Part shown: one piece after another, positions 1 to 64,000 of the stretch
How the letters are laid out: every line of letters begins with the position of its first letter
How positions within the stretch are numbered: position 1 is the stretch's first letter
DNA from: a virus
IMG/VR virus record: IMGVR_UViG_3300027771_001853
Coordinates: 186,001 to 250,000 of that record
Length of the DNA: 64,000 nt
Strand: one strand, 5' to 3'
Made by a program: the position numbers and the translations under genes
Notes under the pieces: model-generated
Told to the model about the DNA's origin: nothing
Database searches by the model: none
Seen by the model: only the letters and a program-made list of their open reading frames with translations

Positions 1-1540
1 CCTGTGCGTATGGGTTTGTTGATGGAACAGACACACATTGGTTTGCCAAGGTATTCGGTGGAGTACCGGTTTCATGATAAAAGCTGCCCCAGGTTACATT
101 AATGGGGATATTCCCATTTATTTGTTCATCCATTAAATATTCACACGCTCCAATAATGGAGATAGAAGCATGTGGTTTTAGGGTTAAACTATCACAGGAG
201 GAACCATTAGTGATAGTTGCTAATGGTGGTGTTATGCATTCGTACCACACTGTAGTTGTAGTTGTTGTTAGTGGTCCGGTAGTGGTTGTTGTGGTTGGGG
301 TACTAGTAGTGGTTGTGGTTGTTTGACCAGGTAACGTGGTGGACGTGGTTGTTTGCCCTGGACAACAAGGTATACCATTAGCTGATATAAGTGCTATAGA
401 TAACGCATTACAACCTAGCATATTTATTAGTCCGTTTGATGTTAGGTCCGATTGGGTCTCCACCATATTAGCGACAGGTATACCAACAATAGGGTTACAT
501 AATGGTTTCCAACATTCATTTTGTACTATCCCACCTGACACTAATAAGTTTGGTATTTGGAAGGCATAATTATCATCACAATTAAGTGAATTAAGTAATA
601 GTAATAAATTACCTGTGGCCCCATATTGTACTGGTACACCAGTACCCACACAACAACTTTCTATCCCACATGTCACACAAGGGTCACCAGTAGTTGTAGT
701 GGTACAACAATTATAACATGTGGTTGTAGTTGTGGTTATAGGAGCTACTGTTGTGGTAGTAGTTGTTAGGGGTTGTATTCCAGTTGTAGTGATAGTGATA
801 ATAGGGCACTGTTGACAATCGACAACACTACCAAGTAGTCCTCTTGTTGGTGGTGTTCCAAAAGTGTTTCCACACTGTCCTCCAACATACCCAGTATGCC
901 AATCACCACTACCCGGATTATTACTTACATCTATATCATAACTGGTTGGTCTGGGACTGTCACCCTCATAGTACATACATGTACCATCAGATAATTGAAT
1001 AACATCACCCTGACTTATAGGCCCTATAGCAGCAGTTAACTGGTTATGGAATGCCTGATTATTTGTATCAGTATTTGGTAAAAAACATGAACCTAAAGGC
1101 GGGGCCCCTGGTGTAGGAACTACTGGTACTGGATTAAAAGCGAGTGAATTATCACAATAACGCCAAGAATGATTGAGTCCGAAAACGGATGGTTGGGTTT
1201 CACACGCATCACAATCACCATATGGTTCAATAAACCAACCAGAATTTTGTAAAGAATGACCACCAAGATATTCAACATGTATAGCTTCTGGTGTTGCGAA
1301 GTCCCCTATATACTCAAAACAAGTCCAAAATTGTGGATATGGAGTTGAGTATAGTCTAATAAAGTCCCCAGGTACTATTTGATGCCCTGCACTTTGTTGG
1401 TAATAATAATTCTGAAAATGTTCATTGTTAGCTATTGTATTTCCTGGAGGCGAACCGGATTTACCAATATTACAATCGAAAGGGACTGGTACACTAAAAG
1501 GTTCGCTAGTAAAACAAGCTCTATATTTTTTATATCCCAT
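1..1540 (-). CDS. Cys-rich, Thr-run adhesin/tail-fibre protein, C-terminus outside window
   Basis: An open frame runs from an ATG at 1540 (start MGYKKYRACF) to the left edge without a stop, so about 513 residues are visible and the C-terminus lies outside. I translated it by hand. It begins with a Cys-containing region with aromatic residues. It then has two Thr-rich stretches (about 240-355 and 665-800) built from runs such as PLTTTTTTVAP and GPLTTTTTTVWY. Between them lies a module beginning CGIESCC, which resembles the C-terminal modules of the neighbouring 4512-residue protein. The gene follows that protein by 35 nt and has a TATTTAT element 16 nt before its start. It is probably a virion surface or tail-fibre protein made of the same building blocks. 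No family was recognised. The reading frame is certain; the role is inferred from context. Confidence 0.8.
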   Translation of the reverse strand, partial: MGYKKYRACFTSEPFSVPVPFDCNIGKSGSPPGNTIANNEHFQNYYYQQSAGHQIVPGDFIRLYSTPYPQFWTCFEYIGDFATPEAIHVEYLGGHSLQNSGWFIEPYGDCDACETQPSVFGLNHSWRYCDNSLAFNPVPVVPTPGAPPLGSCFLPNTDTNNQAFHNQLTAAIGPISQGDVIQLSDGTCMYYEGDSPRPTSYDIDVSNNPGSGDWHTGYVGGQCGNTFGTPPTRGLLGSVVDCQQCPIITITTTGIQPLTTTTTTVAPITTTTTTCYNCCTTTTTGDPCVTCGIESCCVGTGVPVQYGATGNLLLLLNSLNCDDNYAFQIPNLLVSGGIVQNECWKPLCNPIVGIPVANMVETQSDLTSNGLINMLGCNALSIALISANGIPCCPGQTTTSTTLPGQTTTTTTSTPTTTTTTGPLTTTTTTVWYECITPPLATITNGSSCDSLTLKPHASISIIGACEYLMDEQINGNIPINVTWGSFYHETGTPPNTLANQCVSVPSTNPYAQ

Positions 1541-1556
1541 AGTTTATTATTTAACA

Positions 1557-1563
1557 ATAAATA
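1557..1563 (-). promoter_or_regulatory. TATTTAT late-promoter-like element
   Basis: TATTTAT on the minus strand, 16 nt before the ATG at 1540. It is one member of a set found before virion genes (see findings). Confidence 0.45.
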
Positions 1564-1575
1564 CCCACATCATGA

Positions 1576-3120
1576 TTAAATAGGCGTACATGTAGTTGTC
1601 GTTGTTACTGGACAACATGGTATCCTTAGTGTCGGGTCTTGGTTCTGATAAGGTAACCAAGCTTGGAGACCAGCACACGGTGTTGGTGCTGGTGGTGATA
1701 GTAGTACGGCCCCTGTCACTGTTGGTCCGGTTGGGCTATTTATTATTCTTGCACAAACCGGTACACCACTGATAATAAATAAGTGTGAGGAACCTAAACT
1801 TAAACCATTTATATCAGTAAGTAGTGTTCCAATTGCTACGTATTGTTGGAATACTCCGTTCGTATCAGAACAACACTCTTCCAAACCTCTACCAGTTACA
1901 TTTACAGTTGTTGTTGTTGTGGTTGGGCAACACCCGACTGATTGTCCTTTGTCTTCACATGTGTCACACTGGTCTGTCAACCCGGCTGGCCAAATAGGGA
2001 ATAAGAATGTACCACTAATTGTCCCTACAATAGGTGCACAACCAACACATTTATGGAAACAACAAGCCATACCGTCAAATTGACCACCACTAACCACCAA
2101 TCTAAAGGTATCGTCATTGTTCAATCCAGCAACTCCAGATACAGCACCAGGGTCACCTACTAATTCATAAACATCCCCAGTACAACAATGCTTTACATAT
2201 TGTACTTCTTGGGTTGTAGTGGTTGTGGTGGTTGGTAGTGGGGCACAACACCCTAATGGGAGTGCTTGGTCTAAGGTATAACAATCACTATACACTATTC
2301 CTGGTGTAGTAAAAGTTGATACCGACAAACCAATAGGGTTATTTATAACTTTAAAACATCCCCTTATAATGAGTCCAGTAGTATCTACCAATTGGGTACT
2401 AAACGCTTGACCAACGATTAGACCATTAAGATACACTTCAAATGCTCCTAACGCTACATATTGGTCAAATGCCCCAGTTACTGGGTCCATACAACAAGAC
2501 TCAACACCTATTGTACCACCTATTGTAGTTGTGGTAGTACAGGGAGCTTCCTCATCAAGTACACATATATTACAAGGGTCCTGATAAACAAGAGATGAGT
2601 AGATATTAACTGGTGTTATGGAAACAGCTACACCTGGACCACTCACGTTTGAGACGAACTCCCAACACCCTTCTTGAAGTGAGAATGGTGCTGTAATAAT
2701 ATTACCATATACTACGTCACCTAATATTAAATTACTGTTTAACCAAGTTAATATCACACCTGTAGCTATATACTCATCATAAGGTGGACAACATTGTCTA
2801 ACACCTAAGGTTGGGGATGGTGTTGTAGTAGTTGTGGATACCGGTATTGTAGTTGTCGTTGTTACTGGACAACACAAAGTGTAATTGGTATTTGTATTTA
2901 ATTCTGCACATGATGATGATACAAAAGAAGGTGCAAACATATTAGTTTGTATTATACCAACCGGGTTATTTATTATTTTCCAACAACCAGTATAATCGGA
3001 TGGCATTATAGTACTATAAAACGCGTCACCCAAATTCATCCCCGCTAGAATCGTATAGAGTGTCCCTGCGGCTACAAATTGTAAGGTAGGGTCGCAACAA
3101 TTTTCTAAACCTAATGGGCC
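1576..3120 (-). repeat. Five diverged Cys-Cys modules at C-terminus of giant adhesin
   Basis: Five units of about 90-110 residues each begin near a CC pair (GLENCC, GVRQCC, GVESCC, YVKHCC, GLEECC). Most contain a Cys followed by a hydrophobic pattern like CWKIINNPVG, and each ends in a Cys followed by a Thr run. A sixth related unit (GIESCC) lies in the next gene at about 380-660. They are protein-level repeats; the DNA has diverged. Confidence 0.6.
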
Positions 3121-6100
3121 AGAAGATGTGGTAGTTGTAGTTACTGGTCCTGTTGTGGTTGTTGTGGTTGGTGGTACCGTGGTTGTTGTTGTTGTTGGAC
3201 AACTACAAGGTTGGTACATTTCTCTACAAATCATACAAGCGTAAGGATAATCCGTTGTCCAAACATCATCTATGTTATTTAAAGTTAACATAGGTGCTCC
3301 CACTACTGGTTCGTAGGTATGGATAGCTTCGTCAACAATAGTAAGACACATATTAGGACATGGTGTGTGTATAGTATCTATTGGTACTATACTTGGGTTA
3401 CCTGTGGTACCACTAACTAAACTAGGTATGTCGTATACGGTATTATAATACACTTGATTTTTATTACAACATAGGTTTTCCCCCCAATATGGGTTAGTTG
3501 GGTCATAACAACATGTTAATAGTCCGTATGTCGTACAACAACCAGTATGACTTGTACCTGAATAATTGTAACATGGGTCTTGTTTATCAACGTTACGAGG
3601 ATTTACCGATATAGGTCCTATTTGGTTGTCTATATATTCCCATACTGTCTGTCCTAAATCCCATGCTGGGTTACTTGCCGGTATAGACGTGTTAACAATA
3701 GTTGAAGCTGTGGCTATTTGGTATGGGTTGTTACCACCAACACAGTTAATATTATCACACCATTGTACTACCCACGATGCTATTTCAAGTGGTGGTATAT
3801 TCACATATTGGAATGGAACTATCTGGTAGTGTCCAATACCAGGTGCGTTATTTTGATTTACGTAGATATAATCAGGTGCACTACCTCCTTGTATTTCATC
3901 TAAACAGTACGTACCATCGGCTGATGTTAAACATACATCATCCTCTACACTTGTAGATGTACCAGTGTAAAATATTTCTAAGTGAGAAACACCAGATAAA
4001 CAGAAACAATCTGCACACCTTTTCGTTGTAGTGGTTGTAGTTGAGGGACAAGGGACAGACCAACTAAAATTAGTCTCCGTACAACCTGAACATATACAAG
4101 GTGGGTCCCCTGCCGCGACACTATTAGTACACCAAAACTGATATGTAAATCCAGCCGGAACTACTGGTGCTGACGGTTCACTTGGAACAACAACATAACA
4201 CCCAGGAACCCCGTTAATTGTACCCAAAAGTCCTTGACCTACTAATATGTCGGTTTGGTCATTTGGATACGATAATATCGTATTACAATCAGCTGTTAAT
4301 GAGAACACATACTCTTCACAACAAGCAGATAACGCGAAAGGTAGACATACGGTAGTAGTGGTTGTAGTACAAGGAATCTCACACGCGGCACAACTATAAA
4401 GTGGTATAGGTGGGTAATTTATACTAATTATTGGGCCCTGTTCTCTACCTATTGTTTCCCAACATTCATTTGTAAGAGTATCGTAGAAAGCATTATAAGA
4501 AGTTAAACCTGAAGCTGGATTAGTTAAATCACCACACCACCTAGCAAACACAATATTATTTGTTTTACAACAAGCTGATAAACCTTGACATGTTGTGGTT
4601 GTTGTGGTTGGTGGGACTGTTGAGGTTGTTGTAGTAGCTGACCATGCTGTTGTTGTGGTTGTTGTTGGTGGGACTGTGGTTGTCGTACATACAATATGGT
4701 GGGTATCTAAACATCCACCAATAGAAAAACAATCTTGGTAGAATATACTTGGCACTACACTTATATTGTAAAGGTCCGGTCCTGGTATTTCTATTCTCTC
4801 ATAACACATATTAGTCCCCACATCATAAAACACTTGACCGATAGGCATAAAACTTAAATCTGTTTTAGTACAACCAGAACAAGTTTCATTAGTGGTTGTA
4901 AACTTTCTAACAGGTCTAATATATTTTGGGCTACCTTGTATAATATTATTATTTATGTCTGGGTAAGGTATGAGAGATTTACTATGTAATTCTGAACTAA
5001 ATAACTCAGGGAATATGGAGTCTCTACCCGAACATGGTGTACCTGTAGGGTAGTTAGGTCCATTAGACATACCTAAACTTAAATGTATATTATTAAACCC
5101 ATTAAACATTGGGAAGTATTCCGCCCTACTGGCATCACATTCACTAGAAGTCCAGTAATACCCACCTTCAGCAAAATTATATGTAGAGTAAAAAGTTTCG
5201 TTTGGTGGTCCTGCGGCTAGAGGGTTTTCTAAACCAATAGTTTGACCCCCAGTAGAACCAACAAGTCCATTATACATTTCATTCATTTCTTTAATGGTAG
5301 GTAAGTACCAATCTGTGTATCCACTAAATGAGAATGTAGAACATATGTGAGCTGCACTATGAAGAGTTATATTAGAAGCGTCTAAATTACTTCCAGGGTT
5401 TGGCCAAACACTATTACCTATGTATTCTTTTGTACAATCCAAATAACCACCACCAGCATCAGCCTTTTTATCTTTACAATCATATGTAAAAGGTACTGTA
5501 TTACCACTACAAGGGTTTGTTCTAGCCCAATTAACATCAGTAGTACATGAAGGACAACACGGGTAACCGTAAATGTCTGGTGTACAAGCATTATTTATTT
5601 TTGATGTGTTGTCACTACCCGCGAATATTTCTCTTGAAGTTCCACTAACATAAAGGTTCATACATCCCCACATTGTAAATGTATGTGCTGAATCAGTCGC
5701 GTTTGCGGCTATTATATTTTGGGGTAAATCATAGTTAGATAAATTTACATCATATGGTGAAGCTTCCAAATAATTCCCTTGACCATCATGATAGAAGACA
5801 ACACCACCCGCTGGTCCCGTATCACCTATACTATATGTTTGTCCAGTTAAACAACAACAAGGTTTAATACCATAACAAATATGAGGACGAGTAGTAGTTG
5901 TTGTGGTAGGTCTATTAGTTGTTGTGGTGGTTGTTTTTGGTGGGTCCCATATTGTTGTAGTAGTTGTAACACAATCATCTACTATCTTATGAGTTATCTC
6001 ACAACACTCACAATCATCATAAGGTCCATTTAGTGGTACATTGACGTTATAATTTGTTGGTCCTGGGTACGCTATTCTTTCATAACATTGTCCAGATAAT

Positions 6101-9100
6101 GGGTCAAACCATGTATTACCTATTGGTACAGTAGATAAATCAGTAGTTGTATATCCAGAACAAGTTGCGTAATTATATGACCTAACAGGTCTTAACCACA
6201 TAAATAGGAAATTCTTCTGCAGTACCTGCATTGTTGTACCCCACGTAGTTGGGAGTCCAATAGCAATTGTATCGTATACTGGGTTGGCTGGATGTTCACT
6301 AGAAGTAATCCATATTGGTGGTTGGTCTGTTGAACCTGAAAAAGGTTTTAAGTCGTCTAAGTCGGCTAAATTATACAATGGAGATAATAGAGCTTGTCCT
6401 GGACCTATATTAAACCATAATTTTAACCATTCGTTATAACTTGGAGCAAACCAATCATCATACCCGTTATAAATTAAAGTGTCGAGATACGTTGCCCATG
6501 GGGTTGGGTCTGGACACCCAGCAGCAATAATCTCATTTGTATTTATTTTTCCCATACCAATTGAAGTACCTAGAGTTGGGCTCGGAAGTACAGGTGTGCC
6601 CCAACAACCCCATCTCATACCAAAACCACCAATTTCTGTTGATTTAGGTGCTACTTCATATATGATGTTATTAATCGTATCAACATGAAATACAAATCCT
6701 CCGGCTTGACCTACATCACCAACATTAGGAACAACACCAATTATAACGTCATCTTCACAACAACAAGGTTTTAACCCCCATATTTCACTTGGTCTTGTTG
6801 TAGTAGTGGTAACAGGTTCACAAATAATTTCATTAATTTGCTCACAAGCATCACAATCTATATAAGGACCTCCAGGATTTGGTACTGGAGCGGTAAAATC
6901 AAAATATGTTAGTCCTGGGTCAGCAATATGAGTAAAGCATTCACCTGACGTAGCGTCATACCAAGTTCCACCTATAGGGATTGCTGATAAATCTGTATAT
7001 GTAAAACCAGAACAACCAGTATCGTTTATACGTTCTGGCATACAATTCGCACCATTAGGGTAATCATCATTACAACAACAAGAATTAAGACCCATATTTG
7101 TAGTAGTATCATCCCAAGTTATACCTTTGTTAGTTAAACTTCCACCCCACCCTGAATTTGGATTTGTGTCACAATCTGAACAAGTGGTTCCGTTAGTTGA
7201 ATTCGTTACAGTACATACTAAATTAGAATAGAAGTCAGGAGTACCTTGACCCATATATCTTAGACAAGTACACGTCATACCTGGTATTCTTGAAGGCCCC
7301 AACCCTGACGGACCATTAGTGTAGGTTATATTGTCATTCCAGTAACACCATCTAACGGTTTCACCCACAGATGGACTTCCAAGATATTGATAGAAATCTA
7401 GATTGTTCGCTAAATAATCGACAGATGGGACAGTACTAGTATTTGTAACACCATCATAACAAGCGTCACCAATGTAGTTTGGTGTACCGAAATATTCGAT
7501 GCCCCATGTTTTGTTGACTGTCCCCAGAATGGAGGCTATATTAGGTATGTAGTCAGAAATTTCATTCCAACAAACCTCAAATAGGTGAGATACTGGAGCA
7601 GTGGATTTGGTGATGGTGGTGGTAGTGGTAAGGGTAGGAGATTGTGATAGTGACGATTCAAGGTTTTGGAACCTAGAAAATAACGGTACCACACCAACAT
7701 CAGTAGATATATTTAGTTTTTGTCCAAGGCATCTAGCTTCACCTGATTCGTATTTAACTTGGTCTACAATATCTAGAATTTCTATAGATTGGTGTCCATA
7801 GGCGTTATCCTGATACAAATTGATAAAGTCACCAATCTTAAGTGCGTTTACCGATGTTCCATCATTTCTAACAAAATTAGATAGGGGACCACCTCCTGAT
7901 GCTAATTGTTGTGTTGTGGTTGTGGTTGTTTGTCCAAATAAGGTAGTGGTTGTTGTTGTTGGTATAGCGTATGTTGTAGTAGTTGTTGTTGGTATAGCGT
8001 ATGTTGTAGTAGTTGTTGTTGGTATAGCGTATGTTGTAGTAGTTGTTAGTTGCCCAAATACTGTTGTTGTAGTTGTAATTGGGGGTATAGTGTATGTTGT
8101 AGTAGTTGTAGTTGGAGGTATAGCGTATGTTGTTGTAGTTGTAGTTGGCGGTATAGCGTATGTTGTTGTTGGTGTTGTAGTTGGGGGTGTAAATGCCTTT
8201 TTGTCTATATAAGTGCATGAAGTAGTATCACTTTTTGTAACATATTGGTCACCATCTTTTGTCCATACTTTAACTAAATAAGCTAGACCATTAACATTTA
8301 TATCTTCCCAACCTACCTTATTAACCCCCCCATTAGTAGGTTCGTAATATAGAACTGTTGGTGCGGTGGTAATTAGTTTAGTTTTTTCAGGTGAGGTTAT
8401 TTGACCGAAAATATCTCTAGTATCACCAATAAATTGTGGTACCTGTTGTAACATACTTAAACTTTGTAAATCTTCACACACACAACACTCATTATTAGTA
8501 CCTCCGGTTGATAGTCCGTTAACACCAAAATGCCACCAATTACCAACTGGGTAGTATGGGACCGCTGATGAAGATACTGTTCCCATATATTTTAAACATA
8601 GTACATCATTATTAAAACCATTTAAAGTGGAGTGTAGGGTAACTACTTGACCTACACCTGGACTACCAACCCAACTATAAAAGTAATTACCTCTAGTTAC
8701 CATATCATCTAACCCAACTGCTGTCATAAAGTCTATAAGTCCTGATGTTGTTCCCGGGGCGTCAATAGCTGATATGCCCACACCAGGTGGGAATGGTGAT
8801 GAAGTGGGTGATGGTAAAAAAGAAAATAGTTCACATTCCTCAAACACGTGAAAAGTACGTATCTCCGCTAATCCACCATCACAACTATAACAATCATTAT
8901 GTGTTGATAATACGGTAGCGGTACCAACAGGACAAATATCGTAATTAACGCTTAAAGGGCCCCATATTCTATTACCTACATAAGCAATCCAGTAGTCACA
9001 AAATATAGCCATCAATATACCGAAATTACTACAATTACCTAGGGCGAATATTGGGTCGTTAGGGTATGACCAAGTATAAACACCCAAATATTTAATGCAA

Positions 9101-12100
9101 TTTGTAAATGTTCCTAGTGCTATACCTGAATCTGGGCAGGCGACTGTCCACTCCATTTCTACAGTTATCACTTCTCCAGGGTTTGGGCTACCTAGATGAT
9201 TATAAAAATTTTGATTATTTAATGAATATTCTTGTACTGCGGCTAAGTCTTGACCAAGGTATGCACTATCAACGTACCCTGTCTGAGAATCAAGCCATAC
9301 TGGAGCAAATTTAGGGTACCCATTCAGTTGTGGTATAGAAGGGTCACCTGGACAATCCTCAAACATATGTAATGTAACATCCACATTTGCGTTTGCGTTT
9401 AATGGTATAGTTGGTAAGGGAGTGCTGTTTGGTAAAGGGTTTAGGTTAACATAGTCTCCCAAGGTCACAGTCGTCTTAGGTTTACTATAGTGGGTACCTT
9501 CCGGCATTATCGGTTGGTATGTCCTTGTATCAGCTGACGGACAACAACATCTTTCTACCCCATAAATTTGTCTAAAAGTGGTACTAGTTGTTGTTGTTGT
9601 TCTAAATATCTTGGTTGTAGTTGTGGTTGTTGGTGCACAATATGGGTCTTCACCATCTCCATTAGCCATACATTCAACACAGTTATCAATACCAAAAAGA
9701 CCTAGTGGGTTTAAGGTTATCCCATTGGGTGGAAGAGGGTTAGGTGTCACTATAACCTTATAACACGCCTTATGGTCTATGTCATTAAATGTCTCACCAA
9801 TAGCCAAACCACTAACTGAACCAGGGTTATCCACAATCCATTGTTCTGCTGTTGAACCAGTGATACAACACTCTTCTACTGTAATACCTGAAGTACATGC
9901 TGTATGAAAACATACTGTCGCTGATAATGTAGCTATACCAATATTATTAGCTTGTGTAGTCCCTAACCAATTAGATAGTAAGTATTCGTGACTATGTACT
10001 GATATAAAACCAAAATGTGTTAACCCACTTACACACCTACCATCAGGTGTTTTACCTGGACCGTAACCAGAATTCCAAAAACAAGCATCCGCACAATAAG
10101 GGTTTGTTTGTTTTATAGCATCAAAATTATATAGACCACCACCATTATTTGCGGCACCAATATCTACAAAGTCCACCGCGGGAACTACTCTACCTTCAAC
10201 AGCTCCATACGCATTTAATTGAGTAATCCTTTCCTGTTGGGTATCATTTACTGGTAATGTGTAAACAAAACTATTAAATGAACCATTATTACCTGGAGTA
10301 CCAGTAGGTTGGTCCCAAACACCATTATAGTATGTACCCATAAAAGAATCAAAATCTCTTAAGTAATTTTCTGTTGGTGTTATTTTCTGTAACCCAGATG
10401 TTACATTAATACTGTTGAGTTGGTTGGTATTCCAATCAGTACAGGGTACTGGTGGTGTTATAACACCAACGCCACTTGGAGCATTACATACCGGTAACCA
10501 TGGACTATCGTTATACCAAGGTTCAGTTTCATTGACAAAAGAAATAACCACAGCATTAGGGTCATTTAGAGCCGCGGCTATTGGCATATCAAGTCCAGAC
10601 CCACATACACCTTGTGGAACACTTATCCCAACTGGGGTTGGTATAAATGCATTTGTACCTTCCCATGGGTATCGTGAATACCTTAACCAAGATTCAGATT
10701 GTTGTTGTGGTGGTGGTACTGTAGCCTGATATAAACACCCAGTATAACCAGGTAATGTTTGAATAAATTGTTGCCACCAAGGTAGAACCACATTATTAGC
10801 TAATTGAGCTACACTAACAGCAAAACTACCACTCCCATCATAAAACACATAAAAATTAGTACCAGAAAATATACATGGACATTCACTAGGTGGTGTAGGT
10901 GGGCATTCACATTCACACGATACTAGAAGTGTGGTTGTGGTTGTTGTTGGTGGTGCGGGTGTAGTAGTTGTAGTTGTTGGTGGCCCAAGTGTTGTCGTAG
11001 ACGTGGTAGTAGATGGGGCACACGGGTCTGTAGTTGTTGTTGTCGATACAGGTACTGTAGTTGTTGTGGTTGTGGGACAAGGATTGTCCGGTGTCTCACA
11101 AAAACTACCAGCACATTCTAAACCAGCTAACGCTGTTACTCCAGATATACTACCTAATATAGTATTAGTTATAGGTCCTGAAGGTAATGTATATTTTGTT
11201 AAAACTAGGTTATCTGTCGCTCCAGAACAACACGTATTTTCTCCCCAACTAATTTCAATATCGTTACCATGACTGGAGCCTGGGGCGTAATCGGATAGGT
11301 CAATTGGACTACCAGCTGGTATTGGGTTTTTGAAAAAGAAACAGTATGTGTGTTCCATTAGTGGAGTTGGTGTAAGTGCTGGAGCACCAGCAATACAAGG
11401 TGCCGCCCCACCACGACACCTACCACCACCTGCACCAGCACTAATTGGTGGTGTCGCATCACAAATAGCAACAGGGAATCCAGGTCCTGTTGGGTACCTA
11501 ACTAATTCATATTTCCAACTTCCTATAATTGTACCAGAACCGTCAGGATGTCTAACCGTGAAGTTCCAATTATTAGTACTAGCGGTAAAATTATCCCCGT
11601 TAAAAACTTGACCTGATTGGGCTGAGTCATACATCAATACTTTCATATACTCTGCACCCATTACTTGGTCTTTGAATGTCCCCACCCCTGGTAGGTTACC
11701 GTTTGTACCTACATCAAATACCCCTTGTGTTACAATTTCTCCTGGTGTAGTCATACCCCCATCTTTCCATATCTCAGCATATTCTGGTTGACATGGTGTA
11801 CCCATTCCACCAAATTGTAAAGTTATTTCAAATTGAGATGGTTCACCTACCATTACACCTAAACCTATATTAGCTGGATTTTCAAGATATAAAATATTTG
11901 CACAATTCCCAGCAGGAGAATTAGGCCATTGGCCACATTGGGCTACACCTGCCTGATACCAATCTCTATTACCGGTACAATTTTGATGCTGAAGAGTACC
12001 TTCACCACAAGGTGAAGGTGTTGTAGGCATACATGATGGAACACCAGGAAAATTACCATCCATTACAATATTATAGTCCCATTGTCCTATGTTAGTGTTA

Positions 12101-15100
12101 GTAAATGGGTCGTATACCGTTAAAGTTAGTGGGTTGGTTGTGTCCCCAGTTAACATATCCATACTTACAAAATTCCCATCTTTGTCAAGTACGTTTAAAC
12201 TTAACTTAAGTGATTCAGCCCCTATTATTGGTCCAAACAATGGAGCAGCTCCTTGAATATTTCCGGGAGCACATGACCAAGGGGTGGGAATAGTAAAGGC
12301 ACATTGACCAGATATAATCAGACTTTCGTCAATCCACGTATGTTGGAACTGTTGTGGTGTACCCCCCGAACAACTAGGTAGTTGTCTTACAATGTAAAGG
12401 TCTTCACAATCATATAGTAAACCAGCGGAAATACTACTATTAAGTAATGGGTTTATAGTCCCAGGTATTGGATTGGCGTTTAATGTTGTACCATCAAAAA
12501 TACACACATAACCAGCTGATGAATTACAATTTCCTGGACCAAAAGAACATTCATCCAAATAAGTATAAAAATTGTTAGTTCCTGGTACGTTAGATAACCC
12601 ACTCATATGAGCATATGGGTTAGGTGGACTTGTAAATACGGTAAAATCACCCAAATAAGTTACACTACCATTAACCCATGGTTGTATCTGATATACCGGA
12701 TGAACAGTATTATTATAAGGAATAAAAATTAATTTATCATTTAAGCTATCATAACCTAAACAACCTTCACCTAACTCCTCAGTTCTTATACCACTTGTGT
12801 TATTACACACATCATAACCAGTATAAGTTTGAGCTAAAGACCCACTACCTGTGTTAGGGTTTACTTGGTATATGTGTAAGTCGTATCTAGATGTACCATT
12901 ACAAGTATCATCTATTTTATGTTCTAAAAATGCCCCATATAAAAAGTTATTTGTTGTTCTTTTAGCGAACCCTTGGAAGAACATATGTGGTATAGCTCCC
13001 CACATTGTTGGGTCTTTTAAAGCAATAGGTAACGTGGTTTGGGTGTGGGGTGAAGTTTTATGTATCGAATAAAAACCATTATTTCCTGTGGTTCCCGTAT
13101 TGATTATCTCCCAAGCTCCTGTAATTAAGCAACACTCATCACAACACGGTATCGTTGTCGTTGTTGTTGACGCGTAAGGGTCTGGTGTTGTCGTACTAGT
13201 AACGCAATCACCAGTAAGTGGTATAGTACCAAAATCACATGGGTCTGGTGTTGTAGTTGTTGTGGTTGGTGGTACCGTGGTTGTTGTTGTTGTTGGACAA
13301 TCACCAGTTAACGGGATTGTACCAAAATCACATGGGTCAAGTGTTGTTGTAGTTGTTGTTTGACCAGGTAACGTGGTTGTAGTTGTTGTTTGACCAGGTA
13401 ACGTGGTTGTAGTTGTTGTTTGGCCAGGTAATGTAGTTGTAGTTGTAAAACCTAAAATTGTTGTGGTGGTAGTAACACACTCACACTGACCATCAGTCAC
13501 CAAAAAGTCGTTCGCTAAAGGTGGGATGCCGTCATAGATAGTTGTTAATGTACTCCCAGTACCAACTAATAGATAATTGTTTGCTCCAATATCCCTAATA
13601 AGGCTCCACCAGTTATTAGATATCGGTAGTGACCCCCAAGGGTTTTGTTTTATTAATATACCGTGTGTTAATATACTATTAGAAGGGTTACTAATGTGGT
13701 TATATATGTACGGTGAAGTCACATCATTACAATAAGAACCTTCTAACATATCACCAGGATACGTTACACCAGATAATACACCTTGGAAATACTCTACAGG
13801 GTAAATACACACACATTCTGTAGTGGTGGTTGTGGTTGTTGGTTCTGGTGGGATATAAGTCGTTGTTGTTGTGGTAGAAGGGCATTCAGCTGTAATATAC
13901 TCAGTATACGAACAACCGTCTGGTGCTAACACTTCCACACAATACGTTTTACAACATTCTAAAGTCAAATCAAAACAAGTGGTACTTGCTGTACACCAAC
14001 CAAAATGTGGAGCTGTACATCCTGACACGTACATTATTTGGCAATTGGTACAATCTGAATCACATAAAGATATTGTAGAGTTTGTAAAATCTGGAGAAAC
14101 ATCTATACTATACTCTTCTGTACAAAGTGTTGTGGTAGTTGTAACAACAGGTTCTATAATCTCAAACCCAAACATTTTATGATTGTAATTAGGTACGTAT
14201 GTTGTTTGTGTTGACGCTGTTTGGGGTACCACCTCCCAGTTATAGGTTTGTGGGTCTATTTTAGCTAACCCATTGTAGGATAGAAAGTAAAATTTATCAT
14301 CATACTCATCGTAGGTTAAGTCACCAACCCACGCTCTTCCACCAAATGGTATATTACGACCCGCTTGGTTATTAATAACATATGAAACATGTGCTGAACA
14401 ATAACTTAATACTGTGTTAACCCCATTGTTTGTGTTTATGTGTTGGAATGTTAGACCACTTGTCATCCCACTGATATAGCCTACCGCGTATAACTCACTC
14501 TGTCTATACGCTAAACCAAGACCACTATTTAAAAAACAGGTAGTCCCAGAATAAAATGGTTGTTGTGGTGTTGCATTTGGATGACTAACACTCCAAGTGT
14601 GTAAATATAAATCACCAACAGCTGGGTAAACCCATGAACCCATACCACCCATTGTCATATCAACCCCTTGCATGTTTGTACACCTTAATAAGGTAAAACA
14701 ATCGTTTGCTTCATCATAAGCAAATCCACCAACTAAAGGTTGCCACCCATGGTTATCGTAAGGTAATGTTAATGTAAGCCCCGAATATATTGTTTTGGTC
14801 CTACCTCCCCAGTCTTGGTCTGTTTTGAAGATTTGTCCTGGTAATTGCCAAGAACTTATGGAACCATTTTCACCAGCGAACCCATAAAGTTTTTTATTCT
14901 TTTGGGTCATTCCATAGTATGGGTCCATATTAAAAAATGGACCAGAGTACGAAGATTCTGGAGATTCTGTGATACCCGCTTCGTTCCTAGGTATTAATGG
15001 TGGTGGTGAACCTACGGGGGCTAAATTCCACTCATATAAATCATACTTCCATATGTTAGGTCCAGAAATTGAACCTTGTTGTATAGTATAAGCGGAGAAA

Positions 15101-15114
15101 TTTGGTGAAGGCAT
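1576..15114 (-). CDS. Giant 4512-residue modular, mucin-like tail adhesin
   Basis: One uninterrupted frame of 4512 codons. Residues about 1-330 look like a beta-propeller-type repeat (motifs such as GGFAYDEANDCF and GDLTYDEYDDKFYFLSYN). The rest alternates Cys-rich modules with linkers of five to seven Thr, more than 40 such runs. Recognisable parts are a second propeller-like region near residues 700-900, a VWA-like domain with a DGSGS MIDAS motif near residue 1425, two DUF1566/C-type-lectin-like domains near 2800-2980 and 3095-3400 (GGVVFYHDGQG, then WYLPTIKEM, YYWTSSE and RPVRKF), and five related CC-containing modules at the C-terminus. No signal peptide or membrane segment is visible. 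It sits between other Cys-rich proteins and is most likely a virion fibre or adhesin that binds the host surface. Thr runs use mixed ACA, ACT and ACC codons. The function is inferred; the frame is unambiguous. Confidence 0.85.
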   Translation of the reverse strand: MPSPNFSAYTIQQGSISGPNIWKYDLYEWNLAPVGSPPPLIPRNEAGITESPESSYSGPFFNMDPYYGMTQKNKKLYGFAGENGSISSWQLPGQIFKTDQDWGGRTKTIYSGLTLTLPYDNHGWQPLVGGFAYDEANDCFTLLRCTNMQGVDMTMGGMGSWVYPAVGDLYLHTWSVSHPNATPQQPFYSGTTCFLNSGLGLAYRQSELYAVGYISGMTSGLTFQHINTNNGVNTVLSYCSAHVSYVINNQAGRNIPFGGRAWVGDLTYDEYDDKFYFLSYNGLAKIDPQTYNWEVVPQTASTQTTYVPNYNHKMFGFEIIEPVVTTTTTLCTEEYSIDVSPDFTNSTISLCDSDCTNCQIMYVSGCTAPHFGWCTASTTCFDLTLECCKTYCVEVLAPDGCSYTEYITAECPSTTTTTTYIPPEPTTTTTTTECVCIYPVEYFQGVLSGVTYPGDMLEGSYCNDVTSPYIYNHISNPSNSILTHGILIKQNPWGSLPISNNWWSLIRDIGANNYLLVGTGSTLTTIYDGIPPLANDFLVTDGQCECVTTTTTILGFTTTTTLPGQTTTTTTLPGQTTTTTTLPGQTTTTTTLDPCDFGTIPLTGDCPTTTTTTVPPTTTTTTPDPCDFGTIPLTGDCVTSTTTPDPYASTTTTTIPCCDECCLITGAWEIINTGTTGNNGFYSIHKTSPHTQTTLPIALKDPTMWGAIPHMFFQGFAKRTTNNFLYGAFLEHKIDDTCNGTSRYDLHIYQVNPNTGSGSLAQTYTGYDVCNNTSGIRTEELGEGCLGYDSLNDKLIFIPYNNTVHPVYQIQPWVNGSVTYLGDFTVFTSPPNPYAHMSGLSNVPGTNNFYTYLDECSFGPGNCNSSAGYVCIFDGTTLNANPIPGTINPLLNSSISAGLLYDCEDLYIVRQLPSCSGGTPQQFQHTWIDESLIISGQCAFTIPTPWSCAPGNIQGAAPLFGPIIGAESLKLSLNVLDKDGNFVSMDMLTGDTTNPLTLTVYDPFTNTNIGQWDYNIVMDGNFPGVPSCMPTTPSPCGEGTLQHQNCTGNRDWYQAGVAQCGQWPNSPAGNCANILYLENPANIGLGVMVGEPSQFEITLQFGGMGTPCQPEYAEIWKDGGMTTPGEIVTQGVFDVGTNGNLPGVGTFKDQVMGAEYMKVLMYDSAQSGQVFNGDNFTASTNNWNFTVRHPDGSGTIIGSWKYELVRYPTGPGFPVAICDATPPISAGAGGGRCRGGAAPCIAGAPALTPTPLMEHTYCFFFKNPIPAGSPIDLSDYAPGSSHGNDIEISWGENTCCSGATDNLVLTKYTLPSGPITNTILGSISGVTALAGLECAGSFCETPDNPCPTTTTTTVPVSTTTTTDPCAPSTTTSTTTLGPPTTTTTTPAPPTTTTTTLLVSCECECPPTPPSECPCIFSGTNFYVFYDGSGSFAVSVAQLANNVVLPWWQQFIQTLPGYTGCLYQATVPPPQQQSESWLRYSRYPWEGTNAFIPTPVGISVPQGVCGSGLDMPIAAALNDPNAVVISFVNETEPWYNDSPWLPVCNAPSGVGVITPPVPCTDWNTNQLNSINVTSGLQKITPTENYLRDFDSFMGTYYNGVWDQPTGTPGNNGSFNSFVYTLPVNDTQQERITQLNAYGAVEGRVVPAVDFVDIGAANNGGGLYNFDAIKQTNPYCADACFWNSGYGPGKTPDGRCVSGLTHFGFISVHSHEYLLSNWLGTTQANNIGIATLSATVCFHTACTSGITVEECCITGSTAEQWIVDNPGSVSGLAIGETFNDIDHKACYKVIVTPNPLPPNGITLNPLGLFGIDNCVECMANGDGEDPYCAPTTTTTTKIFRTTTTTSTTFRQIYGVERCCCPSADTRTYQPIMPEGTHYSKPKTTVTLGDYVNLNPLPNSTPLPTIPLNANANVDVTLHMFEDCPGDPSIPQLNGYPKFAPVWLDSQTGYVDSAYLGQDLAAVQEYSLNNQNFYNHLGSPNPGEVITVEMEWTVACPDSGIALGTFTNCIKYLGVYTWSYPNDPIFALGNCSNFGILMAIFCDYWIAYVGNRIWGPLSVNYDICPVGTATVLSTHNDCYSCDGGLAEIRTFHVFEECELFSFLPSPTSSPFPPGVGISAIDAPGTTSGLIDFMTAVGLDDMVTRGNYFYSWVGSPGVGQVVTLHSTLNGFNNDVLCLKYMGTVSSSAVPYYPVGNWWHFGVNGLSTGGTNNECCVCEDLQSLSMLQQVPQFIGDTRDIFGQITSPEKTKLITTAPTVLYYEPTNGGVNKVGWEDINVNGLAYLVKVWTKDGDQYVTKSDTTSCTYIDKKAFTPPTTTPTTTYAIPPTTTTTTYAIPPTTTTTTYTIPPITTTTTVFGQLTTTTTYAIPTTTTTTYAIPTTTTTTYAIPTTTTTTLFGQTTTTTTQQLASGGGPLSNFVRNDGTSVNALKIGDFINLYQDNAYGHQSIEILDIVDQVKYESGEARCLGQKLNISTDVGVVPLFSRFQNLESSLSQSPTLTTTTTITKSTAPVSHLFEVCWNEISDYIPNIASILGTVNKTWGIEYFGTPNYIGDACYDGVTNTSTVPSVDYLANNLDFYQYLGSPSVGETVRWCYWNDNITYTNGPSGLGPSRIPGMTCTCLRYMGQGTPDFYSNLVCTVTNSTNGTTCSDCDTNPNSGWGGSLTNKGITWDDTTTNMGLNSCCCNDDYPNGANCMPERINDTGCSGFTYTDLSAIPIGGTWYDATSGECFTHIADPGLTYFDFTAPVPNPGGPYIDCDACEQINEIICEPVTTTTTRPSEIWGLKPCCCEDDVIIGVVPNVGDVGQAGGFVFHVDTINNIIYEVAPKSTEIGGFGMRWGCWGTPVLPSPTLGTSIGMGKINTNEIIAAGCPDPTPWATYLDTLIYNGYDDWFAPSYNEWLKLWFNIGPGQALLSPLYNLADLDDLKPFSGSTDQPPIWITSSEHPANPVYDTIAIGLPTTWGTTMQVLQKNFLFMWLRPVRSYNYATCSGYTTTDLSTVPIGNTWFDPLSGQCYERIAYPGPTNYNVNVPLNGPYDDCECCEITHKIVDDCVTTTTTIWDPPKTTTTTTNRPTTTTTTRPHICYGIKPCCCLTGQTYSIGDTGPAGGVVFYHDGQGNYLEASPYDVNLSNYDLPQNIIAANATDSAHTFTMWGCMNLYVSGTSREIFAGSDNTSKINNACTPDIYGYPCCPSCTTDVNWARTNPCSGNTVPFTYDCKDKKADAGGGYLDCTKEYIGNSVWPNPGSNLDASNITLHSAAHICSTFSFSGYTDWYLPTIKEMNEMYNGLVGSTGGQTIGLENPLAAGPPNETFYSTYNFAEGGYYWTSSECDASRAEYFPMFNGFNNIHLSLGMSNGPNYPTGTPCSGRDSIFPELFSSELHSKSLIPYPDINNNIIQGSPKYIRPVRKFTTTNETCSGCTKTDLSFMPIGQVFYDVGTNMCYERIEIPGPDLYNISVVPSIFYQDCFSIGGCLDTHHIVCTTTTVPPTTTTTTAWSATTTTSTVPPTTTTTTCQGLSACCKTNNIVFARWCGDLTNPASGLTSYNAFYDTLTNECWETIGREQGPIISINYPPIPLYSCAACEIPCTTTTTTVCLPFALSACCEEYVFSLTADCNTILSYPNDQTDILVGQGLLGTINGVPGCYVVVPSEPSAPVVPAGFTYQFWCTNSVAAGDPPCICSGCTETNFSWSVPCPSTTTTTTKRCADCFCLSGVSHLEIFYTGTSTSVEDDVCLTSADGTYCLDEIQGGSAPDYIYVNQNNAPGIGHYQIVPFQYVNIPPLEIASWVVQWCDNINCVGGNNPYQIATASTIVNTSIPASNPAWDLGQTVWEYIDNQIGPISVNPRNVDKQDPCYNYSGTSHTGCCTTYGLLTCCYDPTNPYWGENLCCNKNQVYYNTVYDIPSLVSGTTGNPSIVPIDTIHTPCPNMCLTIVDEAIHTYEPVVGAPMLTLNNIDDVWTTDYPYACMICREMYQPCSCPTTTTTTVPPTTTTTTGPVTTTTTSSGPLGLENCCDPTLQFVAAGTLYTILAGMNLGDAFYSTIMPSDYTGCWKIINNPVGIIQTNMFAPSFVSSSCAELNTNTNYTLCCPVTTTTTIPVSTTTTTPSPTLGVRQCCPPYDEYIATGVILTWLNSNLILGDVVYGNIITAPFSLQEGCWEFVSNVSGPGVAVSITPVNIYSSLVYQDPCNICVLDEEAPCTTTTTIGGTIGVESCCMDPVTGAFDQYVALGAFEVYLNGLIVGQAFSTQLVDTTGLIIRGCFKVINNPIGLSVSTFTTPGIVYSDCYTLDQALPLGCCAPLPTTTTTTTQEVQYVKHCCTGDVYELVGDPGAVSGVAGLNNDDTFRLVVSGGQFDGMACCFHKCVGCAPIVGTISGTFLFPIWPAGLTDQCDTCEDKGQSVGCCPTTTTTTVNVTGRGLEECCSDTNGVFQQYVAIGTLLTDINGLSLGSSHLFIISGVPVCARIINSPTGPTVTGAVLLSPPAPTPCAGLQAWLPYQNQDPTLRIPCCPVTTTTTCTPI
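7961..8050 (-). repeat. 30-bp tandem repeat, three copies, Thr-run linker
   Basis: Three consecutive 30-bp units (7961-7990, 7991-8020, 8021-8050). The first two are identical and the third differs near its end. Each encodes a Tyr-Ala-Ile-Pro spacer plus six Thr. Positioned in frame, so copy changes alter linker length by 10 residues. Confidence 0.85.
8083..8186 (-). repeat. Imperfect 33-bp tandem repeats, Thr-run linker
   Basis: Three related units of about 33 bp (8083-8115, 8116-8148, 8149-8186) continue the same linker. They encode a Pro-Pro-containing spacer plus Thr runs. Third-base variation between copies shows some age. Confidence 0.7.
13361..13450 (-). repeat. 30-bp tandem repeat, three copies, Thr-run linker
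   Basis: Units at 13361-13390 and 13391-13420 are identical; the third (13421-13450) is diverged. Each encodes a Leu-Pro-Gly-Gln spacer plus six Thr. Nearby, at about 13201-13247 and 13294-13340, two copies of a Cys-Asp-Phe-Gly module are also nearly the same. Confidence 0.85.
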
Positions 15115-15131
15115 ATAATTAAAATATTAAA

Positions 15132-15974
15132 TTATGAACATGCTCCTGAGTAGGTCACACCGTTAGTTATTCCACTATACACAGATATATAAGTTCCTAC
15201 CAGAGTGGCACCGGTAAGTAGTCTAACTGGGGTAAATGTAGTACCAGAAGTACTGGAAGCATAGACTTCCCAACCATAAACACCCGTAGTTAAAAGAGAG
15301 TATTTCAAATGACTATCCCAATAATTTTCTTTTGTTAACCCGGAGGACGAGTAACTAGAAAAAGGGTAACTATACTCAAGAGTGAATCCTGTTGAGATTA
15401 CGTGGTCCCTGAAAGTCCCAGCTGTAGTTGTAACACCACTTAGACAAACGGACTGTAAACAGTACGCTGTATTAGATTCACAAGCTGTGTTATAAGCTAT
15501 CGAATCAGTAAATTTAAAGAAAGGACCTGTATTATCTGTAGTAGCTGAAACCACTTGTACCGTACCAAACATATCCGTTTTATAATATTTTCCATTTGTT
15601 AACCCAGGAGCGTTTACAGCTCTACCAATTAGATTTGTATTTCCTGATGTACTTTGTGGGGATATAACTCCTTGTACCATAACATTGTATGGGTTATAGG
15701 TGCACCCGGTCCCACCAAAAATTGTAGTGGCGGTTAAACAACAAGTACCACTGAAACAATCACAGTTTTCACACTCTGGATGTGGTACGGAAATAGTCTT
15801 TATGCAGTAGTCTTCACCACAAGGAATACACATTGGAAAACATACATTTCCAAATACGTCACCAGGACCTGTCTGTCCCGAATAAACGCAATTAGTACAA
15901 CCAGATTGGCACAAATATACATCATAAGGTGCACTACTTCCGGTTATATAAAAATTGATACAATTTTGAGCCAT
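15132..15974 (-). CDS. Cys-rich virion protein, unknown
   Basis: A 280-residue protein whose first 95 residues are packed with cysteines (CQSGCTNCVYSG, CIPCGEDYC, CENCDCFSGTCC). This part resembles a module near residues 330-390 of the giant neighbour, which also has a CxxCxxC pattern (CDSDCTNC). The second half is Ser/Thr/Gly/Tyr-rich and looks like beta-structure, as in phage fibre proteins. It has no Thr runs. It lies between two Thr-run proteins, 17 nt before the giant gene, and has a TATTTATA element 17 nt before its own start. That fits a late-expressed structural gene. No known family was recognised. Confidence 0.75.
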   Translation of the reverse strand: MAQNCINFYITGSSAPYDVYLCQSGCTNCVYSGQTGPGDVFGNVCFPMCIPCGEDYCIKTISVPHPECENCDCFSGTCCLTATTIFGGTGCTYNPYNVMVQGVISPQSTSGNTNLIGRAVNAPGLTNGKYYKTDMFGTVQVVSATTDNTGPFFKFTDSIAYNTACESNTAYCLQSVCLSGVTTTAGTFRDHVISTGFTLEYSYPFSSYSSSGLTKENYWDSHLKYSLLTTGVYGWEVYASSTSGTTFTPVRLLTGATLVGTYISVYSGITNGVTYSGACS

Positions 15975-15991
15975 ATTATTATAATTATTCT

Positions 15992-15998
15992 ATAAATA
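15992..15998 (-). promoter_or_regulatory. TATTTAT late-promoter-like element
   Basis: TATTTAT on the minus strand, followed by A, 17 nt before the ATG at 15974. Confidence 0.45.
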
Positions 15999-16035
15999 TA
16001 TTACCATCTATTATTACTTGTAATTTCATGATTAA

Positions 16036-17235
16036 TTATTGATTACAAGTTGCACAATTGATAAACTGGTTAGATAATGTATTACCATCAATAATCCTCA
16101 AGGTAGATACATCTGGTACACACGGTTCCACTGTTGTTCTATAACACCCACTATATGTTAGCGAGCCATTAGGGTCATATGTACCATTAGTTAACCCAGA
16201 GAAACTATAATACCCACCATCTACTAATAGTGGTGACGCACATGGTCGTATCAAAGATAGAAACCAAGCGTTCGCATTACAATCAGATATACCATAACAA
16301 ACGGGTGGGTTACAAGTTGTTGTAGTTGTTGTTGGTACTGGTATTGTGGTAGTTGTGGTTGTTGGTGCCGTGTATGTTGTTGTCGTTGTTGTTGGTTCTG
16401 GTATTGTGGTAGTGCTTGTGGTAGTTTCACATGGTTCGTCATCAATTATCGGTGGGCAACATAAACATTCTGGTTCTGAAACAAAAACAGTGTATGATGT
16501 TTTTATAAATCCACCACAGTCTTGGTTTGTTTTTTGTATACTAGTACTAAAAGTGTAGATTCCTGTTCCGTAATTGTAGTCATTTTCTATTTTACTCTTA
16601 ATCCAATCAGGTATGTTAGTATTGGGTGACCAAGTAAACCCACTAGACTCCCAACAAGTACCAGCACTAAAGTGACCAGTATATATGTCAGTAACCTCAC
16701 TAAGACTACATTCACAATTATCAGCATTTAATAATTGTGTATCCGGAGATAATTCCCAATAATAAGGGTAACCACAACCAGACCAACAGATTTCTACCTT
16801 ATCTGCGTTTCTTTTTAAAGAATTGGTCCAACCGTTATCCATCCCCGTTAACCCTATATCACAGATGGATGTGATAAATCCACCCATTTCTGTACACCCA
16901 GAGGTATAACAATCAACCCCACAATCTATACAATCCAAATCTTTTGCTGATGGTGTTGCGTGACACCAACATGTACCACTTATACTCAATATTGTATTGT
17001 TAGGGTAAAATGTACCACATTCCATAGTCAATTGCAATGAAGAGGACGGGTTACCTAAGTCTATCCAGACGGGTAAAACCTCACAATCATCGTAACCAAT
17101 GATATTTTTAGAGTATAAAACTTCCGTGTTAATATCCCTTTCATCAGCTACTAAGAAAAAATCATAGTAGGATGTGTAGTCTAATTTAGCGTCTAATCTA
17201 TTAAAATAATAATTCTTTAAATTCTGTGGTCCCAT
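16036..17235 (-). CDS. Cys-rich protein with Thr-run linker, tail-associated
   Basis: A 399-residue protein. Residues about 1-270 are Cys- and Trp-rich, with pairs and clusters such as CIDCGVDCYTSGC and CLCCPP. A Pro-Thr linker of four Thr blocks follows (pattern PEPTTTTTTYTAP, coding at about 16315-16440). After it comes a C-terminal module starting CYGISDCNANAW, of the type seen after linkers in the giant neighbour. It is the first gene of the minus-strand fibre cluster. A TATTTAT element lies 5 nt before its ATG, in a 50-nt divergent spacer shared with the plus-strand gene at 17286. It is probably a tail-fibre or adhesin component. No family was recognised. Confidence 0.75.
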   Translation of the reverse strand: MGPQNLKNYYFNRLDAKLDYTSYYDFFLVADERDINTEVLYSKNIIGYDDCEVLPVWIDLGNPSSSLQLTMECGTFYPNNTILSISGTCWCHATPSAKDLDCIDCGVDCYTSGCTEMGGFITSICDIGLTGMDNGWTNSLKRNADKVEICWSGCGYPYYWELSPDTQLLNADNCECSLSEVTDIYTGHFSAGTCWESSGFTWSPNTNIPDWIKSKIENDYNYGTGIYTFSTSIQKTNQDCGGFIKTSYTVFVSEPECLCCPPIIDDEPCETTTSTTTIPEPTTTTTTYTAPTTTTTTIPVPTTTTTTCNPPVCYGISDCNANAWFLSLIRPCASPLLVDGGYYSFSGLTNGTYDPNGSLTYSGCYRTTVEPCVPDVSTLRIIDGNTLSNQFINCATCNQ

Positions 17236-17240
17236 TATTC

Positions 17241-17247
17241 ATAAATA
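17241..17247 (-). promoter_or_regulatory. TATTTAT element, divergent spacer
   Basis: TATTTAT on the minus strand, only 5 nt before the ATG at 17235. The same 50-nt spacer holds the plus-strand copy at 17265-17271, so the spacer may drive both directions. Confidence 0.35.
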
Positions 17248-17264
17248 CTTATAGGTGTAGTTAA

Positions 17265-17271
17265 TATTTAT
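17265..17271 (+). promoter_or_regulatory. TATTTAT late-promoter-like element, plus strand
   Basis: TATTTAT 14 nt before the ATG at 17286. It is the only copy noted for a plus-strand gene. Confidence 0.4.
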
Positions 17272-17285
17272 AAGAAAAAGCAAAC

Positions 17286-17945
17286 ATGAAGAAATTAAAA
17301 CATAAAGGTGATTGTGAGACCACACATAATGGGAAAACCCACGATGAATGGGAGTTAGATGAGATAAATAAAGAAGAGGAAGAACTGGAAGAATTAGTAG
17401 ATTATGATGGTTCATTGATTGGTAGTAAGATACCTAATAACGTCAATGTCGCTAATATGACCAGTTCGAGTACTCTGGACCAAACAGTTGATAGGTCACG
17501 TCAAAGAGGTATGAGTTACGATTACTACTATAAACGATATTGGGGTGAAGCCTATTTAGGTAAACAGTTAGGTGCTGATAATGACGATGATGGCCTAATA
17601 AGTACCGATGGTTTAGGTTGGGATGATACCGTGGAAAAGTACGAAGATTTGGGTAAGACAACTAGAAAAGCTCAAGATAAGGCTGTGGAAATGGGTCAAA
17701 TACCGGATGAAGAGGACGTACAGATGATTAATGAAAAATCTAGACAGAGGATGAAGGATATGATTGAAATGATTTTATCTAAAAGAAATGGGGAAAACGA
17801 TTTAAGTGACCCTGTAGAACTCCATGACGTAAATCCTTTGGTTAAAAGAAAATTTAAAAGTCTTAAAAAAGCTATAGAAGCTGATGACCAAGACTTTATG
17901 GAAGTGATAAACAACTTAATGAAAGACGATAATGCCGGACATTAA
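17286..17945 (+). CDS. Acidic hypothetical protein, first of plus-strand island
   Basis: A 219-residue hydrophilic protein, rich in Asp, Glu and Lys and predicted to be mostly helical, with an acidic N-terminus (WELDEINKEEEELEELVDY) and a charged C-terminus. It has no transmembrane segment, signal peptide or enzyme motif I can recognise. It opens a run of five plus-strand genes in an otherwise minus-strand window. The next gene overlaps it by 14 nt. A TATTTAT element at 17265-17271 lies 14 nt before the ATG, suggesting late expression. The location between baseplate and fibre genes makes a virion or assembly role plausible, but that is only context. Confidence 0.7.
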   Translation: MKKLKHKGDCETTHNGKTHDEWELDEINKEEEELEELVDYDGSLIGSKIPNNVNVANMTSSSTLDQTVDRSRQRGMSYDYYYKRYWGEAYLGKQLGADNDDDGLISTDGLGWDDTVEKYEDLGKTTRKAQDKAVEMGQIPDEEDVQMINEKSRQRMKDMIEMILSKRNGENDLSDPVELHDVNPLVKRKFKSLKKAIEADDQDFMEVINNLMKDDNAGH

Positions 17946-18381
17946 TTTAGAAAATAAGACATTTACTTGTCCTGATAAATTAGTTAATAGAATTAAATCT
18001 TCTTTAAATGATTTTAACGGACCAAAAACAACGGAAGGTTACGTTCGTGCACAAAACATAGTTGATAGTCCCGTAATAAGTTTAGCTCTACTAAAAAAAA
18101 TAAATAATTTCTTTAGGAGTAATGACGAAAGTCATCCAGGTTACGAGTTAACTGGTGGTGATTTTGGTAAAAGTACTTTTTCTGAAATGGAGAGACAAAC
18201 TAGGGAGGGGGAATCTAGGGGTCGTAAAACAAAAATGAGGGGTGGTCTTGAGAATACACATAAAAAACCCCATGAAAGAGACGATAATGCAAATGTGACA
18301 GCGGTACACGTCCCAACGGTTGACAAGGCTAATAGACTTAGGGAAAGTATCGATGAAATAAAAAGATTAATAAATATTTAA
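17932..18381 (+). CDS. Hypothetical protein
   Basis: A 149-residue soluble, basic-to-neutral protein. The N-terminal half contains KLVNRIKSSLNDF and SLALLKKINNFF helices. The middle has a Gly- and Arg-rich region (REGESRGRKTKMRGG). The end is a helix, RLRESIDEIKRLINI. The start overlaps the preceding gene by 14 nt, indicating translational coupling, and the next gene starts 17 nt downstream. No known family was recognised. The island context and close packing support a real gene. Confidence 0.65.
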   Translation: MPDINLENKTFTCPDKLVNRIKSSLNDFNGPKTTEGYVRAQNIVDSPVISLALLKKINNFFRSNDESHPGYELTGGDFGKSTFSEMERQTREGESRGRKTKMRGGLENTHKKPHERDDNANVTAVHVPTVDKANRLRESIDEIKRLINI

Positions 18382-18397
18382 ATAAAAACAATTAAAA

Positions 18398-18721
18398 ATG
18401 GCTGATAACAAGTACAATTCAAAACCTGGACAAACATTAACTGACATCGCGGAGATGGAGTATAAAAAAATGATAACTAAAAATATCTACCAACCAAATG
18501 ACCCAGAAAATAATTATTCGGTTAACCATTCGAACGCTACAACTGGTGATGACGAAAAGGGTAAGGGTAACGCAAGTTACTTAGGGGTTTATAGTGATGA
18601 AACTGGTAGTCTAACAGATAAGAACGAAAGAAAATCTTTAGTAGCTAGTAACCTATATAATAAGAAAAAAGAATATTATAATGTTACTGATGAAGCTGGT
18701 GGAAAGTCTGTAGGTATATAA
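18398..18721 (+). CDS. Small hypothetical protein
   Basis: A 107-residue hydrophilic protein rich in Asn, Lys, Asp and Tyr. It starts MADNKYNSKPGQ after an A-rich leader (AATTAAAAATGG) typical of the translation starts in this genome. It contains no recognisable domain, membrane segment or catalytic motif. It is flanked by 16- and 14-nt gaps in the plus-strand island, so it is probably co-transcribed with its neighbours. The function is unknown. Confidence 0.6.
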   Translation: MADNKYNSKPGQTLTDIAEMEYKKMITKNIYQPNDPENNYSVNHSNATTGDDEKGKGNASYLGVYSDETGSLTDKNERKSLVASNLYNKKKEYYNVTDEAGGKSVGI

Positions 18722-18735
18722 ACTAGTTAATTAAA

Positions 18736-19116
18736 ATGAAACTTTACAATACAGTTCGTGAACTTATATTAGAAGTAGCCAATCGTGATGAGGTGATGAA
18801 AGCTATTAGAAATAGAAATTTAGTTTCTATATACTACGCTGGTGACACCACCAATAATCCTGGTTGGAGGACTATAGAGCCCGTATGTTTTGGTCTCTCT
18901 AGAACTAAGAATGGTCCAGGAAACCCGGTCGTAAGGGCATGGCAAAAAGACGGAGCAACTGATAGACCTAATACAATGCCTGGATGGAGATTGTTTAGGA
19001 CTGATAGAATTAGGAACTTTGATAACCTTTACGATTCATTCGATGAGGTTAGACCTAACTATAACCCCAATGGGGATAAAACTATGAAAACTGTTTATAT
19101 AAACGCGAAATTTTAA
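18736..19116 (+). CDS. Stand-alone WYL-like domain protein
   Basis: A 126-residue protein with the pattern of a WYL (Sm-like barrel) domain. A helix containing VMKAIRNRNLVSIYYAG is followed by RTIEP (residues 45-49), a strand-rich middle, and RLFRTDRI (85-92), which fits the family's R-x-hydrophobic-R-x-D-R-I ending. WYL domains usually sense nucleic acids or other ligands, often in transcription regulators and defence-linked proteins. Here there is no DNA-binding helix-turn-helix and the domain stands alone. Its stop overlaps the next start as TAATG. Why a structural-gene island would carry it is unclear. The family assignment rests on the pattern only. Confidence 0.55.
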   Translation: MKLYNTVRELILEVANRDEVMKAIRNRNLVSIYYAGDTTNNPGWRTIEPVCFGLSRTKNGPGNPVVRAWQKDGATDRPNTMPGWRLFRTDRIRNFDNLYDSFDEVRPNYNPNGDKTMKTVYINAKF

Positions 19117-19826
19117 TGGCTGACTTAACTAAATTACAAAACTCCTTACTTAAAGCAAAAAAAGTTATGGGACAGGTGGAGACTGGAGGAACAAAACCAA
19201 CTTCACAAAACCGTACAATGAACCAAACAATGACAGAACAGGTACCACCTGAACAAATGTTATCACAACTACCACCTAACGCTCCTAACTCACCTAACGC
19301 TCATATACCAAAAGAACGACCAATGAATATGAACCCTAAGTCAGGACATAGTAGGGAAAAGATTATGGAATCTAAATTACCAGACGCAATTAAAAATGCA
19401 ATGATTAATAACCCTATACCTACCATGGATTTCAATAACGCTACCAATAAGTTAAGCCCTGAATTCATAGAAGAAGTTTCTAAAAAAATGAAGAGTCAAG
19501 ATTATTCTGTGGATGGTATGAGGAATACCGCTAACTCAGCAGTAAACATCCCACAAAGTTCAACAATAGATATCCCACCACCATCTGCATCATCTAAACC
19601 TACTAATGTTGCACCTCAAAATAGAACAACAATACCTACATCTGATTTTGCTAACGTAATAAAAGAAACGATTAAAGAATCTTTAGACGAAATAGTAGAA
19701 AAGAAAGTAAGGAATATATTAGAAGAAACTAATATAAATGAAAATTTAAGTCTTAGGGTGGGTAATAAAATATTTTTTGGTAAGATTAATAAGGTTAAAT
19801 CCGTAAAAAAAAATAGTTCTAGGTAG
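19116..19826 (+). CDS. Hypothetical Pro/Asn/Gln-rich protein with coiled C-terminus
   Basis: A 236-residue protein that starts with a short helix (LTKLQNSLLKAKKVMGQ). It continues through a long low-complexity, probably disordered region rich in Pro, Asn, Gln and Ser, and ends in a charged helix (IKETIKESLDEIVEKKVRNI) and a short basic strand segment. The C-terminal arrangement resembles small assembly or structural proteins of T4-like phages, but I cannot name a family. It is translationally coupled to the WYL-like gene (TAATG overlap). It ends 17 nt from the convergent gene at 19844. Confidence 0.65.
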   Translation: MADLTKLQNSLLKAKKVMGQVETGGTKPTSQNRTMNQTMTEQVPPEQMLSQLPPNAPNSPNAHIPKERPMNMNPKSGHSREKIMESKLPDAIKNAMINNPIPTMDFNNATNKLSPEFIEEVSKKMKSQDYSVDGMRNTANSAVNIPQSSTIDIPPPSASSKPTNVAPQNRTTIPTSDFANVIKETIKESLDEIVEKKVRNILEETNINENLSLRVGNKIFFGKINKVKSVKKNSSR

Positions 19827-19845
19827 GTAAGTTACCGACTATTTT
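19805..19845 (-). terminator. Intrinsic terminator at convergent junction
   Basis: On the minus strand an 8-bp stem (AAAATAGT pairing with ACTATTTT) encloses a smaller GGTAA/TTACC hairpin. It is followed by nine T residues (the A run at 19805-19813). It lies directly at the end of the minus-strand gene that stops at 19844. On the plus strand the T tail is only four long, so any termination there should be weaker. Found by eye; no folding energy was computed. Confidence 0.45.
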
Positions 19846-20632
19846 AACCGAACATAGTTATCCAATTAAATGGCACATTGGGTTGTTCTCTACAAACACC
19901 CTTTTCTTCATAGTATTTATTAACTTTTTCTGTATACTCCTTGGAATTACTAAAATTTTCGCTACCTGTAAATAGAGTTCTCTCATCTTTACTCAGTTCA
20001 TGTGCAAATCCAAAGCTTGGTACAGTTGACGGACTACAAGACCAGTTACTATCCTCACAAGCCATCCCAATAAAATTAAGTCCCATACACGCGTAACATT
20101 CACAATTTAAAAAATCTGATGCTTCTTTTAACATTGTTAATTTGTCCGCTCCATTACAGGCTGTAAAATAAACCTTGGTACTGGAATCCACAACTTGTTT
20201 AAGACCTTTTAAGAATCCGGCATGGAAACTATACGTCATTGGTACCTCTTGGTCTGCTCCTTTTTTTCTTGTACGGTTTGGTGTTATTAATAAAGTACCA
20301 GGGGTACCATGAGAACCAATCAACACCTCCTCTAAAATAATACCCTCATCATTTAAATAATTAAAAAACTCATTAGCTTCTTTTAAAGTCTTATAGGTTC
20401 CTGTTACAAGACCCATCGCCTCTAAAGCTTTAACAGCAAACTCTTCCCACCCTTTTTTTGGAAATATTAACCTGGCTTTGGTCGGTGTTGCTCCAGCAAT
20501 TAACTTTATTAACTGACTTAAGGGGTTGTACTCAACCAACCCATACCCAACATTTTTAACTAAACTAAATATTTTGTCTTTTAGTGTAGGTTCTGTTTGT
20601 TCTCGTAATATTCTTTTTATTAAGTCTTTCAT
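19844..20632 (-). CDS. Caspase-like (clan CD) fold protein, putative peptidase
   Basis: I start this gene at the ATG at 20632 (MKDLIKRILREQ), not the in-frame ATG at 20674. The upstream gene ends at 20634 and 1-2 nt spacing is the rule here. It gives 262 residues. A strand ending in LIGSHGTPGTL (His108) and a second strand ending in KVYFTACNGAD (Cys159) reproduce the His-Gly and Cys spacing of clan CD cysteine peptidases and of related CHAT/DUF4347-like proteins. No signal peptide is visible. It is the last gene of the minus-strand baseplate run, followed by a terminator. Possible roles are processing of a virion protein or host-directed proteolysis. Both are inferred, and the fold call rests on two motifs only. 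Confidence 0.45.
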   Translation of the reverse strand: MKDLIKRILREQTEPTLKDKIFSLVKNVGYGLVEYNPLSQLIKLIAGATPTKARLIFPKKGWEEFAVKALEAMGLVTGTYKTLKEANEFFNYLNDEGIILEEVLIGSHGTPGTLLITPNRTRKKGADQEVPMTYSFHAGFLKGLKQVVDSSTKVYFTACNGADKLTMLKEASDFLNCECYACMGLNFIGMACEDSNWSCSPSTVPSFGFAHELSKDERTLFTGSENFSNSKEYTEKVNKYYEEKGVCREQPNVPFNWITMFG

Positions 20633-20633
20633 T

Positions 20634-22148
20634 TTAAGAAGGTGGGTTACCAAAATAATTAGCCTGACTAACAACTTGGAAATTTATTGCCTCCCGGTAA
20701 CTGTTAACCTCTAGATTGGAAGTGGCTTTTAAGTCTATAAAATACTCATTAGGTATCATATCCCCAGTGTCGATAATAAAGTAGTTTTGGTTGTATGCAC
20801 GACTAACTTTACTCCATGGGTGTGTTTCTACTTGTTGTGTACCTTGTTTAACAAATACCCTATACTCTAAATCAGACACATCCACATTAACATTAACCGT
20901 ATATGGTTTTCTTGCTGATACTATAATTTTTCTAACATCACCACCTACTATTTTTTCAGCCTTTTTTAAACCACTAAAAGAATAACCATAAGTTTTAGGT
21001 TCACCCACATTGGTCCCTATATTAAAATACTCACTATTGGATTTTAATGTGAACTTGTTGGTTACTTTATCTTTACACACACCATTTATTTCTACGTTTG
21101 ACCATTGGTCTCTAAATAAACAAGGTGTGGTGTAGGTATCACAATCTATACTAAAACAAGTACAGTAAACACCTTTAGTAACTTTGGATATATTGGTGGA
21201 TGTTAGTGCTGAAACAATATTATTACTATTGTCGTATATGGTAACACTAGGCAAAGAGTCTAAATCTACTGGGTGACCACCGGCATTCACATACAAGTAT
21301 AAACAATTAGTCTTTCCTTCATAAAAATTCGCTCTAGAGTCTTCTATAGTATCATCATAATTACTTTCTAGATAAGGTTCATAAAATGTTTGTGTGTATT
21401 TTGTGTAAAACCCTACCGAATAACTTTCTGTTAACCCTGTCATATTTTCATACCTAGCAAAAAACGAAATACCGTACCCACAATCATCAGGAGTACCACC
21501 ACTTAATATGTTATTAATTTCTGCTGACATATCAAACACAATATTCTCATTACCGTTATCGAAATGTTGTGTATCTATAATAGAAACAGCTGGTGCTCCA
21601 CCGTTATTATAAATTCCTGGATATAACCACGACTGTAAGGTGGTAGCTTTAAAATAGTTACTTGGTCTTTCTGAATAACTTTTGTCCGTTTTCATCGCTT
21701 GGAAATCCCATGAAGATTTGTAGTCGTACCCTACACCCTCGTCCCAACATGCTGTAGTCGCTGAAACATGAACATTATCCACTATTTTAAATAATAAAAG
21801 GTCAAAAGAAGTTGCTCTCATACGTGCAGAGGCATTTTCAGTATTTAAAAGTTCTGTATCAAAAAACGAAGTATTCACCATTCTTAGAGTATGTGTGGTA
21901 GCCGAATTGCCACATCCACCCGCTACAACTATAGTACCATCAGCGTATTTACGTTTTAAATCCTGTAAATCCAAATCAAATATAAATCTTGAAAACTTAG
22001 ATGATGTACTTGTGGTACCCCCAGAAGAGTTTATTGAAGTATACCCACCACCATAATATAATTCAGTGACTGGATTTTTAGCAGTGTTTACCTCACTACC
22101 TTTTACTATTGTATTATTTTTACTAAAATATGATTTATGTAGAGCCAT
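20634..22148 (-). CDS. Virion structural protein, beta-rich
   Basis: A 504-residue beta-rich protein without membrane segments. Residues about 50-190 (FSRFIFDLDLQDL, then a Trp-Asp-Glu-Gly motif CWDEGVGYDY) resemble the pattern of DNRLRE-type stalk or carbohydrate-associated domains, but weakly. The C-terminal part looks like Ig-like strands (KIIVSARKPYTVNVNVDVSD). It follows the gp5-like gene by 24 nt, and a TATTTAT element sits 16 nt before its ATG. Its position in the baseplate/tail run suggests a tail or baseplate protein. The exact family is unknown. Confidence 0.65.
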   Translation of the reverse strand: MALHKSYFSKNNTIVKGSEVNTAKNPVTELYYGGGYTSINSSGGTTSTSSKFSRFIFDLDLQDLKRKYADGTIVVAGGCGNSATTHTLRMVNTSFFDTELLNTENASARMRATSFDLLLFKIVDNVHVSATTACWDEGVGYDYKSSWDFQAMKTDKSYSERPSNYFKATTLQSWLYPGIYNNGGAPAVSIIDTQHFDNGNENIVFDMSAEINNILSGGTPDDCGYGISFFARYENMTGLTESYSVGFYTKYTQTFYEPYLESNYDDTIEDSRANFYEGKTNCLYLYVNAGGHPVDLDSLPSVTIYDNSNNIVSALTSTNISKVTKGVYCTCFSIDCDTYTTPCLFRDQWSNVEINGVCKDKVTNKFTLKSNSEYFNIGTNVGEPKTYGYSFSGLKKAEKIVGGDVRKIIVSARKPYTVNVNVDVSDLEYRVFVKQGTQQVETHPWSKVSRAYNQNYFIIDTGDMIPNEYFIDLKATSNLEVNSYREAINFQVVSQANYFGNPPS

Positions 22149-22164
22149 TAAAATATCTTTAACT

Positions 22165-22171
22165 ATAAATA
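22165..22171 (-). promoter_or_regulatory. TATTTAT late-promoter-like element
   Basis: TATTTAT (then AG) on the minus strand, 16 nt before the ATG at 22148, in the 24-nt spacer between two baseplate/tail genes. Confidence 0.45.
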
Positions 22172-22172
22172 G

Positions 22173-23846
22173 TTAGTTGATTCTAATATTCTGATTTAAT
22201 ATTTCTGTCCTCGCAGTATTTAAAGCCTCATCAATGTCACTTAGTGTTACATTACCTTCTTTAGGTTTATCAAATGGGGTCCCTTGGGGGAAATGATGAC
22301 AGTGACCTCTCATCCAGTCTCGCATCATTTCTAGAAGTAATACTAGTTGTTCTCCCCTTACTAAAGGTTCCATGTACTTGTCCTGGGTCTGTATTAGTGT
22401 TTTTTGGTCTATACCTGTTTTGTATGGTGATTGGTCGTAATTTGTTTTTGATTCTTTTGTCGGATTGTTATCACCTTTACTAGCAATTTTAGATGGGTAC
22501 GCGAATAATAATATTTTATCACTTAATAATGTCGCAACACCTTGTTCTTTATCGGGGTCGTCTTTTGCTTCTTCTAATTCAGTCTTTTTGATTTTTTCTA
22601 CAGGTGATGGACTTAATTGTGAAAATACCAAGCCAAAACTATCATCTACACCTACCACCCCTTTAATTTGTGACTCTATTTGGACGGCTATTTTATTCCC
22701 AGTGGCTACAGCCTCTTGGAACCCTATTGTTGGTCTATAGTAAAAAGGCCATAAGTTACGTATGTCAGTACTCCCTGCTGGTGATTCAGTACCTGTACTT
22801 ATTGGGCTATAGTTAAGGAAATTTTTTGACCACCCACCACTAACTGATGGTACTGAATCCAAAAATCCGTTTCCGGCTGGACCACTACCATTCGCTTCAT
22901 TTATAAATTTATCTATTAAATACGTTACCCCACTCATTGGTTGTGGTCCGAACGATAATTCTACTAATGGTTTTGTGTCCCAAGAACTTAAAATGTTTGT
23001 AGTTTTACCAATATCTTTACTTGATAAGGCTCTTGGTATCTCTATCTCACCATTAGCTGTTACTTCCCATAATTTAACATTCCCGTAAAAACCACCTACT
23101 TGACTAAGGTCGTCTATATCATACTCTATTAAATAATTAACTTCACCTACCTCCACTTCCGGTTCCTCATGTACCGTTTTCTCCATTTCTTTAGCTGTAA
23201 TAAAACTAGACAGTTGGAGCATGGTAACGTCATCGTTTTTTGTTGGGAACCATGGTGATTGTGTATTTGGTTTGAACTTACCTGCCCTAATAACCACCTC
23301 CCTAGAACCCAATATAATATCTGAATTATCTTTTCCGTCTATGGAAACGGTATTGGGGTTAGCAAAAGTACCATTTGATTTTTCGTTATTAGTTATAGCT
23401 TCACTTCCTTTATCTCTAGTTCCTTTAGAATACCCCTTTCTACCAGAACCATAATGTTCACCTAAAGCATCTGTACCACCTAAATGGTGTGGTTGTGAAA
23501 TAGTTGAACCTACGTATACCCTATTCTGTTCTTTGTTGGAGTCTTGGTAAAACATAATAGGTACGTTGTCACTGACACTCGGTGAAACGTTTATATGTAT
23601 GGGTAGTAGTGGTTGTGTAAGAAAAGGGTCATCTTTAGACCAATACATAGCTTCCACGCTAGAGTAACCCTTATCACTATAAGAAGTTTCGTAAGTAGAG
23701 TCAACGTAATTCTGTGGTGTTTCACTTTTATATTCAAAATCAGCTACTAGTCTAATTCTCCCCGCTCTTATAGGGTCATTATTGTCTATACACACACCGA
23801 AGTATATGTTATTCTGTGGGTTAATTTTTTGCACTCCTTTAGCCAT
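22173..23846 (-). CDS. Baseplate hub/spike-like protein with gp5-type OB fold
   Basis: A 557-residue protein. Residues about 13-34 (NIYFGVCIDNNDPIRAGRIR) match the opening of the OB-fold domain of T4 gp5/VgrG-type spike proteins, where a D-N-x-D-P-x-x-x-G-R-hydrophobic signature is typical. Around residues 175-190, DIILGSREVVIRAGK resembles the 'I.I.aG' strands near the spike of Mu gp45-like proteins. No lysozyme motif is seen. In T4-like phages such proteins form the baseplate hub or needle that pierces the outer membrane. Its stop is followed by a 24-nt spacer, and it overlaps the small coiled-coil gene upstream by 8 nt. Assignment to the exact T4 gene is uncertain. Confidence 0.6.
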   Translation of the reverse strand: MAKGVQKINPQNNIYFGVCIDNNDPIRAGRIRLVADFEYKSETPQNYVDSTYETSYSDKGYSSVEAMYWSKDDPFLTQPLLPIHINVSPSVSDNVPIMFYQDSNKEQNRVYVGSTISQPHHLGGTDALGEHYGSGRKGYSKGTRDKGSEAITNNEKSNGTFANPNTVSIDGKDNSDIILGSREVVIRAGKFKPNTQSPWFPTKNDDVTMLQLSSFITAKEMEKTVHEEPEVEVGEVNYLIEYDIDDLSQVGGFYGNVKLWEVTANGEIEIPRALSSKDIGKTTNILSSWDTKPLVELSFGPQPMSGVTYLIDKFINEANGSGPAGNGFLDSVPSVSGGWSKNFLNYSPISTGTESPAGSTDIRNLWPFYYRPTIGFQEAVATGNKIAVQIESQIKGVVGVDDSFGLVFSQLSPSPVEKIKKTELEEAKDDPDKEQGVATLLSDKILLFAYPSKIASKGDNNPTKESKTNYDQSPYKTGIDQKTLIQTQDKYMEPLVRGEQLVLLLEMMRDWMRGHCHHFPQGTPFDKPKEGNVTLSDIDEALNTARTEILNQNIRIN

Positions 23847-24054
23847 TATCTTCTGTTAGTCTTGCTCTACCTTTTAACTCGTTATAGACTTTAAAATAAG
23901 CTTCCTCCACAAAATCCAAATGTTTACTTAGTTTAACTAGTAACTCTTTGGTTTCATCAAATTCATTTTTTAAAGTATCTGCAGCTTCTAATAAATCTTT
24001 ATTAGTCTTATCTTTATGTTCCTCTATTATATTTTGTAATTTGTTTTTTTCCAT
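23839..24054 (-). CDS. Small coiled-coil protein
   Basis: A 71-residue, highly charged protein predicted to be entirely helical, with heptad-like spacing (LLEAADTLKNEFDETKELL). It overlaps the OB-fold gene by 8 nt and starts 1 nt after the preceding gene ends, so it is embedded in the baseplate operon. Small helical proteins in this position often act as chaperones or connectors, but nothing here identifies a family. Confidence 0.6.
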   Translation of the reverse strand: MEKNKLQNIIEEHKDKTNKDLLEAADTLKNEFDETKELLVKLSKHLDFVEEAYFKVYNELKGRARLTEDNG

Positions 24055-24055
24055 A

Positions 24056-25975
24056 TTAAGCTGTTAATCCTGTACCTTGTCCTTTATCGGTAGTACCAAT
24101 ACCTCCTGGTGTTTTAACTGTCATGGGGTAAATCCCAACTTTTGTGACAGCATTAGTATCAAACTCCTTTGTTCTCCCATCTTCATAAGCCATTAATGCT
24201 GTAACATACTCATTAGGTGACCCATCTGGGTTATCCGACACATCTATTCCAGATTCTTCTAAATTTTCTAAAGTATTAAGAACCGCTCTAGTTTTAGAAT
24301 AGCCTGGACGTGCAGAAGTTGCAAATCTTAAAGTACTAGGCACGTTCAATCCACCCCCAGGGGGTAAAGGAATTTTTAGTAACCTCATAATACTATCCAA
24401 TATACTTTTACAGTTCATTAAATTATCTATCATTTCCAATACTGTGGTTAATAAAGTAATTAATGATTGTATTATCTGCATTTGTTTCATCATTTGTTCC
24501 CCCATTATTTGACTGGTTAAGTAATCTATTAATTGTAATATGAATTTTTTTACTTCATCGTATAAAATCTTTATTAATAAATCTTTTAATCTTTTTATGA
24601 TTCTTTTAACCAACCTAATAAATTCTTTTAGGAACTCTTCTTTGTTTATGGAGCTCATCGTGTTCCCTATAGCCACCCAAGCTGTCACTATGGGTAATAT
24701 TATCTTTGGTGTTAGGATTAAACTGACTAATATTTTAGGTAATTGTTTTATAATATCTAAATTAATATTCAAATCCAAATTAGGTATGTTAATACCAAAA
24801 CCATTTATATTGTTATTTAGTGCTTGTTCAATCTTAATATTTTCTACTGTTGGGTCAGATTCACCCAGTAAGGACTCTAGTGCCGAATTAATCCCGTCCA
24901 CATCGACAGGTTTTTCTATATTATCACAATCTTCAAACCTAATCATCCCTTTCATTCTTAGATTCGCTAAATCATATATGTGTCTAAGGTCTTGTGGTCC
25001 AAACTCAAACAAGTTAGTGTCCACATCATCGTCAGATAAATGGCCGGTACCTGAAACATTAACTTCATTACCTAAACCCACATCATCATCACCACATAAA
25101 CCTAAAATTCTTTTAATTATTTCCCAAAACTTACCATCTAATTCCAACTCTAAAGGTGTTTTACCTAACTGTATAGATACCACACCTTCTAATATTTCAA
25201 AAAGCATAGCCATAAAATTAGTCTTTCCAAACATATCTATAGAATCAAAATAATCTCTTATAAATTCGGTTAACTTATAGTTATTTTCTCCCGGTGCTCC
25301 TTTCCATGGGGTAGCATTCGCTGGCACTGTAGGTCCTGTGGAAAATGACCCATCTCTACCATATGGTCTTATAGTTAAACTTGTGGTACCGTCATAAACA
25401 ATATCAAACAGTTTATTGGTGGAGGCCCCGTAAATGGTAAATGTACCAGAAGGGTTGGATATAACATCATACAATTGTTTATTCATTGCAAAAGGGACAC
25501 TACCCACAGACATAGATTCTTTTTCATAAAGAAACTTACCTGGTGTGTCTGATGGTGAAACCTTAAGTAACTCCATAATATCAACCCCTCTAATGTCTAG
25601 AACGATATCATTAGCGTTTGGATTCCCTAATACTGGTCCATCCGCGGCTGGGATTTCAAAATCTAGATTACAATTCAAAAAGTTTAGAAGTTCTTCAAAT
25701 ATAATTTCTTTAATCTCAGGATTCATTTTACCAATACCCGTAGTTATCTTTTTTCTTACCCTTTTAACAGCATCTTTCCCACCACCTACTTGAATAAGGT
25801 CCATCAAATAAGGTATAAGGTTATTAGATTTATCTTTTATATTATCGTAGGAGTCCATTATACTCCTTATTTGTTGTTGTTTTTTTTCCTTACCTTCTTT
25901 TATTTTTTTAAACGTGGATAGGTTTTGGAATCTGGTAACAATACTTGATTTGGCTTCTTGATTATCTGTAGGCAT
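24056..25975 (-). CDS. Large virion/baseplate protein with helical C-terminus
   Basis: A 639-residue protein. The N-terminus is basic and helical (FKKIKEGKEKKQQQIRS). The middle, about 130-300, is strand-rich. The stretch at about 410-540 is a series of long hydrophobic to amphipathic helices (LKDLLIKILYDEVKKFILQL). There is no clear signal peptide. A membrane-active or bundle-forming segment is possible, as in tail components that interact with the envelope. It overlaps the next upstream gene as TAATG and lies in the baseplate operon. I do not recognise a family. Confidence 0.65.
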   Translation of the reverse strand: MPTDNQEAKSSIVTRFQNLSTFKKIKEGKEKKQQQIRSIMDSYDNIKDKSNNLIPYLMDLIQVGGGKDAVKRVRKKITTGIGKMNPEIKEIIFEELLNFLNCNLDFEIPAADGPVLGNPNANDIVLDIRGVDIMELLKVSPSDTPGKFLYEKESMSVGSVPFAMNKQLYDVISNPSGTFTIYGASTNKLFDIVYDGTTSLTIRPYGRDGSFSTGPTVPANATPWKGAPGENNYKLTEFIRDYFDSIDMFGKTNFMAMLFEILEGVVSIQLGKTPLELELDGKFWEIIKRILGLCGDDDVGLGNEVNVSGTGHLSDDDVDTNLFEFGPQDLRHIYDLANLRMKGMIRFEDCDNIEKPVDVDGINSALESLLGESDPTVENIKIEQALNNNINGFGINIPNLDLNINLDIIKQLPKILVSLILTPKIILPIVTAWVAIGNTMSSINKEEFLKEFIRLVKRIIKRLKDLLIKILYDEVKKFILQLIDYLTSQIMGEQMMKQMQIIQSLITLLTTVLEMIDNLMNCKSILDSIMRLLKIPLPPGGGLNVPSTLRFATSARPGYSKTRAVLNTLENLEESGIDVSDNPDGSPNEYVTALMAYEDGRTKEFDTNAVTKVGIYPMTVKTPGGIGTTDKGQGTGLTA

Positions 25976-26343
25976 TACATTGTGTATTTAGTGTCTTCTT
26001 TATCTTCCGACTCTTTATTTAACAATGCGTTTAAAGCGTCTTTGTCGTCTAGTGAAAAACTAAATGGTGTCTCACCACCCTCTGAATCTTTTAGTGTTAG
26101 ATTTGATTGGATTTTTGATAGTTGAATCTTTTTCTCTATTGTGGAGTCCACTATTTTTTGTTGTTCTTTTATAACAGGACCTAACAATTGTAAGTCTTCT
26201 GGACCATGCATAAAAGTTAGCATTTTGTTCTGAATTCTAATAGCTGTGTTCCTTTGTTCTACACACTCATTATAAATCTCCTGTAATAAAGCTAAAACAC
26301 TATTCGTGTCTAATGTAATTTGTTTTTTCTTAGGTCTTGGCAT
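25975..26343 (-). CDS. Small helical hypothetical protein
   Basis: A 122-residue protein with a basic start (MPRPKKKQITLD). Two long helices follow (EIYNECVEQRNTAIRIQNK and a Gln/Lys-rich helix), then an acidic tail. Its stop overlaps the start of the 639-residue gene as TAATG, so the two are translationally coupled. A TATTTAT element at 26364-26370 lies 20 nt before the ATG, suggesting that it opens a late baseplate transcript. The function is unknown; a structural or chaperone role fits the context. Confidence 0.65.
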   Translation of the reverse strand: MPRPKKKQITLDTNSVLALLQEIYNECVEQRNTAIRIQNKMLTFMHGPEDLQLLGPVIKEQQKIVDSTIEKKIQLSKIQSNLTLKDSEGGETPFSFSLDDKDALNALLNKESEDKEDTKYTM

Positions 26344-26363
26344 TTTGTCATATTTTTATAACA

Positions 26364-26370
26364 ATAAATA
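26364..26370 (-). promoter_or_regulatory. TATTTAT late-promoter-like element
   Basis: TATTTAT on the minus strand, 20 nt before the ATG at 26343, at the head of the baseplate gene run. Confidence 0.4.
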
Positions 26371-26379
26371 TTTGCAACC

Positions 26380-27078
26380 CTACTTCCTAAGTGTCTCTAC
26401 TAAAGATTTATATATTACTTTATATTTTTTTAAAGCATTTCTTATTTCTTTGGTAGTTAATCCGGTCATTTCTCTTAGAGATAGGAGTATTAAGTTTTTA
26501 TTAAATTTATTACCTTTTCCGTGTACAAAAATAGCTTCGTAGTTTACAAACACGTCCACTAAAGCTAATCCTATTTTTTCTTCATTCTCGTTAAGGTCAT
26601 TTTCTTCCATGAACTCCTCAATCTGTATTATTAACTTTTTAGTAAGTTCATTAGGTTCTAACCCATCTTTATGCATATAATAAACCATGTCATCCCTTTC
26701 CTGTATACTACTGGAGATGTCCTCATAGGATATGTTTCTAATCATTTCTTTCCTATCTTTTATTATCTGACCCATTAGGTAATTCTTACATATGGTCCCA
26801 AAATAAGAATAAGCTTTTTTATTTTTTTCTGGTTTAAACTTTTCAGCTTTTGTAATTAAGAAAGAAAGTGTGTCAGCGTGAATATCTCTAAATTCTAAAC
26901 CTTTTCTATATAATTTATACCTTCTAATAATAGAGTCAATCATTTTATTTAGTGGAGCATATAGATAATCTTTATATATCCTATCTTTTTCAGTCCAAGT
27001 ACTGGCTGTTAGAAACATTCTAACAGCGTACTCTTGTTCTTGACCGAAATATACTTTTTGGGTTGACTTACGGGGCAT
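26380..27078 (-). CDS. 55: T4 gp55-like late sigma factor
   Basis: A 232-residue protein with the pattern of the T4 late-transcription sigma factor. A helical sigma region-2-like segment (YLYAPLNKMIDSIIRRYKLY, then DIHADTLSFLITKAEKFKPE and AYSYFGTICKNYLMGQIIKD) fits core RNA polymerase binding and -10-type promoter recognition. A second helical part (LLSLREMTGLTTKEIRNALK) looks like a helix-turn-helix. In T4 this factor directs host RNA polymerase to late promoters together with the clamp. T4 gp55 is 185 residues, so this is somewhat longer. The gene lies 36 nt from the baseplate run. It is the natural candidate to recognise the TATTTAT elements found before several virion genes here. Confidence 0.75.
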   Translation of the reverse strand: MPRKSTQKVYFGQEQEYAVRMFLTASTWTEKDRIYKDYLYAPLNKMIDSIIRRYKLYRKGLEFRDIHADTLSFLITKAEKFKPEKNKKAYSYFGTICKNYLMGQIIKDRKEMIRNISYEDISSSIQERDDMVYYMHKDGLEPNELTKKLIIQIEEFMEENDLNENEEKIGLALVDVFVNYEAIFVHGKGNKFNKNLILLSLREMTGLTTKEIRNALKKYKVIYKSLVETLRK

Positions 27079-27088
27079 TATATAGGTT

Positions 27089-27961
27089 TTACTCAGCTGT
27101 TTCTTCTGTCTTTGGTTGTATTTCTTTTACAGAACCACCAACAGAATCTACGCTAACATTTTTTATTTCACCATTATCAGTGTATTTGACTTTTCTATCA
27201 GCTTTAAAGAAGTACTCTTTTTTAGCTGTGTCCATCCAAAACTTTGCTTCCTCTGGCATTAATTTATCACTACTGTGGTTTTTATATTCCCAGAATAACG
27301 ATTCCACTCTCATGTTTGTATGTTTATAACCTACTTTAGGTATTGACATAATTTGTAAGTCATTATAGGTAGCTCTTAATAAAAATTCGTAAACAAATGT
27401 AAGTTTCATAGAACTTTTAAATCCACCTATAGCTTCGAAGTCTTCTTTTTTCATCGCCATACCACTAGTTTGGAAATTTTGGTAATTTAATAGAGCTGTG
27501 TTATCTAGAAAACCTAATTTATCTGAGAATTTCATAGCCCATAGTGCTTCATTGGTGAAACTTATAAACTGACCAGCTTCATCCACATCCACAACTAAAG
27601 GTAAGAAGATTGATGCTTTCTTATAAGCGTTTTTATATTTTTCTATATTTTTAAACCATATTGTAGAGTACTCATCGTCGAATTCTAAAATAGAGAACCA
27701 TGTAGTTTTTAATTGGCTTACACCATAATTTATTTGTGAACAAAAGTCTAGGTCACCTTCATTTATCATGTATTCCACATTTAGTTCACCAAAATCATAT
27801 GCTTCCATAAATGATTTTACTTCTTCACAATCACAGTGAATTATAGCTACCTTTTCAGGTTTAATTGTATTTTCTTGAATACTTTTAATTGACTTGCTAA
27901 ACCAGTCATTAAAGTTTCCTTCTATTGTATGTACGGGTATTAAAACAGTTATATCTTTCAT
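27089..27961 (-). CDS. GT2-like (GT-A) glycosyltransferase
   Basis: A 290-residue protein with a GT-A fold opening (ITVLIPVHTIEGNFNDWFSK), the usual repeating pattern of helix and strand (KSIQENTIKPEKVAIIHCDC), and a metal-binding-type acidic motif (FSILEFDDEYS). These are hallmarks of family 2 transferases that use nucleotide sugars. The C-terminal tail is Lys/Glu-rich and probably flexible. It is separated by 10 nt from the sigma-factor gene and by 3 nt from the GT-B gene upstream. The acceptor and donor cannot be told from the sequence. Confidence 0.7.
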   Translation of the reverse strand: MKDITVLIPVHTIEGNFNDWFSKSIKSIQENTIKPEKVAIIHCDCEEVKSFMEAYDFGELNVEYMINEGDLDFCSQINYGVSQLKTTWFSILEFDDEYSTIWFKNIEKYKNAYKKASIFLPLVVDVDEAGQFISFTNEALWAMKFSDKLGFLDNTALLNYQNFQTSGMAMKKEDFEAIGGFKSSMKLTFVYEFLLRATYNDLQIMSIPKVGYKHTNMRVESLFWEYKNHSSDKLMPEEAKFWMDTAKKEYFFKADRKVKYTDNGEIKNVSVDSVGGSVKEIQPKTEETAE

Positions 27962-27964
27962 TTT

Positions 27965-29029
27965 TTATGCGTTTTGTGGTTGAGTAAATTTATCTAAATT
28001 TTGAACTAGACCTTCTTTTCTAAGGTTAGCGTAATCTTCTATGAAGTTTTTTATATCTTCAGTTTCGTTTTCTTCTGAGTATTGTGCGTGTGTTTCTTCC
28101 ATCGCGTCGTATAGTTCTTGTGGTATAGAGTCTTCTAACCAATTTTTAAAATAAGACGAAGTGATATCTACCATTTGATTTAATTCGTATGTCCAGAATC
28201 CATTTTTTTCTTCCATCCATCCTGGTTTCATGTTAGGTATTTTACCTATAACTGGTGTCCCACATTTCATAGATTCTAACGGGAATGTACCTAATCCTGA
28301 AATATCATCTACCCAAACCGACAAACATGATTCACCTAATGCTTCAGCAAAATCTTCTCTTGATAAACCTCTCATATCTCTAAAAGTTACCCATCTATAT
28401 TGTGGATATTTAACGTAGAAAGTTTTAACTATCTTAGCTGTATCTCTAGGGTCTCTTGTATGGATAGCTATAATAGGTTTTTTTGGTTTATCGTCAGGTT
28501 TAAAATAATCCGGGATAGACAATCTAAATGTAGATACGTCTAATCCAGGGAATACACTTTTTATGTGGTTCATAGATTCGTCACTAGTGGTTAAACATTT
28601 GTTAACGTTAAATATTGGCCAACTTTGTCCTGGTTGTAGTGTTTCGAATATGTAATCATAAGATTGGCATAGTACCGCTCTTGCACAAGGCATTTCTTTT
28701 GTTTGTTCTAGTACATGACCAAAAACTTCTGGTACGATAACTAAATCTTGTGCTCCTACTTGTAGATTACCTTCTTCAATACAAGCGTGTGGTAATTGTG
28801 AATATTCTTCACTTAACCACTCGGATACTCCTTGGTAGTCTTTTTTCTCGTGTAAGATACAAGCATCGTACCCTAAATCAGTTAATACTTTTACCATTCT
28901 GTAATTGGTAATCACTGAAGCTCTTTGGACTCCTTTGGTGTCTTGTGTTAAAATAAATATTTTAAACGTTTGAGCTTCTAGTGAAGCGATTGCTTGTTGC
29001 ATCTTTTGTAATTGTTCTGTTTGCTCCAT
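27965..29029 (-). CDS. GT-B glycosyltransferase
   Basis: A 354-residue protein with two Rossmann-like halves. The N-terminal half has FKIFILTQDTKGVQRASVI and ends near residue 180. The C-terminal half (KPIIAIHTRDPRDTAKIVKT, then GLGTFPLESMKCGTPVIG) contains the family-4-like E-x(3-4)-C/A-G-x-P-V-I signature that binds the nucleotide-sugar donor. There is no signal peptide, so the enzyme acts in the cytoplasm. The gene lies 3 nt before the following GT2 gene and 3 nt after a small hypothetical gene. It belongs to the glycan system although it is separated from the main cluster by PhoH. Confidence 0.75.
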   Translation of the reverse strand: MEQTEQLQKMQQAIASLEAQTFKIFILTQDTKGVQRASVITNYRMVKVLTDLGYDACILHEKKDYQGVSEWLSEEYSQLPHACIEEGNLQVGAQDLVIVPEVFGHVLEQTKEMPCARAVLCQSYDYIFETLQPGQSWPIFNVNKCLTTSDESMNHIKSVFPGLDVSTFRLSIPDYFKPDDKPKKPIIAIHTRDPRDTAKIVKTFYVKYPQYRWVTFRDMRGLSREDFAEALGESCLSVWVDDISGLGTFPLESMKCGTPVIGKIPNMKPGWMEEKNGFWTYELNQMVDITSSYFKNWLEDSIPQELYDAMEETHAQYSEENETEDIKNFIEDYANLRKEGLVQNLDKFTQPQNA

Positions 29030-29032
29030 TTT

Positions 29033-29362
29033 TTAATTTTTTTCTTTTATTATTTTATAATGTGATAATGTGTTGAATGCAAGTTTAAAGGGAATTGTTA
29101 GATTTTTCAAGCTATAAGACCCCATATCTTCATCTAATTCTTCAATAGACGTTAAAAGAGTATCAATCATCATCCTTAGTATCTCATAACGAGGGGCATT
29201 AATCTCGTAACCACTTATAGGGACACCATCTTCGTCTTTAGTCTTGTTCTGTTCTACTATCCTTATTAGATTTTCAAGTTCCTCAAAATCTATATAAAAA
29301 TGTGCCCCAGCAATACCTAAACTAAATGTATCTTCTAAATTATACTTGTTTAAATCTGTCAT
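29033..29362 (-). CDS. Hypothetical acidic protein
   Basis: A 109-residue soluble protein, acidic and mainly helical (LENLIRIVEQNKTKDED, then RYEILRMMIDTLLTSIEEL). It has no known motif. It overlaps the upstream HAD-like gene by 23 nt, which indicates translational coupling, and is followed after 3 nt by the GT-B gene. No function can be assigned. Confidence 0.6.
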   Translation of the reverse strand: MTDLNKYNLEDTFSLGIAGAHFYIDFEELENLIRIVEQNKTKDEDGVPISGYEINAPRYEILRMMIDTLLTSIEELDEDMGSYSLKNLTIPFKLAFNTLSHYKIIKEKN

Positions 29363-29909
29363 CTTCTAACTTTAATATATCTTTAAAGTAATCCAAAGTA
29401 ATATCGGATTCACTATCTTTATTGTAAGGTTTATCTATTTTTATAGATAACTTACCCTCAGGTTTTTTATTCAAGATTAATTTATTATCTGTAATAAATA
29501 TATCTGTTCTATCCCACAAATCGTCTATTGTTTGTATCGTATAAAACTCAATTCTTTCTACCAAAGCACCGTATTTAGCTAGGAAAAATAATGTAGCTGG
29601 TTTAGATTTTTCAATTTCATCTGAAACTAGATAAATGTCATAATCTTCTCTTTTTTCCTTATAGAACTCATTTAAACTATTAAATACATGTTTTTCTGCT
29701 TCTGTACCTGCACCAAATATTTCCATTGGGCATTCAACATATATAAATTCAAATAATTCTTCCTCAGTAGCAAAGTCAAACACGTCTAATAGGTTATCCG
29801 TTGAGGTTATATCTTTTTTACATTCTTTTTGTGTGTATTTTTCATACGTTTCGGCCATCTTTTTTAATACGTCCCTCAATACACCATTTATACTTATTGA
29901 TATTCTCAT
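29340..29909 (-). CDS. Degenerate HAD-like protein (5'-nucleotidase-like fold)
   Basis: A 189-residue protein laid out like phage HAD-fold 5'(3')-deoxyribonucleotidases. An N-terminal strand is followed by GVLRD, a cap-like helical part comes next, then YDIYLVSDEIEKSKPATLFF and the closing TDIFITDNKLILNK with a PYN motif. In active members the first motif is D-x-D-G-V-L. Here the two Asp positions read Ser6 and Asn8 (ISINGVLRD), so the nucleophile is missing and phosphatase activity is unlikely. It sits 9 nt downstream of phoH and overlaps the next gene by 23 nt. A binding or regulatory role is more plausible. The family call is moderate. Confidence 0.5.
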   Translation of the reverse strand: MRISISINGVLRDVLKKMAETYEKYTQKECKKDITSTDNLLDVFDFATEEELFEFIYVECPMEIFGAGTEAEKHVFNSLNEFYKEKREDYDIYLVSDEIEKSKPATLFFLAKYGALVERIEFYTIQTIDDLWDRTDIFITDNKLILNKKPEGKLSIKIDKPYNKDSESDITLDYFKDILKLEDDRFKQV

Positions 29910-29918
29910 ACTTCTAAA

Positions 29919-30668
29919 TTAAGATTTTTTATTATTTTGTAAAGAATCAAAAACTCTTTCTATTTTAGCTATTAGTGGATTCCTAACAACGTCTGACTTG
30001 TCGAATTGGATACACCCTATTTCCTCTAATTCAGCAAAGTGTTCCATTAAGAAGGTTAACCCGTTACCACCTTTAGAGTCTTGTTGTCTTTCATCACCTA
30101 AAAATATCATTTTAGAGTCCTTACCTAACCTAGTCATTATAGTTCTCATATTTTCTTGTGATATATTCTGTGCTTCATCTACAATTATTATTGACCTGTC
30201 TAGGTTGATACCCCTCATGTAAGCTATAGGCATCTCCTCAATAGTCTTTAATTCTCTTAATCTAGAGGTTATCGCCTGTCCAACTATCTTTTCAAAGTTA
30301 TGCACAAAAGAGAACATAAATGGTTCCATCTTCTCCCTTAAACCACCTTTTAAAAACCCAATCTCTTCATTTTTTAAAGTAGTTACTGATTTTACAATTA
30401 CAATCTTTTTGTATTTAGCGTATCTTTTTATTAATTTCAATGCTTCAGCACACGCTAAAAATGTCTTACCACTTCCCGCTGGACCAGAACATATGGTTAC
30501 TTCATTCACCTTTATAGAGTTAACTAAAGCTTTTTGGTTTTCAGTTTTACACTTAACATTTACTGTCATAGTGTCTGTCATTCTAGTCTCCTGAGTGTTG
30601 TTTTGATAAATCCAAGCTTCTACTTCTTGTTGTTCTTCACTACTTAATTTTTTACTCCTTTTTCCCAT
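29919..30668 (-). CDS. phoH: PhoH-like ATPase
   Basis: A 249-residue P-loop ATPase of the PhoH family. Walker A is GPAGSGKT (residues 62-69) and Walker B is IIIVDEAQN (161-168, Asp164 and Glu165). The family's conserved TRLGKDSKMIFLGDERQ segment, which contacts nucleotide and probably RNA, is also present. PhoH proteins are common in marine T4-like phages, where they are thought to act in RNA metabolism or the phosphate-stress response; the phage role is not settled. Upstream, a TATAAATA sequence on the coding strand lies 7 nt before the ATG. The gene separates the sigma/GT group from the sugar-nucleotide cluster. Confidence 0.9.
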   Translation of the reverse strand: MGKRSKKLSSEEQQEVEAWIYQNNTQETRMTDTMTVNVKCKTENQKALVNSIKVNEVTICSGPAGSGKTFLACAEALKLIKRYAKYKKIVIVKSVTTLKNEEIGFLKGGLREKMEPFMFSFVHNFEKIVGQAITSRLRELKTIEEMPIAYMRGINLDRSIIIVDEAQNISQENMRTIMTRLGKDSKMIFLGDERQQDSKGGNGLTFLMEHFAELEEIGCIQFDKSDVVRNPLIAKIERVFDSLQNNKKS

Positions 30669-30692
30669 TAAAATTTATTTATAATTTAATTA

Positions 30693-31688
30693 TTATTTTT
30701 CGTAATACTCTAACCAATATTCAATCATTTCATCTAACATTGTTTCAAATGTGTATTTGTGTTCCCAACCTAACATTTCTTTCGCTCTAGAACAATCACC
30801 TTTTAAGTGTTCTAGTTCTTCTGGTCTTAAAAACCTTTTATCTGTTTTAATATATTTTTCCCAATCTAGTTCTAGTGAGTTAAAAACATACTCAACCAAG
30901 TCTTGGACTGTGTGAGATACCCCTGTGGAACATACAAAGTCATCTGGTGTATCTTGTTGTAACATCAACCACATCGCTTCAACATAGTCTTTCGCGTGTC
31001 CCCAATCTCTACTAGCTTTCATATTACCCAATTTTAACTCATTGGTCAAACCTAATTTAATCTCTACAGCTATTTTAACCACTTTATTTGTTACAAAATT
31101 AGTTCCTCTTCTTGGTGATTCGTGATTGAACAGAATACCATTAGACACAAACATACCGTAAGAGTTTCTATAATTTTTACATATGTTATGTGCGTATACT
31201 TTAGCACAACCATATGGTGAAACTGGGTTTAACGGTGTTGTTTCTCTTTGGTACCCATCACTATCAATACTGTTACCAAACATTTCTGATGATGATGCTT
31301 GATATACCCTAGCCTTAGGACAAACTAATTTAATGGATTCTAGTAAATTTAATGTACCAGCACCTATACTTTCTAAAGTGTATTTTGGTTGGTCAAAACT
31401 TATCCTCACATGTGATTGAGCTGCTAGATTATACACCTCATCTGGTTTTGATTTACCCAATACTTTACATATTGAAGCCATGTCAGTCATGTCAGCATAT
31501 TCTAAATTTAATTTTTTATATATACTATCTGGTATCCTTGCAGTCTGATTCTCAGCTACAGAATTTCTTTTTAACATACCCCAAACTTCGTACCCTTTTT
31601 CTAATAACAACTCTGCTAGATATGAACCATCTTGTCCGTTAATCCCTGTTATTAAAGCTTTTTTCTTATTTGTATCCATCATACTCAA
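30693..31688 (-). CDS. gmd: GDP-mannose 4,6-dehydratase, copy A
   Basis: A 331-residue extended short-chain dehydrogenase. It has the NAD(P)-binding TGINGQDGSYLAE motif (residues 14-26), NLAAQSHV, and the GMD active-site series: SSSEMFG (Glu135), YGCAK (Tyr159, Lys163), NHESPRRGTNFVTNK and RDWGHAKDYVEAMW. The enzyme converts GDP-D-mannose to GDP-4-keto-6-deoxy-D-mannose, the branch point to GDP-fucose, GDP-colitose and others. The start is uncertain between three nearby ATGs. The chosen one overlaps the sulfotransferase gene by 23 nt. A second copy at 35620 shares the same motifs, so the window encodes two paralogous enzymes for the same step. Confidence 0.93.
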   Translation of the reverse strand: MSMMDTNKKKALITGINGQDGSYLAELLLEKGYEVWGMLKRNSVAENQTARIPDSIYKKLNLEYADMTDMASICKVLGKSKPDEVYNLAAQSHVRISFDQPKYTLESIGAGTLNLLESIKLVCPKARVYQASSSEMFGNSIDSDGYQRETTPLNPVSPYGCAKVYAHNICKNYRNSYGMFVSNGILFNHESPRRGTNFVTNKVVKIAVEIKLGLTNELKLGNMKASRDWGHAKDYVEAMWLMLQQDTPDDFVCSTGVSHTVQDLVEYVFNSLELDWEKYIKTDKRFLRPEELEHLKGDCSRAKEMLGWEHKYTFETMLDEMIEYWLEYYEK

Positions 31689-32451
31689 ATCTTTTTAAAT
31701 ATTTATCATATATATCCGGTCTTTTATTTATTATATAATCGTCAATCTGTTGACATGTATCGGGTAAAACATTCCCGTCTTTTCCTTGGTGTTCTTTTCT
31801 ATGCCCTGGCCCGGATTGGTACCTAAGTTTATCAGGGTCACCCCCTGTTGCTACACCTAGATGGATACCTACGTACCTATCTAACGATTTCTTTTTGTGG
31901 TCTTTAATATCCTCTACGAAATTATCTATATCTTCTTTATTAAACTTACCACCAAATTGTTTATACCATTCTACTATTTTCAATAATTCTTCTTTTGGGT
32001 TCATTATAAAATCTTCATAATAAACTAATATTTTTGGTCCAAGGTATAAATCATATAACTCTAACATTGCTAAGTAATCCGTATTTTCTTGGTCAGATAA
32101 AGGTAGTCCTTGTAAATCGTTTAATACCAAATTAATCGGTATTGGTTGGTCATCAATTCTACGATGTCTTACAATACATTCTTTATGGTTCCTAACAATT
32201 AAGAAATACCCTTCATTTTCACCAGGGAATGTACCCCAAAAATCAGTACCGTTACCATGTGTTTTATGTATAACAGCCTTTGGGTTGGATTGGGTTATGT
32301 TCGCTCCTCTTTCTTCAGAGTCGTCTGACCCTATAATCACTAAATCTGTTAATCTTTCTATACAATAACATAACCAGTTACTCCCAGAACGTGGATACGA
32401 TGCTATCGTAACTTTTCTATTATTTACTGAATCCTCATAAAATGTCCCCAT
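31666..32451 (-). CDS. PAPS-dependent sulfotransferase
   Basis: A 261-residue protein with the 5'-phosphosulfate-binding loop YPRSGSNWL (residues 19-27), a PAPS-contacting segment FLIVRNHKECIVRH, and the strand-helix KILVYYEDFIMNPKEEL typical of Sulfotransfer_1 enzymes. These transfer sulfate from PAPS to a hydroxyl or amino group of sugars or small molecules. The gene overlaps both neighbours (17 nt with the ColD-like gene, 23 nt with gmd), tying it to the sugar pathway. A sugar of the glycan made here is the likely acceptor, but this is inference. Confidence 0.8.
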   Translation of the reverse strand: MGTFYEDSVNNRKVTIASYPRSGSNWLCYCIERLTDLVIIGSDDSEERGANITQSNPKAVIHKTHGNGTDFWGTFPGENEGYFLIVRNHKECIVRHRRIDDQPIPINLVLNDLQGLPLSDQENTDYLAMLELYDLYLGPKILVYYEDFIMNPKEELLKIVEWYKQFGGKFNKEDIDNFVEDIKDHKKKSLDRYVGIHLGVATGGDPDKLRYQSGPGHRKEHQGKDGNVLPDTCQQIDDYIINKRPDIYDKYLKRFEYDGYK

Positions 32452-33601
32452 AGTCGTTTATTATTTTACATATTTTATTTATTTCCTCCGTTTTTAAATC
32501 TTGGTGATTTGGTATATAGAACCCAAATTCGTGTAATAAGTCACAGTTTGGTAGTTTTGGCATCTCATAATGTTTTAACCAAAAAGGTTGCCTACCCATA
32601 GAACCAGCTATAAGTGGTCTAACTTCTATCCCTTCTTTGGTCATTACTTCCATAATCTTAGACCTATTCCTATTAACTATAGGATATGCAAAGCTGGATA
32701 TAAAATCAGATTTATCAACCCTTAAGTTAAGCATATTATTATTAATTTTTTTCTTATACAAATCAAAGTTACTTTTTCTAACCACACTAAAGTTATCTAA
32801 TTTATCTAATTGTCTTAACCCTAAAAAAGCCTGTAAGTCTGTAGCTCTAAGGTTAAACCCAGGGTAATAAAAAGTATAAGCTTTATTTTCAGGTGATACG
32901 TCCCATTCATCACTTAATTCTTTAGCGTCTTCTGTGGATAAATCTCTATCCCACCCATGACTTCTTAAAGCTAAAAGAATGTTATATATCTCTTTGTCAT
33001 CTGTGTTTATTAATCCACCCTCAATGGTAGATAAATGGTGTCCGTAATATAAAGAAAAACAAGACATAAGTCCTGCGGTACCTAAATAATCACCTTTAAA
33101 TTTAGACCCCATACTTTCACATGTGTCCTCCAAAAGTGTTACATCATACTTATCACACAGTTCTACTATTTTAGTCATATCAGGTACTAGACCTAACACT
33201 GTAACTAATAATAAACATGTCGGGGTTTCTTTTATGAATAACTCCTCTAAATGCCCTAAATCCACAGATAGGTCTTCCATATTAGAATCACATAGTATTG
33301 GTTGTAAACCTAACTGCATGACAGAAGAAACGTCTGTTACCCAAGATAGTGAAGGTACTATGATTTTATCGTTTTTTAACCTACCACTAGTTTTTAAAGC
33401 GTACAACATTAATAATATAGCTGAGGAACCAGAATTAACAAATACACTGTATTTGGTTCCTAACTTTTTTGCCCATTTTTTTTCAAACTTTACAGTTAAA
33501 GGCCCTTTAGTTAACCTAGGTACCTCATCACCACCTGTTAACCACTCAGCTAAAACAGCCATGTCTTTTTTACTTATAGTATCACCAACTAATTTAGTCA
33601 T
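32435..33601 (-). CDS. colD: ColD-type GDP-4-keto-6-deoxymannose 3-dehydratase
   Basis: I start this gene at 33601 (MTKLVGDTIS), 2 nt after the epimerase gene ends, and not at the in-frame ATG at 33631. It is then 388 residues, the length of E. coli ColD as I recall it. It is a DegT/DnrJ/EryC1-fold PLP protein in which the lysine that normally binds PLP is His188 (SLYYGHHLSTIEGG). Replacement of Lys by His is the mark of the 3-dehydratases ColD and E1/RfbH, which remove the C3 hydroxyl instead of transaminating. The substrate of ColD is the product of GMD, encoded next door twice. This points to a 3,6-dideoxyhexose such as colitose. Confidence 0.8.
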   Translation of the reverse strand: MTKLVGDTISKKDMAVLAEWLTGGDEVPRLTKGPLTVKFEKKWAKKLGTKYSVFVNSGSSAILLMLYALKTSGRLKNDKIIVPSLSWVTDVSSVMQLGLQPILCDSNMEDLSVDLGHLEELFIKETPTCLLLVTVLGLVPDMTKIVELCDKYDVTLLEDTCESMGSKFKGDYLGTAGLMSCFSLYYGHHLSTIEGGLINTDDKEIYNILLALRSHGWDRDLSTEDAKELSDEWDVSPENKAYTFYYPGFNLRATDLQAFLGLRQLDKLDNFSVVRKSNFDLYKKKINNNMLNLRVDKSDFISSFAYPIVNRNRSKIMEVMTKEGIEVRPLIAGSMGRQPFWLKHYEMPKLPNCDLLHEFGFYIPNHQDLKTEEINKICKIINDYGDIL

Positions 33602-33603
33602 CT

Positions 33604-34728
33604 TTAATTGTTTTTTGTGGTTATAATACAAGGTGAGGTTTTTATCTTATCTAAAAACTTCATGTATATTATTTCAAATCTTTCATCTCTACAAATTAAA
33701 CTAAAAGGAACTAATGGTTCTCCGTGACCATAACTTACCATATCCCATAATTCATATTCTAATTCTACAGTTTTGGTTGTGGTTTTTTCACTACCATTTT
33801 TTAATTCTTTTACGAAGTTTTTAACCCATTTTTTCACATCTCCGTTTGGTTTCCAACCCAACTTATTTTTAATTTTACTTATGTCCGCTAAAGTTGCTTT
33901 TGGTTCTAACCTATCACCTATATATTCTACATGACTATTAGTGTGATGTTCAAATAAAACTGCTAACTCATTTATGGTGACGTTATCAGAGTTCCCAACA
34001 TTATAAACCCCACCATTAAGTTTGTCTGTATGTGTTGCCGATAATAGGTTAGCGTTTACAACATCACCTACATATGTAAAATCCCTTCTCTGTTCCCCAT
34101 CATTTGTTATTGTAATATTTTTACCTTCTTCTACTTGACCTGCCCATATACCCAAAACTGTACAGTATGCCCCTTCTCTTGTCATTCTATCACCATACAC
34201 ATTAAAGTACCTTAAACATACCGTATCTAACCCGTACACATCACTAAACAATTTACAATAGTCTTCACAAATCATCTTTTGTGCTGCATATGGTGACATT
34301 GGGTTTCTAGGTAATTCTTCTGATGTTGGCATTACTTCCGCGTCTCCGTATATTGATGACGAAGACGATAGTACAAATCTTTTTACTTTTGAGTCTGCAC
34401 AAGCTTTCAATAACTTTAGAGTAGCAGTAACATTGTTTTCGTTAAACATTACTGGGTCTTCAATCGAGGGTTGTACTCTTGCCATGGCGGCAAAATGGAA
34501 TACCGCGTCAACATCTTCTAGATATTCACTTATAGTTTCTACTTCGGCTGTAACTAAATCTTGTTCCCAAAAATACGCAGCTGAATTAATATTTTCTCTT
34601 TTACCTGTGGATAGATTATCTATTACGGTAACTTGTACCCCCATATCCACTAACCTATCTACCATATTTGAACCGATAAATCCAGCTCCTCCGGTAACTA
34701 CTGCTTTTTTAATTTTATTTTCTTGCAT
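33604..34728 (-). CDS. NAD-dependent nucleotide-sugar epimerase/dehydratase
   Basis: A 374-residue extended SDR enzyme with VTGGAGFIGSN (residues 11-21), a Ser-rich active-site strand SSSSSIYGD, the catalytic SPYAAQK motif, and DFTYVGDVVNAN. The pattern fits UDP-glucose/GlcNAc 4-epimerases or related NDP-sugar epimerases and decarboxylases. The family's usual length is about 310-340 residues. The extra C-terminal 55-60 residues (after about 315) are not part of the fold and are of unknown purpose. It overlaps the fcl-like gene by 14 nt and precedes colD by 2 nt. The exact substrate cannot be decided. Confidence 0.8.
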   Translation of the reverse strand: MQENKIKKAVVTGGAGFIGSNMVDRLVDMGVQVTVIDNLSTGKRENINSAAYFWEQDLVTAEVETISEYLEDVDAVFHFAAMARVQPSIEDPVMFNENNVTATLKLLKACADSKVKRFVLSSSSSIYGDAEVMPTSEELPRNPMSPYAAQKMICEDYCKLFSDVYGLDTVCLRYFNVYGDRMTREGAYCTVLGIWAGQVEEGKNITITNDGEQRRDFTYVGDVVNANLLSATHTDKLNGGVYNVGNSDNVTINELAVLFEHHTNSHVEYIGDRLEPKATLADISKIKNKLGWKPNGDVKKWVKNFVKELKNGSEKTTTKTVELEYELWDMVSYGHGEPLVPFSLICRDERFEIIYMKFLDKIKTSPCIITTKNN

Positions 34729-35617
34729 AATTATAATTTTTTATAAACCATTCTACGGTTTTTTCTACACCTTCTCTTAATGGTGTGTATTTAAAATCTG
34801 GATTCAACTCGGTAAACTTGGTATTATCACTAGGTTTTCTGAATTGTCCATCTGTCTTATCTGTTTCCCATAAAATATCACCTTTAAAATCCATAACGTC
34901 AACTATTGTCTCAACAAGTTCTTTTATTGAGTATTCGGTAGATGTTGAGGTTATTAGTGGTTCTGGGGAATCGTAGTTATTTAAAGCCCACATAGATATG
35001 TCACCAGCATCTTGTGAGTATAGTAACTCTCTTTGGGGTTTTCCTGTCCCCCAAACTTTCAATGGTGTGTTATTTTTTTTCGCTAGGTAACATTTGTGTA
35101 CTAAAGATGGGACTACGTGACCCTCATCAATCTTAAAATTATCCCTAGGCCCATATATGTTACACGGTACTATAGAAACATAATTCACACCATACTGTTC
35201 TCTATATGTTCTAATCTGTACTTCAGCTAATCTTTTAGAATATGAATACCCTAAACTTGTTGGGTGTGGTTCTCCTGAATGTATCTGGTCGGAAGTTAAT
35301 GGATAGTTTGCGTTCACTGGGAAAATACATGTAGATAATAAACATACTAATTTTTTAACCCCAACTAACCTAGAAACCTCTAGTACATTAGTATTAATCA
35401 TAGTATTCTTATAAAGGAATTCACCTTTTAATTTAGAGTTGATTCCGACACCACCTATTTTTCCAGCACAATGAATCACAGCCTCCGGTGAGTGTTTCTT
35501 AAAAAACGCTAAAGTTTCATCAAAATTAGTTAAATCGCACTCTTTAGAAGCAAATGTGACATCCGCATCTATAGTAGAACCAACCATACCATTACCACCA
35601 GTTACTAATAGTTTCAT
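34715..35617 (-). CDS. fcl: GDP-L-fucose synthase / ColC-like epimerase-reductase
   Basis: A 300-residue SDR protein with VTGGNGMVGS (residues 5-14). The residues Ser95, Cys97 (STCIFP), Tyr124, Lys128 (YSYSK) and His167 (DEGHVVP) fall at the spacing of E. coli GDP-L-fucose synthase Ser107, Cys109, Tyr136, Lys140 and His179, all with the same offset. PCNIYGPRDNF matches the family. Such enzymes epimerise and reduce GDP-4-keto-6-deoxymannose to GDP-L-fucose. The homologous ColC does the equivalent step after ColD to give GDP-colitose. With both gmd and colD adjacent, either product is possible. The gene lies 2 nt from the second gmd copy and overlaps the next gene by 14 nt. Confidence 0.85.
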   Translation of the reverse strand: MKLLVTGGNGMVGSTIDADVTFASKECDLTNFDETLAFFKKHSPEAVIHCAGKIGGVGINSKLKGEFLYKNTMINTNVLEVSRLVGVKKLVCLLSTCIFPVNANYPLTSDQIHSGEPHPTSLGYSYSKRLAEVQIRTYREQYGVNYVSIVPCNIYGPRDNFKIDEGHVVPSLVHKCYLAKKNNTPLKVWGTGKPQRELLYSQDAGDISMWALNNYDSPEPLITSTSTEYSIKELVETIVDVMDFKGDILWETDKTDGQFRKPSDNTKFTELNPDFKYTPLREGVEKTVEWFIKNYNYARK

Positions 35618-35619
35618 AA

Positions 35620-36597
35620 TTAATTGTTTTTAGAATAATACACCAACCAATAATCAACCATCTCTTCCATTAACATTTTAAATGTGTATTTAGGTTCCCA
35701 ACCCAACTCAGTTCTAATTTTAGTTGAGTCACCCTTTAAGTACGGTAGTTCCTCTGGTCTCATAAATTTAGGATTCTGTTCGATGTAGTCTTCATAATCT
35801 AAATCTAAATATTTAAACACTAGTTCACACATTTCTCTAACAGAGTGTGTCTCCATAGTTGATACTACCCAGTCTCCTGGTTCATCGTGTTGCATCATTA
35901 AATGCATCGCTCTTACATAATCCCAAGAATGTCCCCAGTCTCTAAAAGAGTCCATATTACCCAATTCTAAATTATCTTGTAAACCTAATTTTATTCTTGC
36001 GGCCGCTTTTACGACTTTATTAGTTACAAAATTACTACCCCTCCTAGGTGATTCATGATTAAATAGAATACCGTTAGTTGCGTGTAATTTATAAGCTCTC
36101 CTATAATTCCTAATCATATTATACCCAAAAACTTTTGAGCACCCATATGGGGAAACTGGGTTCATGACCGTTGTCTCTCTTTGGGATTTGTCTTCATCCA
36201 CAGTTAGTCCAAACATTTCTGAACTACTTGCTTGGTAGAATTTTGAATCTGGACAACTTCTTCTATATGCCTCCAACATATTAAGTACACCCATTGCATT
36301 TGTTTGTACTGTAAATTGTGGTATGTCAAAGCTAATTCTTACATGACTTTGAGCAGCTAAATTATATATCTCATCTGGTTGTATTTCATCCAGTAATCTT
36401 TCTATACCACCTTGGTCCAATAAGTCCCCATAGTACGTATGTATTTTATCTTCTAGGTGTACAATCCTTGTATCTTGGTTCTCGGCTGTAGAATTTCTTC
36501 TAACTATCCCATGTACTTCGTAACCTAATTCTAGTAGATACTCCGCTAAGTAACTACCGTCCTGTCCTGCTATTCCTGTTATAAATGCTTTTTTCAT
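35620..36597 (-). CDS. gmd: GDP-mannose 4,6-dehydratase, copy B
   Basis: I use the ATG at 36597 (MKKAFITGIAGQDG), whose ATGA overlap with the stop of the upstream gene fits. The in-frame ATG at 36645 would add 16 residues that look non-homologous. The 325-residue enzyme carries TGIAGQDGSYLAE, SSSEMFG (Glu127), YGCSK (Tyr151, Lys155), NHESPRRGSNFVTNK and RDWGHSWDYVRAMH, all conserved in GMD. It is clearly similar to copy A at 30693 but diverged outside the motifs, so it is an old duplicate or a separate acquisition. The product, GDP-4-keto-6-deoxy-D-mannose, feeds fcl and colD. Confidence 0.93.
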   Translation of the reverse strand: MKKAFITGIAGQDGSYLAEYLLELGYEVHGIVRRNSTAENQDTRIVHLEDKIHTYYGDLLDQGGIERLLDEIQPDEIYNLAAQSHVRISFDIPQFTVQTNAMGVLNMLEAYRRSCPDSKFYQASSSEMFGLTVDEDKSQRETTVMNPVSPYGCSKVFGYNMIRNYRRAYKLHATNGILFNHESPRRGSNFVTNKVVKAAARIKLGLQDNLELGNMDSFRDWGHSWDYVRAMHLMMQHDEPGDWVVSTMETHSVREMCELVFKYLDLDYEDYIEQNPKFMRPEELPYLKGDSTKIRTELGWEPKYTFKMLMEEMVDYWLVYYSKNN

Positions 36598-37181
36598 TTG
36601 AATATCTCCATTTTTGTTAAATCTGGCCAGTCTTCGACTACCCATTGTTTTGGTTTAATTTTAATAGCCTCAGGTAACTTTTTCAAACCTAAGGCTGCTG
36701 TTTCTGGTGTCATGTAGTAATGGTACCCAATAGTGTCTATATTTTGTTTCGTCCATGGTACATCAGGAACCCTACCATCATAAGACATTTTTTTTAGTTT
36801 TAATGCCGCGTCTTTACTATCAGTTAATATCACACCACCCCTACCTAAACTTAAGTGTTTTTTAAATTGGAAGCTGACACACATAAACGTACCGGGAATA
36901 TAACTATCTTTTTCCCATAGTACCGCAGCGTCTATTATATTATGGTTTAAATAATAATAATTTACCCAATCGTCATTTCTCCATTTTAAATTTATCCCTA
37001 ATTTATTGGATAGGAATGGGATTGATAGATACGTTCTATGTGGTACATTAATGGTTTTTACTTTATCACGTCTTAGACAAAGTTCCACCCCATGAGTACA
37101 ACAGTCTACCGCTACCGCATACGGTGAACCAAAAAATTCCGCAATCTTATCTTCAAATGTTTTTATAACCTCAAAACTCAT
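36594..37181 (-). CDS. Short DegT/DnrJ/EryC1-like PLP protein
   Basis: I choose the ATG at 37181 (MSFEVIKTFE), 2 nt after the methyltransferase gene, giving 195 residues. It aligns with parts of DegT-fold aminotransferases: an N-terminal helix with FEDKIAEFFGSPYAVAVDCC, then SFQFKKHLSLGRGG, where Lys108 is at the PLP-lysine position and the usual EGG reads RGG. The family normally has about 370-400 residues, so most of the C-terminal small domain is missing. It could be a compact or half-enzyme, or an unusual variant with an altered role. It overlaps the second gmd gene as ATGA. It was not scored as a pseudogene because the frame is intact. Confidence 0.55.
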   Translation of the reverse strand: MSFEVIKTFEDKIAEFFGSPYAVAVDCCTHGVELCLRRDKVKTINVPHRTYLSIPFLSNKLGINLKWRNDDWVNYYYLNHNIIDAAVLWEKDSYIPGTFMCVSFQFKKHLSLGRGGVILTDSKDAALKLKKMSYDGRVPDVPWTKQNIDTIGYHYYMTPETAALGLKKLPEAIKIKPKQWVVEDWPDLTKMEIFK

Positions 37182-37183
37182 AT

Positions 37184-37753
37184 CTATCTTTTTTTCATTA
37201 TGTGCCTCTTTTGACACTGAACATTTAAACTTATTGATGTTCCGTGTTCTTTATCCATATGTGGTAGGTAAGCTTGGGAGTGGTCATCAAAGTCAGAATG
37301 TTCGGTTTTTCTCCAATCATATCTAGCTATCCCATCAAAATCCAGTTTATCTAACACCCCTTTAAGACTTTTAAAATCGTACACCGTTTTATGGTATATT
37401 GTTTCTTCGTCCATTGTCATCTTACCGTATAAAGGACCTAGTATGTCTTTTAATTCTAAATTACCATTAGAATATAGTGCTGACATGTTAGTAAAGTCTG
37501 GTACAGCCAAACGTAAGTGACCTCCTTGTATTAAAACTCTTTTCCATTCAGTTAATAGTGCATTTATTTCATCCCTGTCAAAATACTCTATAACGTGAGA
37601 AGAATATATTAAGGAAACACTTTCATCCTCATAAGGTAAACTGAAAATATCTCTTGATTTTAAATGTGGGTAATCACCACCATCTATGTGGTCCCAACTT
37701 GGGCCAAAATTTCTCCAACCACAACCTAAATTTAATTTTATATCTGATTTCAT
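37184..37753 (-). CDS. Class I SAM-dependent methyltransferase
   Basis: A 189-residue protein with the SAM-binding motif I LNLGCG (residues 7-12), the acidic DHIDGGDY that closes the cofactor pocket, a post-motif VSLIYSSHVIEYFD, and an RVLIQGGHLRLAVPDF strand. This is the minimal Methyltransf_11-like core. In a glycan cluster such small enzymes often O-methylate sugars, and some have other substrates. It is followed after 2 nt by the short DegT gene and preceded by a cupin gene with a 6-nt gap. The acceptor is unknown. Confidence 0.8.
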   Translation of the reverse strand: MKSDIKLNLGCGWRNFGPSWDHIDGGDYPHLKSRDIFSLPYEDESVSLIYSSHVIEYFDRDEINALLTEWKRVLIQGGHLRLAVPDFTNMSALYSNGNLELKDILGPLYGKMTMDEETIYHKTVYDFKSLKGVLDKLDFDGIARYDWRKTEHSDFDDHSQAYLPHMDKEHGTSISLNVQCQKRHIMKKR

Positions 37754-37759
37754 ATTTTA

Positions 37760-38176
37760 TTATTTTATAAATGTTTTATCTAATTCTTGCCCTTCATATG
37801 GGCCTGTTTTATACTCATAAACTACCGTATCATCCTCTAGAATTTCATAGGTGTGTCCCCCTTCTAATGTAATGGAACAATCACCAGCTTCTAAGATGGG
37901 TGTACATAATATTTCATGGTCTATATCGTAAAATATACATTTTACTTTACCTTTAATTACCACCCAAGATTCTTGAGCGATAACTTTGTCTGTTGGTGTA
38001 TCTTTAAAGAAGTGGTAGTGTGCTTTAAAAGTTTGTCCACCTTGTAACTTCATAGTTGCTAACTGAAGAAAGTGATTTTCTGGTATCACATTATTTCTAG
38101 GTGTGGTAATATCACTTAGCCTATTTATTATATGTAATAATTTTGTTGGTTCTTGTTTAGAGTAGTATGTTTCCAT
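37760..38176 (-). CDS. Cupin-fold protein
   Basis: A 138-residue single-domain cupin-like protein. A barrel segment contains KAHYHFFKDTPTDKVIAQES and WVVIKGKVKCIFYD, followed by DCSITLEGGHTYEIL. His residues in HYH and the later GGH suit a metal or small-molecule site. In nucleotide-sugar clusters cupins act as 3,4- or 3,5-ketoisomerases (WxcM/FdtA-like) or as epimerases. The sequence is not close enough to choose one. It sits between a fucosyltransferase-like gene and a methyltransferase gene. Confidence 0.65.
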   Translation of the reverse strand: METYYSKQEPTKLLHIINRLSDITTPRNNVIPENHFLQLATMKLQGGQTFKAHYHFFKDTPTDKVIAQESWVVIKGKVKCIFYDIDHEILCTPILEAGDCSITLEGGHTYEILEDDTVVYEYKTGPYEGQELDKTFIK

Positions 38177-38192
38177 TTTTATATTTTCAATT

Positions 38193-39041
38193 TTATCTTT
38201 GTGATAGTATAATAGCTAATTCAGCGAATGTACTTCTGTTATCGTATATCCCTATTGTTGTTTCCGCTAATAAGAACATGTCTTCCACAGCTTCTTGTGC
38301 GTGGTCTTTAGTTATGTAGAAATTGTTATGGTTTAACCATGAAACAGTTTCATCTTCTTTAATTATATAATTTTCTTTTTTCCTAAATAAAACGTTGTTA
38401 GGGTAAGAATTAACAATTGTTTTTTCCATTTCTGGGTCTTCAGTGGATATGAAAAACTTCTGGTTAGGGTTTTTTTCTAAATACGGTAACATATTTTTCA
38501 TATAAGCATCAACACTTGAGTCTAGAAAATCAGTACCTCTTGCGTGTATACCAATAACATCTTTAGATAGTCCTAAATCATTTTTAATCTTATCTATATT
38601 ATCTTGTATCGATTTTATGGGTTTTAGTGACCTAATAAAATCATGACTCTTTTCTAAATTTACACCTTCTAAAAAACTTATATTAAAGACTAGAATATTT
38701 TCTTGTTGGTCATCGTGAGTGTATGAATGTTTTCCATCAGCACCATACAAATCAGTAAGATTACGTAATGTATCGTTTTTAAACTCCCAATCTTCCCTAT
38801 CAGCATCATATTTGTTGATGCACATTTTATAATTTTTTAATTCTTTTAACTCTTCTAAACTTATTGTTTGTAATTCATTCTCAAAAAGTTCATCTAGTTT
38901 AGCTAGACAACCATTAGGGATTAGATTGTCCCAGTATATTTTTAATTCCCTATCAGTTTCTTGTGAAATAACATAACAAGATGCTACACATCTTAATCTG
39001 TTCCCTAAACCGCTAGTAACGTATGGTATTATTGTTTTCAT
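38193..39041 (-). CDS. Fucosyltransferase-like enzyme (GT23/65 superfamily)
   Basis: The ATG at 39041 (MKTIIPYVTSGLGNRLR) lies 1 nt after the upstream gene stops, so I prefer it to the ATG at 39056. It gives 282 residues. The N-terminal SGLGNRLRCVASCY matches the opening of alpha-1,6- and O-fucosyltransferases. VIGIHARGTDF carries the H-x-R-G/R-x-D motif that contacts the GDP part of GDP-fucose in this superfamily. There is no transmembrane helix. It presumably uses GDP-fucose or a close relative made by the neighbouring pathway. The subfamily and acceptor are uncertain. Confidence 0.65.
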   Translation of the reverse strand: MKTIIPYVTSGLGNRLRCVASCYVISQETDRELKIYWDNLIPNGCLAKLDELFENELQTISLEELKELKNYKMCINKYDADREDWEFKNDTLRNLTDLYGADGKHSYTHDDQQENILVFNISFLEGVNLEKSHDFIRSLKPIKSIQDNIDKIKNDLGLSKDVIGIHARGTDFLDSSVDAYMKNMLPYLEKNPNQKFFISTEDPEMEKTIVNSYPNNVLFRKKENYIIKEDETVSWLNHNNFYITKDHAQEAVEDMFLLAETTIGIYDNRSTFAELAIILSQR

Positions 39042-39042
39042 A

Positions 39043-39687
39043 TTATCTTGGGTCATATCCCCATTTTTTAATAAAGTATCTTGTATTATGACCTATTATA
39101 GCATCAGACCTATCACCGTCAGCGTAAATTTCTATTCCGTGGTCAGCTCTAGTAAGTTCCACATCCATTGTAACACTATAGTTATTCTCTTTAATCCTAT
39201 TACCTAAATCTTGGTCTTCATGACCATAATGACCATCAAACTCAGGGTCAAATAACCCTATTTTATCTATTACTGATTTTCTTATACCTAAATTAGCAGT
39301 ACTAAACCAAGAATTAGCACGGGCACCATCAGGGAATTGTACTATTCCCCTACATGCGTCAAAATCTTTTAATGTGTCTAAATGTGACTGTACAAAATCT
39401 CTATAATGTGGTATACAATCATCATCCAATAATATTATGTATGGTGACACACACATCGCTACGGATTCATTAAATCTACCAACCCTATGGTAACCAATAT
39501 CTTCGTTCCAAATATATTTTGTTATAACTTGGAAGTCTGATGGGTTTATTCTGTCCTTACCCCCATCATCATTTATTATCAAATTAAAGTCCATGTTGGT
39601 TTGTTGTGATAAATTGTTAACTATCTGTGTTAACCTATCTGGTCTATTATATGTGGTGATAATTATGTCTATGCTTTTTTCTTTCAT
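39043..39687 (-). CDS. GT2 glycosyltransferase (galactosyltransferase-like C-terminus)
   Basis: A 214-residue GT-A transferase. It starts IDIIITTYNRPDRLTQIVNN, has the metal-binding IILLDDDCIPHYRD (DDD in place of DxD), and ends with FDPEFDGHYGHEDQDLGNR, the H/E-D motif of the galactosyltransferase-like C-terminal region. It is compact, near the minimal size of family 2. It precedes the fucosyltransferase-like gene by 1 nt. A 34-nt spacer follows the AsnB-like gene upstream. The donor is unknown. Confidence 0.8.
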   Translation of the reverse strand: MKEKSIDIIITTYNRPDRLTQIVNNLSQQTNMDFNLIINDDGGKDRINPSDFQVITKYIWNEDIGYHRVGRFNESVAMCVSPYIILLDDDCIPHYRDFVQSHLDTLKDFDACRGIVQFPDGARANSWFSTANLGIRKSVIDKIGLFDPEFDGHYGHEDQDLGNRIKENNYSVTMDVELTRADHGIEIYADGDRSDAIIGHNTRYFIKKWGYDPR

Positions 39688-39721
39688 ATTTAAAATGTAT
39701 TAAAATATTTTAATAAAGTCA

Positions 39722-41059
39722 CTAAAACCCTATTTTTTCTCCTTCCTTAAATGGGTAGTTGTTATGACTTAGGTAGTCGTGTAAAACAGATTTATAATAT
39801 CTGTTTTTTAATTCTGGTTTTAACCATAAAAATTCTTGTACCACATCCACATCTAAAAATGGGTATCTTGTTTCTATTCCATAGGCTCCAGCCACATATT
39901 CTTCTTTTGCCAAATATGACTCCATACTACTATTAAAAAAACTAGGCCATGGAAAAATACTTGTCAGGTCTTGTGGGTAAAGACCACCAAAGTTACTGTG
40001 ATTGTATTTTTTAACCCCATTAAAACCATAATCTGAAAATAATTCATCTGCTCCCATCCCTGACAACAGAATTTTTTTACCATCACCAATAGCGTAATTA
40101 CATAATAACGATAATGAGTTTGCTCCATTATCATCTATTAATGATAGGTAATATTCGTTATAGTCACTGGAGTTTGAGTATGTAACATACTTAAATTCTT
40201 CTGTGTTTTTTTGGATGTAGTTGTGAGCGTCATTCAATTCTTTAGGGTGTCTGAATAATTCTTGAAATTCTGTATTTTCTTTTAGTTTTAATTTTCTTTG
40301 TTCTATAATGCCCCTATCTTCAGTACCCATTACCGTATAAGATTTAAATGGTACATCTTGTTTTATTAATTCACAAGCGATAGCACCACTATCGTAACCA
40401 CTACTAAGACCAATAAAAATCCTTTCTCTAAGATTGTATGTTCTTTTCTCTATAGATTTTTTAAATGCTTTTCTCCAGTCTTTAAAATCATCTTTATGTT
40501 GATTTAAATCAAATTCTTTAACCTTAAAAGTTTTTATCTCCATCATTAAATCTAAATCAAAAACTTTTGCTGTGTTTGGTTCCATCTTTTGCACATTCTG
40601 GTGACCTAGTCCAGCCAAACCACTACTGTACGACGCACAACCCAAATTACCTAAACCACTAGAATAAAAAATTGGTTTGGTTTTAAATGTGTCTGTGGAG
40701 AATAGGACTTTTCTTTGTTTTAGGTCAACTAATACTATAGCGAACTCACCATCTAATTTTTTAACAAAATCGAACGAGTGTTCTCTATATAATGAAATTA
40801 GGCATTCACCATCAGATTTATAATCACCAAAATCTTTATAGTTGTATATCTCCCCATTATATAGACAAATAACATCATCATCTACGAATGGTTGGGTGGT
40901 AAACTCTCCGGTTATACTTAATAGATTATGTAAAAACATAAGACCCGATAACTTTACAGCATTAGTCTTATCTGGTCCTCTAAATTGTGGGTAAAAATTA
41001 GCTCTACCCAACTGTTCTGGACTTAATTCTTTTTTTGCACTAAATATAAAACTACACAT
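39722..41059 (-). CDS. asnB: Asparagine-synthetase-like glutamine amidotransferase
   Basis: A 445-residue protein with an N-terminal glutaminase domain: Cys2 nucleophile after the initiator Met (MCSFIF), RGPD (27-30), YNGEIYN (67-73) and DGEFA (103-107). The C-terminal ATP pyrophosphatase domain has the PP-loop SSGYDS (219-224) and SGMGADELFSD. AsnB proteins in general are longer (about 550 residues), so this one is somewhat trimmed. In polysaccharide loci similar enzymes amidate sugar acids rather than make asparagine. The location inside the glycan cluster suggests that role, but plain asparagine synthesis cannot be excluded. It starts 3 nt after the sulfotransferase gene. Confidence 0.85.
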   Translation of the reverse strand: MCSFIFSAKKELSPEQLGRANFYPQFRGPDKTNAVKLSGLMFLHNLLSITGEFTTQPFVDDDVICLYNGEIYNYKDFGDYKSDGECLISLYREHSFDFVKKLDGEFAIVLVDLKQRKVLFSTDTFKTKPIFYSSGLGNLGCASYSSGLAGLGHQNVQKMEPNTAKVFDLDLMMEIKTFKVKEFDLNQHKDDFKDWRKAFKKSIEKRTYNLRERIFIGLSSGYDSGAIACELIKQDVPFKSYTVMGTEDRGIIEQRKLKLKENTEFQELFRHPKELNDAHNYIQKNTEEFKYVTYSNSSDYNEYYLSLIDDNGANSLSLLCNYAIGDGKKILLSGMGADELFSDYGFNGVKKYNHSNFGGLYPQDLTSIFPWPSFFNSSMESYLAKEEYVAGAYGIETRYPFLDVDVVQEFLWLKPELKNRYYKSVLHDYLSHNNYPFKEGEKIGF

Positions 41060-41062
41060 ATC

Positions 41063-41734
41063 TTAAAATTTATAATTTAATAATTCTATCTCCTTCTTAT
41101 AGACATTATATGTTATTTCTCTTGTACGTGGTGTATGTACATCCCTATAATCCACTTTCTTACTTTGGTTTAATGTTGGTAATTCAACATTAGGTAATCC
41201 TACTTTATCTGAAAACTTTTTAAAGTCTTCATTTAGATTTTCATACCTTAATACGTGGTCTACCATTATTTTACCGTCTTCATCTATCAAATAATCGTAT
41301 TGGTTATCGTACCCCCTATTCTGTGTAGCCCAAAATTCTGGACCAGTTTTACCCATATAACCCCTAGTGTAAAATATCTCCATCCACGCCTCAAAACTTC
41401 CAGCACTTTTTACGTGATTATACAGTGGGTGTTGAGGTTTTCCGTCCACTTCAGTACCGTCAGCTAATTCCCATTTTTCAGTACTGTTATTAACATCAAA
41501 CCAGAAACTTTTTTCTGCTATACAATAGTAGTAATTGGATACCATTCTATCCCATGGATTTCTGACCACACAAAAAGAACTACCATCACCCCAAAGTTCA
41601 GGGTTTTCATTTCTCATTTGTTGTGATGTTTGGTGTCCACCCGCTTGTTCCATTTTAAAAGTTTCTTGGATGCTTGTACCAGCATTCTTAGGAATGTGTA
41701 CAAATATTAAATTATTTTCTCTAGATATTGGCAT
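41063..41734 (-). CDS. Carbohydrate sulfotransferase (Sulfotransfer_2-like)
   Basis: A 223-residue protein with FVHIPKNAGTS (residues 11-21), the 5'-phosphosulfate-binding motif of carbohydrate sulfotransferases. CVVRNPWDRMVSNYYY (55-70) is the 3'-phosphate-binding motif with the conserved Arg and Ser. These enzymes transfer sulfate from PAPS to sugars. It differs in family from the sulfotransferase at 31666, so two separate sulfation steps are possible. Gaps of 3 and 1 nt link it tightly to the AsnB-like gene and the DUF616-like gene. Confidence 0.88.
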   Translation of the reverse strand: MPISRENNLIFVHIPKNAGTSIQETFKMEQAGGHQTSQQMRNENPELWGDGSSFCVVRNPWDRMVSNYYYCIAEKSFWFDVNNSTEKWELADGTEVDGKPQHPLYNHVKSAGSFEAWMEIFYTRGYMGKTGPEFWATQNRGYDNQYDYLIDEDGKIMVDHVLRYENLNEDFKKFSDKVGLPNVELPTLNQSKKVDYRDVHTPRTREITYNVYKKEIELLNYKF

Positions 41735-41735
41735 A

Positions 41736-42425
41736 TTAAAATCCTTTATAGTATAGTTGTGGAATTATAGGGTTCTGCCTTAAACCATTGTTAGCAAATC
41801 CTGGTAGTACTTTTACGTCGATATTTAAAGAATTTAAAACAAAGGGTAAACTTATCTGGTCTCTAGAAGAGAACCTACATATAATTTCCCACCATTTTAA
41901 ATTCATGACCTGTATTTGTGGTGTGTTTTTTCTTATACTAGCTGACAACTCAAATAACCCAAAATCTTTAGGAAACCCTTCCTCATTATAGAAGTCCAAC
42001 TGCCTATGAATATTATCTAAACTATCATAGTCACCACCAGGTCCCTCAGTAAGTTCTATTAATGTTTTTGCCTCATCGTAAAGACAGTCTCTTTCTGGGT
42101 GTTTAAATAGTGCTATATCATTATCTTTTAAATAAGTCTCACAAAATTCTTTAGGGTCTGATATAATATCATGTGTGGGGTCCATCCATATATGATAATC
42201 ATAATCTGGTAAAAAAACATGAGGCATTATCTTATATATTTTTGCGTTTCTTCTACCAGTAAATTGTTTATCTATAGTAAAATCAGGTGAAATTATTTGA
42301 TTCCACACTTCACATGGGTGCTCTTTATCTACATAGGCATAATAATCTACACCATGCCATTTTGTTTGTGGTGTTCGTAATTGTTGTACGTTACCAAATA
42401 CGGACGTTATAACTGCTATCTTCAT
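41736..42425 (-). CDS. DUF616-like glycosyltransferase
   Basis: A 229-residue protein matching the DUF616 family (related to plant TOD1/MUCI70). It opens IAVITSVFGNV. It then has the aspartate motif RNAKIYKIMPHVFLPDYDYH followed by IWMDPTHDI, then FKHPERDCLYDEA, and near the end WWEII with RFSSRDQISLPFVL. Members are putative GT-A-type transferases, rare in phages as far as I know. Its 3' end overlaps no gene, but its start overlaps the preceding GT2 gene by 35 nt. The substrate is unknown. Confidence 0.75.
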   Translation of the reverse strand: MKIAVITSVFGNVQQLRTPQTKWHGVDYYAYVDKEHPCEVWNQIISPDFTIDKQFTGRRNAKIYKIMPHVFLPDYDYHIWMDPTHDIISDPKEFCETYLKDNDIALFKHPERDCLYDEAKTLIELTEGPGGDYDSLDNIHRQLDFYNEEGFPKDFGLFELSASIRKNTPQIQVMNLKWWEIICRFSSRDQISLPFVLNSLNIDVKVLPGFANNGLRQNPIIPQLYYKGF

Positions 42426-43119
42426 TAGGGTGTTTTTTTAATACGTAATTTAATTCATTTATTTTTATTTCCTGTGTAACAATACTGTTTGATACTTGGT
42501 TCCCCCAACCTCTATTTACAACAGTATATTCATTGACTATACCTGGTTCACCAAATACGTCATGTAATTGTTTATAATACTCCACGTCCATTAACCATAT
42601 TAGATTTTCATCAAAATAAGGTTTTTCTTTAAGATTTCTAATAGATATAACACTAGGTGAACTCATAGTATTTTCACCGTATTGAATATTCTTATGGAAC
42701 CTTGGATGGAATGGGCTATGTAGGTTATGGACATCGTCACTTGAATGCTTACAAGCTGACGCTAACCATTTTACCGTTTCGTCTTCAAAACCCTTAACGG
42801 TTTTTTCTATACTAGTTTCATCAATAATAAAATCGTCTTGGAATAGGATTTTTATTATATCTCCAGAAGCGTTCTTCATAGCTACATTACTATTAGCAGA
42901 AGAATTACCTCTATTTTCTAAGTTTTTAACATACTTTATGTCTAATCTTCCGGCCCAATTAACACACAAATCTTTTATGTCGTCATTTTGACTATGGTCA
43001 GATATGACAACCTCTATATCCTTATGTGTTTGCTTTTCAAATAGATTAAAGTTGTATTCTAAAAACTCAACACCTCGTCCATTAGCTTCATATGATGGTA
43101 TACAAATTGATACTTTCAT
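42391..43119 (-). CDS. GT2 glycosyltransferase
   Basis: A 242-residue protein with a family 2 GT-A core: VSICIPSYEANGRGVEFLEY, EVVISDHSQNDDIKDL, NRGNSSANSNVAMKNASGD (the usual GxxxARNxG region) and ILFQDDF as the metal-binding motif. It lacks membrane segments. The TAATG overlap with the GT10 gene and the 35-nt overlap with the DUF616 gene indicate tight coupling. The donor and acceptor are not determinable. Confidence 0.8.
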   Translation of the reverse strand: MKVSICIPSYEANGRGVEFLEYNFNLFEKQTHKDIEVVISDHSQNDDIKDLCVNWAGRLDIKYVKNLENRGNSSANSNVAMKNASGDIIKILFQDDFIIDETSIEKTVKGFEDETVKWLASACKHSSDDVHNLHSPFHPRFHKNIQYGENTMSSPSVISIRNLKEKPYFDENLIWLMDVEYYKQLHDVFGEPGIVNEYTVVNRGWGNQVSNSIVTQEIKINELNYVLKKHPNEDSSYNVRIW

Positions 43120-43973
43120 TATAATATTTCTTCCACTTCACCCCTAACTCTTTCCCAAAAATCAGAGTACTTAAAATGTCTTTCATAGTTATCTTCTATT
43201 GCTTCCTTCATAGAATCGTAAGTTTCTGGAGTTAGTTTATTAATTATTTCATATAATTCTGGCCAACTACTAAAAGGTATTATCCCATCAATATTAAAGT
43301 ACTCACCAATATTAGGTGCTCCACAATATAAAGGTATTGTCTTTGACGCGATACAATCCACCAACTTTTCTGTGAACCAATTATCTGTATCACAATTTTC
43401 TACTATAATAGAGAACTGGTACCCATCAAAAATAGGGTCTTTTTTAGGTAGGTAACTCGTAGGTGGGAATAAACGATACTTTAACCCATTAGGTGTTAAT
43501 GTGTCTGGTAGTGATTGTTGGTTCGCTAAATTATTTAACTGTGGTAAAACCTCATATCTAAGTTTATGTCCTGGGAATATCTCCATTCTTTTAGCTCCGG
43601 GTAAAAAAGATAAAGCAAACTCCTTTTTAAATTCATACCCAGAATCCACCCAACACGTACCGAATGGAAATGGTTTAGTGTGTGGTATTTGTTCTAGTAA
43701 AATCGGGTCCCAAGTTAGTATAATATCAAATAGGTCTTGATTTTGTAATAACAAATCATTGGTTGCACTAGTAGGACTCAACCTCCTATATGCTTCTGGT
43801 TCTGTTTGTATATGTATCCTTATATCAGCATCTTTAAAATCCTGATTATTCAAATCCATATGGTCCCAATATATACAAACTTTTTTATTGTATTTAGGGA
43901 AATTTTGGGATGGTTCGTCGCTGCCTCCAATCCCAAATACTCTTGCTTGATGTAAATTTATATTTTCTTCCAT
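43119..43973 (-). CDS. GT10 alpha-1,3/4-fucosyltransferase
   Basis: A 284-residue protein with the GT10 donor-binding signature near the C-terminus: FSIIVENCDTDNWFTEKLVD followed by CIASKTIPLYCGAPNI. The N-terminal half has RIHIQTEPEAYRR and the acceptor-side LTWDPILL. GT10 enzymes use GDP-L-fucose and make alpha-1,3 or alpha-1,4 bonds; in bacteria they build Lewis-type antigens. It overlaps the GT11 gene by 16 nt. The presence of a GDP-fucose-type pathway in the same cluster is consistent with a phage-made donor. Confidence 0.88.
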   Translation of the reverse strand: MEENINLHQARVFGIGGSDEPSQNFPKYNKKVCIYWDHMDLNNQDFKDADIRIHIQTEPEAYRRLSPTSATNDLLLQNQDLFDIILTWDPILLEQIPHTKPFPFGTCWVDSGYEFKKEFALSFLPGAKRMEIFPGHKLRYEVLPQLNNLANQQSLPDTLTPNGLKYRLFPPTSYLPKKDPIFDGYQFSIIVENCDTDNWFTEKLVDCIASKTIPLYCGAPNIGEYFNIDGIIPFSSWPELYEIINKLTPETYDSMKEAIEDNYERHFKYSDFWERVRGEVEEIL

Positions 43974-44740
43974 GTTTCCGGTACTAAATCTTTAGGGTCT
44001 GGTCCTTGTGGGCCAAACCAGTTATTTGGTGAAACAATAATTTTATCTTTATTGGTATTCAACCACGCTGCCCACCAACTAAAACTACTATTTGCTGTAA
44101 TTTGATGGTTACATATGGACATTAAATGTAAGTCTTCATAATTTTCATTATCACTAACAAAATTAACTTTTTTAATCCCATTTATCTTAGCTAAACTAAA
44201 TAAGTTATTCACACACCACAGAATATCATCAGAAAATACAAATATTTCAATATCTGTTTTTTTTGTTTCATTAACGATATATTCTATCGCTTCTTTATAG
44301 TAGTCCTGATTTGGGGTTGGGTGTATGTTTGGATAATTTAGGTAGTCACCTCTTCTTACATGTAAAGATATTGTATATTCTGAACGAATTATATTAATTT
44401 GGTCTTGTATACCCCTCTTAACATCCTCTGTCACAGTTATAATTTCTTGTACTTTATCTTTAGCGTGTTTAAAGTATTTTTCACTCTGGAAATACCCATT
44501 TATATTCATATCCTTAGTGTATGGTATAGGTGTGTAATGGAAAGGACCTTCACCCTCCTCAACCACAAAACTAATATCTTTTTTTAACCATTCTTTAGGT
44601 ATGTTAAAAAATGGAGCAAACCTATAATCTTCTGGTAATACAACCACATCATTATTTGCCTCAGCAATCCCAATAGCTGTAGCAAGATTAAATAATGAGT
44701 TACCTAACTTAAAATTCTTTATTCCTGTACTTGTTACCAT
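43958..44740 (-). CDS. GT11 alpha-1,2-fucosyltransferase
   Basis: A 260-residue protein with the GT11 motifs: an N-terminal GNSLFNLATAIGIAEANN, the GDP-binding SLHVRRGDYLNYPN, FVFSDD, and the characteristic ITANSSFSWWAAWLN near the C-terminus. GT11 enzymes transfer L-fucose from GDP-fucose in alpha-1,2 linkage; some relatives transfer colitose. It is coupled to the GT10 gene by a 16-nt overlap and starts 1 nt after the next upstream gene ends. It is the third fucosyltransferase-type gene in the cluster. Confidence 0.88.
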   Translation of the reverse strand: MVTSTGIKNFKLGNSLFNLATAIGIAEANNDVVVLPEDYRFAPFFNIPKEWLKKDISFVVEEGEGPFHYTPIPYTKDMNINGYFQSEKYFKHAKDKVQEIITVTEDVKRGIQDQINIIRSEYTISLHVRRGDYLNYPNIHPTPNQDYYKEAIEYIVNETKKTDIEIFVFSDDILWCVNNLFSLAKINGIKKVNFVSDNENYEDLHLMSICNHQITANSSFSWWAAWLNTNKDKIIVSPNNWFGPQGPDPKDLVPETWKKI

Positions 44741-44741
44741 A

Positions 44742-45560
44742 TTACACTTCCCATTGTTTTATGAATTCCTCCATTTGTTCTTTAGTCATAGTTTCAGTCA
44801 TAACTGATAACTGTGCATTACTTTGGTAGAACTCGTGTGTAGCTTTTGGTGACTGTCCTGGACCGTCATGTGGAAGATGAAATAGTATAGCGTCTTCATC
44901 CATCACTCTACTAATATCATAACCCAAAGCTCTTGTTCTTATGGTTATTTCGTTATCTTCGTAACCCCAACCTTTAAACATTGGGTTGTATCCACCAAAT
45001 TTGTTATATCTATCGTGATTAAAGAACACACACCCACCAACACTATCGTAATGACCAACAAAAACCTTACCATTACTATAATTAACTTGTTTAGATTCTG
45101 GTTTATATTTTGTTAAATCATCGTAGTCTAGAGTTTCCATAAACTCTTCTTTGGTATGTTCGTATAGGTTTAAAAATAAACCGTTGTACGGATAACAAAT
45201 CGCTAGATTATCTTCTTTTATTAACCTATCAGCGGTCATCTTCATATATTTAGGATGAATGATTATATCCGTATCTAATGAGACTATTACAGGTCTGTCA
45301 GTCTCCTTAGAAGCTATATTATAACATTTAGGTCTAACATATATCCCATCGTTTTCATGGAATATATATTTATCATTTTCTGTTAAGGTAATTGACTCTG
45401 TTATTTTTTGTTCAGCGTCGTCCTCTATAAAAATAAACTGTGTGTTATCAGCATATTTCCTATAAAATTCTTGTATAATCTCTAAATTTTGTTGTCTGGC
45501 AACAGTATCTATTCTTACGTGTACCAAAAAACAAACATCGGATAAATCTACTTTTTTCAT
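44742..45560 (-). CDS. GT-A glycosyltransferase (GT2/GT7/GT27-like)
   Basis: A 272-residue transferase. A central DTDIIIHPKYMKM segment acts as the DxD motif, and GGYNPMFKGWGYEDNEITIR carries the GWGxED signature of beta-galactosyl- and N-acetylgalactosaminyltransferases. No signal or membrane segment is seen. Its start overlaps the next gene's stop as ATGA at 45557-45560. By the GWGxED motif a UDP-galactose or UDP-GalNAc donor is plausible, but this is only family precedent. Confidence 0.78.
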   Translation of the reverse strand: MKKVDLSDVCFLVHVRIDTVARQQNLEIIQEFYRKYADNTQFIFIEDDAEQKITESITLTENDKYIFHENDGIYVRPKCYNIASKETDRPVIVSLDTDIIIHPKYMKMTADRLIKEDNLAICYPYNGLFLNLYEHTKEEFMETLDYDDLTKYKPESKQVNYSNGKVFVGHYDSVGGCVFFNHDRYNKFGGYNPMFKGWGYEDNEITIRTRALGYDISRVMDEDAILFHLPHDGPGQSPKATHEFYQSNAQLSVMTETMTKEQMEEFIKQWEV

Positions 45561-46399
45561 TTTGCGTGTTCTTTTTTAATTTTTTTTAATGTCCTAACCA
45601 CCGTATCAATATCTACCTGTGGTGCCCCTGTTGGGTAATGACCGTGTTTCTTTTTATAGTGTTCTGCACCTACATTATAATTTAAGTGCCATTCTGGTGT
45701 GTGTGAGATTGTACTCTCTGTTATACAGTTCTCTATATCTTCTAGATATAACCAACTTTCCCAGATATCCGGAAACCACCAGAATTCTGGACAAAAACCA
45801 TTTTTATAGCATTGGTAGCTATGTTCCACATGCTCCCAAGCATTTTTAAATATTGGGTCAAACACCCCAACTTTATCGATAACATCTTTGTGGTAATAAC
45901 AAAAAGCTCCTACCGAATTAGGGTATAAAGCTATTTTTGTATCATCGTAATATAGGACTGTCTTTGGGTTTGGTTCGTTTAAATTATCTGTTTCTGCTCT
46001 TTCTTCTAGTGTAGAAAAACCCTTACTATCTTTTCTATTAGCAGGACCTTGTAGAGCGTAACTTAAATGTTTAATACCACTAGCTTCTGAAGCTTCTATA
46101 TATTTTTCAAACACAGAATCATCTTTTATCAATACGTCATCTTCCATTATAAAAATGTGTTCACACCCTTTTGATATTAAGTAATTTATAGCGTCACTTT
46201 TACTCTTGCCAACACACTCATTTACTTCGTGTTGTATTATATGGGCTTTTTTTGGGTACGATTCTGGGTTATATGGGGTACCATCATTAACTATGACAAA
46301 ATTTTCTATCCAGTCAGGTACTGTAATAGCACTCTGTAATATTCTATGTTCAGCTTTATATGTTACAAGTCCTAAACCTATTTTACTTTTGTTGTTCAT
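45557..46399 (-). CDS. GT2 glycosyltransferase
   Basis: I start at 46399 (MNNKSKIGLGLVTYK) since it lies close to the preceding stop; an in-frame ATG at 46432 exists. The protein is about 280 residues with a family 2 core: LGLVTYKAEHRILQSA, FVIVNDGTPYN, VGKSKSDAINYLISKG and IFIMEDDVLIKD, where EDD is the metal site. A later acidic and aromatic region (FDPIFKNAWEHVEHSYQCYK) would form the acceptor side. It is tightly packed in the cluster. Confidence 0.78.
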   Translation of the reverse strand: MNNKSKIGLGLVTYKAEHRILQSAITVPDWIENFVIVNDGTPYNPESYPKKAHIIQHEVNECVGKSKSDAINYLISKGCEHIFIMEDDVLIKDDSVFEKYIEASEASGIKHLSYALQGPANRKDSKGFSTLEERAETDNLNEPNPKTVLYYDDTKIALYPNSVGAFCYYHKDVIDKVGVFDPIFKNAWEHVEHSYQCYKNGFCPEFWWFPDIWESWLYLEDIENCITESTISHTPEWHLNYNVGAEHYKKKHGHYPTGAPQVDIDTVVRTLKKIKKEHAK

Positions 46400-47729
46400 T
46401 CTGCGTTTTTTTAATAAATCGTTTATAATCATAAGTCCCTAGTAACTGATTTACGTGACCTAAATCTGGATTGTCTCTTAACTCCTCATATTCATCTAAT
46501 AATCTACCACAAGATTCTTCAGAGTGTACATTAACATAACCATTTTTAATCAAACTTAACCCTATTAGGAACCCAGAAGCTGGATTTGTAACATCCGTAC
46601 CTATGTCCTGTATAGTTTTTAAAGCTCGTTTACTTAAAGCCATAATGTACCCTTGTGAACCAACAGTATTTGTTTTATAACCACCACCAAAATTATAAAA
46701 ACTACCTAATGAGTTTTTATTTATAACTAATTTTCCGTCTTTAGCTATTAAGTCGATACCGTTCGCGATTATACTATTATCTTTTACGTGAGTTCTTGAC
46801 GTGATGACCCCACAATTTGTTGTTTTAGTGTAAATTTTAACAAACTCGGTTATTACATCATTTAATGGTGCTGTTTCATTAAAAAACACATATAAATCAC
46901 ATTCCTCATCTTCAGGTCTATCCAACCAGACTACATTATTGTAAGTGCAATTGTCTACTACGCATTTTTTTAACTCTTCTTCCTCAAAGGCACTATTAAC
47001 AACAACACCAACTTTTACTTTATTATTTTTTATAGGTTTTATAGTGTTAAACTTTAAACCCCCTTCTTGTATTATCGGGAGTTTGGTAAAGTGTTTCCCA
47101 ACAAATTTAAATCTATTTCTGTGCCATTCATCATTTACCATACCCACTGACTTATGGGTAACCTTAACCTCAAAGTTTACACCCACTTTTACACCCGCTA
47201 ACCAATTAGACACACAAAAATCTATCTCATAAAAATGAAACCCCTTAAAATAGTCATCAAATTTCTTTTTTATTAAATCTCTATCAACTAAAAAGAATAA
47301 ACCATCTACCAATAAAGCGTCTAATACTTCATTTTTAAAAATTCCTGAATATTTTGACTGCCATGTCCGTCCTTCATGTGTATGCCAAACACTACCCATC
47401 ATTTTAGCCCAGTTGGTCCACCACATACCATTTTCTGGTAATTCCGTTGTTCCAGCTATACCTAATATCCCATAATCTGGATTATTATGTTTTAACTTTA
47501 ATAATTTCTTTGCCCACCCTTTAGTTTCTATTATTAAATCATCGTGACAAAAAACAATATTATTATTTTTTGCCTCTTTTAACCCTTTATTATATAATTC
47601 TGTTAAAGAATATTTCCCAGGGTTTTCATAAATGATAATTTCTATGTCCTTTAAACCTGATGTGGACTTTAGATGTTTGACGTATTCCTCGTCTCTTTGT
47701 TTTGTACTTACTACTACTGATAATCCCAT
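46383..47729 (-). CDS. Two-part glycosyltransferase (GT2-like N-terminus)
   Basis: A 448-residue protein. Residues about 1-225 form a GT-A domain of the type annotated as 'glycosyltransferase-like family': LSVVVSTKQRDEEYVKHL, VFCHDDLIIETKGW with the HDD metal site, a Trp-rich central part (MWWTNWAKMMGSVWHTHEGR) and HKSVG. The rest (KVKVGVVVNSAFEEEELKKC onwards) is a second Rossmann/GT-like half of unknown role. It sits 4 nt downstream of the dUTPase gene and overlaps the next GT gene by 17 nt. It marks the right end of the dense glycan cluster. Confidence 0.75.
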   Translation of the reverse strand: MGLSVVVSTKQRDEEYVKHLKSTSGLKDIEIIIYENPGKYSLTELYNKGLKEAKNNNIVFCHDDLIIETKGWAKKLLKLKHNNPDYGILGIAGTTELPENGMWWTNWAKMMGSVWHTHEGRTWQSKYSGIFKNEVLDALLVDGLFFLVDRDLIKKKFDDYFKGFHFYEIDFCVSNWLAGVKVGVNFEVKVTHKSVGMVNDEWHRNRFKFVGKHFTKLPIIQEGGLKFNTIKPIKNNKVKVGVVVNSAFEEEELKKCVVDNCTYNNVVWLDRPEDEECDLYVFFNETAPLNDVITEFVKIYTKTTNCGVITSRTHVKDNSIIANGIDLIAKDGKLVINKNSLGSFYNFGGGYKTNTVGSQGYIMALSKRALKTIQDIGTDVTNPASGFLIGLSLIKNGYVNVHSEESCGRLLDEYEELRDNPDLGHVNQLLGTYDYKRFIKKTQNEQQK

Positions 47730-47733
47730 AATT

Positions 47734-48348
47734 TTATTTTATTCCTGTACTACCAAAACCACCTTCGTCTCTGTTAGTACTTTCTAGTTTAGATACTTTT
47801 ATATATTTTGCCCAATTGGTGTTAAGAATGTTATTTAAAACTGCTTGAGCTACCCTATCTCCATCATTAATAGTAAAAGGGTCTTCACCTAAATTTATTA
47901 GGATAATTTTTATTTCACCTCTATAACTTCTATCAACAGTACCAGGTGTATTAAGAACTGTTATACCGTGTTTTAAAGCTAAACCACTTCTGGGTCTTAC
48001 TTGTAATTCATAATTCTCTGGTAATTCAAAGTAAAGGCCGGTAGGAATTAATTTCCTTTTACCTGGATGAATAACCATAGTATCGTTTGGTATTGATGCT
48101 CTTAAATCAAAACCACTATCGTCTTTATGTGCGTATTCTGGGTCTGGATTATTAGATGTGTTGACATACTTTACCTCCATCCTTGGAATGTCTTCATCAG
48201 TTATAAAAGAAGTGTTTTCTAGTTCTTCTAGGTCTATTCCTAGAATTTTTGGTAATTCCAATGGGGTTTCGTCTATTGAGTTACTGTTTGCGTACCTTTC
48301 TATTTGTGATAAAGTACTTTTCATTTTTTTATTAGTGTTATTATTCAT
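47734..48348 (-). CDS. dut: dUTPase
   Basis: A 204-residue dUTP pyrophosphatase with all five motifs of the trimeric family: DDSGFDLRA (77-84), RPRSGLALKHGI (118-129), NTPGTVDRSYRGEI (133-146), DRVAQAVL (164-171) and the C-terminal RDEGGFGSTG (193-202). It hydrolyses dUTP to dUMP, keeping uracil out of phage DNA and supplying dTMP precursor. An N-terminal extension of about 55 residues precedes the fold, beyond the usual 140-150-residue enzyme. Gaps of 4 and 6 nt place it inside the long minus-strand transcript. Confidence 0.95.
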   Translation of the reverse strand: MNNNTNKKMKSTLSQIERYANSNSIDETPLELPKILGIDLEELENTSFITDEDIPRMEVKYVNTSNNPDPEYAHKDDSGFDLRASIPNDTMVIHPGKRKLIPTGLYFELPENYELQVRPRSGLALKHGITVLNTPGTVDRSYRGEIKIILINLGEDPFTINDGDRVAQAVLNNILNTNWAKYIKVSKLESTNRDEGGFGSTGIK

Positions 48349-48354
48349 AGTACC

Positions 48355-49086
48355 TTATTTCAATAAATTTATTTTTAACATTAACCTCATGACCTCTAAA
48401 AGATTTTTTTCACACCTTTCTTTAATTTCTTTTTTTCTAAATAAATCCCCTTTTCCCCAATATAGTTTGTGTGCATCACTTCGTTCCCACTGAGAATCGT
48501 GATGGTCATCTGTTTTTATTCCCATAGCTGAACTTATAACACCTAAAGAGTACAACCCCCTACCGGAAGCAAAACCCCAAACATCTTTTGTGTCTATAGC
48601 TCTAATCTCCCAAGGTTTAGTTTCGTGATTAGGGAATATTTTTGGTGGTTTTAGACCATTGATAAGCATTCTTTTTGCTATACATGGAATAGTGAATGAT
48701 TTTATCTCATGTCCACATAATTTAAAACCTAAATTATCAACTTTTTCAACTATTCCTCTGAATTTAGTAATAATTTCTTTTTCGTCTAACGGATTTTCAC
48801 CTAAATCACACCAGGTCTCAACTTTTGGTGTGTTGTCAGTTTGTAGGAATGCTGCACTTACACATATAATTTTAGCAAATTCAGGTATTCCTGCAGCTCT
48901 TTTTACGAAAACTTCTTCTGACGATAATTTGTCATCCTCCGTAAACCATTTTCTAATGTAATGTATCACATTATTTTCCCAACTATCGTGTAATAGTGGG
49001 TATTTGTTTTCAAGTTCACTTAAACTAGAAGTTATTCCAGCTGTTTCAATGTGAAAAAATAGTAGTTTGTTTAAATTCTCTGACAT
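48355..49086 (-). CDS. DnaQ-like exonuclease fold with lost catalytic acids
   Basis: A 243-residue protein built like the PolB-associated 3'-5' exonuclease family (PF10108-like). FFHIETAG stands where the active family has F-D-I-E-T; GHEIKSFTIP stands for GHNxxxFDIP; and RCEKNLLEV stands for Y-C-x-x-D-V. Thus Asp to His12, Asp to Thr132 and Asp to Asn228 have changed while Glu14 remains. The metal site is broken, so exonuclease activity is unlikely. The protein may bind nucleic acid or regulate another enzyme. A Bacteroidota-like promoter lies at 49113-49144. Assignment to the family is fairly clear; the loss of function is inferred. Confidence 0.65.
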   Translation of the reverse strand: MSENLNKLLFFHIETAGITSSLSELENKYPLLHDSWENNVIHYIRKWFTEDDKLSSEEVFVKRAAGIPEFAKIICVSAAFLQTDNTPKVETWCDLGENPLDEKEIITKFRGIVEKVDNLGFKLCGHEIKSFTIPCIAKRMLINGLKPPKIFPNHETKPWEIRAIDTKDVWGFASGRGLYSLGVISSAMGIKTDDHHDSQWERSDAHKLYWGKGDLFRKKEIKERCEKNLLEVMRLMLKINLLK

Positions 49087-49112
49087 AGTGTTTTAGGTTT
49101 ATTGGTTCTTTA

Positions 49113-49144
49113 TAAAACTAACAAATCTTAACAGTAAAATCAAA
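49113..49144 (-). promoter_or_regulatory. Putative Bacteroidota-type promoter
   Basis: On the minus strand TTTG (49141-49144) and TAGTTTTA (49113-49120) are 20 nt apart. This matches the TTTG-N19/21-TAnnTTTG layout of Bacteroidota primary-sigma promoters except for the final G. It lies in the 63-nt spacer before the exonuclease-like gene, which starts at 49086. Found by eye and untested. Confidence 0.35.
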
Positions 49145-49149
49145 CAATA

Positions 49150-49392
49150 TTACCCTAATTTTTGATTGTAGTAGTTAGGTGTTAGTTGTGGGTGAAGAAT
49201 ATCTTCATATGGTGCTTTGATGACAGATATAACTTCTGAGTCTCTAGTGTCTTCTGAAAGATAATGAGATAACCTTTTATTAGCCTCAAAAACCGATTCT
49301 GATTCCACGATATATTTAAATTTTTTAACTTTGGGTTTTCCTTCACTGTCGATTACCCCTGTCTCGAATGCTACGATTGCTTGATAGTACAT
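49150..49392 (-). CDS. Small DUF4494-like protein
   Basis: An 80-residue protein whose start (YYQAIVAFETG), middle (KKFKYIVESESVFEANKRL) and end resemble the DUF4494 family, small alpha/beta proteins found mostly in Bacteroidota and their phages. No catalytic residues stand out. It sits between the GT-B gene (19 nt) and the exonuclease-like gene (63 nt). It gives mild support for a Bacteroidota host. The family call is tentative. Confidence 0.55.
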   Translation of the reverse strand: MYYQAIVAFETGVIDSEGKPKVKKFKYIVESESVFEANKRLSHYLSEDTRDSEVISVIKAPYEDILHPQLTPNYYNQKLG

Positions 49393-49410
49393 ATTTTTAG
49401 TTTTTAGTTT

Positions 49411-50643
49411 TTATTGTTTATTTTTTTTATCTACGAGCATTTTATAATACTCCGCTCTATTTTTAGTAACCACATCTATATGGTACTTTTGTACCGATTC
49501 GTATAGTCTTTCCCCCAAATCCTCCCTTAAAGAAGGGTTAAGTAGTAAAGTTTTTATGTGTTTATCCCACATTTTGTGGTTTTTATGTGTGTCAACTAAT
49601 AAAGCGTTACCTTCATTATTAAATCCTCCACCGTGGTTAGCGGCACTTATTAAATCTATCTGGTATGGACCATAATTCTGAGCAATTAATGCTTTCTTAT
49701 GGAACCCAGCTTCAATAACTTTTAATTGGGATTTAACCCTATTAAATGTATGCTCTTTAATCGGAGCAAGACTTATATCGAATTTATTATAGTTAGAAGC
49801 GTATGTGGTAATAGGTTTAGTCCACACCCTTCTATAAGGCATATCAACCTCATTAGCGTATTCTTCCTCAACAAATTTTAATAAGTGTTTATGGTATTCT
49901 GGTGAAACAGTACTGAACTTGTTAGTGAAAATTTCTTCATATTTGTACCATATAGATTCATGTGGTTCAATTGGTCTTTGTTTTTGTTCACCAGTTGCCT
50001 GGTCTATAAAAGTTATACTCCCTCTAGTGTCAAAACCACACAATACAAATTGTAATTTATCCATATGTGGTTGTAATTTTCCCACAACACCGGATAGTAT
50101 TCTTAAATCTTCCATATGCGATGAACCACCTAACCAACCCACCCTTAACCTATCAGAATCTGGTGTGTCAATTTTGAATTGGTTTTCTTTGGGGTCAACA
50201 GCATTAGGGAAAACCTCCACTGATGGGTTTAGTTTCCTTATTTCGTCAGCGAAGATTGGTGTTGTTGTATTAACATGTTCAGCTAATTTTAAATTTTCTA
50301 CAATTAATTTATCTAAATTATTTTGTTTTACCATCATATGAGCTGGATGGTCTATTGTAGGTAACCAATAATCGTCCAAATCCATAATACTGACTATCCC
50401 TAACTTTTTTAACCTAGGAGCGACTTTTTTAGATAAGTCGTAATTAGGTGATAATGTTCTGTGATAATGAATGATATCGTATTTTTTTAAGTATTCATCA
50501 TTTTCTAATTGTGGTTCGTAGTCAATGTCAACCCAAAAATCTTCTGGATATAAATTTTGTAAGGCTAGATGTGGGTCAACACTTCTAAATTTGGAGACTC
50601 CCGTTCTATCACTTGGTATTACTAGTACTTTAATTTGGCTCAT
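49411..50643 (-). CDS. GT-B glycosyltransferase, first gene after capsid terminator
   Basis: I use the ATG at 50643 (MSQIKVLVIPSDR). The in-frame ATG at 50808 would run the gene back through the terminator and the 3' end of the capsid gene. It encodes 410 residues. The N-terminal half has VLVIPSDRTGVSKFRSVDPH and YDIIHYHRTLSPNYDL. The C-terminal half has RVGWLGGSSHMEDLRIL, DISLAPIKEHTFNRVKSQ, and LKVIEAGFHKKALIAQNYG, with the E-x-G region that binds donor in GT4-like enzymes. It is preceded by a host-type promoter-like sequence and begins the long transcript leading to the glycan genes. Confidence 0.78.
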   Translation of the reverse strand: MSQIKVLVIPSDRTGVSKFRSVDPHLALQNLYPEDFWVDIDYEPQLENDEYLKKYDIIHYHRTLSPNYDLSKKVAPRLKKLGIVSIMDLDDYWLPTIDHPAHMMVKQNNLDKLIVENLKLAEHVNTTTPIFADEIRKLNPSVEVFPNAVDPKENQFKIDTPDSDRLRVGWLGGSSHMEDLRILSGVVGKLQPHMDKLQFVLCGFDTRGSITFIDQATGEQKQRPIEPHESIWYKYEEIFTNKFSTVSPEYHKHLLKFVEEEYANEVDMPYRRVWTKPITTYASNYNKFDISLAPIKEHTFNRVKSQLKVIEAGFHKKALIAQNYGPYQIDLISAANHGGGFNNEGNALLVDTHKNHKMWDKHIKTLLLNPSLREDLGERLYESVQKYHIDVVTKNRAEYYKMLVDKKNKQ

Positions 50644-50659
50644 ATTTCTTTTATTTGAA

Positions 50660-50691
50660 CAAAAAGTAATGAAAATAATTGGTATGTCAAA
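50660..50691 (-). promoter_or_regulatory. Putative Bacteroidota-type promoter
   Basis: On the minus strand TTTG (50688-50691, within TTTGACA) is followed after 19 nt by TACTTTTTG (50660-50668). This is close to the Bacteroidota primary-sigma consensus TTTG-N19/21-TAnnTTTG. It lies between the capsid terminator and the GT-B gene, where a new transcript would have to start. The leader would be short (start codon at 50643). Found by eye; untested. Confidence 0.5.
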
Positions 50692-50702
50692 CTTGTGGGC
50701 AT

Positions 50703-50731
50703 AAAAAAAAGCCCCAGAAGGGGCTTTTTTT
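50703..50731. terminator. Strong bidirectional-type intrinsic terminator
   Basis: GCCCC (50711-50715) pairs with GGGGC (50720-50724) around an AGAA loop. It is flanked by eight A on the left and seven T on the right, so either strand yields a hairpin followed by a U run. It lies 22 nt beyond the stop of the capsid gene and 60 nt before the GT-B gene. It therefore ends the highly expressed head transcript. Confidence 0.85.
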
Positions 50732-50752
50732 ATTAATATATAAAACTTAAGA

Positions 50753-52591
50753 CTATCTAAGTTCTCTAATGTCAAACGTTCTAACACCGTCAATTGTAAT
50801 AGCTCCATAGAATCTATTGTTAACCACCTTTTTAGCGTATCTAGTCATGATACCCTTGATTGGTGCAAAGTTAAATGGATTATACATTGTTGGTGTAAGT
50901 TGTAATGGTACATAAGGAGCGTAAATATATCCTGTGTCTAATAAAGATGTTCCTTTATGTCCAATTAACACTTTGTTAGCTGGGAAGTAAGGGTCTCTAT
51001 ATACAGTATATCTACCTGATAATGTTCCAATCTTCTCAATACCCATATTGTACTGGTCTTGGTCTGGAGCTGCGTTTGAAGCGTGGAAGTATTCTAAGTC
51101 ATCAAATATTGCAGAACATTCAGATGAACAAACAATCCAGTTAGCACCACCTCTCAACGTAGATTTGTGAATCTGTGCTGAAATTTGGTTAATAGCAGTA
51201 ATCAGAGTTTGATTCCAGTCTTTTTGAGTATAAGGAGCTTGTCCCGCTTGGAAACGTTTCCATCCGTTGTAATCCCATCTTAATGTCCAAGATGCTGCCG
51301 CTCTTAAATCTTTAAGAATCTCACGGTCTATCTCAGCCGCAACTTCTTCAGATAATAGAGCTGTTAATTCAGCTTCTGCATCAATGTTATGGAACGCACT
51401 AACGTCTTGTGCAAGTTCTGGAGACCAAGTAGCTCTTAATTTTCTTTCTGTTACCGAAACAGTTACAGAGTCTAAATCAAATGAAACTTCACCTAATTCA
51501 TCTTCAAATTCAAGGTCTTGGTAAATTCTGTACTCAGCAGTAAAGTTAGTAGTTGCTAGTGTTGCGTTAACATTAGCTCCAACGTAACCATCTACAGACT
51601 CACATGTAATACATGCTGGACATGATAAGTCTAATTCAACGTAAAGGTAACCTTCACCATCACAAACGTTGTCATAAGTAGAATCTTTTCCTGGCCAGTA
51701 AGAAGTACCTTGTCCTGGAATATTATCTACAATACCTTTTCCGTATTTCTGAGTTACTAATCTAAAAGGTACATACCCTTGAGCTGCAACTACCTGAGTA
51801 GTACTACCAGTTGGACAACAAGTTACAGGATTTGTCGCTTTGAATTTCAAAGAAGACAAGAACTCTTCAGTATCCATCTCGTTACCATTAGGTCCAACTA
51901 ATTTACCTTGTCCTAAGTTATTAAATCCACCTACTCTAACAAGTAAGCTTCTAAGTCCACCATTAAGACAGTCGTAACTATTATATGTCCCACTAGTAGT
52001 TGAACCAGTAAGAGTTTCGTAGATAGTGGATGGAGTCATTGTTCCACCAGTAGTGTTCCACGTTACAAATTGAGCTGTACGTGACACACCTGAATATCTA
52101 CCTTTCGAAATATCGAATAAACCTCTACCATCTTCATAGTATTGGTCATATAAGTTTACAGTGTCGTAAGTTTGTTGATTTGCGTTAGTTGCACCTGGCA
52201 TTCCTTTTGGTTCGAAATGATTCCAAGTGTTATCTGCAGCACCTCCCCAACGTCTGTCGGAGATTTTTGGTACGAAGTAGAACAATTTACCAATTGGTAA
52301 GTTCAAAGCTTGTACCGATACAATGTCGTTAGCTAGTAATTTAGAAAATACTCTTCTAATTATTGGGAAAACAACTGTTTCAAATGAACCTGAGGCATCA
52401 GCTTGTGTTGCCTCGTTGATTAAATGCGTCGCTTGGTTTTCATATAACTGAGCGATGTTTTCTCTTGTATGACCTTTAAGTCCATCCAAGAAACCAAGTT
52501 TGTTCCATTTTTCAATAGTGTCTTCTCTAATAACTTTAAGATGTTTCAATCCGATATTACCTACTAATCCTGATTCTAATAAAGCACCCAT
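50753..52591 (-). CDS. 23: Major capsid protein, gp23-like
   Basis: A 612-residue T4 gp23-type capsid protein. The N-terminal propeptide has a cleavage-like site I-N-E (58-60) followed by Ala61, fitting the (I/L)-x-E rule of the gp21 protease. The conserved HK97-fold core includes ERKLRATWSPELAQDVSAFH and DAEAELTALLSEEVAAEIDR at about 382-426. T4 gp23 has 521 residues, so this one is larger. The extra length sits mainly around 185-345, with a Cys-rich patch (Cys258, 259, 310, 324, 327, 330). Upstream genes encode scaffold and protease, and a strong terminator follows. Head shell formation is the clear role. Confidence 0.93.
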   Translation of the reverse strand: MGALLESGLVGNIGLKHLKVIREDTIEKWNKLGFLDGLKGHTRENIAQLYENQATHLINEATQADASGSFETVVFPIIRRVFSKLLANDIVSVQALNLPIGKLFYFVPKISDRRWGGAADNTWNHFEPKGMPGATNANQQTYDTVNLYDQYYEDGRGLFDISKGRYSGVSRTAQFVTWNTTGGTMTPSTIYETLTGSTTSGTYNSYDCLNGGLRSLLVRVGGFNNLGQGKLVGPNGNEMDTEEFLSSLKFKATNPVTCCPTGSTTQVVAAQGYVPFRLVTQKYGKGIVDNIPGQGTSYWPGKDSTYDNVCDGEGYLYVELDLSCPACITCESVDGYVGANVNATLATTNFTAEYRIYQDLEFEDELGEVSFDLDSVTVSVTERKLRATWSPELAQDVSAFHNIDAEAELTALLSEEVAAEIDREILKDLRAAASWTLRWDYNGWKRFQAGQAPYTQKDWNQTLITAINQISAQIHKSTLRGGANWIVCSSECSAIFDDLEYFHASNAAPDQDQYNMGIEKIGTLSGRYTVYRDPYFPANKVLIGHKGTSLLDTGYIYAPYVPLQLTPTMYNPFNFAPIKGIMTRYAKKVVNNRFYGAITIDGVRTFDIRELR

Positions 52592-52619
52592 AATTTTTAA
52601 TTTTTTTTATTTTTGGTTA

Positions 52620-54101
52620 TTATTTTATTTTACTCATGATATCTAAACTTCTTGCGATTTGTGGGTCAACATACGTTCTTGATTCTCTCAATTTCGATGC
52701 TCCCGTCGCAGGAGATTTATTTATCTTTTTTTGTACACTTTCACTAAGTTGTACAGTCTTTTTGCTATTTTTACTCTCGTAAGATTCTGTTACAACACTT
52801 TTAGTACTAGAAGAAAGTTGTTTCTTCACGTTCTTATATAGTGCTTTAGATTCTTTAAGAGATTCAACTGAGTCAAACCTTCTAAGAATGTTAATTTTCT
52901 CAGACTTGTTAGTTGTGTGTTCTGTAAACAATTTCGTAGCGTAAGCTAAGTTAGAATTGAATACAGCGACTTCATTTAACTTGTCTCTAAACATTTTAAG
53001 AGCTTTTTTATATTCTCCATTTTTGTTTTTAAGAATACCAACTTCCCCTTTTAGATTATCGATAGTTTCAGTAAGAATTTTAGTGTCGTCCATTCTTTTT
53101 CTTTCGTTTATAAAACGAGTTCTTATAGAACGTTTAGACTCATTCATATTGATTCCGGCTTTTTCTCTTGCAGCTTTATTGAACTTGTTAGTTCTATTAC
53201 CTGCATGAACTTTTTGACTTAGGTTGTTTCCACGATACATTTCTTGAAAATCTGCTTCCCCTTCTTCTTTGGCTGTTTCTCTAGTCTTTCCCCCTCGGCC
53301 ATAACGACCTTTCTTTTTACGGTCTCCCGTTGGGATATCACCTTTCTTACCACCATAGTTTTCTTCCATATCAGTTTCCATGTCCACTTCATCCATGTCC
53401 ATGTCCATATCAACTTCATACGTTGGTTCTTGCGTTTCTTCCATATCGTCATGACGTTCAGAATCATAATGTGCATCCTTTTCTAACTTCTCAATTTGTG
53501 AGTAGTCATCTTCAGCTGCATCACCAAAATAATTTCCATCATCTTCTTCCAAGTCTTCCGCTTCAACATCAACGTCGTCCTCGTCTTCATCTTCTTCGTT
53601 CATATCGACATCATCTTTTTTAGATTCGTCTAACTCTATTCGGTACTCCTCTCCAGTACCCTCATCTTCTATGCTGATTACATCATCGTCCTGTTTTACG
53701 ATTACGCCATCTTCAGCACCCATAGCTTTAAAGACTTTTAGTACATCTTCATCCGATGCTTGTGTTAAGTCTAGTGGTTCAAACTCGTCATCGCCTTCAG
53801 GTGATGGGATATCGTCAACATCAATTTCGTCCGCCATAGCTAAAACGTCCTCCATTTCTGTGTCTCCTCCCTCATCGTCCATGTCCATGACATCTTCGTC
53901 ATCATCGACCATAGCTTCGAGTTCTTGTTCTTTTATTACTTTTTTTGTTTTTAAACCATTGTTGGATAATGATTCTTTTACCAGTTCTTCAATTTCTTCC
54001 TTCATGGTAGAAGCAAGTATTTCTTTTGCATTGGATTTAACAGTTTCTTCAATCTGTTGGGCTTCAATCAGAGCCGATTCAAGTAAGGATTTATTACTCA
54101 T
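52620..54101 (-). CDS. 22: Prohead scaffold core protein, gp22-like
   Basis: A 493-residue, very acidic, helix-rich protein placed between the protease and capsid genes as gp22 is in T4. The N-terminus is helical (SLLESALIEAQQIEETVKSN). A long Asp/Glu/Met region (about 60-270) contains DMDMDMDEVDMETDMEENYG. The C-terminal half is basic and coiled (IRTRFINERKRMDDTKILTE). Scaffold proteins of T4-like phages are acidic, helical and degraded by gp21. Similarity is by position and composition, since this class evolves fast. T4 gp22 is shorter (269 residues). The gap to the capsid gene is 28 nt. Confidence 0.7.
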   Translation of the reverse strand: MSNKSLLESALIEAQQIEETVKSNAKEILASTMKEEIEELVKESLSNNGLKTKKVIKEQELEAMVDDDEDVMDMDDEGGDTEMEDVLAMADEIDVDDIPSPEGDDEFEPLDLTQASDEDVLKVFKAMGAEDGVIVKQDDDVISIEDEGTGEEYRIELDESKKDDVDMNEEDEDEDDVDVEAEDLEEDDGNYFGDAAEDDYSQIEKLEKDAHYDSERHDDMEETQEPTYEVDMDMDMDEVDMETDMEENYGGKKGDIPTGDRKKKGRYGRGGKTRETAKEEGEADFQEMYRGNNLSQKVHAGNRTNKFNKAAREKAGINMNESKRSIRTRFINERKRMDDTKILTETIDNLKGEVGILKNKNGEYKKALKMFRDKLNEVAVFNSNLAYATKLFTEHTTNKSEKINILRRFDSVESLKESKALYKNVKKQLSSSTKSVVTESYESKNSKKTVQLSESVQKKINKSPATGASKLRESRTYVDPQIARSLDIMSKIK

Positions 54102-54140
54102 AAATTATCTTATATATTTTTATTATAGTTTTATTCATAC

Positions 54141-54147
54141 ATAAATA
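54141..54147 (-). promoter_or_regulatory. TATTTAT element before scaffold gene
   Basis: TATTTAT on the minus strand, 39 nt before the ATG at 54101. The distance is longer than at most other copies. Confidence 0.35.
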
Positions 54148-54148
54148 G

Positions 54149-54184
54149 TGAGGGGTACGTAAAAAGTTTGTGTTTTACACCTCA
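54149..54184. other. Possible stem-loop between gp21 and gp22 genes
   Basis: TGAGG (54149-54153) can pair with CCTCA (54180-54184), and inside it GTAAAA (54159-54164) with TTTTAC (54173-54178). No U run follows on the minus strand, so it is not a typical intrinsic terminator. It may be an mRNA processing or stability element in the 102-nt spacer. Found by eye, no energy computed. Confidence 0.3.
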
Positions 54185-54203
54185 AAACCCGTAAAATTTA
54201 ACT

Positions 54204-54929
54204 TTATCTATCTAAAAAGTTGTTTAACTTCTTCATCATAGTTAAAGCATGTGTATTTGGACCATTAAAATCTGCTGGTATTGGTGGTGGTGTTGCCTCT
54301 TCTAAAGTCTCTTCATATTTGTCTTTGTCTTTTATGTCTTTGAATAGGTAAGCTCCTGGAGTTGATGGTGACGACACTAAATCAAAACATATCAATTCAA
54401 AATCATCTTGTACTATATTTTTTCCTCCTTCACTCTTTAGTGACCCTACACCCCTAGAAGAAATACCTAGAGTAACACCATGTCTTAATAGATTAGCTGC
54501 TATATCACCAACACATGAGATAATACCCTTAGTGTGGTAAGCTGGTGAGGTTAGTATTTGTAGTTTCCCCATTAATGTGTCCCCGTCCCAAAAAGTCTCC
54601 ACAACTCTATGGGAACTTCTTTCTAAGTCCACTAATGACGATTCTGGGTGATTTAATTCGGATAAGGCTCTACCTTGTCCTATTAGTTGTTGGTATTTGT
54701 CTACCTCTCTCTTTAATATGTCTGCTGGGTATATCCTACCATTTCTGTTTTGAACCCCACACTTCTGTAGGACAGCATAAATAAAAACACCTTCAGAATC
54801 TTTAAATCCTTTGGTTTCTGTTATTATTTTTTTATTTAAATCGTAGTGTGGTGATATGTGTCCCGCATCAATTTCTAGTAGGACTCCTTTACCGATTTCG
54901 TTAGCTTCAAGTAATTTATATGTACGCAT
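54204..54929 (-). CDS. 21: Prohead core protease, gp21-like
   Basis: A 241-residue serine protease of the T4 gp21 type. It has VQNRNGRIYP (59-68), the catalytic His in ELNHPE (His94), GISSRGVGS with the catalytic Ser (157 or 158), and DFELICFDLVSSPSTPGAYL. It cleaves the scaffold and the capsid protein propeptide after (I/L)-x-E. The candidate site in the capsid protein here is after Glu60. The gene precedes the scaffold gene in the same orientation as in T4. A TATTTAT element lies 18 nt before its ATG. Confidence 0.9.
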   Translation of the reverse strand: MRTYKLLEANEIGKGVLLEIDAGHISPHYDLNKKIITETKGFKDSEGVFIYAVLQKCGVQNRNGRIYPADILKREVDKYQQLIGQGRALSELNHPESSLVDLERSSHRVVETFWDGDTLMGKLQILTSPAYHTKGIISCVGDIAANLLRHGVTLGISSRGVGSLKSEGGKNIVQDDFELICFDLVSSPSTPGAYLFKDIKDKDKYEETLEEATPPPIPADFNGPNTHALTMMKKLNNFLDR

Positions 54930-54947
54930 AGATTAATATCTTTACAT

Positions 54948-54954
54948 ATAAATA
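54948..54954 (-). promoter_or_regulatory. TATTTAT late-promoter-like element
   Basis: TATTTAT on the minus strand, 18 nt before the gp21 start at 54929. Confidence 0.45.
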
Positions 54955-54972
54955 CAATAGAGATAATTAAAA

Positions 54973-55404
54973 TTATTTTTTATTTGAGTAGAAGTTAAAG
55001 TATTTGTTATTTTTAAAATTCTGGTTTTGAATATGACCTATTGTTTTGTGTACAGAATCTTTTATTGTTTGTGAACGGATGTTCTCTTTAACTTTAAGAA
55101 ATAGGGTTATTTCACAAGAAATATAACTTCTTTTTAATAGTTCGATACCACTTGTTCGTAAATCCAAATCTACAATATTTTTTTCTGTTTTAAATAAGTT
55201 ATCGTCCAATACCTCATTTAAACTAATTTTAATATCTCTTTTTAATAACCCAACAACCCTAACCCAATTAGGTGCTTCGTTAATTGGTTGGGCCCAAGAT
55301 GAAAGATTCATATATAGCGATTTAAAATTCTTGGAGTCTACTGTCCCGTAGTTAGTTTTAAAACTAGGGTGTAGGTTAAATTTGATTTGTTTTCCTGACT
55401 TCAT
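54973..55404 (-). CDS. Hypothetical protein in head module
   Basis: A 143-residue, basic, soluble protein with alternating strands and helices (WVRVVGLLKRDIKISLNEVL, SYISCEITLFLKVKENI). It lies between portal-side genes and the protease, where T4 has gp67/gp68, but I see no clear match to those. Gaps of 43 nt (to gp21) and 55 nt are relatively large for this genome. The function is unknown; a head-assembly role fits the place. Confidence 0.6.
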   Translation of the reverse strand: MKSGKQIKFNLHPSFKTNYGTVDSKNFKSLYMNLSSWAQPINEAPNWVRVVGLLKRDIKISLNEVLDDNLFKTEKNIVDLDLRTSGIELLKRSYISCEITLFLKVKENIRSQTIKDSVHKTIGHIQNQNFKNNKYFNFYSNKK

Positions 55405-55459
55405 GATATATTCTATTTTAGTAAAATATACTAACGAATTACTTATAAGTCAAAATAAT

Positions 55460-56191
55460 CTAAGATAGGTCCTCTTCTAATTGTTGTAACCTTAATAAGT
55501 CTTTTTTTCTATACCCACAATCAACCACCTCATTTTCTACAACTAAAAGTTTATCTTTTAACTCTGTATTTTCAGTTTCTTTGATTAGGTTCGTTAGTAA
55601 CTTATTTAGATTGTCTTTACTTGTATCCACTTTTTCTTTGAGTTCTCCCACTTCTATGGATAGGTATTCTTTTAGTTTACCTTTGTCGGATTCACTTAAA
55701 GAAGAATATTTTTCATTATATAACCTAGTTAAACTAGAAACTAATAATGAATGTCTTACTGTTGTTGTTTCATTAATTTGTTCTGGTTGATTTAACCACG
55801 TTACTAATTCTTTTTTTATTTCATTATGTTTTCTTGGGTTATATGAAAAGTTTTCAAAAATAAGTTTATCTAGTTTTTGATAAATTTTTTCACTATCACC
55901 CTTATAATAAGGACTTTTTTCTATTAGTTTATTAATATTTGTGGATTCCGCTATTAGAACTTTAGATTTTGATTTTAGTTCAGTTAGGACGTTTTCTAAG
56001 AAAATCCTTGCCTCATTTTTATCAGTGAACCTTTGTTTATCTATTTCACCATACAGTGTAAAAAATTCTCTTAGTGTTTTGGTCTTTTTTAAAGACCCCA
56101 TTAATACATTAAAATTTCTTTTAAATGTGCTTTTGTTAGAATATGATTCTGTTAGAATGTCGTTGATTCCCTTTTTTATTTTACCAAACAT
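55460..56191 (-). CDS. Helical hypothetical protein between portal and protease
   Basis: A 243-residue, highly charged, almost entirely helical protein (for example YQKLDKLIFENFSYNPRKH and GELKEKVDTSKDNLNKLLTN). It has no enzyme or membrane motif. Coiled-coil-like content and the location between portal and prohead protease suggest a scaffold accessory or internal head protein. A TATTTAT element lies 16 nt before its ATG, within the 24-nt spacer after the portal-gene side. No family was recognised. Confidence 0.6.
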   Translation of the reverse strand: MFGKIKKGINDILTESYSNKSTFKRNFNVLMGSLKKTKTLREFFTLYGEIDKQRFTDKNEARIFLENVLTELKSKSKVLIAESTNINKLIEKSPYYKGDSEKIYQKLDKLIFENFSYNPRKHNEIKKELVTWLNQPEQINETTTVRHSLLVSSLTRLYNEKYSSLSESDKGKLKEYLSIEVGELKEKVDTSKDNLNKLLTNLIKETENTELKDKLLVVENEVVDCGYRKKDLLRLQQLEEDLS

Positions 56192-56207
56192 AGATTTATA
56201 TTTTACT

Positions 56208-56214
56208 ATAAATA
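56208..56214 (-). promoter_or_regulatory. TATTTAT late-promoter-like element
   Basis: TATTTAT (then AG) on the minus strand, 16 nt before the ATG at 56191. Confidence 0.45.
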
Positions 56215-56215
56215 T

Positions 56216-58066
56216 CTAATCTTTTAGTAAATCTTCTAGGTTCTTACTAACATCCTCTAATTCCTTAACACCCTTATTAAGTTTTATTACTCCGTTGTTT
56301 GTTCTATCCTCAAGAATTAGTGGTAAGTCCGAATCTCTGGCAAACATTTCTATCTCTAAGTCTGCACCCATATCAGCTCCTCCAGCTCCACCTTCTTCAG
56401 CTGGTGGTTCTTCTGGGGCATCACCTCCTAGGTCACCCCCTGAAGGTGGTGGTACGTCACCAAATCCTCCAGTGTCTTCACCTTCTTCTGTACCTGATTC
56501 TGCACCTCCTGCGTCTTCTTTTGGTGTTCCGTATAAAGCATCAATTTTATCAAAAATACCAGTACTTGTTATAACTTCACCAGTTTTACCCAATTCTTCA
56601 CCAACAGCTTTCTCTATTCTTTGTTGTTGTAAATCTAACTTAACTTCTTCATCACTCATACCCAACACATTCTTTTTAGCCCATGTTGATGACGTTGCTT
56701 GAATCCCATTTCCTGGGTCGGTAACACAGTCTCTATATAACGTAACTTTTTCTTTCCAAAGTTCAATTTTTAGTAAGTCCGATTGTGTGGATGGGTTAGT
56801 TAACCCTAATGTAAAATTATCTAACTCGTCTTCAAAACCTAATATATACAAATGTATTATTGCTATTTTATTTAGTTCTTGTATAATAGCTTTTTGGACG
56901 TGGTTTATCGTTCTTGCAAATCTAATGTCTTGTAATGATAAATTTTTACCCTCACCTACTACGTCTTCAAAACCTAAAAAAGCTTTAGGTACACGTAATG
57001 CAGCTAATAATTTTTTCTGTATGTACTCAATATCCGCAATCTCACTTAAATTCTGTGCACCGGGTAAAGTTTCTATTGGCATAGGTGCTGCCGGGTCACG
57101 AACTGGGATAAAGTAATCTTGGTCCACAGCTAATTGATTGTACCTTAAATCCACATTACCATTTTGTGGGTCAACAACTTGGTCTCTTTTAAATTTATTA
57201 GCGATTCTTTGTACATAAGCCTCAACATCTTTATCATCCATATTCCCAACATAGACCTTAAATACCCTTCTTTCTGGTGCTCTAGAAGTCCTATAAATCA
57301 ACATGGCATCTTCAGCTAACAATAATTGTTTCCATATTCTTCTAGACTTATCTAGTACCGAGGTGCCATATGGTAATCTTCTATCGTCACCCAATAACCT
57401 AAAATGAGCTACTTCCCAATTTTTAAAAACCATATCCTTATCTTTCCAACCAAACTCTATCTTCCTATCTTCAGTGTCACCGTCAAATGCTCCAGCACCA
57501 TAAGCGTCTGGTTTATTTTCAATTCTTTCAATTTCTATGTTTGGTAGTTGGTTTACACCTAAAACCCCCTTTTTAGGGTCCACTTTAAGATACACAAAAT
57601 TATCACCGTATTTACAAGTATTTCTAATCCACATAGGTAAATTAGTTTCCACATCTATCACATTATTGAATAGGTCTGCTAAGATACTTTTTATTCTTTT
57701 TGATTCGGAGTATATGTTCAACATAAACCCTTGTTCTGACATTGTTGTTGCTTCGTCAGCCATAATATCTAAAGCTGCTGAAATTTCCGGAGTAAACTCC
57801 ATGGATTCATAGTCATAATAAGAAGCTAACCTTGTAGGTTCATAGTAGACCGCTTGTTGGTATAGTTGGTTTTCTACCTTACTCCATTGATTATTTATAT
57901 AAGATGATTGTTGTTGTTGTAGTTTTTCTTTTTCGTACTCAGCTTTGTCGGTTGTTCTTAAAAGCACTTCCTTATCAAAATCGTATGATGGTTTTGGGGC
58001 TCTTGGGCCATTTGGTCCAAACAGGGAAGCTAGTCTCTGATATAATGTTAAGTTTTTTTCTGCCAT
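56216..58066 (-). CDS. 20: Portal protein, gp20-like
   Basis: A 616-residue portal vertex protein of the T4 gp20 type. Features include YYEPTRLASYYDYESMEFTP, ALDIMADEATTMSEQG, RTSRAPERRVFKVYVGNMDD, RNAx-like helices, and KNLSLQDIRFARTINHVQKA, all characteristic of the family. The C-terminal 110 residues are Gly/Glu/Pro-rich (such as EEPPAEEGGAGGADMGADL), an extension beyond the fold. It forms the dodecameric ring through which TerL pumps DNA. The gene lies 39 nt after a small gene that separates it from terL. Confidence 0.9.
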   Translation of the reverse strand: MAEKNLTLYQRLASLFGPNGPRAPKPSYDFDKEVLLRTTDKAEYEKEKLQQQQSSYINNQWSKVENQLYQQAVYYEPTRLASYYDYESMEFTPEISAALDIMADEATTMSEQGFMLNIYSESKRIKSILADLFNNVIDVETNLPMWIRNTCKYGDNFVYLKVDPKKGVLGVNQLPNIEIERIENKPDAYGAGAFDGDTEDRKIEFGWKDKDMVFKNWEVAHFRLLGDDRRLPYGTSVLDKSRRIWKQLLLAEDAMLIYRTSRAPERRVFKVYVGNMDDKDVEAYVQRIANKFKRDQVVDPQNGNVDLRYNQLAVDQDYFIPVRDPAAPMPIETLPGAQNLSEIADIEYIQKKLLAALRVPKAFLGFEDVVGEGKNLSLQDIRFARTINHVQKAIIQELNKIAIIHLYILGFEDELDNFTLGLTNPSTQSDLLKIELWKEKVTLYRDCVTDPGNGIQATSSTWAKKNVLGMSDEEVKLDLQQQRIEKAVGEELGKTGEVITSTGIFDKIDALYGTPKEDAGGAESGTEEGEDTGGFGDVPPPSGGDLGGDAPEEPPAEEGGAGGADMGADLEIEMFARDSDLPLILEDRTNNGVIKLNKGVKELEDVSKNLEDLLKD

Positions 58067-58105
58067 AATTTTAAATTTACGATAATAATATCGGTTGTCA
58101 ATTAT

Positions 58106-58351
58106 CTAGACCACATAATCACAAATAACATAGTCTTCTAATACATATGTTACTTCACACTCGACCTCAACGAAGGGTACTTGTGGTATAGATGATTGTA
58201 CGTTTCTTTTGTTTAAATCGGGTGGGAAATATATCCATTCATAAACAGCCTGGTCTAGTGCTTGTCTTAAATTCTTTTTAATGCAACGACCAAAACTATT
58301 TCTAGTTAAACCTCTACCACATTTATTACCACCTACTTTTCTTACACCCAT
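58106..58351 (-). CDS. Small hypothetical protein between terL and portal
   Basis: An 81-residue basic protein with Cys, Trp and Tyr residues (KCGRGLTRNSFGRCIKKNLR, WIYFPPDLN). No domain is evident. It starts 7 nt after terL ends, so it is co-transcribed, and is conserved-looking in its close packing, but no family or function can be given. It could be a short head-assembly factor. Confidence 0.55.
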   Translation of the reverse strand: MGVRKVGGNKCGRGLTRNSFGRCIKKNLRQALDQAVYEWIYFPPDLNKRNVQSSIPQVPFVEVECEVTYVLEDYVICDYVV

Positions 58352-58358
58352 ATTATTA

Positions 58359-60092
58359 TTATTTTAGTCCTCCGAATAACCATAAATATTCTTTAGGGTT
58401 GTTTGGGTCCATATTGACAGGTCTCCCTGAAACTGTATGTGGACTCCATACCGGTTTATTACCTCTGGTTGGTTCTTCTCTTGCTACATCGGTGGTAACC
58501 CAACTATCTAACATTGCTTTAGCCTGGTTTGTGTTCCTTTCTAGTTCAGCGAAAGAATTTTGGGCTACGTATAATGCCATAGCAATTGCCATAATTAAGT
58601 CATCGTGGTGTCCTTTCATATGGTCTGGACGACCATTTAAATAAACAAATGTTTTAAACTCATTAATTAACCTATGTGACCTAACAATAAAACCTGTCCT
58701 TAATTGTTCTTCTAGAGCTTGTATTATTTGTGCTCTTTTACTGTTAAAGTTAATCCCGGGACATTTATCCTCTTGGTTTGGGTTGAACTTCCAAATGTCG
58801 TTAGATTTTACATTATCATAATATAAATTTTTGTATCCTAGTTCTATTAATTTTCTAGACGTTGACACTCCCATACCACCGGTAATGTCTACCACAATAA
58901 AACACTTATATTTTATAGCCCATTTATTTGCTAATTCAGCCGCTATATCTGGTGGGATTTTCCCTAAGTATTCTAATACTTGTTCCCTATCATCAAAATC
59001 TATAATAGTAAAAGATGTAAAATCGTCACTATCCCCTCTGGAAACATCAATCCCCATAATGTAACGATGACCTTCTTTTGGTGGTTTCCAAACCCATAGA
59101 GTATTACCTACCCATATCTCTAGTGGGTCACACACGTCTTTCATTAAGTCAGCTATAGTGTCTGAAGGTATAACATTATCACCCGAACCTAAAAATGCAC
59201 ATTCTAGTTCTTGTGATATTTTTCTTCTGTCAAACTTTAATTTTTTACACATTTTTTCAAACCAATCAGTAAATGGTTTGTAACCTAACTGTAATAATTC
59301 ATCAGCCCTATCTAACGAGTTTTCTAATATTTCTTCATCTTTATACTCATCTCTATTTAATAGGAAATGTGTAATATCTTTAGTTTTTACCCACCTTAAT
59401 CCTTTATTAAATCTAGGGTCACGAAACCACGTTAAACTACTAATTTTAAATTGGTTTAGTCCTCTAATGGATTGGTCATATATCTCATAATAAATCCTGT
59501 CGAATCCGTTCGGTGTGGATATCACCACAACCTTACCCCCTGTAGCTAAAGATGCCATACACGCTGCCCATAAATCATCACCGGACTCTATGTAAGCCGC
59601 CTCATCAAATATTAACATAGTGGGCGTGTAACCCCTCAACGCATCCACAGATGTTGCTACAGCTTTTACTTCTGAATCATTATTTAATTTATAATGTTTT
59701 TGAGTGTCTTTGTCTTTAGAAAACCCAACATTTATCCAATCGGGCCACTGACGTAAAAATCCTTTTATTTTACTAGCCATCTCTACTGCCGTATCTAATT
59801 TATTAGCTAATATAAGTATTTTTTCTGGTTTTTCTTTTGATGCGAATTGTAGTGTTTTAGATATCCAAGCTGATGTAGCGGTAGACACTCCTGCCTGACG
59901 ATACTTTAAAACTATATTATCATTATAGTTTTCATAGTCATGAATCATCTCTACTTGTTCGGGAAATAATTTAAATGGGACGTACTTACTCTGAGTATTA
60001 TCATAAGTTTCCAAATATGTTCTTAGAGCATAATCGGTGTCTTTATAACACTTAGCGTATTCTTTTATATATTCTTGTCTATTCATAGCCAT
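58359..60092 (-). CDS. terL: Terminase large subunit, gp17-like
   Basis: A 577-residue DNA-packaging motor of the T4 gp17 type. The ATPase has a Walker A-like KYRQAGVST (63-71), Walker B MLIFDEA (159-165) and coupling motif ISTPNG (191-196). The RNase H-like nuclease has GIDVSRG (Asp349), VVDITGG (Asp402) and HHDDLIMA (Asp497, Asp498). Its length is close to T4 gp17 (610). It translocates and cuts concatemeric DNA at the portal. The second ATG six nt downstream (60086) is equally plausible as start. A TATTTAT element at 60098-60104 lies 5 nt before the first ATG or 11 nt before the second. Confidence 0.95.
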   Translation of the reverse strand: MAMNRQEYIKEYAKCYKDTDYALRTYLETYDNTQSKYVPFKLFPEQVEMIHDYENYNDNIVLKYRQAGVSTATSAWISKTLQFASKEKPEKILILANKLDTAVEMASKIKGFLRQWPDWINVGFSKDKDTQKHYKLNNDSEVKAVATSVDALRGYTPTMLIFDEAAYIESGDDLWAACMASLATGGKVVVISTPNGFDRIYYEIYDQSIRGLNQFKISSLTWFRDPRFNKGLRWVKTKDITHFLLNRDEYKDEEILENSLDRADELLQLGYKPFTDWFEKMCKKLKFDRRKISQELECAFLGSGDNVIPSDTIADLMKDVCDPLEIWVGNTLWVWKPPKEGHRYIMGIDVSRGDSDDFTSFTIIDFDDREQVLEYLGKIPPDIAAELANKWAIKYKCFIVVDITGGMGVSTSRKLIELGYKNLYYDNVKSNDIWKFNPNQEDKCPGINFNSKRAQIIQALEEQLRTGFIVRSHRLINEFKTFVYLNGRPDHMKGHHDDLIMAIAMALYVAQNSFAELERNTNQAKAMLDSWVTTDVAREEPTRGNKPVWSPHTVSGRPVNMDPNNPKEYLWLFGGLK

Positions 60093-60097
60093 ATATA

Positions 60098-60104
60098 ATA
60101 AATA
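60098..60104 (-). promoter_or_regulatory. TATTTAT element before terL
   Basis: TATTTAT on the minus strand, 5 nt before the ATG at 60092, or 11 nt before the ATG at 60086. Confidence 0.35.
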
Positions 60105-60132
60105 TCGACAAAATTATTCTAAGAGTACAATT

Positions 60133-62439
60133 CTATTGGCTCTGTAAGAAATTTAATTCATCTGGTGATAATGAGCCCATACCTTGATTAAATATTTTAT
60201 CAAGAATGACATTCATGTCTAGGTCAGATGGTATATCCCCACTTGGTTTAGTTTGTTTTGGTTTTGCTTGTGGTCTTGGTGTTGGTGGTGTTGGTTCTTC
60301 TTGACTTACACTTTCATCATAGTCATCTTCTTGTAAATCTTTAATTATAGATTTTACAATCTTTTGAAGTTCCATTTTACCTTCATCACTCCCCGATAAA
60401 ATTTGTTTTGCTAAATCAAAAAACTCTTCTGGTTCCATCCTTGTGAATTCACTAAAAAGATAATTTTGTATCTCTGTCTTATCTTCATCCATAAGTTCTT
60501 CTGGGTAAGCTGCTCTAAATTTTGACCAAATTACTGGACCTAATCTTAAGTCCCATATTTCTGCTGGTAGGGTATCAGTTGCCTTCATAACCATTTCGGC
60601 CTTTTTAGGGTCACTAGGAAGTCCTTGTGAAGCTAATAATTCCATCACACCTTTTATTAATTCATGTACTAATACTGGGAATGTTATCCCTACTGCTCTT
60701 ATTGTCGGTGGGTCTGTTTCTATATCTATCTCTTCTTTTCCAGCTGCAGATTCTTCACCTTGTCCCATCATTTGTGCTGTCTCGTCCGACATAATCCAAT
60801 ATACCAAATCATTAACTGACATCATAACACCATATAGGTCTAATAACTCTGGGTTTATAGCGTTTATCTTTTCTGGTATCATGTGGTATAGGTAGTGACC
60901 TTTCTTAGCTGAACCTTGTATTAAAGAATTTATAAATCTTCTCTTTTCTTTTTCAGCGTCAAACATCTCAAATGTACCAAATAATTCTTCTTCACTACTC
61001 ATCTCTTCTTCTGATGGTTCCTCCTCTTCTCCTTTTTGCATTCCTGACATATCCACTTCACCCATACCAACAATCTTAGCGTCAAATTGTACAGCGTCAT
61101 CAGGTAGTGACATATATTCTTTTACCAATTCTACAGCTAAAGTCTCCAATTGTTCTTTATTTTGTGATTCTATCTGTAATATTTTCATAGTGGAACTTCG
61201 TAACATCATCTGTAGTTGCATAAACTCGTTTTGAGTTACTTGACCCAAACCAGTATATTTTTTAACATTATCCACAACCTCTTTAAATCTTTCAGAAGCT
61301 ACTAACTCTTCAAAATTATCTGGAATACCATCAGCGTCTACATCTGGAAAAGCTGGATTATCCCCTAAAGGGAAATCTTGTGAACCTATTTTTTGTTCAA
61401 TATCCGATGCCATCCTTTCTGGGTTATCACCATAATCAATTGGTGGTGCTTCCAATAACTGGGATTTAGTGTATTCTGGTAAAGCTTTAGGTTTTGGTTT
61501 AACCCCTGGATGTGGTTTATATGGTGTACCCCTTCTTTTAGGTGGGGATTTTGTCCCAGGTTTAGTTGGTGCTATAGTTGGTGATTCTGTCTCACTGGGA
61601 GCTTCCTGACCACCCGAGAATATAGATTCAAAATCTAACCAATCAGGTAAACCAGTTTCTTTTTCTGTTTGTACGTCCTCTACACCAACAACTTCTGTCT
61701 CATTAATTGTTCTTATTAATTCAGATTTTGTCATAGCAGGTCTAGAATTTTTTTGTACAATTTCTTTTATCCAAGTCTCTACTAACTTAGGGTTAGTATT
61801 TTTTATATTTTCATCTTGTTCTACTTTTTCAGGTAGAGTCCCAAAATCTTCCGTATCATCAGAAAATTCTTTAGCGTATTTTTTCCATTTTTTACCTTCT
61901 TTACCTTTTTCATTCGCTTTAGCGTAAAAATATCTTGCTTGTGCTTTTGATGCGAATTTTTCTATTAGGTGTTGTTTTGTCACCCCTTCAAACATACCCA
62001 TACCGTCATCGTCATCTTTTGGGTTCCCAAACCCATCGTCAGTGTCTGGACCTACCTGGTGTGGGTCTTGTGTTACCTCACCTTTTCCTGGGTGTATAGT
62101 GTCTTCATCGTACCCCTCATCTAAGTCGTTCTCATCTATAACATCTTTTTCACCGTTAACGTCTTTCTTTAATTTTTTACCGTCTACTGAAGCATCTGGA
62201 AAATCTTCATTTACCTCTAACTCTTGTTCTTTTTTTGATATGTCACCGTATGCTTTTGATAGGTCTGCGTAATCTTTCGCTATATCAGCTGAGGTCTTAT
62301 CCTCTTCTTTAACCACCATACTATGTAACATATTCATGCCACTTTCATTAAGTTTACTTAAAAAAGGTATAGACATACCCTTACTAAGTAATTTTTTAAT
62401 TTTTATTCTATTTTGTTTTGTGTTCGAGATTTTTGGCAT
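60133..62439 (-). CDS. Large acidic hypothetical protein, head module
   Basis: A 768-residue protein. The N-terminus is basic and helical. The middle is Pro/Lys/Glu-rich and probably disordered (GTKSPPKRRGTPYKPHPG). It contains DVDADGIPDNFEE, a calcium-loop pattern like thrombospondin type 3 repeats. The helical C-terminal half includes LLDLYGVMMSVNDLVYWIMS. No enzyme motif is seen. Being next to terL it may be a head or neck component or an assembly factor. Its start overlaps the preceding gene by 32 nt, which suggests coupled translation. The family is unknown. Confidence 0.6.
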   Translation of the reverse strand: MPKISNTKQNRIKIKKLLSKGMSIPFLSKLNESGMNMLHSMVVKEEDKTSADIAKDYADLSKAYGDISKKEQELEVNEDFPDASVDGKKLKKDVNGEKDVIDENDLDEGYDEDTIHPGKGEVTQDPHQVGPDTDDGFGNPKDDDDGMGMFEGVTKQHLIEKFASKAQARYFYAKANEKGKEGKKWKKYAKEFSDDTEDFGTLPEKVEQDENIKNTNPKLVETWIKEIVQKNSRPAMTKSELIRTINETEVVGVEDVQTEKETGLPDWLDFESIFSGGQEAPSETESPTIAPTKPGTKSPPKRRGTPYKPHPGVKPKPKALPEYTKSQLLEAPPIDYGDNPERMASDIEQKIGSQDFPLGDNPAFPDVDADGIPDNFEELVASERFKEVVDNVKKYTGLGQVTQNEFMQLQMMLRSSTMKILQIESQNKEQLETLAVELVKEYMSLPDDAVQFDAKIVGMGEVDMSGMQKGEEEEPSEEEMSSEEELFGTFEMFDAEKEKRRFINSLIQGSAKKGHYLYHMIPEKINAINPELLDLYGVMMSVNDLVYWIMSDETAQMMGQGEESAAGKEEIDIETDPPTIRAVGITFPVLVHELIKGVMELLASQGLPSDPKKAEMVMKATDTLPAEIWDLRLGPVIWSKFRAAYPEELMDEDKTEIQNYLFSEFTRMEPEEFFDLAKQILSGSDEGKMELQKIVKSIIKDLQEDDYDESVSQEEPTPPTPRPQAKPKQTKPSGDIPSDLDMNVILDKIFNQGMGSLSPDELNFLQSQ

Positions 62440-62812
62440 AATTTAAAATTAAATCTTTTGTATATAGTTTATCTTCAACCGACTTCAAGTCTTCCCCGAA
62501 GGAAAATACAGCTCTTGAGTCTGTAATATTTTCATCATCGTATATCTCCCAACATAGAGAGATAACGTTATCTACAGCGTCACACATACCAAAATAATCC
62601 GAGTTTTGGATTAATTCAAATTGTATATCACTATCATACAGTGTACCTACTTTTGTAATAACTTCTAATTGTGGGGGTGTCGGACTACCTTGTGCTGGTG
62701 TTTTGTCCCAATCTTCTCCCCAAATATCAGCTACATCATCTGAGAAGATAAATTCGTACACATTTTGCCCTTTGTAGTTGGGTCCTAGTTCATTTACATA
62801 GACAAGGAACAT
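62408..62812 (-). CDS. Hypothetical protein
   Basis: A 134-residue acidic protein with mixed alpha/beta content, beginning FLVYVNELGPNYKGQNVYEF. It has Trp-rich acidic segments (DIWGEDWDKTP) and ends in a helix, KDLILNYAKNLEHK. It starts 14 nt after the acidic low-complexity gene and overlaps the 768-residue gene by 32 nt. No domain was recognised. Confidence 0.6.
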   Translation of the reverse strand: MFLVYVNELGPNYKGQNVYEFIFSDDVADIWGEDWDKTPAQGSPTPPQLEVITKVGTLYDSDIQFELIQNSDYFGMCDAVDNVISLCWEIYDDENITDSRAVFSFGEDLKSVEDKLYTKDLILNYAKNLEHKTK

Positions 62813-62826
62813 GATTGATTAATTTA

Positions 62827-64000
62827 TTAAGATTTTAAACCTTTTCTACTAATCTCTGTAACCTTACCATTACTGTTAAACACTAAAGAACCTTTAGTAT
62901 TTTTACCAACTACTTCAATGTTGTCATTTTCAGTTAAGAATTTTCTACTAGCTGATTCTTGTTCAATAGTTTCGGTATGTTCCAAGATAGAAGTTATCTT
63001 TCTTGCTTTGGTTAACTTAGAGTCTAAAAAGTTGTTTCTTTTTTGTTTATTATTTGCTTTTTCTTCTTTACTAACTTTAAAGTAATTGTTAATCACACTA
63101 CTTACTTTATCGTAACCTTCAGCAAGTTCTTCCCCGTCTGTTGGTTGGAATATGTTAGCTAATTCATCATCACTGAAATCCATTTTAGTTCCTGATTTTT
63201 TAAAACTTCTTAGTGTTTTTTCTAAAGCTTTTTCTCCGGCCCAACCACCTATTGCTGCTCCTGCTGCACCCATCATAGCTGGGATGTTTTCGTCTAAATC
63301 CAAATCACCACCATCGTCTCCCATATCAAAATCCATTTCCATTTCTTCGTCGTCTCCCATATCAAATTCTTCTTCACCACTAGACTCCATATCACCCATG
63401 TCATCTAAATCATCATATTCAGAATCAGTCTCTTCAAATTTTTCTACAATCTCTTCTCTATCTTCAGAATCTAGATTATCTAAATTAACAGCGGAAATAA
63501 CCGAATTTAACACATATTTTATCGTTTCAGAATCTAATGCACCTTGACCATCAGCTTTACGTAATTTTTGACCCAATTTACCAGTTAGTTTTTGGATACT
63601 TTTAACAGCGTCTTCTTCTTCAGCACCATCACCACCTTCAACATCAATGTCCATATCCATTTCCATTTCTTCATCATCACCTTCATCACCACCTTCAACA
63701 TCCATATCCATATCCATCTCTTCACCTTCAATACCCATATCGTCACTACCCATATCCATATCGAAATCCATATCTTCTTCTACTTCAGGTTCTGGTGTTG
63801 GTAAGTCTATTTTTAGTACTTTTTTTTGTTCCTCTATAACCCCGTAATTGTTAGCCTCATTAATCGACTTCATTTTGAAGTTTAGTCTTTTTAATGCTGT
63901 AGAATAAGAAGTAAAAGTTTCGTTTCTATTTGCTGACCCTAATTGCCCATCAATATGTGAAAGGTTATTTTCGTCTTTACCAGATTTTATGAAATACTGT
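62827..64000 (-). CDS. Acidic Asp/Met-rich protein, N-terminus outside window
   Basis: An open frame that continues from the right edge; the codon series remains stop-free from 63999 to the ATG at 63873 and beyond. The visible 42 upstream codons (starting QYFIKSGKDENN) look coding, so the start lies outside. An internal ATG at 63873 is an alternative. The visible part has two Asp/Glu/Met blocks (such as MDMDMDVEGG), a helical domain (SIQKLTGKLGQKLRKADGQG) and a Gly/Ala hydrophobic stretch (AMMGAAGAAIGGWAGEKAL). This composition recurs in the gp22-like scaffold at 52620. A head or scaffold-related role is inferred. Confidence 0.7.
   Translation of the reverse strand, partial: QYFIKSGKDENNLSHIDGQLGSANRNETFTSYSTALKRLNFKMKSINEANNYGVIEEQKKVLKIDLPTPEPEVEEDMDFDMDMGSDDMGIEGEEMDMDMDVEGGDEGDDEEMEMDMDIDVEGGDGAEEEDAVKSIQKLTGKLGQKLRKADGQGALDSETIKYVLNSVISAVNLDNLDSEDREEIVEKFEETDSEYDDLDDMGDMESSGEEEFDMGDDEEMEMDFDMGDDGGDLDLDENIPAMMGAAGAAIGGWAGEKALEKTLRSFKKSGTKMDFSDDELANIFQPTDGEELAEGYDKVSSVINNYFKVSKEEKANNKQKRNNFLDSKLTKARKITSILEHTETIEQESASRKFLTENDNIEVVGKNTKGSLVFNSNGKVTEISRKGLKS

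Follow-up and report, generated by a model that had tools for sequence, protein, structure and literature searches.

Threonine runs of a tailed-phage gene array as probable acceptor sites of a phage-encoded O-glycosyltransferase of the phrog_4417 family

The threonine (Thr) runs in the proteins of a gene array of a large tailed phage are, with a probability of about 0.8, the acceptor sites of a dedicated phage O-glycosyltransferase of the family phrog_4417, and the array proteins would then be mucin-like structural proteins. Relatives of the enzyme are nearly always found beside Thr-run proteins, so the virion most likely bears its sugars on these runs. Enzyme and Thr-run proteins co-occur across distant phages; in Bacillota phages the runs stand as tags at the C-termini of capsid and tail proteins, in large aquatic phages as linkers inside the protein. 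The source record comprises 297,623 bases, and its positions 186001-250000 make up the window, the whole stretch of 64,000 nucleotides that was analysed; positions are those of the window unless the record or another locus is named. The features located in the window are collected in Table 1.

Table 1. Features of the Thr-run array within the window; residues refer to the 4512-aa protein.
Feature	Window positions	Strand	Residues	Basis or remark
1977-aa Thr-run gene (record 181607-187540), N-terminal quarter of 513 residues	2..1540	-		continues beyond the window edge
CC module in the 1977-aa protein, first of seven	353..688	-		HMM and alignment
4512-aa Thr-run protein	1576..15114	-		frame without stops; 43 runs of five or more Thr
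CC module, copy 5 of 5	1606..1905	-		HMM and alignment; model pLDDT 77.8
CC module, copy 4	1924..2211	-		HMM and alignment
CC module, copy 3	2233..2523	-		HMM and alignment
CC module, copy 2	2539..2820	-		HMM and alignment
CC module, copy 1	2863..3126	-		HMM and alignment
Lcl_C-like domain (PF07603)	5095..5406	-	3237-3340	below curated cut-off
Second linker cluster, YAIP-TTTTTT repeats	7912..8145	-	2324-2401	sequence
DGSGS-motif segment, von Willebrand A-like by eye	9631..10926	-	1397-1828	sequence reading
Densest linker stretch, (LPGQ)TTTTTT repeats	13249..13473	-	548-622	independent contig breaks here
280-aa gene between two Thr-run genes	15132..15974	-		free of Thr runs; clusters with module 330-413 of the 4512-aa protein
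399-aa Thr-run gene, first of the array	16036..17235	-		three T6 runs

The sequence-only reading had proposed a single frame of 4512 codons at 1576-15114. This frame is real and lies on the minus strand; a plus-strand reading of the interval was ruled out, since that strand is full of stops. More than 40 Thr runs, with linkers of five to seven residues, had been claimed as well, and the count bears this out, with 16 runs of T5, 25 of T6 and 2 of T7 besides two of T4 (cumulatively, 45 runs of at least four Thr, 43 of at least five, 27 of at least six and none longer than seven). Run length in this protein is tightly held. In 300 shuffles of the protein a mean of 0.23 and a maximum of 2 runs of at least five Thr were obtained, against the 43 observed. 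The codons within the runs are mixed as stated (ACA 140, ACT 55, ACC 46, ACG 11), and because all four ACN codons occur in varying order, it is the amino acid and not a DNA repeat that is kept. Proline directly precedes 19 of the 43 runs. The description of small Cys-rich modules stands for the cysteines, which make up 4.8% of the protein against a mean of 1.2% in other ORFs of at least 150 aa, but not for the size of every module, as the segments between runs measure from 74 to 693 aa.

Six Thr-run genes, encoding 1051, 640, 636, 1977, 4512 and 399 aa, occupy about 30 kb of the record (173497-203235), and no run of at least five Thr was found outside the array in any other ORF of at least 60 aa of the whole 298-kb record. 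The same linkers had been attributed to the two genes flanking the long frame; this is correct for the 399-aa gene, while the stretch at 1-1540 proved to be part of a larger gene and the gene directly upstream, of 280 aa, is free of Thr runs. In the window the array is adjoined by virion genes for the terminase large subunit, the portal and the major head protein, and an adhesin role of the 4512-aa protein is plausible. The 640-aa Thr-run protein (L018:7705-9627, minus strand, equal to record 177705-179627) contains the motifs TNNHV, DAALIEL and GDSGA, which recall serine proteases of the trypsin type, a likeness not recognised by Pfam.

A module of about 95 aa with a conserved CC...C...C...CC pattern, termed here the CC module, is present in 12 copies, five in the 4512-aa and seven in the 1977-aa protein. 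Its alignment was too variable for a scan of the collection, no CC module was found in the relatives, and the medium-confidence model of one copy gave no significant match in the PDB. The Lcl_C-like match remained sub-threshold, with an E-value of 4.7e-05 in the whole 4512-aa protein and of 6.8e-07 in the segment alone. Besides this and a weak BamB-like match, nothing was returned by Pfam or PHROGs for the array proteins, and none of the module folds was tied to a known binding fold. The 4512-aa protein had no match in PHROGs and none by tblastn, in three pieces, against 50,697 phage records; the 1977-aa protein had no tblastn match in cultured phages and no match in viral contigs. The earlier remark that no described phage family has this design is in keeping with these searches. 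A known tail-fibre or tailspike family was considered and rejected, since neither a PHROG or Pfam tail-fibre match nor a match to a cultured-phage protein was obtained. In the DGSGS-motif segment, for which Pfam gave no match, YDGSGSF resembles the von Willebrand A metal-binding motif.

The enzyme is encoded inside the array by a 323-aa gene at record 176682-177653, 8.3 kb left of the window, and is separated by 30 nt from the 1051-aa and by 52 nt from the 640-aa Thr-run gene. It is a full-length member of phrog_4417 (E 1.2e-65, residues 1-295 against profile positions 1-276 of 293), which PHROGs v4 annotates as "unknown function" and not as a glycosyltransferase. No fitting Pfam or NCBIfam model was found for it, and a sequence search against PDB chains returned nothing. 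Its structural model, built with 31 aligned sequences, reached a pLDDT of 94.5 and a pTM of 0.92, and in a fold search of the PDB GT-A glycosyltransferases came out on top with probability 1.00, headed by UGGT, GT6 and glycogenin and not by mucin-type GalNAc-transferases. The DxD aspartates D100 and D102 are invariant in the 31 sequences. A GT-A glycosyltransferase fold with a DxD pair is thus shown for the enzyme at the level of the predicted structure; the family itself was known, and what is newly given here is its fold and its predicted acceptor. A second glycosyltransferase gene, of phrog_7162 (E 9.4e-39, 49411-50808, minus strand), overlaps that of the major head protein (50753-52591) at the end of the latter, and its product may modify the capsid or lengthen glycans.

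Homologues of phrog_4417 were found in 74 phage records, in several of which they adjoin capsid or major tail genes, and in the first loci sampled every homologue had Thr runs in a neighbouring gene. In phage iLp84 the major capsid protein ends in VPTTTTTTTSK and the major tail protein in ETTTTTTTSK, and the ends TTTTTTTTTTHHD and TTTTTTTTTRHD are found on tail proteins of the Lactococcus phages 1706 and bIL285 (a prophage of the laboratory strain L. lactis IL1403). Counted over loci that are phylogenetically clustered and not independent, tagged genes lay on the same strand as the enzyme in 32 of 32 bacterial-genome loci and on the opposite strand in none, and runs of at least five Thr were found near the enzyme in 28 of 30 viral-contig loci and in 12 of 15 cultured phages. 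In the bacterial genomes the run was located at most 15 aa from the C-terminus in all 68 tagged ORFs. The viral-contig loci, from aquatic phages, had been reduced from 80 to 30 non-redundant ones at 85% identity; the run was in the directly following gene in 18 of them, and the two exceptions are L031, whose Thr-run gene is encoded on the other strand, and L054, cut off just past the enzyme. Of the 252 runs in the aquatic viral-contig loci 251 are internal, as in the 4512-aa protein.

The remaining three cultured phages (9183, 521B and LP65) carry Thr-rich tails of other patterns on the major tail protein or on an adjacent gene, and the two most divergent enzymes, those of 521B and LP65, are among them. 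The gene adjacent to the enzyme ends in TTVKP/TTVAP repeats in 521B (L367:14422-14964) and in TTTETQTQTQ repeats in LP65 (L368:19058-19940), so the acceptor motif may differ from one enzyme to another. For LP65 gp51, which adjoins the enzyme, the annotation gives a structural protein detected by 2-D gel and mass spectrometry. In the enzyme tree, the aquatic enzymes with internal linkers form one well-supported group with the source-phage enzyme at its base, the enzymes of Bacillota phages and prophages form another, and neither includes the enzyme of Chryseobacterium phage MA9V-3, which has Thr-run genes as immediate neighbours.

In the reverse direction, (ACN)7 hits were collected from viral contigs and scored as positive when they coded in frame for Thr within a gene of fair length. 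By this first scoring the enzyme was found in 7 of 35 records with in-frame Thr runs versus 2 of 45 others; in both exceptions the hit proved to be a Thr run in frame after all, within an ORF that was short or truncated, so that the count made after the fact is 9 of 37 versus 0 of 43. On a 77-kb viral contig (L126), T12-T17 tails are present at the C-termini of several genes and no phrog_4417 member is present, which points to a different enzyme family for these tails, or to none.

Gain and loss of the enzyme were followed in closely related phages. Among major tail proteins at least 90% identical to that of iLp84, those accompanied by the enzyme end in T7 or T9 and those without it have an ordinary end, and a Lactobacillus capsid protein ends in VLVPTTTTTTTSK with the enzyme versus VLIPKP without it. 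In a whole-record search of 14 phages with related major tail proteins the enzyme was present in 4 of 4 with runs and in 0 of 10 without (Fisher p 0.001, uncorrected for kinship). For the aquatic lineage a neighbouring RuvC-like gene was used as bait, and in full loci runs were found in 41 of 42 enzyme-positive and in 0 of 2 enzyme-negative cases; the two enzyme-negative records have no (ACN)6 at all. In the relatives, enzyme and runs are located at a structural gene. Its homologue in the source phage, the counterpart of the relatives' Thr-run gene, lies at 103-106 kb and is without runs; in this phage enzyme and runs are found together at 173-203 kb, away from the location used by the relatives.

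A mechanism can be proposed from these data. The array encodes Cys-rich modules joined by T5-T7 linkers, as read from the frames, together with an enzyme for which model, fold search and alignment show a GT-A fold and an invariant DxD pair. The enzyme would transfer a sugar from a nucleotide-sugar donor to Thr hydroxyls and so generate extended, glycan-coated linkers. Because the acceptors in the source phage are linkers, glycosylation there would yield extended arms, mucin-like and glycan-coated, that carry Cys-rich modules; the tags of Bacillota phages would place sugars on capsid and tail. The weakest step concerns the use of such arms, which might hold binding modules off the virion, shield the virion, or help to hold glycan-rich surfaces. 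It is also likely, with somewhat less confidence than for the acceptor assignment itself, that one dedicated Thr-run glycosylation system is common to phages of very different hosts. In it phrog_4417 would read a short Thr tag placed on any structural protein, either at the C-terminus of capsid and tail subunits or as repeated linkers by which giant virion proteins become phage mucins; the tag would come and go with its enzyme, and enzymes that have diverged would be paired with tags that differ too (T7; TTVKP; TQTQT).

The runs could instead be plain flexible or extended spacers that are never modified, with the glycosyltransferase acting elsewhere, for example on DNA or on glycans of the host surface. 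Many secreted proteins have domains connected by Thr/Pro linkers, and 28 of the 37 T7-bearing viral records, many of them short fragments, lack phrog_4417. A C-terminal tag, however, links nothing, yet it accompanies the enzyme in all the bacterial-genome loci; capsid and tail proteins that are otherwise nearly the same have the tag where the enzyme is present and lack it where it is not, and the enzyme is often encoded by the directly adjacent gene, so that unmodified spacers are unlikely. Host enzymes might also glycosylate the runs and the phage enzyme merely extend or cap the glycan, as many bacteria O-glycosylate proteins and the phrog_7162 gene at the major head protein indicates that several enzymes may cooperate. 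This is rendered quite unlikely by the joint gain and loss of tag and phage enzyme and by an association that spans phages of unrelated hosts; modification of the runs by the phage enzyme is favoured over both.

A different doubt concerns the long frame itself, which could in part be an assembly product, with separate Thr-run genes or repeat units joined via near-identical linkers. The interval 13406-25114 is 100% identical in an independent contig, which thus reproduces the frame start and the upstream genes, but this contig ends exactly within the Thr-linker repeats, at residue 569; the far part of the array is 99.99% identical in another contig, and a single assembly covers the middle of the 13.5-kb frame. 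The 4512 codons nevertheless stay open with consistent composition, and the other Thr-run genes of the array are built likewise, so that an artefact of this kind is very unlikely and the frame is taken as a single gene.

The comparison with known systems bears on two likenesses drawn from the sequence. The mucin-like one is strengthened by a glycosyltransferase in the array whose family co-occurs with Thr runs in Bacillota phages, Chryseobacterium phage and large aquatic phages. Eukaryotic mucins, with their PTS and Cys-rich domains, likewise have Cys-rich modules between Thr/Pro-rich stretches; in the array the O-glycosylation is predicted, the runs are just 5-7 Thr long, and Pfam found no mucin domain. 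The cellulosome-like one was not sustained: cellulosomal scaffoldins share Thr/Pro linkers between modules, but no cohesin, dockerin or carbohydrate-binding module was matched in the array proteins scanned. A closer functional parallel is found in mycobacteriophages Che8, Corndog and Myrna, whose glycosyltransferases, according to what is relayed of Freeman et al. 2023 in PMC12363180 and PMC12619734, modify virion proteins at the C-termini of capsid and tail-tube subunits and thereby affect antibody recognition. Both systems would have virion proteins as acceptors of phage glycosyltransferases, here predicted ones; the acceptors of the mycobacteriophages are C-terminal, as are the tags of the Bacillota relatives, whereas the runs of the source phage are internal linkers of other proteins. 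Capsid and tail proteins of Che8 have no Thr run, and its glycosyltransferases gp108, gp109 and gp110 gave no significant match to phrog_4417 family profiles; the mycobacteriophage system was therefore rejected on sequence as the parent family, and the present system works alike without being a member of it. No description linking Thr runs to a phage glycosyltransferase was found in the open-access literature, and an earlier account elsewhere is possible.

A widespread phage family of unknown function hereby gains a testable function, and a simple sequence sign is provided for glycosylated virions, including those of Lactococcus, Enterococcus, Lactobacillus and Staphylococcus phages. If the sign holds, virion glycosylation occurs in phages of very different hosts, and the array suggests the presence of mucin-like arms in some large aquatic phages. 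A tag that is short, transferable and supplied with its own enzyme could also serve glycobiology.

The source phage may be related to the moraphages, aquatic Bacteroidota jumbo phages with four core groups of putative glycosyltransferases (PMC12619734). Repeats of the form GCTDPxACNYDPxAxxDDGSC are common to two genes of the region (L018:9660-11570 and L018:155-1687, minus strand). In Enterococcus phage phiFL2A (L026:6001-6910) the enzyme gene is split over two frames, giving two matching pieces, and the tags are present.
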